Source of the DNA: Planctomycetia bacterium
Lineage (GTDB): Bacteria > Planctomycetota > Planctomycetia > Pirellulales > PALSA-1355
Assembly: GCA_016200205.1 (NCBI GenBank)
Contig: JACQFF010000013.1
Span: 1 to 44,496, forward strand
DNA: 44,496 nucleotides
Reading direction: 5' to 3'
The notes beneath the pieces were generated by a model. The model ran no database searches. It was given only the letters and a program-made list of their open reading frames with translations, and had not been told where the DNA came from. This document shows positions 1-44,496 of this stretch, in pieces. Positions within the stretch are counted from its first letter, which is position 1. Each line of letters starts with the position of its first letter. Both the position numbers and the translations under genes were made by a program.

Positions 1-28
1 CCGGCCTTCTCCCAGAGGGAGAGGTGTT
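1..28. repeat. Imperfect hairpin at window edge, downstream of gap
   Basis: CTTCTCCC, three bases, then GGGAGAG forms an imperfect inverted repeat about 30 bases beyond the gap stop codon. It could act as the gap transcription terminator on the minus strand, though no clear T-run follows. It also resembles the short CTCTCCC-TCT-GGGAGAG palindromes dispersed in many planctomycete genomes. It is cut by the window edge, so its full extent is unknown. Confidence 0.3.
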
Positions 29-56
29 TGCGGACGAAGTTATTTTTGAGTCGTTC

Positions 57-1414
<1,358 letters not shown>

Positions 1415-1690
1415 ATGGCTGGCGAGCACGATAAATTGCGAGAAACTATCAATCGATTGCAGGCGCAAGTCGACGAGTTGCGCCAGCGCGATCCGGCGGT
1501 GGCGGAACATTTGCTCTCCACGCTGGCCGAGGTCAAGGCGGTGCTTGGCGGCGAGCCGACTCAGCCGGCCCAACACCGTTCGCTGATGGAGCGATTGTCC
1601 AACGCGGTGCTCAAGTACGAAACTTCGCACCCGGTTCTGGCGGGCGGTTTGGGCAAAATCATCGACGCCTTGGGCCAGATGGGAATTTGA
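1415..1690 (+). CDS. DUF4404 family small protein
   Basis: A 91-residue, probably cytosolic, mostly helical protein of unknown function. It has the layout I associate with DUF4404: an N-terminal heptad-rich helix (LRETINRLQAQVDELRQ), a central helix, and a C-terminal ASHP-type segment, here TSHPVLAGGLGKIIDAL, ending ALGQMGI. I chose the ATG at 1415 because family similarity begins there. An in-frame start 57 bases upstream would add residues unlike the family. The gene converges on the secreted hypothetical gene ending at 1779. No function can be inferred from the neighbours. Confidence 0.75.
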   Translation: MAGEHDKLRETINRLQAQVDELRQRDPAVAEHLLSTLAEVKAVLGGEPTQPAQHRSLMERLSNAVLKYETSHPVLAGGLGKIIDALGQMGI

Positions 1691-1708
1691 AGGGAAGGCT
1701 ATAAGCGG

Positions 1709-1781
1709 TAGGCTGGAGGGCGATGGTTTTGAGATCTCTTCTTTTTGACCAACGGCCTTTTGGCCTACAGCCTCCGGCCTA
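1709..1781. terminator. Inverted repeat between convergent genes, possible bidirectional terminator
   Basis: TAGGCTGGAGG (1709-1719) and CCTCCGGCCTA (1771-1781) are complementary at 10 of 11 positions, with about 51 bases between them. Inside lies GGCC-TTTT-GGCC (1755-1766). The element sits between two converging stop codons and could fold in transcripts from either side. It may instead be a dispersed GGCCT-type repeat. Confidence 0.3.
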
Positions 1782-2534
1782 ATTCTTGACCGCGCGCGAT
1801 TCGGCCTTGGTTGGCGGCTTGGCGGATTTCACCGGCGGGCGCGATTTCTTGCCGCTGTGGGCCAAGGGTTTGGCCAGCGTGATCGTGACCTCTTCGGCGC
1901 GCGCTTTGCCGGGCCGATTCAGCGCGGGGTTGGGCCGGTACGGATCGTAGTACCAGGCCTTCACCTTCACCTCGTCGCCGGCCTGGCCAAGCGCCGGGTC
2001 GTCGAGGTTGAGCTTGATTTTCAGGTCAGCGCCCGTGCTGCCCGTAATCTTGCGGTCGAGGGCCATGATGACCAATTCGCCGTCTTTGTAGGAGGCCAGC
2101 TTGCCCTTGATACGATACGTGCCAGCCCCGGCCTTGCGGACCGGCTTGGCGCCTGGCTCGGTCTCGGCCTCGGTGAACAGGCCCAGCGAGGATTTGCCCT
2201 GGGCCGAAAAGATTTCGATTTCGTCGACCTCTTTGGCAAGCGCTCCTTTTTTGTCGATTTGCCCGGTCAACTGCACGTACAGGCCTGGCCGCAGGCACTC
2301 GCTTTCGGCCTCGCCTTCGACCGTGACTTTTGTCGTGCCAATGAGTTCGAGCAGCCAGGCTTCACTTTTCGAATCGCGGAACTGCAGGACGCCCGGCTGA
2401 ACCGCCTCGAGCGTGCCCGAGTCTTCAAAGGCCACGGAGTTGGGCGGCGCCTCGAACTGAGCGCGTGCCGCGGGCCCTACGCCCCAAGCCGCAAAACCAA
2501 CCAAACCCGCGGTAAAGATCGAGTAACTGCGCAT
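1779..2534 (-). CDS. Exported hypothetical protein
   Basis: A 251-residue protein with a clear N-terminal signal sequence starting MRSYSIFTAGLVGFAAW and a cleavage-like GPAARAQ near residue 27. The mature part has two similar beta-rich segments: 'GTLEAVQPGVLQFRDS...' and 'GKLASYKDGELVIMALDRK'. Both resemble small OB- or KOW-like folds, which is inference from pattern only. The C-terminal ~30 residues are Lys/Pro/Ala-rich (SGKKSRPPVKSAKPP), as in periplasmic proteins that contact nucleic acid or wall polymers. I chose the ATG at 2534 because the signal peptide starts there; a longer in-frame start at 2588 would bury it. Family not recognised; function unknown. Confidence 0.8.
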   Translation of the reverse strand: MRSYSIFTAGLVGFAAWGVGPAARAQFEAPPNSVAFEDSGTLEAVQPGVLQFRDSKSEAWLLELIGTTKVTVEGEAESECLRPGLYVQLTGQIDKKGALAKEVDEIEIFSAQGKSSLGLFTEAETEPGAKPVRKAGAGTYRIKGKLASYKDGELVIMALDRKITGSTGADLKIKLNLDDPALGQAGDEVKVKAWYYDPYRPNPALNRPGKARAEEVTITLAKPLAHSGKKSRPPVKSAKPPTKAESRAVKN

Positions 2535-2780
2535 GGGTCGTACTCCGCCACTGTTCCCTTGACGAGCGCTGCCCCCCTCGACGCGCACGGCCGGGAAGAT
2601 TCACGTCCACCCGCTGCGCGTCCGCCCTGTCACTAGAATAGCCTTTAAGGGACGAAAATGAAAATAGACCGGATCCGTTTCTAGCCGGATGACGCCTGCC
2701 GTTGCCATTGGCTCGTCCCAGGGTAACAATGCCCTCTTGGCGAGCGTTTTTCTTCGATTCCTCCGGGGGCCCTGGGTCCA

Positions 2781-3581
2781 ATGTCGAGCGAAGCGAGTCA
2801 GATAACAGTCCCGAAATTCCGGGGAATGAAGGCCGCGGGCCAAAAAATCACCATGCTCACCGCCTACGACTACACCCTCGCCGGGCTGCTGGATGCGACC
2901 GGGGTGGAAGGGATTCTGGTCGGCGACAGCATGTCGATGGTCGTGCAGGGACACCCCAACACGCTGCCGGTCACGCTCGACGAAATGATTTATCACGCTG
3001 AAATGGTGGGACGGGCCGTAAGGCATGCCTTGGTCGTCGTTGACATGCCGTTTCCCAGTTTTCACCTGGGCGTCTACAAGGCCGTCGAGAGTGCCGGACG
3101 GATTCTCAAAGAGACCCGCTGCCAGGCCGTCAAGCTTGAAGGCGGAACGGCCCAGGCCGAGGTGATCGCGGCGCTAGTTTCGGCGGGAATTCCGGTGATG
3201 GCCCACTGTGGATTGCGGCCGCAGAACGTCCTCCAGTTGGGCGGTTACAAGGTGCAGCGCGACCTGGACCAACTGTTGGCCGACGCCACCGCGGCCGAAG
3301 CGGCGGGGGCGTTCGCCGTGGTGCTCGAATGCATTCCGGCCGCCATGGCCAACAAGATCACGTCGCGGGTGAAGATTCCCACCATCGGTATCGGGGCCGG
3401 CGCCGGTTGCGACGGCCAGATTCTGGTGACCAATGATCTGCTGGGCTTGACCAGCGGGTACGTGCCGCGGTTTGTCAAAGCATATGCCGATCTGCAGACA
3501 GTGATCACGCAAGCGGTCACTCGATTTCGCGACGACGTGCGCTCGGGCACGTTTCCGACTTCCGAGCAAACTTTCAAATAA
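2781..3581 (+). CDS. panB: 3-methyl-2-oxobutanoate hydroxymethyltransferase (PanB)
   Basis: Cytosolic, Mg-dependent first enzyme of pantothenate (vitamin B5/CoA) synthesis. It transfers a hydroxymethyl group from 5,10-methylene-tetrahydrofolate to alpha-ketoisovalerate, giving ketopantoate. At 266 residues it has the normal family length. Family motifs are in order: [14 protein letters not shown], the metal-binding [47 protein letters not shown], and [14 protein letters not shown] near residue 205. No panC or panD lies next to it. The downstream DUF255 gene starts 86 bases later on the same strand, so the two may be co-transcribed. Confidence 0.97.
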
Positions 3582-3667
3582 GAAAGGCCGCCAGAAAGCG
3601 CGCGCTTTGCCGGGCTGTGCCGCAAGCGCATGGTCCGCACGCGCCGGAGTTCTGGCGGGCACCCGCC

Positions 3668-5767
3668 ATGGCCAATCGCCTGGCTGCCCAGAGCAGTCCG
3701 TATTTGCTGCAACACGCCAACAATCCCGTCGGCTGGTATCCCTGGGATCCGGAGGCTCTCGAGCGGGCCAAGCGCGAGGATAAGCCGATTTTTCTCTCGA
3801 TCGGCTACTCGGCCTGCCACTGGTGCCACGTGATGGAGCACGAAAGTTTCGAAGATTCCGCAATCTCCCGTTTCATCAACGAGCATTTCGTCCCGATCAA
3901 GGTCGACCGTGAAGAGCGGCCGGACCTGGATCAGATCTACATGAATGCCGTGCAGCTCATGACCGGCCGCGGCGGGTGGCCGATGTCGGTGTTTTTGACG
4001 CCCGACCTCAAGCCGTTTTATGGCGGGACGTATTGGCCGCCCGCTGCGAGGATGGGAATGCCGGGTTTCAACCAGGTGTTGGCCGCCGTGGCCGAAGCCT
4101 GGGAACAGCGGCGCGATCTGGCCATCGAGCAAGCCAATTCGCTGACCGAGCATTTGCAATCGATCGCGGCGCCGCAGCCGGGATCGAGTGAGTTGAGCCC
4201 GGCGCTACTCGATCAGGCGGTTGCGGCGCTCGAACGGGCTTTCGATCCGACACATGGCGGTTTTGGCGGCGCGCCCAAGTTTCCGCATCCCATGGATCTG
4301 CGCCTGCTGATGCACATGTGGCATCGGCATTCCAACGACTCCGCGCTGCGCATGGTCACCGTGACGTTGGACAAAATGGCGGCCGGCGGCATCTACGATC
4401 ACTTGGGCGGCGGATTCCACCGGTATTCCGTAGACGAGCGGTGGCTCGTGCCGCATTTCGAAAAAATGCTCTACGACAACGCCCTGTTGGTGCCTTGTTA
4501 CGTGGACACGTACCTGGCCACGGGCAAAGCAGACTATGCGCGGATCGCGCGCGAGACTTGCGATTACGTGCTCCGCGAAATGACCGACTCCGAAGGCGGC
4601 TTCTACAGCACGCAAGACGCCGATAGCGAAGGGGAAGAAGGCAAATTCTTCGTGTGGACGCCCGAGCTCGTCGAGGAGGTGCTCGGCGCCGAAGCGGCCA
4701 AATCATTCGCCTACGTCCACGACGTCACGCCGGAGGGCAATTTCGAGCATGGCCGCAGCATTGTGAACCGGCCAAAGACAATCGAGCAGTGCGCCCGGAT
4801 TTTGGGCCGCGAGGTACATGAACTCGAGCGCGAGCTGCAAGTCAGTCGTGCCCAACTGCTGGTGGCCCGCGAAGCGCGCGTGCATCCGGGACTCGACGAC
4901 AAGGTGCTCGTCAGTTGGAATGCGTTGATGATCGAAGCGCTGGCCGCGGCGGCCGGCGCGCTCGACGAACCCCGTTACCTGGCGGCGGCACAGCGGGCCG
5001 CCGATTTTATCTTGCGAACGATGCGTCGCTCGGACGGGCGGCTGCTGCATTCCTGGCGCCGCGGCGAAGCCAAACTCGATGCCTACCTGGATGACTATGC
5101 CTGTCTGGCCAGCGCGCTTGTGAGTCTTTATGAAACCGATTTCAACGAGCGCTGGATCGACGAAGCCATCGGCTTGTCCGATGTGCTGTTGAATCTGTTT
5201 GCCGATCGCCAGCACGGCGGGTTTTTCTTTACCGCCGCTGATCACGAAGTGCTGATCACGCGCCAAAAGGATCTTTACGATGCGGCCGTGCCCAGCGGCA
5301 ATTCGATGGCGGCCCGCGCCCTCGTGCGATTGGGCGAACTGACCGGCCGGAACGAATATCTTTCCGCCGCGGAAAACACGTTGCGGTTCGCAGCCGGACT
5401 GATGCGACAGTCACCTAGCGCGACCGGACAAATGTTGTTGACGCTCGACTTTTATTTGGGGCCAACGCCCCAGATCGTGGTCGTTGGAGATCCGAACGCG
5501 CGCGAGACGTCCGCGGCTCTGGTGGCACTGCGGCATCGCTTTGTGCCCAACAAACTCGTCGCTTGCCGCAAACCGGCCAGGATCGCCGAGGGCTCGCCCG
5601 CCCTCGCGCCCTTGTTTGCCGGCAAGCAACTCGATGGTCCCGAGCCGTGCGTGTTCATTTGCGAGCACTTCGCTTGCCAGGCTCCGCTGTTCGGCCAAGA
5701 GCGGGCCGTCGCCGCTTGGGAAGTGTTGGCGGGCGATCACGCATCGCGACAGCAAGCCGGAATTTGA
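3668..5767 (+). CDS. DUF255/YyaL family thioredoxin-fold protein (SPATA20-like)
   Basis: A 699-residue protein of the YyaL/SPATA20 family. It has an N-terminal thioredoxin-like DUF255 domain followed by an (alpha/alpha)6-barrel like that of N-acylglucosamine 2-epimerases. The family opening [18 protein letters not shown] is at residues 9-26, and the CxxC-type motif [10 protein letters not shown] has Cys50 and Cys53. The barrel shows [21 protein letters not shown] and [11 protein letters not shown]. Family length is usually 650-720, so it looks complete. The biochemical role is not established. I chose the ATG at 3668 because homology starts at MANRLA; an upstream in-frame start adds 17 unrelated residues. 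Confidence 0.93.
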
Positions 5768-5802
5768 TCGCGCTTACGAATCGCCGGCGGCCGGATCGAC
5801 GG

Positions 5803-6147
5803 TTACCGACCCAGTCGCTTGGCCTCTTCGATCGCTTGCTCGAGCCGCACCGCCTGCTCTTCGGCAATTTGCAACAGGCGACTGAGGATGGCGATCTTGT
5901 CGTCGAACTGCTCGGCCAGGTCGTTCGCCATTTCAGTCACTGGGACTTCCCCGCCGGCCACTCTGGGCGGGGCTTCGATGCTGGGGCCCGGTGTCGCGTC
6001 AACTTCGAGTGGCAACTGGTATTTTTTGATCCGCTCGACGGTGGCTTTTTCGTTGTGCCGCGACCAGAGCCAAAAAAACACCACGGCCGCCAGCACGAGC
6101 AACAGCAGCCCAACGGCACCCGCGATATCGGTGGTAAAGCTCGTCAT
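5803..6147 (-). CDS. Small single-pass membrane protein with coiled coil
   Basis: A 114-residue protein with one transmembrane helix at residues 8-28 (IAGAVGLLLLVLAAVVFFWLW), a short charged stretch, a Pro/Gly linker, and a C-terminal helix (MANDLAEQFDDKIAILSRLL onward) with heptad character. This suggests an anchored cytoplasmic coiled coil. The start is supported by GGGAGG about seven bases upstream on the minus strand. It lies downstream of and co-oriented with no recognised partner: larC ends upstream on the same strand 62 bases away, so a shared transcript is possible. Family not recognised. Confidence 0.7.
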   Translation of the reverse strand: MTSFTTDIAGAVGLLLLVLAAVVFFWLWSRHNEKATVERIKKYQLPLEVDATPGPSIEAPPRVAGGEVPVTEMANDLAEQFDDKIAILSRLLQIAEEQAVRLEQAIEEAKRLGR

Positions 6148-6209
6148 CGAGAACCTCCCGCTCTAAAGTCTCTTCAGAACCAGGCCGCTGCCGCATGAAA
6201 ACTGCGAAA

Positions 6210-7376
6210 TCACCCCGGCCGATAGGCTTGTTGCGCGGCGTCGTAAACCGCTTTCAAAGGCACGCCGTGCTGTTCGGCAACGCGGCGGCAGGCCTCGAAC
6301 TCCGGCGAGAAACGGGCCGAACGCTCGTCGAGCCAGGCGAGCGTGCCTTCGATCGGCCCCCAAGGCGTTTCCACGCGATGAACGTCGCGGCGAAGGCGGT
6401 GTCGCTGGACCATCCAGCGGCGAACGCCCAGGGTTGTCGTCTCGCGAAACAATATCGCTTCCGCGGCCGCCACGTGATCGGCCTGGCAGAGCACGCTGAG
6501 GGTTACGCCCGGTCGGTTCTTCTTCATTTGAATCGCGGTGCTGTACACGTCCAGAGCGCCGGCATCCCAAAGCCGGGCGATCGTATGACCGATCAGTTCG
6601 CCGCTGATGTCATCCAGATTCGTCTCCAAGACCCACAACTGCTCGTCGGCAGGGCTATCGCTCGTTTCACCCACCAAGACGCGCAGCAGGTTGGCTTGCT
6701 CTTCCAAATCTTTCTGTCCGGCCCCATAGCCGATGCGATCGATTCTCATTGCCGGTAGCGGTCCGAACGAATCGACGAGCGTGGCCAGGATGGCGGCGCC
6801 GGTGGGCGTCGTCAGTTCGCAGAGTACCTTCGATTCGGCCAGCGGAATCCCCGTGAGCAATTCGCCGGTACCCGGAGCGGGTATGGCGCACCGCCCGTGG
6901 GCAATCTCGACAAAGCCGCAACCGGTAGGCACCGCGGAGGAGATGATTCGCTCGACGCCCAACAGATCCCAGCCGATCGCCGCGCCGACGATATCGGCGA
7001 TCGAATCGACCGCGCCAACTTCGTGAAAATGGACCTTTTCGATCGTCGATCCGTGCACTTTGGCCTCTGCTTCGGCGAGACGGCGGAAGATGCGATGTGC
7101 CAGGTCTTTCTGCTTCGCACTGAGCGAGCTACCGTCGATCATGGCCGCGATATGGTGTAAGTGGCGGTGCTTGTGCTCAGGCTCGTGTTCGACAATGATT
7201 TGCGTGGCGCGGAAGCCTTTCTTTTTGACTTGATTGGCCACCAGCCGGACGTTGGGCAGTCCCAGGGTTCGAATGCCAGCGTTGAGCGCGTCCAGGTCGA
7301 CGCCCGCATCGACCAGAGCTCCTAAAGTCATGTCGCCGCTGATCCCGCTGGCGCAATCAAGATAGGCGATTCTCAT
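6210..7376 (-). CDS. larC: Nickel-pincer cofactor biosynthesis protein LarC
   Basis: LarC inserts nickel into the pyridinium-3,5-bisthiocarboxylic acid mononucleotide cofactor using CTP. That cofactor serves lactate racemase and other LarA-like enzymes. The 388-residue protein begins with the family signature MRIAYLDCASGISGDMTLGA and contains HFHEVGAVDSIADIVGA, CxVTTPTGAA-type sequence (CELTTPTGAAIL) and the C-terminal half with LETNLDDISGELIGH. In Lactiplantibacillus plantarum the two halves are joined by programmed frameshifting; here one uninterrupted frame encodes both. No larA, larB or larE is present in the window. Start is ATG at 7376 with no strong ribosome-binding site. Confidence 0.93.
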   Translation of the reverse strand: MRIAYLDCASGISGDMTLGALVDAGVDLDALNAGIRTLGLPNVRLVANQVKKKGFRATQIIVEHEPEHKHRHLHHIAAMIDGSSLSAKQKDLAHRIFRRLAEAEAKVHGSTIEKVHFHEVGAVDSIADIVGAAIGWDLLGVERIISSAVPTGCGFVEIAHGRCAIPAPGTGELLTGIPLAESKVLCELTTPTGAAILATLVDSFGPLPAMRIDRIGYGAGQKDLEEQANLLRVLVGETSDSPADEQLWVLETNLDDISGELIGHTIARLWDAGALDVYSTAIQMKKNRPGVTLSVLCQADHVAAAEAILFRETTTLGVRRWMVQRHRLRRDVHRVETPWGPIEGTLAWLDERSARFSPEFEACRRVAEQHGVPLKAVYDAAQQAYRPG

Positions 7377-7708
7377 CGACGAATGGCTTTCGCTGTAATT
7401 CCGCTGGTTTTCCGCTTATTGCGCGGCGGACGGCAAACAACGGGCATTCTGAGGATTCGCGGACCCTACTGCAAGAGCGCAAAACCCGCGTCTAGAAGGC
7501 TCGAACGGCGTGCATTGACCCACGATTGGCCGGCCGCTACTATGTGCCGCCCAAAAAGGTCGCCGCCCGGTCCGCGACCGGCTGCCGCGTGGGATTGGTC
7601 CACCGGTCTGGCGCACGGTCGATTCGAGAGAGCACGCGATTGAGCACGGCCCTGAAAGAAACAACGCGCAGTTTGCCGGCGACCCCTTGGGGATTCTTGC
7701 CGCCGCGG
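7377..7708. other. Divergent intergenic region between larC and pseudo-receiver gene
   Basis: This 332-bp stretch lies between two divergent genes. The plus-strand frame of the downstream gene stays open back to 7526 but its residues there are Arg/Ser-rich and non-family-like. An in-frame TTG at 7640 is an alternative start of that gene. I see no convincing promoter, hairpin or RNA gene. Confidence 0.5.
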
Positions 7709-8554
7709 ATGCGAGTTTTGTACATCACGACGCTGCGCCGCACCGGAGCCTGGTTGGCCGAAGCGTTTGCCAGCGACAGCGCATGCCAGGTGGACTTGGA
7801 AGAGGCTTTTGGCGCCGCCGCCGGGTTGGAGCGATTGCGGGATCAGGCTTTCGATGCCGTGCTCATCAGCCACGAGCCGACCGAATTGGACGCCTTGGAG
7901 CTGTTGGACGGCTTGCGCGCCGGGGGCGCCGAGGAGCCGCTCGTCGTATTGGGCCAGGCGAGCGAACAGGAAATGGCGGCTCTGTGCTACGAGGTCGGAG
8001 CCGACGCCTATGTCTGCGTGAACACCGCGACCACGCGAACCGTGCTGTGGATAGTGGCCCGCGCGACCGAACGCCGCAATCTGATTCGCGAGAACCGCCG
8101 GCTGGCGCAGGTCGAACGACATCGTTTGCAACACGAGCAGCACGAAGCCGAGCGGTTGCTGACCGAGCAGCGGGGCTTGATTCGCGATTTGGAGGCTCTA
8201 CGTAGCGGCCGACGGGGTGAAATAGTCGCCGAACCTCCACCGCTGAACGAATCGATCCGATCGTATTACCGAGAGTTGATACGAGCGCACGTGATTATGG
8301 GCTCCGGCAATTTGTCGGCGGAAATGAGTGCCCTGGCCGAACTGTTGGCGGCCAGCGGAGTCGCGGCGCCGCAAGCGATGGAGTTGCATGTTGAGGTGCT
8401 GGAAGAGCTGGTTCGCGGATTGGGTAGCCGCAGTGCCCGGCATGTAATGACGCGGGCCGATCTGCTCGTGCTTGAAATCTTGGTACACTTGAGCGAAAGT
8501 TATCGGCTGCGTTCCTCAACGGCCGCAATTGATTCGCGACCACCGTCCGCTTGA
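7709..8554 (+). CDS. Pseudo-receiver domain protein with coiled coil
   Basis: A 281-residue protein from the ATG at 7709. Residues 1-120 follow the secondary-structure pattern of a response-regulator receiver: MRVLYITT, then FDAVLISH, then EPLVVLGQASEQEM, then EVGADAYVCVNTA. The acidic pocket and phospho-acceptor Asp are not evident, because TT and SH stand where D residues would be, and no KP motif is seen. A highly charged coiled coil follows (ENRRLAQVERHRLQHEQHEA), then an alpha-helical C-terminus of about 120 residues that I do not recognise. It may be a phosphorylation-independent scaffold. TTG at 7640 is an alternative start. The next gene starts 14 bases downstream, suggesting one transcript. 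Confidence 0.65.
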   Translation: MRVLYITTLRRTGAWLAEAFASDSACQVDLEEAFGAAAGLERLRDQAFDAVLISHEPTELDALELLDGLRAGGAEEPLVVLGQASEQEMAALCYEVGADAYVCVNTATTRTVLWIVARATERRNLIRENRRLAQVERHRLQHEQHEAERLLTEQRGLIRDLEALRSGRRGEIVAEPPPLNESIRSYYRELIRAHVIMGSGNLSAEMSALAELLAASGVAAPQAMELHVEVLEELVRGLGSRSARHVMTRADLLVLEILVHLSESYRLRSSTAAIDSRPPSA

Positions 8555-8568
8555 TCTTCTCGCCCGCC

Positions 8569-8961
8569 ATGTCTGACGAGCAAACCACGATTCACGAAAT
8601 GCGGCAACTGGTCGAGCAATTCGTAAGCCAGCGTGATTGGCATCAGTTTCACACGCCCAAGAATCTGGCGATTGCGCTGGCGGTCGAGGTGGCCGAACTG
8701 ATGGAGCATTTTCAGTGGCTCGATCCGCAGGAGTCTCGAGCCCTGGCCCACGACCCCGAGCGACGTAGAGCGGTCGGCGAGGAGTTGGCTGACGTGGTGT
8801 GCTATGCGCTGGCCATGGCGAACGAATTGGGGCTCGACGTTTCGGATGCGGTGCGCCAAAAAATGATCAAGAACGCGCAAAAATATCCAGCGGACAAATT
8901 TCGCGGCCGCTGGGGTGAAGGCGATGGAGGGCGCGCCACGGAGCCGAGCAGCGAGCGGTAA
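8569..8961 (+). CDS. MazG-like nucleotide pyrophosphohydrolase (dCTPase/RS21-C6 type)
   Basis: A 130-residue all-alpha NTP pyrophosphohydrolase. It probably hydrolyses a (d)NTP to the monophosphate and pyrophosphate, as a house-cleaning enzyme. The metal-binding pattern is intact: EVAELMEHFQW (first E-x-x-E pair) and EELADVVCYAL (second E-x-x-D pair). The segment RDWHQFHTPKNLAIALAVE is typical of the RS21-C6/DCTPP1 group rather than long MazG. Cytosolic. I chose the ATG at 8569 since similarity starts at MSDEQTT. The last ~18 residues (GEGDGGRATEPSSER) are a non-conserved tail. It converges on the MarR gene with 18 bases between the stops. Confidence 0.9.
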   Translation: MSDEQTTIHEMRQLVEQFVSQRDWHQFHTPKNLAIALAVEVAELMEHFQWLDPQESRALAHDPERRRAVGEELADVVCYALAMANELGLDVSDAVRQKMIKNAQKYPADKFRGRWGEGDGGRATEPSSER

Positions 8962-8979
8962 TTGCACGCATTCCCGGAT

Positions 8980-9474
8980 CTACATCGCGCTTGAGCGCGT
9001 GGCGTCAATAACTCCGCCCAGATCGCCCATTATCCGGTTCAAATTCTCCAGGCCAAATCGGCTGACCAAGTGGCTCTGGGCGCGTTCCCAATACGGGGCG
9101 GCCTTGACTAAGGCCGATCGGCCCTCGGCGGTCAATTCGACCGATTTGTGCTTGCCGTTTTCAGCTTTCAAAAGCTGCAGCATGCCCATATTGAGCAAGG
9201 GCTTGAGATTGCGCGTCAAGGTCGAACGGTCCATGACCAATTCGCGTGCCAGCCGGGCAATGCTACTGGGCCCCAAAAGCTGTCCGGTTATCAGAATGAC
9301 CAACTGCGTCGAGCGCAGCCCGGTCGGAGCCAAGATTTGGTCGAACAACTGTGTGACGCTGCGCGATGCTTTCCGGAAATTGAAGCAGGCGCAAGTCCGT
9401 GCCATTTCGGCCAATTTGTTTTGATCAATTTCCGGAATGTCGCATTGCATGGTTTCTAATGATAGAAAATGCAT
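8980..9474 (-). CDS. MarR family transcriptional regulator
   Basis: A 164-residue winged-helix DNA-binding protein. It has an N-terminal dimerisation helix with a CACFNFRKASRSVTQLFDQ motif, the wHTH with LGPSSIARLARELVMDRSTL as recognition region (residues ~68-87), the beta-wing GKHKSVELTAEGR, and C-terminal helices. The closely spaced cysteines (TCACFN) are typical of one MarR subgroup and could sense oxidants or electrophiles, which is inference. Two ATGs are possible: 9474, or 9450 (MQCDIPE), in which case a palindrome-rich segment would lie in the leader. Neither has a clear Shine-Dalgarno. Divergent from the giant repeat gene, so it might regulate it as well as itself. Confidence 0.9.
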   Translation of the reverse strand: MHFLSLETMQCDIPEIDQNKLAEMARTCACFNFRKASRSVTQLFDQILAPTGLRSTQLVILITGQLLGPSSIARLARELVMDRSTLTRNLKPLLNMGMLQLLKAENGKHKSVELTAEGRSALVKAAPYWERAQSHLVSRFGLENLNRIMGDLGGVIDATRSSAM

Positions 9475-9476
9475 TT
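9453..9476. promoter_or_regulatory. Paired palindromes at the marR start, possible operator
   Basis: TTTCTA-ATGA-TAGAAA (9453-9468) is followed immediately by the perfect palindrome AAATGCATTT (9467-9476). MarR dimers bind such short AT-rich inverted repeats, often over their own promoter. The sites overlap the two candidate start codons, which suggests autorepression at the start region. Assignment is by position and symmetry only. Confidence 0.35.
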
Positions 9477-9785
9477 AAACGAAGCAAGGCACGGACGTTC
9501 CGCACCCGCTGTCAACCGAATTGCCAATAGAATTTTACACTATTCCCCGGTTTTGTACCACCTGGATGGGTTAATTAGCAGATAATTTGGATACGTCATC
9601 GGTAGTACCCGGTGAATTGCACGAAAGTTCTGAAATCTGGCTGGATTGAGGTGACGTTCGTGCAGGTGCACGCGCACTGCGACCACCGTACGCCCGGTAA
9701 AGCTGCTCGACCGAAGGGAATCGGGAAGCTAGGCTGGTCTATTGCCCTCCTCTGTTTTCCCGCCCTAAAGTGCAGGAGCCCGGCC
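9475..9785. other. Divergent intergenic region upstream of the giant repeat gene
   Basis: This 311-bp stretch is AT-richer between 9525 and 9600, including GATAAT at 9581-9586 as a possible -10 for the plus strand, but without a -35 at proper spacing. At its right end AGGAG (9774-9778) lies seven bases before a TTG codon at 9786. The frame is open upstream to a GTG at 9612, but those residues look unlike an exported protein start. Confidence 0.45.
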
Positions 9786-12700
9786 TTGGCTCGCTTCGAG
9801 AAAGCCTCCGCGTGGTGGATGGCCATCATCCCGGCCGTCGTTTTTGAATTCGCGGCGGATTTCGTCCCGGCTCAGCAGCCGGCGACCGCTCCTTCGATCG
9901 GGAGTTTTGCGCGCCTCAGCGAACCGGCCGTGGCGGAAAAACTGAAGCTCACCGACCAGCAGCGCTCCAAAATCGCGGCCCTGCGGATCGAGCGGACCGA
10001 AGCGCTTTCCCAGGCCGCGCCGGCCGATCGCGCGAAGGTGCTCGACGATTTTGAGCAGAAACTCGCGGCTCTTTTGAGCGAAGAGCAGCGCGCTGGATTG
10101 GTCACAGCCCCTGCCGATGTCCAGGCCGATATCAAACTGCGATTCAATTTTCGATTCCAGCGCTGGAGCGACGTGCTGGAGTGGTTTGCCGAGCAGGCCC
10201 AGCTCTCGCTCGTCCTCGATACGCCTCCGCCGGGCACATTCAATTACAGCGATGGCCGCGAGTACACTGTTTCCGAAGCGCTCGACTTGCTCAACGGCGT
10301 GCTCTCGACGAAAGGCTTCACGCTCATTCGTCGCGAGAAAATGCTGTTGGTGGTCAATGCCGCCGAAGGCATTCCCGAAACTCTCGTGCCCCGCATCGAA
10401 TTGGCCGATCTGGAAAAGCGGGGGAAATTCGAACTCGTCAGCATGTTGTTCAAAATCGGCGAGCGGAACGTGGATGATGTGATGAAGGAAATCGGTCCTT
10501 TGCTGGGACCGCGCGGCAAGAGCTTGCCGCTACCCAAGACTAAACAGGTGCTGGTGACCGACACCGCGGGCGTAATGCGCGCGATCCACGCGGTGATCGA
10601 ATCGATGCCGCAGCCCGAAGCAGCACAGGAACCATCGCCGCCCGAGAAGCCGGAGTTGGTTGTCTACCCGCTCAAGTCGGTGGATCCCGATGCCGCGATA
10701 AAGGTATTGGAAGCGTTGATGCCGGAGGGTCGTTTCGTGCGCGATCCAAAAGCCAATCAGCTCAGCGCCTATGCCACGCCCTCGCAGCAGGCGGCGGTCA
10801 AACGCGTCTTGGAACAGATGCAAGCATCCAATGTTCCGCCCGAGCAGCAAGCCCGATTCGAGGTGTATATGCTCGAAGAAGGCGATCCCAAGCAGGCGCT
10901 TGCGACCTTGCAGCCGCTGGTGCCCAACGCCAAACTTTCGGTCGACGCGACGAGCAAGAAACTCGCGGCTTGGGGCTCCCCGGCCGACCATGAAATCTTG
11001 AAGAAGGCCATTGGCCAACTGCGCGGCGGCGGTGCGGACGATGATCGGCAGTTGGAAGTCTATCGCTTGAGCAAGGTCGATCCCGCTACCGCCACGGTGG
11101 TGCTGCAAAGCCTGGTGCCGCGCGCTCGGCTGTCGGTCGATCCGCCCACTCGCAGCATTGTCGCGCTGGCAAGCCTGGCCGACCAGAAAATCATCGCGGC
11201 CACGCTAAACCAGTTGGAGCCGCGCCAGCGCGATCCGAACGCGCCGGAGTTGCGGTTTTATATTCTCGCCGGCCCCGCACCGCCCAATTTGGTGACGGTG
11301 CTGCAAACGATGGCTCCCAAGGCCCAAGTGAGCGTCGATAACACCGCCAGGCGATTGACCGTGGTGGCCACTCCGACCGACCACAAGATCGTCCAAGATG
11401 CCATCGCGCAATTTCAGAAAGCCGCGCCCGACGAGGAGAAGCGCCAACTGGTTCTCTATCCTGTTTCGGCGGCCCAACGCAAGCGATTCCAGCTCGTGCT
11501 ACAGGATCTGACCGCCGAATTTCCCACCGTTAAAGTGTTGACCGATGCCGAACCGGGGGAATTAGCCGTGTGGGCCAGGCCGGCCGAACACAAAGTGATC
11601 GCCGATGTCATCGAAAAGTTGAAGCAGCAAGCGCCCGCGGAAGAAGCGTATCGACTGGTGGCTTATTCGATCAAAACGGCCGATCCGACGAGCGTGTTGA
11701 GCGTGCTGCAGAATCTATTCCCCGCCACCAAGGTTTTCCTCGATCCCAAAACGAAGCGGATCGTGGCTTGGACCCGCGCCGCGGAGCACGAGGCGATCAA
11801 ATCGCTGGTCGAGCAGGTTGATGTCGAAGCGACGGCCGAATCGAAAAACCAGTTGATGATCTACCCCTTTACCGGCGCCGATCCCACGGCGGCGATCACG
11901 ACGCTCAAAATATTGGTGCCGGAGGCGATTTTGACCAGCGACACCAAGGCGGGCACGATCGTGGCCTGGGCCCGCAAGGCGGATCACGCCCTGATCGCGC
12001 CGGCGCTTGAACGCATGCAGCCGAACTCGGATCCCAAGCGGCGGCCCCACGTGGTGGCTTATGCGGTGGGAGCGTCGGATCCGAATACGCTGTCTCCGCT
12101 CATCACGGCGTTGGTGCCCACCGCCCGCGTGGTGCCGAATGCCAAGAACGGCACGCTGGCCGTCTGGGCCAGCCCGGAAGATCACGAAACGATCCGCCTG
12201 GCCATCGAAGAGATGACCAAAAACGGAGCGCTGGATTCGGCCGCCCAGGTCATTGCCTATCCGCTCAAAATAGCCGAGCCGACCAGCGTGGTCGGCATGA
12301 TGCAGACGCTGTTCCCGGCTTCGCGAATGACGTTTGACGCCAAGAACAAGCGATTGTTGATTTTCGGAAGGCCGGCGGAGCAGCAGCAGATCAAAACAAC
12401 CCTCGAGCAGATGGACGCCAAGCCGGGCGCGGAAGCGAATCGGCAATTGGCCGTGTTTCCGATTACGGGAACCGACCCGACGGCCACGATTACGATGCTC
12501 AAGAGCCTCGTGCCGGAAACGACGCTCACGAGCGACATCAAGGCGGGCACCATCGTGGCTTGGGGCCCGCAGGCTGAGTTGGACCAAATCGCTCCGGCGA
12601 TCGAGCGGATGCAGCCCAACTCGGATCCCAAGCGGCGGCCCCACATGGTGGCTTATGCGGTGGGAGCGAGCGATCCGACGGTGCTGGCCCCGCTCGTCAC

Positions 12701-14861
12701 CGCGCTTGTGCCCACGGCCCGCGCGGTGCCGAACGTCAAGACCGGCACGATCGCGGTCTGGGCCACGCCGGAGGATCACGTCACGATCCGCTCGGCCATC
12801 GAGGAGATGACCGCCAAGCGGTCCGACGACAACGCGGCGAAAGTGGTGGTCTATTCGCTGAAATCGATGCGTGCCGCCAGCGCGATCCAAGCTTTGCAGC
12901 CGACCGTGCCCGAGGCTCGGTTGGGGATGGGCGCGGGCCTCAACTCGCGCAAGCTCGTCGCGTTTGCCCGGCCGGCCGATCATGCGATCATCCGCGGTGC
13001 CCTGGAGGAACTCGATCAAGAAGAGATGGAGCGAAACGGACCGGTACTGAAGACCTATCCGATCGCCGCGGCCGATCCAACGACGATGCTCGGCACGCTG
13101 CAGGCGATGTTCGCGGCGCGCAGCGAAGTTCGTTTCTCGCTCGATGCCAAGACCAACAAGATCGTGGCCATGGCCACGCCGGCCGTTCACGAAACGATCC
13201 GCGGCGTGATCGAGGAGCTCGAACGCGGCTCTCAGCTCGATACAACCACGAAATTGGAAGTTCATCCGCTGCGCAACGCCGATCCCGACGTGGTCATGCA
13301 GGTTTTGAACAACCTGGTGACAAAGCAGTCGTCGCGCGTGTTGCTGTCGGTCGATGCGAAAGCCAGGCAGTTGATCGCCGTGGCTCCTCCCGAGCAACAG
13401 GCAAGGATTCTCGAAGCCATTGAGCGCTTGCAAACGGCCTCGCGAGAGCTGGAAGTGTTTCAACTGGAAATCGTCGAACCGTTGACCGCCGAGCTGGCCA
13501 TCGAAAAACTTTTCAGCGAGGCAGTTGGCGGTTCTTCCAAGGCTGCCAATGCGCCGATCGTCGATTCCGATGCCACGACGCAACGCCTCTACGTGCGGGC
13601 CAGCAAAGAACAACTCGAACAGATCCGCGAGCTGTTAGTGAAGATGGGCGAGACGAGCCTCCTGACGGCCGGCGACGGTGCCGGGCGCGGATTGCGCGTG
13701 ATTCCATTTTCCGGCGATACCAAAGCGGCGCTGGCGGAAATCCAACGAGTTTGGCCTCAATTGAGCAAACATCCGCTGCGAATTCTGCAGGCGCACGAAT
13801 CGCCGCCCCGATCGGGCCTCAAACTGCCCAAGCAAAAAGGCAACGCCGCGCCAAAGCCGGTACTGCCCGAAAGACCCGCCCCGGCGGTTCCGAAGACCGA
13901 CGATGCCGAACGAGGTCTCGATAAGCAGACCAGCATTGACCGGACCGCCGCGGAAGTGATCGAGGTCAAAACGGGCGCCCAAGAAGGGCCAACGGAACAC
14001 GGCGCTTCGGCGGACGAAAAGAAACAGCAAGACGCGGCGGCCGTGACGACGAAGGACAAGAAAAACGGCGAAGAAGCTGAGGGAACCACGCCGATCATCG
14101 TGGCGCCGGGCGACGACAAGATCACCATTATGTCGGACGATCGCCAGGCGATCGATCAGCTCGAATCTTTGTTGCGCGCTCTCTCGCCTCCGAGGGGATC
14201 GGGGGGCCGCGACATCATGGTGTTTCCGTTGCATAGCGCCAGCAGCACCACGGTTGCCGAACTGCTGCAAAAACTTTTTCGCCGCGGCTCCTTGGATTTT
14301 CGCGACTCGTCTGGTGTGGTCGTGGAATCCGATCAGCGGCTCAACGCGATCGTAGTGTACGGCGGCCGCAGCGATCGAGCGGCGATCGAACGGCTGCTGA
14401 AGGTGCTCGATTCGGAAGACGTGCCCGAATCGCTCGTCGCCAATCGGCCGAGTTTGATCCCGGTAAAGAACACGAATGCAGTGCGGATCGAACAAGTGCT
14501 CAAGGACATCTACAAAACACAACTCACCTCGGGCGGGGTGAAACAGCAAATTCCAGTGCCCAGTGGAGCGAGCCGAGAAGTGGCCGCCGTGATTCAGCAG
14601 ATCAATACCGCCGCCACGGGCCCGCTGATGACGCTGGGAGTCGACGATACGACCAATTCGATCGTGATCATGGCCCCGGGACCCTTGGTCAAGGAAGTGT
14701 CCGAGCTGGTCGCCGCGCTGGACGGAGCCGCACTTGACGACTCGTCGCGGGGCGTGAAGATCGTCAAGCTGAAGAGCACCAGCGCCCAGCGTGTGAAAGA
14801 CACGTTGGACACGATCATCAAGGACGCGCTCAAGCGGCGCGCGACCAGCGCCCGGCCTTAA
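9786..14861 (+). CDS. Giant exported secretin-N-domain repeat protein without secretin core
   Basis: A 1691-residue protein from a TTG start at 9786. AGGAG lies seven bases upstream, and translation from there gives a signal-like N-terminus (MARFEKASAWWMAIIPAVV, then VPAQQ). Residues ~30-100 are a Lys/Ala helical LTxxQ-like segment. Residues ~115-195 resemble the STN/N0 domain of secretins (DVLEWFAEQAQLSLVLD). From residue 289 to ~1300 there are about fifteen tandem repeats of ~66 residues with the secretin N-domain (NolW-like) pattern: 'VYPLKS.DP..A...L..L.P.A....D.....L.AWA.P.DH..I...I..L'. A disordered Lys/Glu/Ala-rich linker (~1345-1440) and two to three more N-like domains follow. No beta-barrel core or VPYLADVP-like signature exists. 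Probably a periplasmic partner of the adjacent T2SS; this is inferred from the domain type and location. Confidence 0.82.
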   Translation: MARFEKASAWWMAIIPAVVFEFAADFVPAQQPATAPSIGSFARLSEPAVAEKLKLTDQQRSKIAALRIERTEALSQAAPADRAKVLDDFEQKLAALLSEEQRAGLVTAPADVQADIKLRFNFRFQRWSDVLEWFAEQAQLSLVLDTPPPGTFNYSDGREYTVSEALDLLNGVLSTKGFTLIRREKMLLVVNAAEGIPETLVPRIELADLEKRGKFELVSMLFKIGERNVDDVMKEIGPLLGPRGKSLPLPKTKQVLVTDTAGVMRAIHAVIESMPQPEAAQEPSPPEKPELVVYPLKSVDPDAAIKVLEALMPEGRFVRDPKANQLSAYATPSQQAAVKRVLEQMQASNVPPEQQARFEVYMLEEGDPKQALATLQPLVPNAKLSVDATSKKLAAWGSPADHEILKKAIGQLRGGGADDDRQLEVYRLSKVDPATATVVLQSLVPRARLSVDPPTRSIVALASLADQKIIAATLNQLEPRQRDPNAPELRFYILAGPAPPNLVTVLQTMAPKAQVSVDNTARRLTVVATPTDHKIVQDAIAQFQKAAPDEEKRQLVLYPVSAAQRKRFQLVLQDLTAEFPTVKVLTDAEPGELAVWARPAEHKVIADVIEKLKQQAPAEEAYRLVAYSIKTADPTSVLSVLQNLFPATKVFLDPKTKRIVAWTRAAEHEAIKSLVEQVDVEATAESKNQLMIYPFTGADPTAAITTLKILVPEAILTSDTKAGTIVAWARKADHALIAPALERMQPNSDPKRRPHVVAYAVGASDPNTLSPLITALVPTARVVPNAKNGTLAVWASPEDHETIRLAIEEMTKNGALDSAAQVIAYPLKIAEPTSVVGMMQTLFPASRMTFDAKNKRLLIFGRPAEQQQIKTTLEQMDAKPGAEANRQLAVFPITGTDPTATITMLKSLVPETTLTSDIKAGTIVAWGPQAELDQIAPAIERMQPNSDPKRRPHMVAYAVGASDPTVLAPLVTALVPTARAVPNVKTGTIAVWATPEDHVTIRSAIEEMTAKRSDDNAAKVVVYSLKSMRAASAIQALQPTVPEARLGMGAGLNSRKLVAFARPADHAIIRGALEELDQEEMERNGPVLKTYPIAAADPTTMLGTLQAMFAARSEVRFSLDAKTNKIVAMATPAVHETIRGVIEELERGSQLDTTTKLEVHPLRNADPDVVMQVLNNLVTKQSSRVLLSVDAKARQLIAVAPPEQQARILEAIERLQTASRELEVFQLEIVEPLTAELAIEKLFSEAVGGSSKAANAPIVDSDATTQRLYVRASKEQLEQIRELLVKMGETSLLTAGDGAGRGLRVIPFSGDTKAALAEIQRVWPQLSKHPLRILQAHESPPRSGLKLPKQKGNAAPKPVLPERPAPAVPKTDDAERGLDKQTSIDRTAAEVIEVKTGAQEGPTEHGASADEKKQQDAAAVTTKDKKNGEEAEGTTPIIVAPGDDKITIMSDDRQAIDQLESLLRALSPPRGSGGRDIMVFPLHSASSTTVAELLQKLFRRGSLDFRDSSGVVVESDQRLNAIVVYGGRSDRAAIERLLKVLDSEDVPESLVANRPSLIPVKNTNAVRIEQVLKDIYKTQLTSGGVKQQIPVPSGASREVAAVIQQINTAATGPLMTLGVDDTTNSIVIMAPGPLVKEVSELVAALDGAALDDSSRGVKIVKLKSTSAQRVKDTLDTIIKDALKRRATSARP
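11646..12239 (+). repeat. 594-bp tandem duplication, first copy
   Basis: Encodes three 66-residue N-domain repeats (beginning AYRLVAYSIKTADPTSV). It matches the following copy unit for unit at an exact 594-bp offset. The best-conserved part is in the second and third units, where ERMQPNSDPKRRPH and VVAYAVGASDP recur almost unchanged. At DNA level AACTCGGATCCCAAGCGGCG occurs at 12024 and again at 12618. Confidence 0.85.
12240..12833 (+). repeat. 594-bp tandem duplication, second copy
   Basis: Second copy of the three-repeat block (beginning AAQVIAYPLKIAEPTSV). The first unit has diverged considerably, while the last two are nearly identical to those of the first copy in places. That uneven divergence suggests later partial gene conversion or uneven selection. 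The copies are in frame, so the protein simply gained three domains. Confidence 0.85.
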
Positions 14862-14876
14862 GCGGATGCGTCTCGT

Positions 14877-15647
14877 TCAAGGCTCCGCGGGCCGCGCGGG
14901 CTCGCCCGCCGCCGTCGCGCCAGCTTTGCTCTTGGCGTCTTTGCCGGCGCGCAGGAATTCTTGCACGGTCAAAATGCCGTCGCGATTCGAATCGTAGCGG
15001 TTGAAATCGTCGATTTCGCTCTTGAGCAGCTTCGGTGAGTATTCCGATAGCGTCAATTGGCCATCGCCATCGGCGTCGCGCTGGATGAACCACTGCGGCA
15101 CTCCTGAGGGGAGCGAGGCAAAATACTTCGTGTCCCGGCGGCGATCCGGTTTTTCCGAGAGTTGGCTGGGCTCTGAATTGCCCGTCCCGTTGGCATCGCT
15201 CGATCGTGGGTCGTCGCCGCGAGGGCTCGAATCCTGGGAACGGTCGTGAGTCGCAACATCACCGGGCAACGTGCTCAGACGGATGGCCCGGCCGGCACCG
15301 TAGTTGGCGCAATACTGCGCGAACTCTTCAACCGTTATCACGCCGTCATGATTCAAGTCGGCCAGTTCCGGCTGTCCGCGCATCGAGCGCCATTCGTCGG
15401 ACTCGAGCTGTCCCGTTTTGTTGGTGTCATATTGGCGCACGATATACTGGGCGTAGCGCAGGAGCTTGGCGGTGACCGCGGCGGGGGCGGGCGCGCGAGG
15501 CGGTGGCGATTCTCCGCGTGCCGTGGTGCAAATCCTTGGCAGCAGTGCTAGTGATAGCACAATCGCAACCGCGCAGGATTCGAAACGCAACACGCTGGGC
15601 GCGGCCGACCGCTCGGTCAATGGCGTGTTCAATTTGTCTCGATGCAT
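14877..15647 (-). CDS. Exported protein with four EF-hand calcium-binding loops
   Basis: A 256-residue protein from the ATG at 15647. It has an N-terminal hydrophobic export segment at residues ~24-38 (CAVAIVLSLALLPRIC). Two EF-hand pairs follow. The first has YDTNKTGQLESDEW and DLNHDGVITVEEF; the second has RDADGDGQLTLSEY and YDSNRDGILTVQEF. They are separated by a Ser/Asp/Arg-rich low-complexity linker of ~80 residues. All four loops keep Asp at position 1 and Asp, Asn or Thr at the other liganding positions with a final Glu, so calcium binding is likely. A longer in-frame start at 15746 exists. The gene sits convergent to the giant repeat gene and divergent from gspE, so it could be a T2SS substrate or accessory protein; function unknown. 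Confidence 0.75.
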   Translation of the reverse strand: MHRDKLNTPLTERSAAPSVLRFESCAVAIVLSLALLPRICTTARGESPPPRAPAPAAVTAKLLRYAQYIVRQYDTNKTGQLESDEWRSMRGQPELADLNHDGVITVEEFAQYCANYGAGRAIRLSTLPGDVATHDRSQDSSPRGDDPRSSDANGTGNSEPSQLSEKPDRRRDTKYFASLPSGVPQWFIQRDADGDGQLTLSEYSPKLLKSEIDDFNRYDSNRDGILTVQEFLRAGKDAKSKAGATAAGEPARPAEP

Positions 15648-15739
15648 TGACAAAAACTGTTTCACTGAAACTAGATAGGCGTGATAGAGCACGATGTTCG
15701 CGTACGGAGTTTCGTGGCCGCATGGCGGGCGTGCAGCCC

Positions 15740-15769
15740 TTGACATTTGCGGATCGCATCAGCTATAGT
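15740..15769 (+). promoter_or_regulatory. Strong sigma70-like promoter of the T2SS operon
   Basis: A perfect -35 TTGACA (15740-15745), an 18-base spacer and -10 TATAGT (15764-15769, five of six) point toward gspE. The start site would be near 15776, giving a leader of about 310 nt before the gspE ATG at 16085. It is the best promoter sequence I found in the window. Confidence 0.6.
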
Positions 15770-15879
15770 TCATATGTTCGCAATAGGGCGGCTTGCGGTC
15801 AAGTGTGCCTGTCAAACCGCTCCCCACAGAACTCCCACCTAAGCTGAAGATCTTCCTCGCGCTCGTAGCGCTTCCCACA

Positions 15880-15895
15880 AGGCCTCGTGAGGCCT
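15880..15895 (+). promoter_or_regulatory. Hairpin in the gspE leader
   Basis: AGGCCTC, two bases, GAGGCCT: a perfect seven-base inverted repeat about 105 nt downstream of the predicted start site. It is not followed by a T-run, so it does not look like a simple terminator. It may be a leader structure. Confidence 0.3.
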
Positions 15896-16084
15896 GGTCA
15901 GCGGCAAGTGTTTGATAATTGACGGTGACTGCGGAAACGTCATCGCGTTGGTTGAGTTTCCGATCAATGGATCGGGAATGCCGAGAATTGCCAGAGTTTG
16001 GATACCCTTTTCGGCACTCAGCTCACCCGGTCGTTCGTGGCAGCTAAAAGTCATTTGGCCCTCCTCGTTTTTCGGATCGCGTTC

Positions 16085-17776
16085 ATGGTTTCCGGTCAAA
16101 TCTTGCTCGAAAAAGGGCTACTCGACGAGCGCCAGTTTCGCTTGGCGCGCGAAGCCCAAGCGGCCGATGGCCGATTGGACCGGGCCGCCGTCGAGCTGGG
16201 CTTTGTCAGCGAGGAAGACGCGCTGGCGGCCGTGGGCGAAGCGCTGGGTCTGGAGGTGGTCGATTTGGCCCATGCGCGGATGGACCTGGCACTGCTTAAA
16301 GATTTTCCGCTCAAGCTGATTCACCAGCACCAGATATTTCCGCTCCGCTGCGAAGACGGATCGCTGATCGTGGCAACCGGCGATCCGTTTGATTTGCACG
16401 CCTTGGACGCCGCCGGCGCCGCCACGGGCCGGAGTGTGTTGCCGGTATTGGTCTCGCCGAGCGAGTTGGCCAAGCTGATCAAAACCCATTTGGGCGTCGG
16501 CGCCGAGACGGTCGACGGACTGTTGGCACAGCGCGAAGAGCGCGGTGTCGAAGTGCTGGAAGAACTCGAATGGGACCGTTCGGAAGCCTCGGAGATGGCC
16601 CAAGAGGCTTCCGTCGTCCGGCTGGTCAACGAAATTCTCAGCGAAGCAGTGGAAGCCCGCGCCAGCGATATTCACCTCGAGGCCCAAGCCGCGGGCATCA
16701 AGATTCGCTACCGCATCGACGGCGTGCTGCAATTGCAACCGATGCCGCCGGAGATCAATCGCTTTCAAGCGGCGATCATCAGCCGCTTGAAGATCATGGC
16801 CAAGCTGAACATCGCCGAAAAGCGCGTGCCGCAAGATGGCCGCATCAAGCTCAAAGTGTCGGGGCGCGAAATCGACATCCGCGTTTCGATTATTCCCATG
16901 CTACACGGCGAAGGCATCGTGATGCGCGTTCTCGATAAGGACCGCATGGAATTCTCGCTGCGTGGCATCGGCATGGATCAAGACATCTACGAACAGTTCA
17001 GCCAACTCATCAAGTTGCCGCACGGCATCATTCTGGTCACCGGGCCGACGGGTTCGGGAAAGACCACCAGCTTGTACAGCGCGCTGAACGAAATCAAAAA
17101 CGAGGAGATCAAAATCGTCACCACCGAAGACCCGGTGGAATATCAATTGGAAGGCATCAACCAGATCCAGGTGCACACGAAAGTCGGGCTGACGTTCGCG
17201 GCCAGTTTGCGGAGCATTTTGCGTCACGACCCCGACGTGGTGCTGGTGGGCGAAATTCGCGACCTAGAGACGGCCGAAAACGCCATCCAAGCCTCGCTCA
17301 CCGGCCATTTGGTGTTCAGCACCTTGCACACCAACGACGCGGCGGGCGCCTTCATGCGGCTGGTCGAAATGGGCGTGGAGCCGTTTCTGGTTTCCAGCAC
17401 GGTCGCAGGCGTGATGGCTCAGCGGCTGGTGCGCACGTTGTGCCCCGAATGCCGTGAAGCCTACGTGCCCAAGGCGGCCGAAGTGCCCAACGATTTTCCC
17501 CTGCAAGAAATCTTGAATCGCGGCGATCAGCTCTATCGCCCGGTCGGCTGCCGCCGTTGCCGCGGCAAGGGATACACCGGGCGCGTGGGACTTTATGAGT
17601 TGCTCGTCGCCAACGACGAACTGCGTCAATTGACCGGCGAGCGGATCGCCTCGCACAAAATCAAACAAGCCGCCATGAAAGCGGGAATGCGGACACTGCG
17701 CCAGGATGGCTGGAGAAAAGTGGCCCGAGGACAAACCACGATCGACGAAGTGATGCGCGTGACTGGCGCCGACTAG
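16085..17776 (+). CDS. gspE: Type II secretion ATPase GspE
   Basis: A 563-residue cytoplasmic hexameric ATPase that powers pseudopilus assembly. The N-terminal MshEN-like domain (residues ~5-150) begins SGQILLEKGLLDERQFRLAR. The catalytic domain has Walker A GPTGSGKTTS at residues 320-329, Asp box EDPVEYQLEGINQI, Walker B VVLVGEIRD, and the His-box segment TLHTNDAAGAFMRLVEMGV. The zinc-binding tetracysteine is present as LCPEC and GCRRCRGKGYTGR. All catalytic motifs are intact. I chose the ATG at 16085, where family similarity starts. It is first in the T2SS operon, with gspF 67 bases downstream. Confidence 0.96.
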   Translation: MVSGQILLEKGLLDERQFRLAREAQAADGRLDRAAVELGFVSEEDALAAVGEALGLEVVDLAHARMDLALLKDFPLKLIHQHQIFPLRCEDGSLIVATGDPFDLHALDAAGAATGRSVLPVLVSPSELAKLIKTHLGVGAETVDGLLAQREERGVEVLEELEWDRSEASEMAQEASVVRLVNEILSEAVEARASDIHLEAQAAGIKIRYRIDGVLQLQPMPPEINRFQAAIISRLKIMAKLNIAEKRVPQDGRIKLKVSGREIDIRVSIIPMLHGEGIVMRVLDKDRMEFSLRGIGMDQDIYEQFSQLIKLPHGIILVTGPTGSGKTTSLYSALNEIKNEEIKIVTTEDPVEYQLEGINQIQVHTKVGLTFAASLRSILRHDPDVVLVGEIRDLETAENAIQASLTGHLVFSTLHTNDAAGAFMRLVEMGVEPFLVSSTVAGVMAQRLVRTLCPECREAYVPKAAEVPNDFPLQEILNRGDQLYRPVGCRRCRGKGYTGRVGLYELLVANDELRQLTGERIASHKIKQAAMKAGMRTLRQDGWRKVARGQTTIDEVMRVTGAD

Positions 17777-17843
17777 TTCCCCGCAACGACCCACCTACCG
17801 GTTCAATGTTACCCCCGAACTCCCACCCGCGGTTCGATACGCG

Positions 17844-19052
17844 ATGCCAGAATTTGCCTACAAAGCGCGCAACCACGCCGGCAGCGACGTGACCGGCACG
17901 ATCACCGCTGCCAGTAAACGCGAGGCGCTCTGCGCGCTGGGCGAACGCGAACTGTTTCCGATGAGCGTGGAAACCTCGTCGCCGGCACGAATCGCATGGC
18001 GGCGCAAGGGCCGCATCAAGACGCAATTGCTGGCCACGACCCTGACGCAAATGGCCGATCTGCTCCAAAGCGGCGTACCCATGCTGCGGTCGTTGGACGT
18101 GTTGGCCGAGCAAGCGGTCCATCCGGCCTTGGCCGAAGTGCTCGGCGACGTGCGCAACCAGGTGGCCGAGGGCACGCCGCTGGACGAAGCCATGGCGCGT
18201 CATCCGCGGGTGTTCAGCGAACTGACGATCAGCATGGTCCGCGCCGGCAGCGAAGGGGCGTTTCTGGAAGACGCGCTCAAGCGCACCGCCGATTTTTTGG
18301 AGAAACAAGAAGAGCTTCGCGGCCGCATCGTCGGCGCCATGACGTATCCGGCCATATTGGCCACCGCCGGTTTCGTGGTCACCGTGGTGTTGATCGTGTT
18401 CTTCGTGCCAAAATTTTCCGAACTGTTCGCCCGCTTGGAAGAGCAGGGCGGGCTGCCGGCGGCCACGGTGGCGCTCTTGTGGATCAGCGATGTGCTTGGG
18501 CGGTTTGGAGTGCTCGTGGCCGCGGCGGTGGCGGCGGCCTTGTATTTCGCCCGCCGCCAGTTGCGCACCGACGAGGGGCGGTTGTTTGCAGATCGCACGA
18601 AGTTGAAGATCCCCATCGCCGGCAAGATTTTCTTGGGCTATGCCATCTCGCGCTTTTGCCGCGTGCTGGGAACACTCTTGCGCAATGGGGTGCCGCTACT
18701 CAAATCGCTGGAGATTTCCAGCGATTCGACCGGCAACCGCGTGCTTTCGCGGGCGATTCGCGACTCGGCCGAAAACGTGTCGTCCGGCGAAACCCTGGCC
18801 AAGCCGTTGGCCGAGTGCGGCCTGATCCCCCGGCCGGTGATGGCCATGATCAGCGTGGCCGAGGAATCGAACAATTTGGACCACGTGTTGATCAATATCG
18901 CCGATGGAATCGATCGGCAAACGAGCATGCAATTGGATTTGATGGTGCGGCTGTTGGAGCCGTTGACGCTGTTGATCATGGCCAGTGCCATTTTATTTGT
19001 GTTGATCGCGCTGTTGCTGCCGGTGTTCCAGATGAGTTCCACCGTGACGTGA
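17844..19052 (+). CDS. gspF: Type II secretion inner-membrane platform protein GspF
   Basis: A 402-residue polytopic membrane protein with two GspF (T2SSF) repeats and three transmembrane segments. It opens with the family signature MPEFAYKARNHAGSDVTGTI. The first cytoplasmic domain (LATTLTQMADLLQSGVPMLRSL) precedes a TM at about residues 170-190 (YPAILATAGFVVTVVLIVFF) and another at ~212-235. The second repeat (SRFCRVLGTLLRNGVPLLKS) ends in the final TM near the C-terminus (LLIMASAILFVLIALLLPVF). It couples GspE to the pseudopilus. Length and motifs are normal. Confidence 0.95.
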   Translation: MPEFAYKARNHAGSDVTGTITAASKREALCALGERELFPMSVETSSPARIAWRRKGRIKTQLLATTLTQMADLLQSGVPMLRSLDVLAEQAVHPALAEVLGDVRNQVAEGTPLDEAMARHPRVFSELTISMVRAGSEGAFLEDALKRTADFLEKQEELRGRIVGAMTYPAILATAGFVVTVVLIVFFVPKFSELFARLEEQGGLPAATVALLWISDVLGRFGVLVAAAVAAALYFARRQLRTDEGRLFADRTKLKIPIAGKIFLGYAISRFCRVLGTLLRNGVPLLKSLEISSDSTGNRVLSRAIRDSAENVSSGETLAKPLAECGLIPRPVMAMISVAEESNNLDHVLINIADGIDRQTSMQLDLMVRLLEPLTLLIMASAILFVLIALLLPVFQMSSTVT

Positions 19053-19133
19053 AACCGGCGGCATCCGAGGCGATTGAAATACCCGTTGTTTTAATTGGTA
19101 AACCAGAGCGACTAGCTACAGGAGTGCGTCTTT

Positions 19134-19598
19134 ATGTCACAACGAAAAGTCAACATTGCCAAACGGCAAGCCTTCACGCTGATGGAAGTCTTGCTGGTGC
19201 TTGTGATTTTGGTGGTCCTGATGGGATTCGCCGTGCCCTCGCTGTTGAGCGGCAAGAAGAAAGCCGATCTCGACGCCGCCAAGGCGCAGATCGGCCTGTT
19301 TCGACCGGCCTTGGAGCGTTACGCCCTGAACCTGGGGGATTTTCCCACCACCGAGCAAGGGCTGGATGCCCTGTCCGAAGCCCCTGCTGACTTGGATGAA
19401 GACAAAAAATCGGACTGGGCAGGACCGTACATTTCGACTATTTCCAAAGACCCGTGGGGACATAAATTCTTCTACGAGTTTCCGCCCACGCATGGGACCA
19501 GCGAATTTCCGGACATCTGGTCCTCGGGTCCCGACGGCAAAGATGGAACCGAAGACGACATCGTGAGTTGGAACAAGGATGAAGAGCGCAAGAAGTAG
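19134..19598 (+). CDS. gspG: Major pseudopilin GspG
   Basis: A 154-residue pseudopilin, the main subunit of the T2SS pseudopilus. The prepilin signature AFTLMEVLLVLVILVVLMGF is at residues 13-32, with Glu at +5 of the mature protein and Ala rather than the classical Gly at -1. The globular part has LERYALNLGDFPTTEQGLDAL and a C-terminal calcium-site segment (IWSSGPDGKDGTEDDIVSWN), typical of GspG. AGGAG lies about ten bases before the ATG. An 81-bp gap after gspF leaves room for its own promoter, which would suit a high-copy subunit. Processing needs a prepilin peptidase that is not in the window. Confidence 0.95.
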   Translation: MSQRKVNIAKRQAFTLMEVLLVLVILVVLMGFAVPSLLSGKKKADLDAAKAQIGLFRPALERYALNLGDFPTTEQGLDALSEAPADLDEDKKSDWAGPYISTISKDPWGHKFFYEFPPTHGTSEFPDIWSSGPDGKDGTEDDIVSWNKDEERKK

Positions 19599-19647
19599 GT
19601 TTTTTGATTGCGGAGGGGCAGGTTGTTGCAAGCGACGAGGTGCTACC

Positions 19648-20238
19648 ATGAGTCAAGCAAACGATCGAATCTCGCGGAAGGGTTACACGCTTTCCGAAAT
19701 GCTCGTCGTGTTGTCGGTCTTGGTGACCGTCACGGCGCTGAGCCAGCCGGCGCTGCGCGAAGCGCTCAGCGATAGCCGCTTGCGATCGGCCGCGAAGCAG
19801 GTCCGCGTGGAACTAGCTAAGACGCGGCTCAAGGCGATGAAGTCGGGCGTTGCTTTGCAGTTTCGTTACAAGCTGGGCCAAAGCCGTTTCGAAATCGCTC
19901 CAACTTCGCTCGCGGACGGGCACGGCCGCGCAGGCGCGCGCATCGATCGCGATCGGCAGCGCGACGAAACCACGGATCCCGTGCTGGAAAGCGTCGTCGA
20001 GCAGGATCTTCCCCAAGGCGTGAGTTTCGAGCTGGAAGATCAGGGGGATGTTCAAGCGGTCGCCGCGGTCAGTGAAGATGGCTGGTCGGATCCCATCGTG
20101 TTTTATCCCAATGGCCGGACCGAGAATGCCCACATTCGGCTCAAGGGCGAACACCGCGCGTTTGTCGAAGTCTCGCTGCGCGGGCTGACCGGCGTGGCCA
20201 CGGCCAGCAAGCCGCGGCACGAAGAGGAACTGCGATGA
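19648..20238 (+). CDS. gspH: Minor pseudopilin GspH (GspH/FimT type)
   Basis: A 196-residue minor pseudopilin. The prepilin signature GYTLSEMLVVLSVLVTVTAL begins at residue 12, with Gly at -1 and Glu at +5. The conserved GspH helix continues as LRSAAKQVRVELAKTRLKAM, then a beta-rich domain with NGRTENAHIRLKGEH and a C-terminal GLTGVATASK, as is typical of GspH. I chose the ATG at 19648 (MSQANDRISRKG), which gives a normal short basic leader. Gene order G-H-I-J-K is the standard T2SS order. Confidence 0.88.
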   Translation: MSQANDRISRKGYTLSEMLVVLSVLVTVTALSQPALREALSDSRLRSAAKQVRVELAKTRLKAMKSGVALQFRYKLGQSRFEIAPTSLADGHGRAGARIDRDRQRDETTDPVLESVVEQDLPQGVSFELEDQGDVQAVAAVSEDGWSDPIVFYPNGRTENAHIRLKGEHRAFVEVSLRGLTGVATASKPRHEEELR

Positions 20239-20690
20239 CATGCAGGCCACGGTACGGATTTTCGTTGTTGGAAGTGCTGCTGGCCACGGGCATCATGATC
20301 GGCTCGGCCATCGTGCTGATGGAACTGGTGAGTATCGGCAGCCGGCACGCCAGCTCGGCCCGCGACCTGGCCAAGTCGCAATTGATTTGCCAGACCAAGC
20401 TGAATGAGATTCTGGCCCACGTTGCACGCATCGAGCCGTCGCGTCCCACGCCCTCCGAGGACGATCCCCAGTGGGTGGTTTGGGTCGATCTGCGTCCGTT
20501 GCCGCAGTCGGGCTTCGTCGCACTCGAGGTGAGCGCCGCGCATGAGCCGAAGCCGCAAAAGCAGTCGGCCAAATTCACATTGGTCCGCTGGATTCGCGAC
20601 CCGCAGGCTCGCGACAACATCGATCAGCAAAACGCGTCGGCTAGTGCCGCTGGCAAGCTGACCGATTCGAAGCGAGGGCCGACTCCGTGA
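20235..20690 (+). CDS. gspI: Minor pseudopilin GspI-like
   Basis: A 151-residue pseudopilin whose start overlaps the gspH stop by four bases. The prepilin signature GFSLLEVLLATGIMIGSAIV starts at residue 8, with Gly at -1 and Glu at +5. The family feature of GspI, a conserved helix before the globular domain, is seen in AKSQLICQTKLNEILAH. The C-terminal ~35 residues are polar and unlike the usual family end. It sits in the GspI position of the operon and probably forms the pseudopilus tip with GspJ and GspK. Confidence 0.82.
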   Translation: MTCRPRYGFSLLEVLLATGIMIGSAIVLMELVSIGSRHASSARDLAKSQLICQTKLNEILAHVARIEPSRPTPSEDDPQWVVWVDLRPLPQSGFVALEVSAAHEPKPQKQSAKFTLVRWIRDPQARDNIDQQNASASAAGKLTDSKRGPTP

Positions 20691-21949
20691 GCACTCGCCA
20701 TCCGCACGTTCGCACGACCCACGCCTTTACGCTGATCGAGGTCTTGTTGACGATGGTTCTGGCCGCCGCGCTGTTGGCCGGCTTGTGGACGCTGCTGAGC
20801 ATGCATTCGCGATTGTTCGACACGGGGCAGACCAAAACCGAGCAATCCCAGTTGGCCCGCACGCTGCTACAGCAGATGTCGGACGATCTGCACGCGATCG
20901 TGCAGGCGCCGCCCCCGCCGCCGCCTGCTCCGCCCCAGTCCGGCTTGCTATCGGGCGGACCCGGCAGCGCACCCCCCTCGTCGAATTCGCCAACCACTGC
21001 GGGAACCCCGGGAGTCGCACCGGCCACTGGCGCCAATGGGGCAAGTGCTCCGCCGTCGCCCGCTGGCGCGCAGTCGGCAGTGGCGCCGCCGGCCAATCCG
21101 GCCGCTGATCGGTCGCCCGGGCCCGCGCCGGTCGCGCCGGCCAGTCCTGCTGGTCCCAATGCCACCGCGCCGCCAATACCCAACGCGACACCGCCCGCGT
21201 CGAGCGCCCTGGCGGTGACGTCTTCGCTGCGCCCCTCGGGGCTGTTCGGCACGGAGAATTACTTGCAGATGGACATCCTGCAGCCGGCAGTTGCTCGGCC
21301 CGAGGCCGAGCTTGATGAGCGGCTGCCAATGGGAGCGAAACGGCCCTCGCGCGCCGCCGAGTTGCAAACCGTGGTCTACGCGTTCGAAGAGGGGCGAGAT
21401 CCGCAGCATCCCTCGGGAGAACTGCGGACGTTTCTAGTGCGCCGTGAACTCGACTGGGAGCAAGCCCATGCCGCAAAGCGCGCCCCCGCCCGGCCCCCGC
21501 GAGGACCATTTTCGACCACCGACGGTACTGATGCCGCCGCAATGATGGAGCCGATTCCGTCGGAGGTCCGTTCCGAGGGCGCAGACGACAAGTCCAGCGC
21601 GAAGGTGCCGGAGGTGGCGCAGTTTGGGATTCGGTACTTCGATGGAGGAGAGTGGCTGAAGGAATGGGACAGCGCGACGCGCAAGGCATTGCCCCTGGCG
21701 ATCGAGGTGGTTGTGCAGTTGCGTGCTTTCGACGAACCGGAGCAGCAATCGCATCACTTGACGAACGAATCGGCGAGTGAAGAATCCAAAGTCAAGCCGC
21801 CGCAACTGCCCATCTATCGTTTGGTGATCCATTTGCCAGCGGCCGCCGAGCCGGTCCATGGCGATGGCCGGAGCCAACTGGTCAACTTTGGCGGCCGTGG
21901 CGGCGCCGAACGACCTCTGGGGGCGGACACAAATGGCGCACGTCGCTAA
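20687..21949 (+). CDS. gspJ: Minor pseudopilin GspJ-like with proline/alanine-rich insert
   Basis: A 420-residue protein, twice the usual GspJ length. The start is a GTG that overlaps the gspI stop (GTGA). The prepilin signature AFTLIEVLLTMVLAAALLAG is at residues 13-32, with Ala at -1. The N-terminal helix (QLARTLLQQMSDDLHAIV) is as expected. Residues ~70-180 are a Pro/Ala/Gly-rich stretch beginning PPPPPPAPP, low in complexity and probably disordered. A beta-rich globular part follows, with YFDGGEWLKEWDSATRKALP and a LPLAIEVVVQL strand typical of GspJ. It may extend the tip outward; role inferred. Confidence 0.85.
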   Translation: MSTRHPHVRTTHAFTLIEVLLTMVLAAALLAGLWTLLSMHSRLFDTGQTKTEQSQLARTLLQQMSDDLHAIVQAPPPPPPAPPQSGLLSGGPGSAPPSSNSPTTAGTPGVAPATGANGASAPPSPAGAQSAVAPPANPAADRSPGPAPVAPASPAGPNATAPPIPNATPPASSALAVTSSLRPSGLFGTENYLQMDILQPAVARPEAELDERLPMGAKRPSRAAELQTVVYAFEEGRDPQHPSGELRTFLVRRELDWEQAHAAKRAPARPPRGPFSTTDGTDAAAMMEPIPSEVRSEGADDKSSAKVPEVAQFGIRYFDGGEWLKEWDSATRKALPLAIEVVVQLRAFDEPEQQSHHLTNESASEESKVKPPQLPIYRLVIHLPAAAEPVHGDGRSQLVNFGGRGGAERPLGADTNGARR

Positions 21950-23603
21950 GGGCAAGTCCCGCCGCAAGTACGATGCACGTGGTCCGGCAGGAAGCCCCGC
22001 CCGAGCCGCCATGGTCTTGGTCCTCGTGCTGATCGTGGTGGTGATGATCGCGCTGGCCGGCTTCAGCTTCGCCGAACTGATGCTTACGGAAAATAAGGCC
22101 ACGCACCTGCATGGTGATGAATTGCGGCTGGAGCAGGCGATTGGCTCGGGCGTGGAATTCTTGAAATGGCTTTGCGAACAGCCGGCGGAGAAGCAAAACC
22201 TCGTCGGTGGGCTGTACAACAACCCCACGTTACTGCGCGGAATTCCGCTGGTGCCCGAAGATCGCTCTATCCGCCGCGCCCCGTCACATCAGGCCCACTT
22301 CAGCGTGATCGCCCCTTTGATGCAAGAGGGCGAGGTGTCGGGTATTCGCTTCGGGGTGGAAAACGAATCGGGCCGGTTGCACCTGGCGGACTTACTGCGA
22401 TGGGATCAGCAGCAGCCGGGCAGTGGCCGCAAGGCGCTGTTGAATTTTCCGGGCATGACCCCCGCGGTGGCTGACGCGATCTTGGATTGGATCGATGCTG
22501 ATCGAGTGCCGCGCGAGACGGGCGCGGAGACCGAATACTACGCCGGCCTTGAGCAGCCCTACGCCCCGCGCAATGGTCTGCCGGAGTGCTTGGAGGAACT
22601 GCTGCTGGTCAAAGGAGTTACGCGCGAATTGTTATTCGGCGCCGACGCCAACTACAATCATCAGATAGAACCCGAAGAGTTGGCGCGGGCCTCGACGCAT
22701 GAGCGATCCGCGTCGCAAGGGTTGAAAACCACGCCCTGGGCCTCACTCCTGACCCTCTATAGCGGCCAGCGTAATTTGACCTCCGACGGCCGACCTCGCG
22801 TCGATCTCAACGGCATGGACCTGACAAAACTTTTTCAGCAGTTGATTGAAGCACTCGACCCGAACTGGGCAGGCTTCATCGTTGCCTATCGTCAGTATGG
22901 GCCCTATTTCGGCGCCGACCCAGGCGTGGCCGGCGTGCCTCCGCCGGACGTCGCGACGGGGCCACGCTTTATGATTGGCTCGGTGCTCGACGTGGTGGGT
23001 ACGCGAGTGGCGATTCCCGGCGCGGCCGGACAGCCGGCGAAAGTTTATGCCAGCCCCGCAGCCGGCGATGCGGCGTCGTCGAGCCAACAATTGCCCAAGC
23101 TGCTGGATAAAACCACCGTGATCGGCGCGCCGGTCCTTCGCGGCGGAGTGAGTGTGAACCATGCGCCCCGCGCCGTATTGCTCTGTGTGCCTGGCATGGA
23201 CGACGCCCTGGCCGGTCGCATCATCGCGGCCCGCGACTCGCAAACGAATAAAGACGATCTCAGCCGACGCTATCCCACGTGGTTATTGAGCGAGGGCGTG
23301 GTCGATTTGCCGCGGATGCGAACGTTGCTGCCCAACCTTTCGGCAGGCGGCGACGTCGTGCGGGCTCAAATTGTTGGCCACTTCGACGGCGGCGGGCCGT
23401 CGGCTCGCGCCGAAATCGTGATCGACGCCGCCACCGTTCCGGCGCGGCAAGTGGTTTGGAACGATCTGCGGCTGTGGGGAACGGGATATCCGTTGGAGTA
23501 CCTGGCAGCCGACGGAGCCAGTGCAGGCGATTACCGTCGGCGCGGTCGCGGCGACCGAGCCGGCGCCGCCGTGCATCAATCAGCGGGCCGCAACGCTCGT
23601 TAG
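21933..23603 (+). CDS. gspK: Minor pseudopilin GspK
   Basis: A 556-residue protein that caps the pseudopilus tip. The start at 21933 overlaps the end of gspJ by 17 bases and has a G-rich ribosome site. A hydrophobic N-terminal segment (MVLVLVLIVVVMIALAGFSF, residues ~27-46) lacks Glu5, as is normal for GspK. The family signature is present: FPGMTPAVADAILDWIDAD, then an ETEYYAGLEQPYAPRNG element and LEELLLVKGVTRELLFG. A second helix-hairpin-helix-like element appears at VPGMDDALAGRIIAA. It is longer than proteobacterial GspK (~330) and carries a beta-rich C-terminal addition. Confidence 0.92.
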   Translation: MAHVAKGKSRRKYDARGPAGSPARAAMVLVLVLIVVVMIALAGFSFAELMLTENKATHLHGDELRLEQAIGSGVEFLKWLCEQPAEKQNLVGGLYNNPTLLRGIPLVPEDRSIRRAPSHQAHFSVIAPLMQEGEVSGIRFGVENESGRLHLADLLRWDQQQPGSGRKALLNFPGMTPAVADAILDWIDADRVPRETGAETEYYAGLEQPYAPRNGLPECLEELLLVKGVTRELLFGADANYNHQIEPEELARASTHERSASQGLKTTPWASLLTLYSGQRNLTSDGRPRVDLNGMDLTKLFQQLIEALDPNWAGFIVAYRQYGPYFGADPGVAGVPPPDVATGPRFMIGSVLDVVGTRVAIPGAAGQPAKVYASPAAGDAASSSQQLPKLLDKTTVIGAPVLRGGVSVNHAPRAVLLCVPGMDDALAGRIIAARDSQTNKDDLSRRYPTWLLSEGVVDLPRMRTLLPNLSAGGDVVRAQIVGHFDGGGPSARAEIVIDAATVPARQVVWNDLRLWGTGYPLEYLAADGASAGDYRRRGRGDRAGAAVHQSAGRNAR

Positions 23604-23650
23604 ACCAAAGATCAAAACAGCGGCAGCTTCGGAAAGGGCTTGGTTACAAA

Positions 23651-25201
23651 ATGGCGCGATGGCTGGCATTTGATTGGGACCAACACGAAGCGCGCTATGT
23701 TGTGGCCAGCACGCGTGGCTCGCGACTGGCGATCGAAGCGGCCGGCAGCGTCAGTATACCGCCGGGGGCTGAGGGCGGCAGTTCTCGATTGCAAGCGGGC
23801 CTGGCATTGCAACCGGTCTTGGCCGCGCACAAACTCGGCCGCGTGGCGGCGTTGTTGGGCATCGAACGCAGCCAGGTCGAAGTTCTCAACCTCTCGCTCC
23901 CTCCGTCGGCCGACAGCGAACTGCCGGAGATGGTGCGCAACCAGGCCATGCGCGAGTCGAACGTCGTCGCGGACGATACAGTGCTCGACTTTGTGCCATT
24001 GAACGATGATCCGGCCAAGCCGCGCAAAGTGGCCGCGGTCGCTCTTTCGCGCGAACGCCTGGAGCAGATTCAAGCGATTTGCCTGGACGCCGGAGTCGCC
24101 CCCGACGCGATTGTCCTGCGGCCCTACTCGGCCGCGGCACTGTTGGCGAGCTCGTCCGACCGACGCGAAGGTGCCTCGCTGCTCATCAACGTGTTTGCCG
24201 AGGAAGTCGATTTGAGCATTCTCGTCGATGGCAAAGTCGTGTTTTGGCGCACCGTCCGGCGGAGCAACGCTTCGCAGGACCCGGCAGCGGCCAAAAAACT
24301 GGTCGCCGAAATCAATCGCACCCTGGTCGTCGCGCAAAGCCAACTGGTGGGCCAGACGGTCGGAGCAGCCTATTTGTTTGGCTCGCTGGCCGAGCATCCG
24401 GCGCTACTGGAACAATTGGGCGGCGATTTTCCGATCGCCGTGACGCTCGTCGACCCATTTGCCACGAGAGCCCAACCGCCCGCGGAGATTCCGGAAAACG
24501 CCGGCCGCTTCAGCTCGCTGTTGGGCATGTTGACCGTCGAAGCCGAGCGCGGCGCTCACGTGATCGATTTTCTGCATCCGCGGAAAAAACCGGCTCCCCC
24601 CGACCGGCGTCGGACGGCGACCCTGGCTGGCCTTGCCGCGGGCCTGATGGTCCTGCTGGTGGGCTACCGTGTGTGGACCACGTTTGCTCAGGTCGCTGCG
24701 GAAAACGAATCCTTGACGGCGGAGTTGGACAAGCTCGACGAAAAGTTCAAGCAAGCCAGTAAGCAGCAAAAGGTCATCCAAGCCATTCGCGATTGGGGCG
24801 AAAACGACGTCAATTGGCTCGACGAACTTCGCGACCTCTCGTTGCGGATGCCTGGCGGCCGCGATGCCGTGCTGCTGAGGATGAACATGACCCATTCGCG
24901 CATCTCCGGCGGCACGATCGAGATGACGGGCGTGGTCCGGGATCCGGTGATCGTGAGTCGGATTGAGAACAGCTTGCGCGACAAGTTCCATCAAATCGCG
25001 AGCAAACACGTGCAAGAGCGGATGCAAGATAAAAGTTACTCCTGGCACTTCGAGTCGTCGTTGGTCGTCGCGCCGCGCGACAAGGGGCAATACGTCAGCC
25101 ATCTTCCCAACCGCCCGGAACCGAGCGACAAAGAATCCTCCGAAGAAAAAAAAAGGACCACGGCGAAGAGCAAAGCTTCCAGGCGGTCCGCGGCGAATTA
25201 A
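23651..25201 (+). CDS. gspL: GspL-like protein (PilM/PilN fusion)
   Basis: A 516-residue protein from the ATG at 23651, with GGAAAGG about 13 bases upstream. Residues 1-310 are an actin-like PilM/GspL cytoplasmic domain (MARWLAFDWDQHEARYVVAS, then LSLPPSADSELPEMVRNQA, then LINVFAEEVDLSILVDGK). A single TM lies at ~318-338, followed by a coiled coil (ENESLTAELDKLDEKF) and a ferredoxin-like periplasmic domain typical of PilN/GspL. It recruits GspE to the membrane. A run of nine A bases at 25146-25154, 47 bases before the stop, could allow slippage into the frame that ends at the gspM start. The C-terminal ~30 residues are charged and disordered. Confidence 0.85.
   Translation: MARWLAFDWDQHEARYVVASTRGSRLAIEAAGSVSIPPGAEGGSSRLQAGLALQPVLAAHKLGRVAALLGIERSQVEVLNLSLPPSADSELPEMVRNQAMRESNVVADDTVLDFVPLNDDPAKPRKVAAVALSRERLEQIQAICLDAGVAPDAIVLRPYSAAALLASSSDRREGASLLINVFAEEVDLSILVDGKVVFWRTVRRSNASQDPAAAKKLVAEINRTLVVAQSQLVGQTVGAAYLFGSLAEHPALLEQLGGDFPIAVTLVDPFATRAQPPAEIPENAGRFSSLLGMLTVEAERGAHVIDFLHPRKKPAPPDRRRTATLAGLAAGLMVLLVGYRVWTTFAQVAAENESLTAELDKLDEKFKQASKQQKVIQAIRDWGENDVNWLDELRDLSLRMPGGRDAVLLRMNMTHSRISGGTIEMTGVVRDPVIVSRIENSLRDKFHQIASKHVQERMQDKSYSWHFESSLVVAPRDKGQYVSHLPNRPEPSDKESSEEKKRTTAKSKASRRSAAN
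25146..25154 (+). repeat. A9 homopolymer near the 3' end of gspL
   Basis: Nine consecutive A residues inside codons for Glu-Lys-Lys-Arg. A transcript or genome with eight A's would change the last 18 codons and end at 25217, overlapping the GTG start of the next gene as GTGA. This is a classical tract for polymerase slippage and for sequencing error. Confidence 0.8.
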
Positions 25202-25213
25202 AACGGTGAAGCT

Positions 25214-26098
25214 GTGAACAAGCGTGAAATGATCCTCGCCGCCGGTTTGGGCGCCATCGCGGCAGCCTATGGTGGACATTGGATCTATCAAGCCAGTTAC
25301 GAAACACCGCTGGCCGAGCGGCGTGAGGAAACTGGCCGGCTGCGCGAAGATATCGAAAAGCGCAAACTCGATCTGGCCCGTTTTCAAAAAGCCAGCAAGG
25401 AATTAAAGCACTGGCAGGCCCAATCACTGCCCTCCGATACGGAAGTCGCCCGCAGCTTGTATCAAGCCTGGCTGGTGGGACTGGTCAGTTCGGCCGGATT
25501 CAGCAATCCGAACGTCGACTCCAGCGAGCCGGTGACGCGCAAGGGCATGTACGATGCGCTCAACTTTTCGGTCCGCAGCCGCGGTTCGCTCAAGCAATTG
25601 ACGAGATTTCTGTTCGACTTTTATCGGGCCGATCATTTGCATCAGATTCAATCGATGAGCCTGACGCCGGTGCCGCGGTTGGAAGAGCTTGAAATCGTGC
25701 TTGCAATCGAAGCCTTCTCCTTGCCGGAGGCAGATCGGCAGAAGCAACTCAGTATGAAAGTGTCGGATCGGCTTGCCTCCGAGAATCTGGCCGAGTACCA
25801 GGCCATCGTCGAGCGAAATCTGTTCGGCGTCGGCGGCAATGGGGCCGACGAAGCGGACTTCGCATACTTGACGGCCGTCATCGAGGTGAATGGCGAGCCC
25901 GAGGCTTGGTTCACGCTGCGAGCTTCCGGAAAACTGCTCAAACTGCGGCGACAACAGAGTTTCGAAATCGGACAGTTCAAGGGAACGGTCGCCGAGATCC
26001 ATGGTTCTGAGGTCGTTCTGCTTTGCGACGACGAACGATGGCTGATTTCCGTCGGTGAGAATCTGATGCAAGCTAGCACCTTGCCGGCCGAGTTTTGA
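25214..26098 (+). CDS. GspM/PilO-like protein with C-terminal GspC/PilP-like domain
   Basis: A 294-residue inner-membrane protein starting at GTG. A short N-terminal TM (AAGLGAIAAAYGGHWIY) is followed by a coiled coil and a PilO/GspM-like ferredoxin fold (residues ~75-175, RGSLKQLTRFLFDFYRADHL). After a linker (LAEYQAIVERNLFGVGG, ~195-212), the last ~85 residues (LTAVIEVNGEPEAWFTLRAS, FEIGQFKGTVAEIHGSEVVL) match the layout of the GspC homology region/PilP beta domain, which contacts the secretin N0 domain. No separate gspC was found, so this protein may serve as both M and C. Domain calls are by pattern only; the fusion call is tentative. Confidence 0.7.
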   Translation: MNKREMILAAGLGAIAAAYGGHWIYQASYETPLAERREETGRLREDIEKRKLDLARFQKASKELKHWQAQSLPSDTEVARSLYQAWLVGLVSSAGFSNPNVDSSEPVTRKGMYDALNFSVRSRGSLKQLTRFLFDFYRADHLHQIQSMSLTPVPRLEELEIVLAIEAFSLPEADRQKQLSMKVSDRLASENLAEYQAIVERNLFGVGGNGADEADFAYLTAVIEVNGEPEAWFTLRASGKLLKLRRQQSFEIGQFKGTVAEIHGSEVVLLCDDERWLISVGENLMQASTLPAEF

Positions 26099-26321
26099 CA
26101 AGCTTTGCGAAGCGGATGCGAATTACCCCAACCCTGTTGGTGCTCTGCTTTGCCCGCGCTTCCCGAAGTTGTTTTGCGGCGTGTTCAACGCATTGAGATC
26201 AACGCATCTAGCGAGATTGATCTTGGCGAGATGGACGGAGCATTGTACTCTCCGGGCCACATTTCTTAGTCGTGCGGGTTGGCTGCTCTGGGCCGGCTCG
26301 ACAAGTCCATAAGTCATTTCC

Positions 26322-29300
26322 ATGCAACATCTCCCGCAGCTGCGCGTTGCGCTGGTGGCCAGGCGTTGGCACGTCTGTGTCTGCGCGTGCGTGGCGCTAC
26401 TCTTATGGTCCGCCGTGGCGGTGGCACAACGCGAGTCGCCAGCCGATGCATTCAAGACATACGCTTTGCGGCATCAGGCGGCGCCCGACGTGGCTCGCAT
26501 GCTTACCGAACTGCTGGGCAAGGAAGCGGAAGTCGAGGTGAGCGCTCGCGCGAACCAAATCTCCGTGCGGGGCCCCGCGAAATCGCAATGGGTAGCCGAG
26601 CGATTGATTACGGCCGTCGATCAGCCCCGCGGCCAGACCACCACCACGGGGCCCGTGAGTCTCAAAACATATCCCTGCCCGCCGCACCAGGTGGCGGCGC
26701 GAATCGAAGTTTTGCGGAAGCGCTACGGCGGCGACGAAAGCGTGCGGATCGCGGCCGATCCCCAGTCGGGGCAGATCATGGTTTTGGCGCCCAACGAAAT
26801 CCATGCCGCGATTGCGCAACAATTGGCCGCCGATCTGCCGCGTACGCGCGAAACCACCGAAACCGTTCTGTCGCAACTGTCTAAAACGGAAGCCAGTGAG
26901 TACTTCGTGACGCTGTCGCAATGGCGCGGCAATCAAATCGAACCGACATTGCGCAAACTCTTCGGCCCGCGCCTGCGGCGGCAACGCGGAAGTATTGATT
27001 ATTCCGTGACCGATGACGCGGGAACGAGCGTGCTGTTACACGTCGATGAGGCACGTGGCGGCCTGATGATCACGGGACGCGATCCGCTCTTGTCGCAAGT
27101 GGTGCGTCTGATTGAGGCCTACGACGGTTCGCGTACGACATCGGCCGGCACGGTTCGCACGGTTTCGCTGCGCAAGGCCGATCCGAAAAAAGTGCAACTA
27201 GCAGTCGATGCGTATCGCCGCGGCGATCCGGCGGCTATTTCACCGGCGGGAACCGCGCGCGATCCCAGGCCGGCGGGACAGCGTGTCGGGCCCGGCCGAT
27301 TCGATTCGCGTCGCGCGGAGAATTCGCTTCAGATGGCCCAAGAGGCGGCCGCCGGCGAGGCTTCCCAGCCGGCCGGCACGCCGCCGGGCGGGTCAGCCAC
27401 CGCGCCGGGAGCCATGGAGGCCGACAATACGCGCGAGCGGCTGCGCGAGTTGGGGCTCGATCTGGAGATCGAAACGCTGAGCGATCTGGACGCGATCATT
27501 CTGCGGGGCAGCAATCGCGACGTGAACGAGGCATTGCGGATCATCGAGGATATCGAGCGGCTCAGCGCCGAAACGGTGCCGTCGATCGAGGTGCTTCCTC
27601 TCAAGCACGTCGGCAGCGAAGCAATCGCGCCGATGCTGGCCATGATTCAAAAGGACTTGCTCGCTGGTCGGCCCGGTCGGGTCAGCATCACGGCCTTGGC
27701 GAAACCGAATGCGCTGCTGTTGATTGGCTGGGGCGACGCGATTAACTCCGTCAAGGAATTGATCGACAAGCTCGACCAGCCCGTCGAGCCGCAAACGCAA
27801 TTGCGCGTGTTCCGGCTGCGGCACGCGCCGGCGGCCGCGGCCAGCACGACCGTGCAGGAGTTCTTCGCGAAGCGCACGGCGCTGGGTCCGAAGGTGGCGG
27901 TCACGCCCGACGTGCGATCGAATTCGTTGATCGTGCAAGCGGCGCCGCGCGACATGGGCGAAGTCGAACTGCTGATCACGCGGCTCGATACCGCTCGCAG
28001 CGCGGCGGTCAATCAAGTACGGGTGTTCAAGCTCAAGAATTCGCTGGCGGCCAATCTGGCAACCACGCTGCAATCCGCCATCGAATCTCAACGTGCGGGG
28101 CAAGCACAAGGGACCGCGGCCGGCGGAAAATCCCACGCACTTGAATTGCTCACCGTCGACCCGCTCGGTGAGAAGATTATCAAATCGGGCATTCTGGGCG
28201 ACGTGAAGATCACGGCCGATGCGCGGGCTAACACGCTGGTCGTCTCCGCTCCGGTCGAAAGCATGGGACTGGTTGCCGCGCTGATCGAGCAAATGGATGA
28301 CACGCCGGTGTCGGTAGCTCAGATCAAGGTCTTCCATATCATCAATGGCGATGCCGCGAGCCTGGTGCTGATGCTCCGTGCGCTGCTGCCTAGCCAGACG
28401 GCCACCACAACCGGCACGACGCTGGCCAAAGCCGAAGGCGAAACGTCGTTCGCGCCTTTGCACTATTCCGTGGAAACTCGCACCAATAGCATTATTGCCA
28501 GCGGATCGGCGGGTGATTTGGCGATTATCGAAGCGCTCTTGCTGAGATTGGACGAAAAGGAGGTGCAGCAGCGGAAGAACACGGTCTATCGACTCAAGAA
28601 CGAGCCGGCGGACGATGTCGCCAACGCGATCAACCAATTTCTCCGCAGCGAACGGCAGTTGCAACAGGCGGCTCCCGGCACCATCAGCCCGTTCCAGCAA
28701 ATCGAAAGCGAAGTGGTCGTGGTTCCGGAGCCGGTGGGCAACTCGCTGATCATTAGCGCCACGCCGCGGTTTTTCGAGGAGATCAACAAGCTCGTCGAGA
28801 AGCTCGATGCCCAACCGCCGCAGGTTTTGATTCAGGTGTTGATTGCTGAAGTGGCACTCGACGATACCACGCAGTTCGGCATCGAATGGGGGTTGCAAGA
28901 CTCGGTGCTCTTTGACCGCAGCTTGCTGGGGACTCCAATTTTCCAGACCACGACCACGACGTTCGGCAACCCACCCACGACAACCCAGACGCAAAAGGTT
29001 CTTTCCGCGGCGAACACGCCCGGCTTTGATTTCAACAATTCTCTCAATCCGGCGCTGGGCAACAGCGGGAGTGCGACCAGCCTGGCGACGGCAGCGAAAA
29101 CCGGGGGCCAGGCGCTATCGAATTTCGCCATTGGCCGCACCAGCGATTTAGGATTTGGCGGCCTGGTGCTCTCGGCCAGCAGCAAAGGACTCAATGCGCT
29201 GCTTCGCGCACTGCAGCAGAATCAGCGGCTCGATGTCCTCAGTCGCCCGCAAGTGATGACGATGGATAATCAACCCGCCTATATCCAGGTTGGTCAAAAG

Positions 29301-30215
29301 GTTCCCCGCGTCGTCACCGCGTCGTTCACGAGCTTCGGGCAGACGACCGGCACCGAACTGTATGACGTGGGGCTGATTTTGGGCGTTACGCCCCGCATCA
29401 GCCCCGAGGGCATGGTGGTCATGGACATTGATGCGATCAAGTCAGAATTGGGCGCCGAGGCAGAAGGCATTCCGATCGCCGTGTCGGCTACTGGCAATGT
29501 GATTCGGTCGCCGAAGATCAACATCACCGAAGCGCACACGACCGTCAGCTCGGCCAACGGCGAGACGATCGTCCTGGGCGGGTTGATCACGAAGAGCGAA
29601 AAAAGGCTCAACCGCCGGGTGCCGTATCTGGCGGACGTGCCACTCGTGGGGAACTTGTTCCGCTACGACCAGTTCGTGGGGAAGCGGACCGAGCTGCTGA
29701 TCATTTTGACGCCCCAAGTGGTGCGCAGCCCCGAAGATGCTCAACGCCTGAAGCAGACCGAGGCGGCCCGGATGCACTGGTGTGCCGCCGACGTGCATGG
29801 AATTCACGGCGACGGCGAATTCTGCACGCGAGCCGATTGTCCGACCTGCAACTCCCAGACGCCGGTGATTTATCCCGATTTGAATCCCCGTGGAGCGCAG
29901 CCGACACCGACGCCGGAAGGCGCCTTGCCCGCCGGCCCGAATGCTGAGCCGGCCAAACTCCCCGGACCGGGTGTTTCCGCCAAACGGATGTTGCGCCAAC
30001 TGAAGTCCACGAATGCCAAACTACGCGGCCCGGCGCCGGACGAAACCCGGCCGGTCGAGACTGCCGATGCCCGATCGCCGCAGCCGAATGAATCGCCGGC
30101 GCCTCCGGGAAAGGGCATAGCCCCAGCGGCCAACCATGGCATCAGGCCACCGGATTTCGATCAAACCCGGGCGGTTGCTTATCCCGACGGCCAAACGTCG
30201 TTTTCCAGTCCTTAG
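26322..30215 (+). CDS. gspD: Type II secretion outer-membrane secretin GspD, extended N-domains
   Basis: A 1297-residue secretin, about twice the usual length. A signal sequence (CVCACVALLLWSAVAVAQ, residues ~18-36) leads to about eight N-domain units up to residue ~835, interrupted by a Gly/Pro-rich linker (~310-370). The secretin core (~836-1135) begins VLIQVLIAEVALDDTTQFG, continues RLDVLSRPQVMTMDNQPAYI, and carries the conserved IVLGGLITKSEKRLNRRVPY and VPLVGNLFRYDQ. The C-terminal tail has four cysteines (HWCAAD, FCTRADCPTC) and a Pro-rich end, probably disulfide- or metal-linked. It forms the outer-membrane gate of the T2SS. A 222-bp gap follows gspM. Confidence 0.95.
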   Translation: MQHLPQLRVALVARRWHVCVCACVALLLWSAVAVAQRESPADAFKTYALRHQAAPDVARMLTELLGKEAEVEVSARANQISVRGPAKSQWVAERLITAVDQPRGQTTTTGPVSLKTYPCPPHQVAARIEVLRKRYGGDESVRIAADPQSGQIMVLAPNEIHAAIAQQLAADLPRTRETTETVLSQLSKTEASEYFVTLSQWRGNQIEPTLRKLFGPRLRRQRGSIDYSVTDDAGTSVLLHVDEARGGLMITGRDPLLSQVVRLIEAYDGSRTTSAGTVRTVSLRKADPKKVQLAVDAYRRGDPAAISPAGTARDPRPAGQRVGPGRFDSRRAENSLQMAQEAAAGEASQPAGTPPGGSATAPGAMEADNTRERLRELGLDLEIETLSDLDAIILRGSNRDVNEALRIIEDIERLSAETVPSIEVLPLKHVGSEAIAPMLAMIQKDLLAGRPGRVSITALAKPNALLLIGWGDAINSVKELIDKLDQPVEPQTQLRVFRLRHAPAAAASTTVQEFFAKRTALGPKVAVTPDVRSNSLIVQAAPRDMGEVELLITRLDTARSAAVNQVRVFKLKNSLAANLATTLQSAIESQRAGQAQGTAAGGKSHALELLTVDPLGEKIIKSGILGDVKITADARANTLVVSAPVESMGLVAALIEQMDDTPVSVAQIKVFHIINGDAASLVLMLRALLPSQTATTTGTTLAKAEGETSFAPLHYSVETRTNSIIASGSAGDLAIIEALLLRLDEKEVQQRKNTVYRLKNEPADDVANAINQFLRSERQLQQAAPGTISPFQQIESEVVVVPEPVGNSLIISATPRFFEEINKLVEKLDAQPPQVLIQVLIAEVALDDTTQFGIEWGLQDSVLFDRSLLGTPIFQTTTTTFGNPPTTTQTQKVLSAANTPGFDFNNSLNPALGNSGSATSLATAAKTGGQALSNFAIGRTSDLGFGGLVLSASSKGLNALLRALQQNQRLDVLSRPQVMTMDNQPAYIQVGQKVPRVVTASFTSFGQTTGTELYDVGLILGVTPRISPEGMVVMDIDAIKSELGAEAEGIPIAVSATGNVIRSPKINITEAHTTVSSANGETIVLGGLITKSEKRLNRRVPYLADVPLVGNLFRYDQFVGKRTELLIILTPQVVRSPEDAQRLKQTEAARMHWCAADVHGIHGDGEFCTRADCPTCNSQTPVIYPDLNPRGAQPTPTPEGALPAGPNAEPAKLPGPGVSAKRMLRQLKSTNAKLRGPAPDETRPVETADARSPQPNESPAPPGKGIAPAANHGIRPPDFDQTRAVAYPDGQTSFSSP

Positions 30216-30285
30216 GGCGACCTTTCGACGATCGTGCGGCAACGAAGCCGTTCTACAAACTCGCTATTCAGCAGCGCAAACACGG

Positions 30286-31350
30286 ATGTTCATGCGACCG
30301 GCCAAAACGTTACTCCTGATGGGCTCGATCCTGTCGAGCCTCGCGGTTGGCTGCGCTCCGCTGAAGGTGCCCAAAACGATCACTTGGCCGGGCCAAAGCA
30401 GCAAACCACTGACGCCGCTGCGCACGACGGCGTTTTGGACCGACACCGTGCTCAATCAACCGGGACTGCCGGGCGTATCGGGATTCGGAGCGCGCGTCTT
30501 GTTTTACGGCAAGGACGACGAGACGCCAATCAAGGTCGACGGATCGCTGACGGTCTACGGCTATGACGATACGGACGGGCGCGAGCGCGCGACGCCGGCG
30601 CGCAAGTTCGTGTTTCCGGCGGAGTATTTGGACAAGCATTACAGCAAATCGGACTTGGGCCACTCGTATAGCATTTGGATCCCGTGGCAGGACGCCAGCG
30701 GTCCGCAACGGCAGATCAGCTTGATTCTGCGTTTCGAGTCGCGCAAAGGCGGCGCCATCGTGGTTTCGGAAATGTCCCGTCATATCCTCCCAGGATTCAA
30801 GGCATCGGCTGAGGATGGGCAGGATTCCCTGCCAACGGGCAGGTTGCCCGCGCGCATTCAGAGCACCGTGCGGCAGGCCACGCATGAAACAATTGTCGAC
30901 GAACAGCCGCCGAATGAGAAGATGACGACGACCACGATCACCCTGCCGCCACGCCTTGGTCGCGCAGGCTGGAGCGATCCGGCAGCGAGCGCCCCCGACG
31001 ACTCGGCGACGAGCACGACCGCTGTCGACACCACGAGGTCCGCGCCCGACAACGGGGCTCAACGGACGGCTAGAACTCCCGAGGGATCGACGCCGGCAGG
31101 GCCGGCGGATTCGCAATCGGCTCAGCCACGGGCTTCACCTTCAGATCGTTTTGCACGTCTGAGACCCCGGGTTCCAATCGCAGCAAGAGTTCCGCCAAGG
31201 CGCGGTCCCTTGTGGACGCGACCGTCCCCCGCAGAGTGGCCGTCCGGCCCTCGAGGGAAACCTCAAGTGGGCCCGTCCGCCGGATCGCCTGCGATCGCTC
31301 CAACCGCCTCTGGAGTGCCGCCTGAACTCCCGTCGGCTGGATCGCCGTAA
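30286..31350 (+). CDS. Hypothetical lipoprotein downstream of the secretin
   Basis: A 354-residue predicted lipoprotein. The N-terminus MFMRPAKTLLLMGSILSSLA ends in a lipobox LAVGC, so Cys would be lipidated at the membrane. Residues ~20-200 form a beta-rich domain (FWTDTVLNQPGLPGVSGFG, KVDGSLTVYGYDD, HSYSIWIPWQDASGPQRQIS) that I cannot place in a named family. The C-terminal ~130 residues are Pro/Ser/Ala/Arg-rich. They continue across the antisense BON gene for 281 nt with no stop before 31350. I chose the ATG at 30286; 30292 is an alternative. Its location after gspD suggests a T2SS accessory or pilotin-like lipoprotein, which is inference. Confidence 0.7.
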   Translation: MFMRPAKTLLLMGSILSSLAVGCAPLKVPKTITWPGQSSKPLTPLRTTAFWTDTVLNQPGLPGVSGFGARVLFYGKDDETPIKVDGSLTVYGYDDTDGRERATPARKFVFPAEYLDKHYSKSDLGHSYSIWIPWQDASGPQRQISLILRFESRKGGAIVVSEMSRHILPGFKASAEDGQDSLPTGRLPARIQSTVRQATHETIVDEQPPNEKMTTTTITLPPRLGRAGWSDPAASAPDDSATSTTAVDTTRSAPDNGAQRTARTPEGSTPAGPADSQSAQPRASPSDRFARLRPRVPIAARVPPRRGPLWTRPSPAEWPSGPRGKPQVGPSAGSPAIAPTASGVPPELPSAGSP

Positions 31351-31756
31351 GTTCGTCATCGAGCGTCAAGCGCGGCGGATAAAGGCTCGTGGGCGAATTC
31401 GATTCGCTTTGCGTTTGGGCTTGATTGACATTGGGCTCCGGCCGTGGTTGCAAGCCGGTCGTGGTGGGTGTCGTGGTGCGGCGGCCGCGAGCTTGCTGAG
31501 ACCCCACGAAACCGCGCCGATCACCTGAGTCGGAGCCCACGAAATCCGTGGGTTGGCGGCCGCCGCGCACAAAGCGCGAGTTGGCCGTGATGGTCCCGGT
31601 CGAGGATCGGCCCGCATTAATACCCGCACCGCCGGGGAATGTCGGCGTCGTCGGTTGGCCGGCTGCGGGCCGCTGAGAGAACAATTGCGCTTGGGCCGAA
31701 GCACTCCCAAGCATCGCCGCGATGATCGTTGGTAGAAGTAGTCGAATAGGTTTCAT
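31070..31756 (-). CDS. Exported BON-domain protein
   Basis: A 228-residue protein with a signal peptide (MKPIRLLLPTIIAAMLGSAS, cleavage after AQA). A long Ser/Thr/Gln-rich disordered region (residues ~25-130) precedes a BON domain at ~150-205 (GPLEVSLEGRTATLRGTVAS, then RDRALAELLLRLEPGVSDV). BON domains typically bind membranes or phospholipids in periplasmic or outer-membrane proteins. The gene converges with and overlaps the lipoprotein gene by 281 bp; the overlap contains the whole BON core and therefore cannot be an artefact on this strand. Confidence 0.85.
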   Translation of the reverse strand: MKPIRLLLPTIIAAMLGSASAQAQLFSQRPAAGQPTTPTFPGGAGINAGRSSTGTITANSRFVRGGRQPTDFVGSDSGDRRGFVGSQQARGRRTTTPTTTGLQPRPEPNVNQAQTQSESNSPTSLYPPRLTLDDELTAIQPTGVQAALQRRLERSQAIRRTGPLEVSLEGRTATLRGTVASTRDRALAELLLRLEPGVSDVQNDLKVKPVAEPIANPPALPASIPREF

Positions 31757-31804
31757 GATTATTGCGGCTGTGGATCTTTCTAATAGCTATCGACTTGCGA
31801 CCCC

Positions 31805-31813
31805 ATCATACCA
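31805..31813 (-). promoter_or_regulatory. Extended -10 promoter of the BON gene
   Basis: TGG-TATGAT on the minus strand, an extended -10 element with a five-of-six match to TATAAT. It is about 48 bases upstream of the BON start codon. The -35 is weak. Confidence 0.35.
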
Positions 31814-32023
31814 CACCTGGACTCATCGGACACGTGCAACCTCCCGCACAGCTTCCGCGACCGGTAGCGCTCGCATGACCGGTAAATTGATCCCTAGCGA
31901 ATGCATGGAACGGGCGGTTGCGCTCAAACGCCCTGATATCGGGGGGCTCCAATAGAGCGACAGGCCCGGCACGCGCTCGGCAATGATACGCCGACCCTCA
32001 AGCGAGCCAACACGTTAGTTCGC

Positions 32024-32052
32024 TTGTTGCGAACGTGAGCTTGACCTAGAAT
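32024..32052 (+). promoter_or_regulatory. Weak promoter of the transglutaminase gene
   Basis: TTGTTG (32024-32029), 17 bases, TAGAAT (32047-32052, five of six). The start would be near 32059, about 39 nt before the gene. The -35 matches only three bases. Confidence 0.3.
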
Positions 32053-32097
32053 CCGATAGCGCGGTTTATCTGCTAGCCCCCTTGCACGCGGCCATTC

Positions 32098-32787
32098 ATG
32101 TCCGAGAATATCGAGCCGTCTCTGACGCCGACCTGGTTTGTCGATTCGGACGCGCCGGAGATTGTCGCACTTTCGCGCGAGGTGGTCGGCAACACGACGG
32201 ACGAGATCGAGCGGGCCTGCCGGCTGTTCTACGCCGTCCGCGACGGCATTCGCTACACGGCTTACAACCTGGATCTGCGGGTGGATGGCTTTCGCGCCAC
32301 GAACGTGTTGGCCAGCGGCCAATCGTGGTGCGTGCCGAAGTCGGTATTGCTCGCGGCGCTGTGCCGGGCGGCAGGCGTGCCGTGCCGACTAGGCTATGCC
32401 AATGTGTGCAACCACATGGCGACGCAAAAGCTGCTCGATTTTTTGGGCACCAATGTGTTTTACTACCATGGATACAACGAGCTGTATTTGCGCGGCAAGT
32501 GGGTCAAGGCGACGGTGGCCTTCAATCGCACGCTCTGCGAAAAAGCCCGACTGGCCCCACTCGATTTCGACGGCGTGCATGATTCCCTTTACCATCCCTT
32601 TGATCTTGCAGGGCATCGGTACATGGAATACGTGCACGATTACGGCCCATTTACCGACGTGCCGTATCAAGCCATTATCGAGAAATTTCACCAGGTGTAT
32701 CCCAACATGCGCCCCACGATCGCTGGCGGCGCGGCGCTCTCGGGCGACTTCGAGGCCGAGATTCAGGCCGAAGCCTCGCGGCAGTAG
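32098..32787 (+). CDS. Transglutaminase-like cysteine protein
   Basis: A 229-residue cytosolic-looking protein without a signal peptide. The transglutaminase core is present: Cys78 in GQSWCVPKSVLLAALCRAAG, His124 in VFYYHGYNELYLRG, and KWVKATVAFN where the third catalytic residue would be. That site is Ala-Thr, so the usual Asp is not obvious. The segment LCEKARLAPLDFDGVHDSLY resembles the characteristic extension of this family. Such proteins generally act as peptidases or amide hydrolases in bacteria; the substrate is unknown. It converges with the calpain-like gene with 83 bases between. Confidence 0.85.
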   Translation: MSENIEPSLTPTWFVDSDAPEIVALSREVVGNTTDEIERACRLFYAVRDGIRYTAYNLDLRVDGFRATNVLASGQSWCVPKSVLLAALCRAAGVPCRLGYANVCNHMATQKLLDFLGTNVFYYHGYNELYLRGKWVKATVAFNRTLCEKARLAPLDFDGVHDSLYHPFDLAGHRYMEYVHDYGPFTDVPYQAIIEKFHQVYPNMRPTIAGGAALSGDFEAEIQAEASRQ

Positions 32788-32870
32788 TTCTGGGGCAAGC
32801 CGATCGGCAGATTCGCGCCGGCAGGCGGACATCCGGCAGTCTGGGTTGCCCGGTCGACTTTGCCCCCCGG

Positions 32871-34223
32871 CTAGAATGTGAACTCCATGTCGCCGAAGTC
32901 GTTGTTCAGTTGCGTCCAAGTCAGCATCACGGTGGCCGGCGCGTAGCCGTTGTTGAGACCCCAGGGATTGAACAGGGTCACTTGCTGGGTCCTGACATTG
33001 TAGGAGAGCACGGCATAGGCGTGGTCGCCGACAACGGAGCGGTCGATGGGATTATCGATAGATCCGAAGGTGATCAGTTTCCCCGAATTGTAAAGCGATG
33101 TGAACACGTTTTGATTCACATAGTAATCGCCGGTCCGTTGATTCGTCATTTGATTGAGTGCGTCGAACATATAGCCGCCGGAGAGTGCGTCGTAGCTGTT
33201 GTGCCCCGTATCGCCCACGTCGGCCCGCAGCCAGCCGGATTCATTCATTTGCGCGTACGCCTTCTCGACAAGTGCGACCCATAAGGGCGTGCTACTGCTG
33301 TGGATGTTCTGGCCGAGATTGGCGTAGAGATAAGTTCCCGAGTCGTTGACCGGCAGTTGCGAATCCACCGTCACGTAGTCGGCCACGTTGTTGTGGTAGA
33401 ACCGCACGGTGTAGGTGCCGTCGCCGTTGACGATAAACATGTTCGTGATGAGATTGGGATTAACAATCGCGGCTTCGCCCAAGCTGGCCAGCAGATAGCA
33501 ATCGCCGATGATGCCTTGGTGCACGTCGACATAGGAGGGAGTGTGAGGGAACAAGCTGCCGGCGGCCTTTTGATACCTCAGGCCCCAGCCCGGAGTAAGG
33601 GCGGGATGATCATCGCCGTAGAACCATTTGTGAACCAATTCGTCGAGTTGTTTCGAACTGGCTCCCGCGGTGAGATTGCCGAGCGTCGAGCCCCGGTAAT
33701 GGGCGTTGGCCGCATTGCCGTTGACCACGTCGGAGGAGAGCACGTCGACGTAATCGACCCCGACGAAGTATGAAGTGTTGCCCACGACGTGCTTCAGGCT
33801 TGTCAATTCATTCGACGTGACTTTACCATCTTGTTCGACTTCGCCGAAGATCCCCAACATGTCCGAGCGATTAAGCACGTGATCTTTGTTGACGTCTTGT
33901 CGAACCAGATTGCGCAGAGCCAAATCGCTGATATTCTGGTCGAACCAGTCGGGCTTCGCCGCAGGAGTGCTCGTTGGCTTGCTTGTCGGGTTGTGTGTGG
34001 CCGACGTGGGCGGAATGAAGCTAGAACCGTGACCCGCGCTGTACATCGTCAGACTGGTGACCGATGAACCTACCAGTTGCTGAGCGGTCGCCGCCAGGGA
34101 ATCCGTCCACGAGATATCCAAATGCGTGCTGCGATACAGCAGCGACAGATCCGCGGTCATCAGGTCGCGATTTTCCAACCGTTCGAAGGCGGCTCGAAAT
34201 TTGGCCAGTTTTTTGCGGACCAT
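32871..34223 (-). CDS. Secreted calpain-like cysteine protease (C2 family)
   Basis: A 450-residue protein from the ATG at 34223, with AAGG about ten bases upstream. The N-terminus carries the planctomycete surface-protein signature FERLENRDLMTADLS at residues 12-26. A calcium-loop-like region follows (RQDVNKDHVLNRSDMLGIFG). The calpain core has Cys242 in GIIGDCYLLASLGEAA, His401 in VVGDHAYAVLSYN and Asn419 in TLFNPWG. All three catalytic residues of a calpain protease are present, so activity is likely. The protein probably acts outside the cytoplasm, perhaps calcium-stimulated. Substrates are unknown. An in-frame start at 34262 lacks a ribosome site. Confidence 0.9.
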   Translation of the reverse strand: MVRKKLAKFRAAFERLENRDLMTADLSLLYRSTHLDISWTDSLAATAQQLVGSSVTSLTMYSAGHGSSFIPPTSATHNPTSKPTSTPAAKPDWFDQNISDLALRNLVRQDVNKDHVLNRSDMLGIFGEVEQDGKVTSNELTSLKHVVGNTSYFVGVDYVDVLSSDVVNGNAANAHYRGSTLGNLTAGASSKQLDELVHKWFYGDDHPALTPGWGLRYQKAAGSLFPHTPSYVDVHQGIIGDCYLLASLGEAAIVNPNLITNMFIVNGDGTYTVRFYHNNVADYVTVDSQLPVNDSGTYLYANLGQNIHSSSTPLWVALVEKAYAQMNESGWLRADVGDTGHNSYDALSGGYMFDALNQMTNQRTGDYYVNQNVFTSLYNSGKLITFGSIDNPIDRSVVGDHAYAVLSYNVRTQQVTLFNPWGLNNGYAPATVMLTWTQLNNDFGDMEFTF

Positions 34224-34701
34224 TGCGTTCGCCTTTTCAGCAACAATGCTCGTCGCATGCACCGGCGGTGAGCGAAGTTGCTTGTGGGTCGTGCCGCGTA
34301 GACGTGATTAATGGACGTGATGGGTCGCCAATCCGCGTTGGCGATCGCTCGCGCTAGCGGAGAAGGAATCCGCCAACTGAAGCCTAGGTCATTTTCAGGG
34401 GCGGTCAAAAGCGGCGGCGAGTCGAAACGGACTCTCTGTGTTTGAGAATGAGGCCGCGATTTGGCACCGCCGACTCATCGGTGCAGGTGGCGCGGGATAT
34501 GAGTTTTGATCAACCCTTGACGATTGCGCTTGCCGACAAGCTTGGCCACGAACAGCCATTTTCCGCCGCCGTCCGGCGTTGCGCAATTGAAGGATTGCCC
34601 GGGACCGCCATTGATTTGACGAATGCCACCGTTAACCTACCTTTACAGGTGAAGATTGCCGTGGTCGAGCTGTGTTTCAAGCAACTTCGCATCGGGGCAG
34701 C
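34224..34701. other. Divergent intergenic region with hairpin
   Basis: This 478-bp stretch separates the calpain-like gene from the PilZ-like gene. It contains a perfect 7-bp stem hairpin (TCGCCAA, six bases, TTGGCGA) at 34325-34344 and the direct repeat GACGTGAT (34301 and 34314). A 104-codon frame at 34442-34756 has no recognisable motif and overlaps the next gene, so I do not call it. Confidence 0.45.
34325..34344. promoter_or_regulatory. Perfect inverted repeat upstream of the calpain-like gene
   Basis: TCGCCAA-N6-TTGGCGA, a perfect seven-base stem located ~100 bases upstream of the calpain-like ATG. It could be an operator or a leader hairpin. No protein partner is known. Confidence 0.35.
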
Positions 34702-35436
34702 ATGGACACTACCGACGAAAAGAGATTCCCGCGGGTCATATCCATTCCGAGCCTGATTGGGTGGCTGAGCGTCTGTCTGCTAGCCGCCGCATGGGGTCGC
34801 ACGCTGGATGACCACTGGCAGCCGATTTGGGCCAAGCTCGGCGCCTTCGGACTCGTGGCGGCTGTCGGACTGGGACGTCTCGAGACAGTTCGGGCAGCCA
34901 CGAATCGCTGGAATCAATGCCGCACGCTGCAAGCACAGCTGGACCGTCGGGTGGCTAAATTCAACGAAGCAAGTGCCGCGATCGAGACGATCAGCGCCGG
35001 TGTCCGCAAGCTGGGAAAATACGCCGCGGAGGTCCACAAACGCCCCAAAGCGTCGGGCCGCATGCCACGCTGCTCGCAAGCCGCGCTGTTGGCCCGCTTG
35101 CCGCTGCAAGTGACCCCAATCGAAAAACATCGTCTCGAACTCGATCCAAACTTCATCGAAAAAATCGACGGTTCGCTTTGCCAGATTTCAACGCACACGG
35201 TTGCTTTCAACCACGCCGAGCCATTTGCAACGGACCTCGTGCTGTTGGATTTTCAATTTGGCCCCGGCGAGCGCCTGTCGTTCGTCGTCGACGTGATCTG
35301 GTCCCAGCACAACAAAGACGGTAGAGGCTTCATGAGCAGCGGAACCCTGTTGGCCGTGGGCGTGCCGGACGATCATGCCGACGACCCGCCCGCGACCCCT
35401 GTGCTGGAAAGCGCGGTGCCCGCGGGCGCCCACTAG
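34702..35436 (+). CDS. Membrane protein with degenerate PilZ-like domain
   Basis: A 244-residue protein from the ATG at 34702. Two N-terminal hydrophobic segments (residues ~15-32, IPSLIGWLSVCLLAAAWG, and ~42-60) are followed by a short coiled coil and a cytoplasmic domain (~125-230). The strand pattern AFNHAEPFATDLVLLDFQFG, LSFVVDVIWSQ and GFMSSGTLLAVG resembles a PilZ beta-barrel. However, the c-di-GMP motifs RxxxR and D/NxSxxG are absent, so ligand binding is doubtful. Function unknown. The start has a GGGGCAG upstream. Confidence 0.6.
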   Translation: MDTTDEKRFPRVISIPSLIGWLSVCLLAAAWGRTLDDHWQPIWAKLGAFGLVAAVGLGRLETVRAATNRWNQCRTLQAQLDRRVAKFNEASAAIETISAGVRKLGKYAAEVHKRPKASGRMPRCSQAALLARLPLQVTPIEKHRLELDPNFIEKIDGSLCQISTHTVAFNHAEPFATDLVLLDFQFGPGERLSFVVDVIWSQHNKDGRGFMSSGTLLAVGVPDDHADDPPATPVLESAVPAGAH

Positions 35437-35708
35437 TCCCCCTCCCCGCACGTTTTTGTGCCCACCAGTTGCATCTTGCCAGTGCCGCACCGAAACACAA
35501 GCACGCGCCGGCGAAACGTCAGTGGCACCTCACCGCGAAATTCACGCCCGTACACTTGCAGATGCTCTGTCCGCCTGGCATCCTTGGAGCCAGGGGACGC
35601 AACCGAACGGTGATGTTGGCGAGCGGCATTTCATGGTCGCTTGCGGCTTAGCGGCTTTCGTCGGCGGGCTTGGACGCATTCACTTTGGCTTTGATGAGGT
35701 CCTGCAAC

Positions 35709-37445
35709 ATGCAACGATACGTCGTCGGTTCGGCTCTCATCGTCTTTTTGACCGGCATCATCCATCCAGCGATTTTCGAGCGCGGCGCCGCCTGGGGAGC
35801 TGAATACGATCGGCCCGCCGCCAATCCGCATCAAAGTCGTTCAGTGGTCGTCGCCCAGCACGGCATCGTGGCGACCAGTCAGCCCTTGGCGGCCCAAGTG
35901 GGCTTGGACGTCCTGAAACGAGGCGGCAACGCCGCGGACGCCGCGATTGCGACCAACGCCATGCTGGGCGTCGTCGAGCCCATGGACTGCGGAATCGGCG
36001 GCGACTTGTTCGCCATTTATTGGGACGCAAAGACCGAAAAGCTCTACGGCCTGAACGCCAGCGGCCGCAGTCCTTACAAACTCTCGCGCGAAGAATTTCG
36101 CAAAAAAGGACTCACCAAAATTCCCAGCGAGGGTTTGCTCCCCTGGTCGGTTCCAGGCTGTGTAGCCGGCTGGGAAGATCTGCGCGAGCGATTCGGCACC
36201 AGGCCGCTGGCCGAATTGTTGCAGCCTTCGATTGAGTACGCCGACGGGGGCGCGCCGGTTTCGGAAGTCATCGCGCAGGATTGGAAGGGCTCGGAACAGA
36301 CGCTCGGCGACTGGCCCGACTCGGCCAAAACTTTTTTGCCCGGCGGACACGCGCCGGCCACCGGCGAACTCTTCCGCAATCCGAATCTGGCGGCCAGTTA
36401 TCGCTTGTTGGCCAACGAGGGCCGCGCCGCGTTTTACAAAGGCGAGATCGCCCGCCAGATCGTGGCCTTCAGCGAGTCGCACGGCGGATATTTCTCGATG
36501 CGCGATTTTGCCGAGCATAAATCCGAATGGGTTGAACCGGTTTCGACGAACTATCGGGGCTACGACGTCTGGGAGCTGCCGCCCAACGGGCAGGGCATCG
36601 CCGGCTTGGAAATGCTCAATCTGCTGGAGCCCTACGATCTAAGGTCCATGGGCCGGGGCAGCGCCGAATATCTGCACCGGTTTCTGGAGGCAAAAAAACT
36701 GGCCTTCGCAGATCGTGCCCGGTTCTACGCCGATCCCGCCTTCCATAAGCTGCCTGTCGCCGAACTGATTTCCAAGCCCTACGCCGACAATCGCCGCAAG
36801 CTGATAAATCTCGATCGGGCCGCCACCAATGTTCCGGCCGGCAATCCGCGGCTGGAGCGGGGCGATACGATCTATCTCACCGTGGTCGACAAGGACCGCA
36901 ATTGCTGTTCGTTGATCCAGAGCATCTTTTGGGCGTTCGGTTCGCAAGTCGTGCCCGGCAACGTCGGCTTCGCCATGCAGAACCGCGGCGAACTGTTCGC
37001 GTTGGATGAGACGCATTTGAACCGGCTCGAGCCGCACAAGCGGCCGTTCCACACGATCATTCCGGCCTTCGTCACGAAGGATAACAAGCCGTGGCTGTGC
37101 TTCGGCGTGATGGGGGGTGACATGCAGGCCCAAGGCCACGTGCAGGTGCTCGTCGACTTGATCGATTTCGACATGAACGTGCAAGAGGCGGGCGACGAGC
37201 CGCGCGTTCGTCACGACGGCAGCGCCACGCCCACCGGCGAGCCCGCCGAATCGGGTGGCGGCTCCGTCGCCGTCGAGTCGGGCATCCGCGCCGAAGTCGT
37301 CGAGGCACTGAAGCGGAAGGGGCATAAGATCTCGTCCGAGACTGACGGTTTCGGCGGCTACCAGGCCATTTTGATCGACTGGAAAAACGGCGTCCTGCAC
37401 GGCGCCACCGAGCCCCGCAAGGACGGCTGCGCGGCGGGGTATTAG
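35709..37445 (+). CDS. ggt: Gamma-glutamyltransferase
   Basis: A 578-residue exported N-terminal-nucleophile hydrolase that cleaves the gamma-glutamyl bond of glutathione and related amides in the periplasm. The N-terminal signal sequence (MQRYVVGSALIVFLTGIIHP) precedes the large subunit with GLDVLKRGGNAADAAIA and VEPMDCGIGGDLF. The autocatalytic cleavage site and nucleophile is Thr387 in RGDTIYLTVVDKDRN, and the small subunit has RPFHTIIPAF and GVMGGDMQAQGHVQV. All motifs are intact. I chose the ATG at 35709 because GAGG lies ten bases upstream and it starts the signal peptide. It is monocistronic-looking. Confidence 0.94.
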   Translation: MQRYVVGSALIVFLTGIIHPAIFERGAAWGAEYDRPAANPHQSRSVVVAQHGIVATSQPLAAQVGLDVLKRGGNAADAAIATNAMLGVVEPMDCGIGGDLFAIYWDAKTEKLYGLNASGRSPYKLSREEFRKKGLTKIPSEGLLPWSVPGCVAGWEDLRERFGTRPLAELLQPSIEYADGGAPVSEVIAQDWKGSEQTLGDWPDSAKTFLPGGHAPATGELFRNPNLAASYRLLANEGRAAFYKGEIARQIVAFSESHGGYFSMRDFAEHKSEWVEPVSTNYRGYDVWELPPNGQGIAGLEMLNLLEPYDLRSMGRGSAEYLHRFLEAKKLAFADRARFYADPAFHKLPVAELISKPYADNRRKLINLDRAATNVPAGNPRLERGDTIYLTVVDKDRNCCSLIQSIFWAFGSQVVPGNVGFAMQNRGELFALDETHLNRLEPHKRPFHTIIPAFVTKDNKPWLCFGVMGGDMQAQGHVQVLVDLIDFDMNVQEAGDEPRVRHDGSATPTGEPAESGGGSVAVESGIRAEVVEALKRKGHKISSETDGFGGYQAILIDWKNGVLHGATEPRKDGCAAGY

Positions 37446-37569
37446 GCAGCTCGATCGGCTGTGCCGCGCCCGAATCGACCCAGGTGGACAACCGCCGCCG
37501 CGCGTGTTGTAATAGGGCGTCTGCCTGGTTGCTGAAAATCCTGCCAAAATCTCCCGCCCTGTACCGACA

Positions 37570-40500
37570 ATGAACCGCTCGCCCAATCTCAAGACCGTCG
37601 CGCGAGTGCTGGCCCGCGGTTGTGTTTTGCTGGCCCTTGCGTCATGGTCGCTGTCGCGTGCTGACGCGGCCGATCCTGAGACGGTCGAGCTGGTCGATTA
37701 CAACCGCGACATTCGCCCGATTTTTTCGGATCATTGCTATGCCTGTCACGGTCCGGACCAGGGCAAGCTTCAGGCGGGATTGCGACTCGATCGCAAGGAA
37801 GACGCCTTGACGGCTCTCGAATCGGGCGGTTTTGCCATCGTGCCGCACCAGGCGAGCGACAGCAAACTCATCGCGCGAGTGATGACCGCCGACGAAGACG
37901 AGCGCATGCCGCCCAAGGAATCCGGCCCTCGCCTCAAGCCCGACCAGATCGAAAAACTGCGCAAATGGGTCGAGCAAGGAGCAGCTTGGAAGGGGCACTG
38001 GTCGTACTTGAAAGTCGAGCGACCAAAATTGCCTGCCGTCAGCGATCCGGCCTGGCCGCGCAATCCAATCGATGACTTCATCCTCAACAAGCTCGATCGA
38101 GAAGGGCTCAAGCCTTCGCCCGACGCCGAGAAAACGGCGCTCGTTCGCCGCGTGAGCTTTGATCTGACCGGACTTCCGCCGTCGATCGCCGAAATCGACG
38201 CCTTCCTGGCCGACACCGGCGATCTGGCCTACGAGAAGGTTGTCGATCGCTTGTTGAATTCGCCGCAATATGGCGAGCGGATGGCGATCAAATGGCTCGA
38301 CCTGGCACGGTATGCCGACACCAATGGGTACCACGTCGACGACCATCGCAACATTTGGAAATATCGCGAGTGGGTCATCGATGCGTTTAATCGCAACATG
38401 CCGTTTGACCGCTTTACGATCGAGCAAATCGCCGGCGATCTGTTGCCTGGCGCCACCGTCGAGCAAAGAATCGCCAGCGGATTCCACCGCAACGTGATGG
38501 TGACCTCCGAAGGGGGCGCCGATCCGGAAGAATATCTCACCAAGTACGCCAACGATCGCGTCACGACCACCGCCACCGTCTGGCTGGGCACCACGCTGGC
38601 TTGCTGCGAGTGTCACGACCACAAGTACGATCCGTTCACGCAGCGCGACTTCTACCGGCTGTATGCCTATTTCAACAACATTCCCGAAATGGGCCTCGAC
38701 AATCGGCAGGGGAGCCCCGTGCCGAATTTGCAAATCCCCACGCCCGATCAAACTGCGCAGTTGAACTCTTATCGCCGGCAGATTGGCGATCTGGAAGGGC
38801 GCGTCAAAGCCGAGGTCGCCAGGGCGACAATCGATCCGCCCAGTCCCAATAGCTCGACGGGCGAGCCGCAGGAATTCGTGTGGCTCGATGACGAACTGCC
38901 GCGGATGGCACTGCCCGACGGATCGGAAGGAGACGCCTCATGGCATTGGGTCGCCTCGCCGGCGCCGGTCCTTAGTGGTCGATTAGCCTGCGAGCGGACG
39001 GCCAACGGATTCGCGCAGCACTTGTTTATCAACTCCAAAGATCGCCTGACGATCGCCACGGGCGACAAGCTTTTTGCCCACGTCTACCTCGACCCGGCCA
39101 ATCCGCCGCAAACAATCATGCTCCAATTCAACGATGGCACGTGGGAGCATCGGGCCTATTGGGGCGCAAGCGCGATTGAAGGGGGCACCGACAAATCGCC
39201 GAGCCGACTTCCGATGGGCCCGCTGCCCGAAGTTGGTCGTTGGGTGCGGTTGGAAGTGGATGCCGCGGCTGTTGGATTGGCCGTCGGCGATGCGGTGAGT
39301 GGGATGGCCTTTTCGCAATATGAAGGACACGTATTTTGGGACAAGGCGGGCTCGATCAACCGCACTTCGCAAGCATCAAAATCATTCGACAGCCAACTGG
39401 CCTGGGAACTGGCCGAAAAGGCCAGGCCCAAATCCAAATTGGCACAAAACATTCAAGACGCGATTCATACTGAGCCCGACAAACGCAACGACGCCGAGCG
39501 CGCGGCGCTGCGCGATTATTTCATACAGTTCGTATACGCGAAAACGCGTCCGCTGCTCGATCCGCTCAACAAGCAGCTCGACGAGCTGCGCAAAGCCGAA
39601 AGCGAATTGAATAAAGCCGTGCCGATCACGATGGTGATGCAAGAAAACGCGCAAATGCGCGACACGTTCGTGCTGCTGCGGGGCGACTTCCGCGCCAAGG
39701 GAGAGAAGGTCTCGCGCGGCGTGCCGGCCAGCTTGCCGCAGCCGCCGCCGGGCGCTCCCGACAACCGCCTCGGCTTGGCCCAGTGGCTGGTCGATCCCAA
39801 TAATCCGCTGGTGGCGCGCGTCGCGGTCAATCGCTACTGGCAGCAATACTTCGGCACGGGCCTTGTCAAAACGAGCGACGATTTCGGTTCGCGCGGCGAC
39901 TGGCCGAGCCATCCCGAGTTGCTCGACTGGCTCGCCTCCGAGTTCGTCGCTTCCGGTTGGGATATCAAAGCCTTGCAGCGGATGATCGTCACGTCGGCCA
40001 CGTACCGCCAATCGGCCAAAGCCGATCCGAAGCTGTTGGAGCACGATCCGTATAACCGCCTGTTGGCCCGCGGCCCGCGATTCCGTTTGGATGCCGAGAT
40101 GATCCGCGACAATGCGCTCTCCGTGAGTGGGCTGCTCTATCACAAGGTGGGCGGCCCGAGTGTTTCTCCCTATCAGCCCGCCGGATTGTGGGATGAACTG
40201 ACCTCCGGCGATAGGTATGTGCAGAGCAAAGGGACCGACCTGTATCGGCGTGGGCTGTATACCTATTGGAAGCGATCGATCCCCTACCCGCCGCTCCTGA
40301 CATTCGACGCCCCGAACCGCGAAGTGTGTACCGACAATCGCGCGCGGACCAATACGCCTCTGCAGGCTCTCGTGTTACTCAACGATCCGTCCTACGTCGA
40401 AGCCGCCCGGGTGTTGGGTCAGCGGATTCTCAAGCAGGGCGGTGGCGACACGACCGCTCGGCTGAAGTTTGCCTTCCGCCTGTGCACGGCCCGGATGCCA

Positions 40501-40701
40501 AACGAGCGGGAGCTCTCGATTCTGCGGCAGATTGTCGAGCAGAATCTGGCGAAATACCGCCAGAACCCGGCGGCGGCCAACAAATTGATCGGCATCGGCG
40601 AGTCGCCGCGCCCGTCGGAGATCGATCCCATCGAGCTGGCGGCATGGACGACGGTGAGCAACGTGCTGTTGAATCTGGACGAGACGATCACCAAGGGCTG
40701 A
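37570..40701 (+). CDS. PSD1 planctomycete cytochrome C/DUF1549/DUF1553 protein
   Basis: A 1043-residue exported protein of the PSD1 group found throughout planctomycetes. A signal peptide (residues ~12-34) leads to a planctomycete cytochrome C domain with heme motif CYACH at residues 56-60. DUF1549 (~160-365) follows, with VSFDLTGLPPSIAEIDAFLA and a second CCECHDHKYDPF (CxxCH at 345-349). A central jelly-roll-like insertion (~440-590) is next, then DUF1553 (~730-1020) with RLGLAQWLVDPNNPLVARV, NRYWQQYFG and RDNALSVSGLLY. These proteins usually stand beside a DUF1501 gene, and none follows here. The enzymatic role is not established; polysaccharide (sulfate) degradation is suspected in related species. 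Confidence 0.94.
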   Translation: MNRSPNLKTVARVLARGCVLLALASWSLSRADAADPETVELVDYNRDIRPIFSDHCYACHGPDQGKLQAGLRLDRKEDALTALESGGFAIVPHQASDSKLIARVMTADEDERMPPKESGPRLKPDQIEKLRKWVEQGAAWKGHWSYLKVERPKLPAVSDPAWPRNPIDDFILNKLDREGLKPSPDAEKTALVRRVSFDLTGLPPSIAEIDAFLADTGDLAYEKVVDRLLNSPQYGERMAIKWLDLARYADTNGYHVDDHRNIWKYREWVIDAFNRNMPFDRFTIEQIAGDLLPGATVEQRIASGFHRNVMVTSEGGADPEEYLTKYANDRVTTTATVWLGTTLACCECHDHKYDPFTQRDFYRLYAYFNNIPEMGLDNRQGSPVPNLQIPTPDQTAQLNSYRRQIGDLEGRVKAEVARATIDPPSPNSSTGEPQEFVWLDDELPRMALPDGSEGDASWHWVASPAPVLSGRLACERTANGFAQHLFINSKDRLTIATGDKLFAHVYLDPANPPQTIMLQFNDGTWEHRAYWGASAIEGGTDKSPSRLPMGPLPEVGRWVRLEVDAAAVGLAVGDAVSGMAFSQYEGHVFWDKAGSINRTSQASKSFDSQLAWELAEKARPKSKLAQNIQDAIHTEPDKRNDAERAALRDYFIQFVYAKTRPLLDPLNKQLDELRKAESELNKAVPITMVMQENAQMRDTFVLLRGDFRAKGEKVSRGVPASLPQPPPGAPDNRLGLAQWLVDPNNPLVARVAVNRYWQQYFGTGLVKTSDDFGSRGDWPSHPELLDWLASEFVASGWDIKALQRMIVTSATYRQSAKADPKLLEHDPYNRLLARGPRFRLDAEMIRDNALSVSGLLYHKVGGPSVSPYQPAGLWDELTSGDRYVQSKGTDLYRRGLYTYWKRSIPYPPLLTFDAPNREVCTDNRARTNTPLQALVLLNDPSYVEAARVLGQRILKQGGGDTTARLKFAFRLCTARMPNERELSILRQIVEQNLAKYRQNPAAANKLIGIGESPRPSEIDPIELAAWTTVSNVLLNLDETITKG

Positions 40702-40822
40702 GCGACGCCGGCTGGCGCGCTTTCGCATCCTTGCTCCTCACGGATGTCGGGGGTACTCTACTGAAGCTGCGCGCGGGGCTTGGTGCCGAGCAGCTTTGGT
40801 GGTCCCATTCGTGGGAGTAGCA

Positions 40823-40915
40823 ATGCCAGGAAAAGTGCATCGAAGCGCGGCGACCAGTTCCCTCAGGCTGCAACCGAGGCCTCGCACCCTCACGCAGGAC
40901 ATCAGTGATGGTTAA
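40823..40915 (+). CDS. Possible 30-codon leader ORF overlapping the kinase start
   Basis: ATG at 40823 has GGGAG six bases upstream, a better ribosome site than that of the kinase. It encodes 30 residues beginning MPGKVHRSAATS, and its stop TAA (40913-40915) lies eight bases inside the kinase start. The arrangement suits translational coupling or attenuation, but no homology supports it. It could be chance. Confidence 0.3.
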   Translation: MPGKVHRSAATSSLRLQPRPRTLTQDISDG

Positions 40916-43139
40916 TACCGAAAATGGAAATTGGCTCAACCGACTCGTCAGTGAGTTTGAGCAAGCATGGCAAGGGGCGATCAATGGACGCGAACCGCCG
41001 CGTCTCCACGAGTTCGTGGCACACCTTGGCGGTGATGACCTAGTCTCGGCGTTGATTCATCTCGTCGCGGTTGATATCACGTTCACAAATAGGGTCCCAA
41101 GCGCGCTGGAAGATTACCTACAGGCGTGGCCATTGCTGCACGGGCACGAAGAACGTCTGGAGCAAGCCATCGAGGCGTATTCCAGGACTCGTCCCCAGCA
41201 AATCGGCCAAAAATGTTCCACGTACGCGTTTACCGGGCAAGACATAGACACGGTCGTGCCCGCGAGTGCCGGGGAGACTGACCTCGTAGCGGTTTTTCGA
41301 GATCGATTCAAACTCCTCGAAAAACTTGGTGAAGGATCCTTCGGGAGAGTTTATCGGGCGCTAGATACCTCTACTGATCGCATCATCGCGTTGAAGGTGG
41401 TGCAACCGCGGTGTGCTGATGAAGCGACGACACTTTTTAGCCATGAGGCGCGAAATGCTGGTCGCATTGGGAAGCACCCCAATATCGTGCAAATTCTTGA
41501 GCCGGGCGACAATTATATTGTTTACGAGTATGTCCAGGGAATCACGCTGCTTGATCTAGTCGTTCGTTCGGGACGGCTCGATCCCATTCGTGCGGCCGCG
41601 ATTGTCCGTGCGGTCGCAGACGCGGTCCAACACACGCATGAAGCCGGCGTCGTACACTTAGACATCAAACCCGCGAACATTCTGATAAGAGCCAAAGACA
41701 ATGAGCCGATGCTGACCGACTATGGTATCGCTGTTCAAGAGGAACAGCTTGTAAACCTTCGCGGAACCCGAGGAAGTCGAGCCTACATGGCGCCCGAACA
41801 GATCTTGGGTGATACCAAGTCGTTTTCGCCAAGAACGGATGTGTGGGCGCTGGGAGTCGTGCTGTACCACGCTTTATGCGGAGAGCTACCATTTCGCGGT
41901 AGGGGTCCCGACCTCGACAAACGTATTCTGAACACAGATCCGTTTTCCGCGCGCAGCCGGCACGGCACAATACCTGAATCGCTTGAGGCAATCTGCCAAC
42001 GCGCTCTGCAAAAGAAACCTGGTGACCGATATCAATCAGCGGCTGCAATGGCCGAGGCCCTGGGCGCTTTCACAACGGACCTTGAAAAGTCCGGGACGCT
42101 ACGCACGTTTCGGTTCATTGCCGCCCCGCGCCGATTCTGGGCCACGCTTCAAAAGACCGATGCGAACCGCCGACGCGGCCTAATCGCTCTGATGGTAGCT
42201 ACTGCCTTTACTGGTTGGCTCTTCGTTGTCAGCGACGTTTTGCCTTACAAACCGGATAGAACCGAAGTCGCACGGCTCCTGACAAATCACCGCTGGGTGA
42301 CGTACGATCCGCGTGAGTTTCATCCCGAGTTCGCCCCCTCTCCCAAGCCCGATTCAATTGCCGCTGATTTGCGACTCATTCGCGATGCCGGATTTACCGG
42401 AATCATTACGTTCGGGAGCGACAACACCCTCGCGGAGATCCCCAGGATTTGGAAGTATATCGGACAGCAAACAGATATAGACGTGGCTGTTATCATGGGT
42501 ATCTGGGATCCAACCAGCCGGAGTGAACTCGCTCGCGCTGCAGCTCAGAGTCGATACGCCGACGCCTATTGCGTGGGACACAACGGATTAACGCGGCAGT
42601 ACTACATGGAAGACTTGCAGCCTGCCATTGAAACGCTTCGGCGGGTGACACGGAGGCCGGTAACGACGACCGATGAATATCCAAGATATCTAGCGATGAG
42701 GGAGCTCGCGACTATCGGAGATTGGTTGTTTCCTGACGTCCACAACTCCTTGGACACCCATCAGCTACTGCGTGGCGAGGAGGTGGTAGCAGACAGCGTT
42801 CACCTCCACGCGGAGTTTACTCGTACAATTGCACAATTCGCCAGTGAAAGCGGGCGACCGCTGATGCTAAAAATGGTCATGTTTCCACACCGTTCTTCTG
42901 TCGGGACCCTTATTGGTGCATCGGGCGACTGTGCTCAAAGAGATTTCTTTCAAAGATTGGGCGAGGTATTGAGGCTCCCCGAGTCTCAGTTGCCGGTTAG
43001 CGTCAACATTGCCGCGCACAGCGCGTTCGACATTCCATGGAAGCAGCCACCGAGATTCAATGTCTGGGACGCGTATACAGGGCTGTTGGACGAAAAAGGT
43101 CGCCCGCGTCCCGCCGTTATGGAGATCGTCAATCGCTAA
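40908..43139 (+). CDS. Transmembrane Ser/Thr kinase with extracytoplasmic GH17-like domain
   Basis: A 743-residue protein. The N-terminal ~130 residues are the planctomycete kinase extension. The kinase domain (~132-395) has the Gly loop GEGSFGRVY, ALKVV lysine, HLDIKPANIL catalytic loop (Arg of HRD replaced by Leu, Asp and Asn kept), DYG in place of DFG and YMAPEQI. It should be active as a non-RD kinase. A TM at ~423-445 (LIALMVATAFTGWLFVVSDV) places the rest outside. That ~295-residue part resembles a GH17 TIM barrel (SIAADLRLIRDAGFTGIITF, then a DVAVIMGIWDP strand, then YCVGHNGLTR). The acid/base Glu of VGNE reads HN (558-559), and the nucleophile segment PLMLKMVMFPH lacks Glu. Confidence 0.8.
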   Translation: MVNTENGNWLNRLVSEFEQAWQGAINGREPPRLHEFVAHLGGDDLVSALIHLVAVDITFTNRVPSALEDYLQAWPLLHGHEERLEQAIEAYSRTRPQQIGQKCSTYAFTGQDIDTVVPASAGETDLVAVFRDRFKLLEKLGEGSFGRVYRALDTSTDRIIALKVVQPRCADEATTLFSHEARNAGRIGKHPNIVQILEPGDNYIVYEYVQGITLLDLVVRSGRLDPIRAAAIVRAVADAVQHTHEAGVVHLDIKPANILIRAKDNEPMLTDYGIAVQEEQLVNLRGTRGSRAYMAPEQILGDTKSFSPRTDVWALGVVLYHALCGELPFRGRGPDLDKRILNTDPFSARSRHGTIPESLEAICQRALQKKPGDRYQSAAAMAEALGAFTTDLEKSGTLRTFRFIAAPRRFWATLQKTDANRRRGLIALMVATAFTGWLFVVSDVLPYKPDRTEVARLLTNHRWVTYDPREFHPEFAPSPKPDSIAADLRLIRDAGFTGIITFGSDNTLAEIPRIWKYIGQQTDIDVAVIMGIWDPTSRSELARAAAQSRYADAYCVGHNGLTRQYYMEDLQPAIETLRRVTRRPVTTTDEYPRYLAMRELATIGDWLFPDVHNSLDTHQLLRGEEVVADSVHLHAEFTRTIAQFASESGRPLMLKMVMFPHRSSVGTLIGASGDCAQRDFFQRLGEVLRLPESQLPVSVNIAAHSAFDIPWKQPPRFNVWDAYTGLLDEKGRPRPAVMEIVNR

Positions 43140-44418
43140 TGCAAGTGGACATTAAGCCACCACAACGAAAGCCGATTTGGCTTGTCTCGATGCCCATAAT
43201 TGCTACTCTGGTACTGTTTCTAACTGTTGTGGTGCCGTGGAGTATCCATTTGGATCTTCAGGATCCCTTGTTACGCGTGCTAGGGCCAATCAGCGCTTTT
43301 ATTTGGGTACTTGTGGTCGGTTGGGCATCCTACCATTTGACATTCCAGCTTGCCTCATTGTTTTGCCTTCAGTGGCCGTGCGCATCGCTTGATCTCTCCG
43401 GAGATGTGCGATTCGCGGTGCTCTATCCGACGTGTGATGATTTTCAGAAGGACGCCTGCCTGTCGTGCGTGGAGCAGGTTTATCCAGAGCGAGCGTTTCA
43501 ACTCATCATTTGCGACGACAGCAAGCAGAATACCGCGTCGGCGTTGTCCGCCGACATAATAAACCTGAAGGTTATAAGGCAGGTAATGTCAATTACGCTG
43601 TGGATCGTGCAGTTGACCAGCCGTGGTTCATCATTGTAGACGCAGATCAGATCTTACCAAATACGTATCTGGCTGCGATGGCGGCTGTAGTTCGCGAACA
43701 ACCTGAAGAGGTCGCGTTCGTACAAGGTGGCCATACCGCGGACGATCTTGCGTTGATCGACTCGCAGGACAACAGAGTGGAGTCAGGTCGACGCCCGACT
43801 CCGTTTCAAAGGGCCATGGGCTTGGAAGTGCAGATGTTTTACGACCGCGATCTGACCCTTAGGCAGACACACGGGTTCCTGCCATGTCTTGGTCACGGAG
43901 TAGCCATCCGTCGGTCGGCGTGGCAGGCTGTGTGCGGAATCCCCCATGTGGTATCGGAGGATTTTGCCTTCGCGATGAAACTAAGCCAGCAAGGACTTTA
44001 CGGTGTGTACGCTGACCATGTCCGGTCCTGGGAATCATATCCGAAGGACTTTGGGTCGTTTTTGATCCGTCTATACAAGTTTTACGCCGGAACCGCCGAG
44101 TTGCTGAAACTTCACCTTTGGGGATTTCTGAAGAGTGAAGTCCCGTGTCCCAAGGGCGACGGATACGTCGCGCCGCCGCTGGGATTGTCAATCGTTATGG
44201 CCCTGGTCGGGATGGCGACTATTTGGCTCGCGTTGCGATGGCGCTCTCCCTTTTCCCCTGTTCTTGTGGCTCACGGATGTAGTTATTTCGCCTTTGTCAT
44301 GCCGGGGTTATTAGACGGGCGCGGGATCGCTTGGAGGCTCACGCGGTCGTTGGTCCTTCTGCCCGGCTCGGCGTTTGTTGTCGCTTTGGTGCTAATGTGG
44401 CATTGGGGCAAACTTTAG
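43139..44418 (+). pseudogene. Family 2 glycosyltransferase (beta-glucan synthase-like), frameshifted
   Basis: A membrane GT2 split between two frames. It starts at 43139, overlapping the kinase stop by one base (TAATG). Two TMs (IIATLVLFLTVVVPW, then ISAFIWVLVVGWAS) precede the catalytic start (FAVLYPTCDDFQKDACLSCV) and the first Asp motif CDDS. The frame is then lost; the open reading ends at 43639. From about 43530 the other frame carries the rest to 44418: VVRRHNKPEGYKAGNVNYAV, the IIVDADQ motif, LGHGVAIRRS, and VVSEDFAFAMK with catalytic ED. Three TMs end it. Residues normally lying between DDS and VVRR are missing (~15), consistent with a deletion of 3n+1 bases. Either a true pseudogene or an assembly error. 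Confidence 0.8.
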
Positions 44419-44496
44419 CCAAACTTCCCCAGGGTTTGATGTAAGTGCTTGCGTCCCAACGTCGGTGACCTCCGTTTTTCCACTACAACTCGGTCG

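Follow-up and report, generated by a model that had tools for sequence, protein, structure and literature searches.

A core-less secretin paralogue with a giant N-domain array accompanies the type II secretion system in Planctomycetota

The window analysed here, a 44,496-nucleotide stretch of a Planctomycetia bacterium contig (assembly GCA_016200205.1, JACQFF010000013.1), carries a very long gene followed by the genes of a type II secretion system (T2SS). The order of the window was taken as Pirellulales from named relatives: all 80 of 80 belong to the Planctomycetota, and many are labelled Pirellulales. The long gene lies in an open frame (9612-14861, +) of 1749 codons counted from the first GTG. 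The start proposed in the original prediction, 9786, is a TTG at codon 59, directly ahead of a signal-peptide-like stretch, and yields a product of 1691 residues; the length of the protein is 1,691-1,749 residues, depending on the start. We name MULTI the core-less secretin paralogue encoded at 9786-14861 (+), together with its homologues, and its domain coordinates in residues refer to the 1749-codon frame. After it come, in order, an antisense EF-hand gene, gspE-F-G-H-I-J-K-L-M-D (15998-30215) and a lipoprotein-like gene (Table 1), confirming the predicted T2SS neighbour and its GspD with many N-domains of its own.

Table 1. Features of the MULTI locus and of related loci in other genomes
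Feature	Position	Strand	Evidence
MULTI gene, core-less secretin paralogue	9786..14861	+	open frame from 9612; Secretin_N E 2.8e-91, no PF00263
Signal peptide region	9786..9875	+	by eye: hydrophobic stretch then AQQ; similar stretches at homologues' starts
Helical LTxxQ-like region ahead of N0	9918..10106	+	PF07813 LTXXQ in 4/21 homologues, best E 1.6e-5
N0 domain (STN-like, GspD type), residues ~176-252	10137..10367	+	profile, Pfam in homologues, AF2, Foldseek
N1 domain, residues ~274-334	10431..10613	+	N0-N1 profile against PDB; AF2
Array of 14 regular N1-type repeats, residues 346-1275, period ~66	10647..13436	+	repeat model; AF2 of first units
N-type domain after array, residues 1277-1347	13440..13652	+	repeat model, AF2
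N-type domain split by disordered insert (13797-14078), residues 1360-1523	13689..14180	+	AF2
N-type domain, residues 1533-1602	14208..14417	+	best Pfam stretch 1537-1601; AF2
N-type domain with internal insert, residues 1612-1707	14445..14732	+	AF2
C-terminal half N-domain, residues ~1712-1746	14745..14858	+	AF2; GspD relative continues to last N-domains and core
EF-hand protein, between MULTI and gspE	14877..15746	-	PF13202 E 1.8e-17
gspE, T2SS ATPase	15998..17776	+	PF00437 E 4e-140
gspF and G to M genes	17844..26098	+	Pfam for F, J, K and PilM-like L; G, H, I, M by order and conservation
gspD, partner secretin: several Secretin_N domains and core, no N0	26322..30215	+	PF03958, PF00263
Lipoprotein-like gene after gspD	30136..31350	+	lipobox-like LAVGC; no Pfam match
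Fused giant secretins	L181:2227-16098, L167:5096-17734, L179:1308-16526, L180:3068-16936, L182:2219-16033		
Distant core-less secretin-N proteins	L188:5568-8237, L189:5737-8895, L190:5314-7998, L041:3905-7177		

Secretin_N (PF03958) is the sole convincing Pfam family in MULTI, far above the cut-off, with 8 stretches at E<=0.01 and 16 at E<=1, and it is significant in 21 of 21 homologues. Sixteen such stretches in a single frame, together with homologous arrays in dozens of genomes, exclude chance. Pfam detected in MULTI neither the secretin core (PF00263), nor the GspC domain (PF11356), nor any cargo-binding domain of known type. Other identities were considered and rejected: matches to KH-type nucleic-acid binders are weak and those to Secretin_N and GspD folds far stronger, no other repeat family, which the original prediction had named as a possible alternative, was convincing in Pfam, and a pseudogene or frame artefact is ruled out by the many complete homologues.

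The STN-like domain noticed originally is the N0 domain of GspD, and it is followed, as in the N-terminal region of GspD, by N1. Indeed, an N0-N1 profile built from 21 MULTI homologues matches PDB GspD N0-N1 chains in the correct order, PF21305 matches 9 of the 21 homologues (not the window protein alone), and the best solved structures retrieved by Foldseek with the MULTI model are the XcpQ N0-N1-N2 crystals, then PulD and GspD, the low TM-scores being attributable to the loose predicted domain arrangement. What had been described as about fifteen units of ~66 residues plus a few C-terminal ones resolves into N1 and 14 regular repeats, then four further N-type domains and a half domain. The repeats score 69-87 bits each with a model built from those same units, and this model also marks weaker N-type units towards the C-terminus. 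In the AF2 monomers, residues 165-680 (mean pLDDT 83) show the N0 fold, the N1 fold and repeated beta-alpha-beta-beta-alpha units, while residues 1205-1749 (pLDDT 75.6) contain further N-type units, one of them interrupted by a disordered insert, a terminal half unit and no barrel; the relative orientation of the domains is not confident (pTM 0.39 and 0.32). The insert has pLDDT <50, and an insert of GspD aligns at that place. The export signal, a by-eye reading that agrees with the prediction, is signal-peptide-like, and no transmembrane anchor beyond it was noticed by eye.

That the C-terminus conceals a channel core is ruled out, as was foreseen, by the AF2 model of that part and by the relatives: among 93 complete MULTI frames (a few genomes being counted twice) N0 is present in 93 and the core in none. 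The number of regular repeats varies widely, with 0-3 in 70 of the 93 and 11-34 in the other 23, and up to 48 in frames cut off by the ends of their loci; the largest open frame observed has 4169 residues. Tandem Repeats Finder gave no notable result in the window's gene, which argues that the array is old, save for one later duplication of three units. The trace of this duplication is, to judge from residue identities, repeats 7 and 10 (65% identical) and 8 and 11 (79%); other pairs share about 20-43%. A third class of core-less secretin-N proteins, shorter (about 900-1,090 residues) and more distant, often occurs alongside MULTI in the same genomes.

The relationship with the neighbouring secretin is close. 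The alignment of the C-terminal 545 residues of MULTI to GspD ~109-692 covers 521 columns (probability 99.8; in this single comparison, E 2.5e-30), with inserts at corresponding places in both, and MULTI ends in mid-N-domain, where GspD continues with more N-domain sequence and the core. Because this part is colinear with the N-region of GspD, we interpret MULTI as a paralogue of GspD whose core has been lost. Conversely, the N0 profile finds no N0 in any of 25 complete GspDs of the MULTI-partner type, even at E<=10, although the same model does detect it in the GspDs of family f21 and in those from other classes; Pfam N0/STN models match none of 17 partner-type GspDs, and the first domain of GspD aligns with MULTI N1, not with MULTI N0. 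The simplest reading of the order of events would be duplication, core loss and later loss of N0 from GspD. In the lineage of the window, a separate N-domain protein and a partner devoid of the matching N-terminal domain together suggest a split secretin. The rule that N0 is only ever in MULTI is not universal: the GspDs of five sampled f21 genomes, which lie on long branches in the N0-N1 tree, keep N0 with MULTI present, and N0 supplied in trans is therefore not general.

Fused forms exist elsewhere in the phylum. Single-chain giant secretins of 4,213-5,073 residues, comprising N0, a long Secretin_N array and the core, were found in four genomes of f22 and in one of f65 (G120), in classes other than that of the window. 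The two scanned with Pfam have 47 and 43 Secretin_N domains, the genes adjoin gspK-L-M or other gsp genes, and the split MULTI has no match in these genomes. They are direct evidence that a T2SS secretin can contain an array of this kind. The original description of a separate, free chain thus holds in that MULTI is a separate core-less protein, but it is not free in origin: it is a GspD paralogue, it carries the N0 that its partner lacks, and in other classes its counterpart is fused to the core.

Linkage to T2SS genes is recurrent without being strict. The order MULTI, EF-hand, gspE was found again in several families of the order, and the alternative order gspD, lipoprotein, MULTI in others. 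Of the 46 MULTI loci that span >=15 kb, 20 include a T2SS gene in the flanking sequence retrieved and 26 have none within about 10 kb, which contradicts perfect synteny. The expectation that homologues would not lie far from a T2SS is thus borne out by genome, since MULTI genomes nearly always have a long GspD, and only in part by locus. Other genes of the cluster deserve mention. The EF-hand protein has a signal-peptide-like start, and its antisense position between MULTI and gspE is kept across families. The lipoprotein-like gene is kept directly after gspD, 11 of its 19 homologues carry a lipobox, and it is a candidate pilotin. A Calpain-family protease-domain protein (PF00648, E 6.8e-21; 32871-34262, -) adjoins the cluster. 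No match to GspC (PF11356) was obtained anywhere in the window's genome at E<=10, with positive E. coli controls, an absence defined by sequence profile and for this one genome.

The linkage to the T2SS and the large, variable array would also suit a periplasmic substrate receptor or chaperone whose repeats capture many cargo molecules. We consider this improbable: the protein has no known cargo-binding domain, and the conserved N0 and GspD-like C-terminal set suit a structural use better. Of the three roles suggested originally, periplasmic extension, scaffold and substrate-capture filament, the first is the best supported, and the last has no specific support.

Co-inheritance points the same way as linkage. 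In 158 genomes of the order, the MULTI N0-N1 region is present in 99 of the 101 that have a long T2SS GspD, a figure that includes 29 of 31 genomes apparently without MULTI at a strict cut-off and recovered by a lenient re-search, some of which may carry the more distant paralogue and not MULTI itself; MULTI is present in only 2 of the 57 without a long GspD. The Fisher value for this co-occurrence is 1.7e-37, a statistic that ignores ancestry. Four other GspD-less genomes gave weak N1-type matches only, in short secretin-sized frames. In a set of 39 relatives, 25 have both MULTI and a long GspD, 13 have neither and 1 has MULTI alone. Presence and absence of the pair alternate inside families f1, f7, f13 and f17, and each of the 8 genomes in which two MULTI genes pass the strict cut-off also has two GspD loci. 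In the GspD tree, some of whose labels come from other genome content and not from direct linkage, the partners of giant and of short arrays separate (aLRT 99 and 96), and the groups of the MULTI N0-N1 tree match them. One genome of the same genus as the window (G001) and one of the same family (G003) are without both genes, pointing to joint loss in these close relatives. Two genomes of genus g176, G248 (L191) and G279, have a GspD without N0, and MULTI was not found in them even after the lenient re-search, possibly owing to incomplete assemblies. Judged by these distributions, MULTI and its GspD are co-inherited, and conserved linkage and co-occurrence together suggest that it is a T2SS component.

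These patterns bear on the idea that MULTI is uninvolved in type II secretion, being a decayed secretin duplicate or part of another envelope process that is linked to the T2SS only by descent. Some copies do lie away from T2SS genes and more distant core-less paralogues exist, but the long open frames are conserved over many families, presence and absence match those of the T2SS GspD almost perfectly, copy number included, and genomes that keep only other secretins have no MULTI. We regard this explanation as very improbable.

We therefore weigh two structural roles, MULTI being a T2SS part under both. The reading that we prefer, with a probability of roughly 0.55, is that MULTI represents the inner half, now detached, of a split T2SS secretin, a length-variable inner extension that links the inner- and outer-membrane complexes. 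The N-domains of MULTI would assemble as stacked rings in the periplasm. The C-terminal set, a counterpart of the N-region of GspD, would dock onto or interleave with the GspD rings; the array would extend across the wide periplasm of planctomycetes, placing N0 opposite the inner-membrane platform; and the repeat number would set its reach. MULTI would in this way supply N0 and a variable N-domain array between the platform and GspD, in a system without a recognisable GspC. Whereas domain composition, linkage and paralogy come from the analyses above, ring stacking and docking are what we infer from three observations: the N0-N1-N2 region of XcpQ forms rings without the core (PMC5646246); in Klebsiella GspC bridges the gap between the platform and the secretin N0 (PMC6882859), and no GspC match was found here; and the periplasm of planctomycetes is enlarged (PMC11131199).

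The chief alternative is that MULTI acts as a flexible tether or clamp in the periplasm, a few copies of which would hold the platform near GspD in place of GspC. The absence of a PF11356 match and the span of Klebsiella GspC (PMC6882859) fit a tether, the wide variation in repeat number is easier to accommodate in a tether than in a fixed stack, and the loose inter-domain orientation in AF2 agrees with it. It is opposed by the nature and order of the domains, which are ring-forming secretin domains in secretin order, N0 first and colinear with GspD, by the fused relatives that carry such arrays directly on the channel, and by the lack of a noticeable anchor beyond the signal peptide. On balance we find the tether rather unlikely, if still a serious competitor. 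Against the secretin extension stand the loose AF2 orientation, the roughly half of long loci without a nearby T2SS gene, the f21 GspDs that retain N0, and the two g176 genomes; moreover, 40-50 rings end to end would seem a great length even where the periplasm is wide. A stronger form of the secretin extension, in which the array is a periplasmic tube of stacked N-rings with its length set by the repeat number (about 20 rings here and about 50 in the largest relatives), is one that we advance tentatively and with some doubt. Such a tube would bridge the enlarged planctomycete periplasm over tens of nanometres and so couple the inner-membrane platform with the channel in the outer membrane; if true, it would exceed in length every other secretin conduit that we know of and would be an evolvable ruler of envelope width.

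Split secretins already have precedents. (i) In rhizobial type III secretion, RhcC1 and RhcC2 form a split secretin, and RhcC1 has been proposed as a linker to the inner-membrane ring (PMC3459982). As with MULTI and GspD, an N-domain part stands on its own gene at a conserved locus position and the partner secretin is without that part; however, RhcC1 is small, belongs to a T3SS and has a partner of Tad origin, whereas MULTI and its partner are paralogues of each other and MULTI carries a giant repeat array. (ii) Mitochondrial GspDN1-3 with a truncated GspD form a split T2SS secretin (PMC8134430), in which Secretin_N proteins and core protein are likewise separate and GspC is also missing; these proteins have single or half N-domains and no N0, unlike the MULTI family, with N0 and up to about 48 N-domains in one chain. 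(iii) GspD, XcpQ and PulD share with MULTI the domain types and order at the N-terminus (N0-N1-N2-N3), but have four N-domains and the core in one chain, in contrast to about 20 N-type domains and no core. (iv) The fused giant secretins (L167, L179-L182) likewise have N0 and then a long Secretin_N array beside gsp genes, with the core on the same chain instead of on a separate GspD. The giant array and its copy-number variation are absent from RhcC1/RhcC2 and from mitochondrial GspDN1-3. The open literature, which leaves subscription papers mostly uncovered, yielded no description of MULTI, of its giant array or of giant planctomycete secretins, and little on the planctomycete T2SS, in agreement with the original remark that no protein of this architecture had been described. 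Taken together, MULTI is real and widespread, and its giant array is apparently undescribed.

The usual picture of a secretin is a single-chain channel that has only a few N-domains. In this case, the channel would be shared between two genes, with an inner half grown to giant size, and the fused secretins of 4,200-5,100 residues represent a second unusual architecture. The repeat number of MULTI ranges from 0-3 to about 48, and yet its size class remains matched to the lineage of the partner. Planctomycetes are major polysaccharide degraders, and MULTI offers a testable answer to how a T2SS may cross their wide periplasm without a recognisable GspC.
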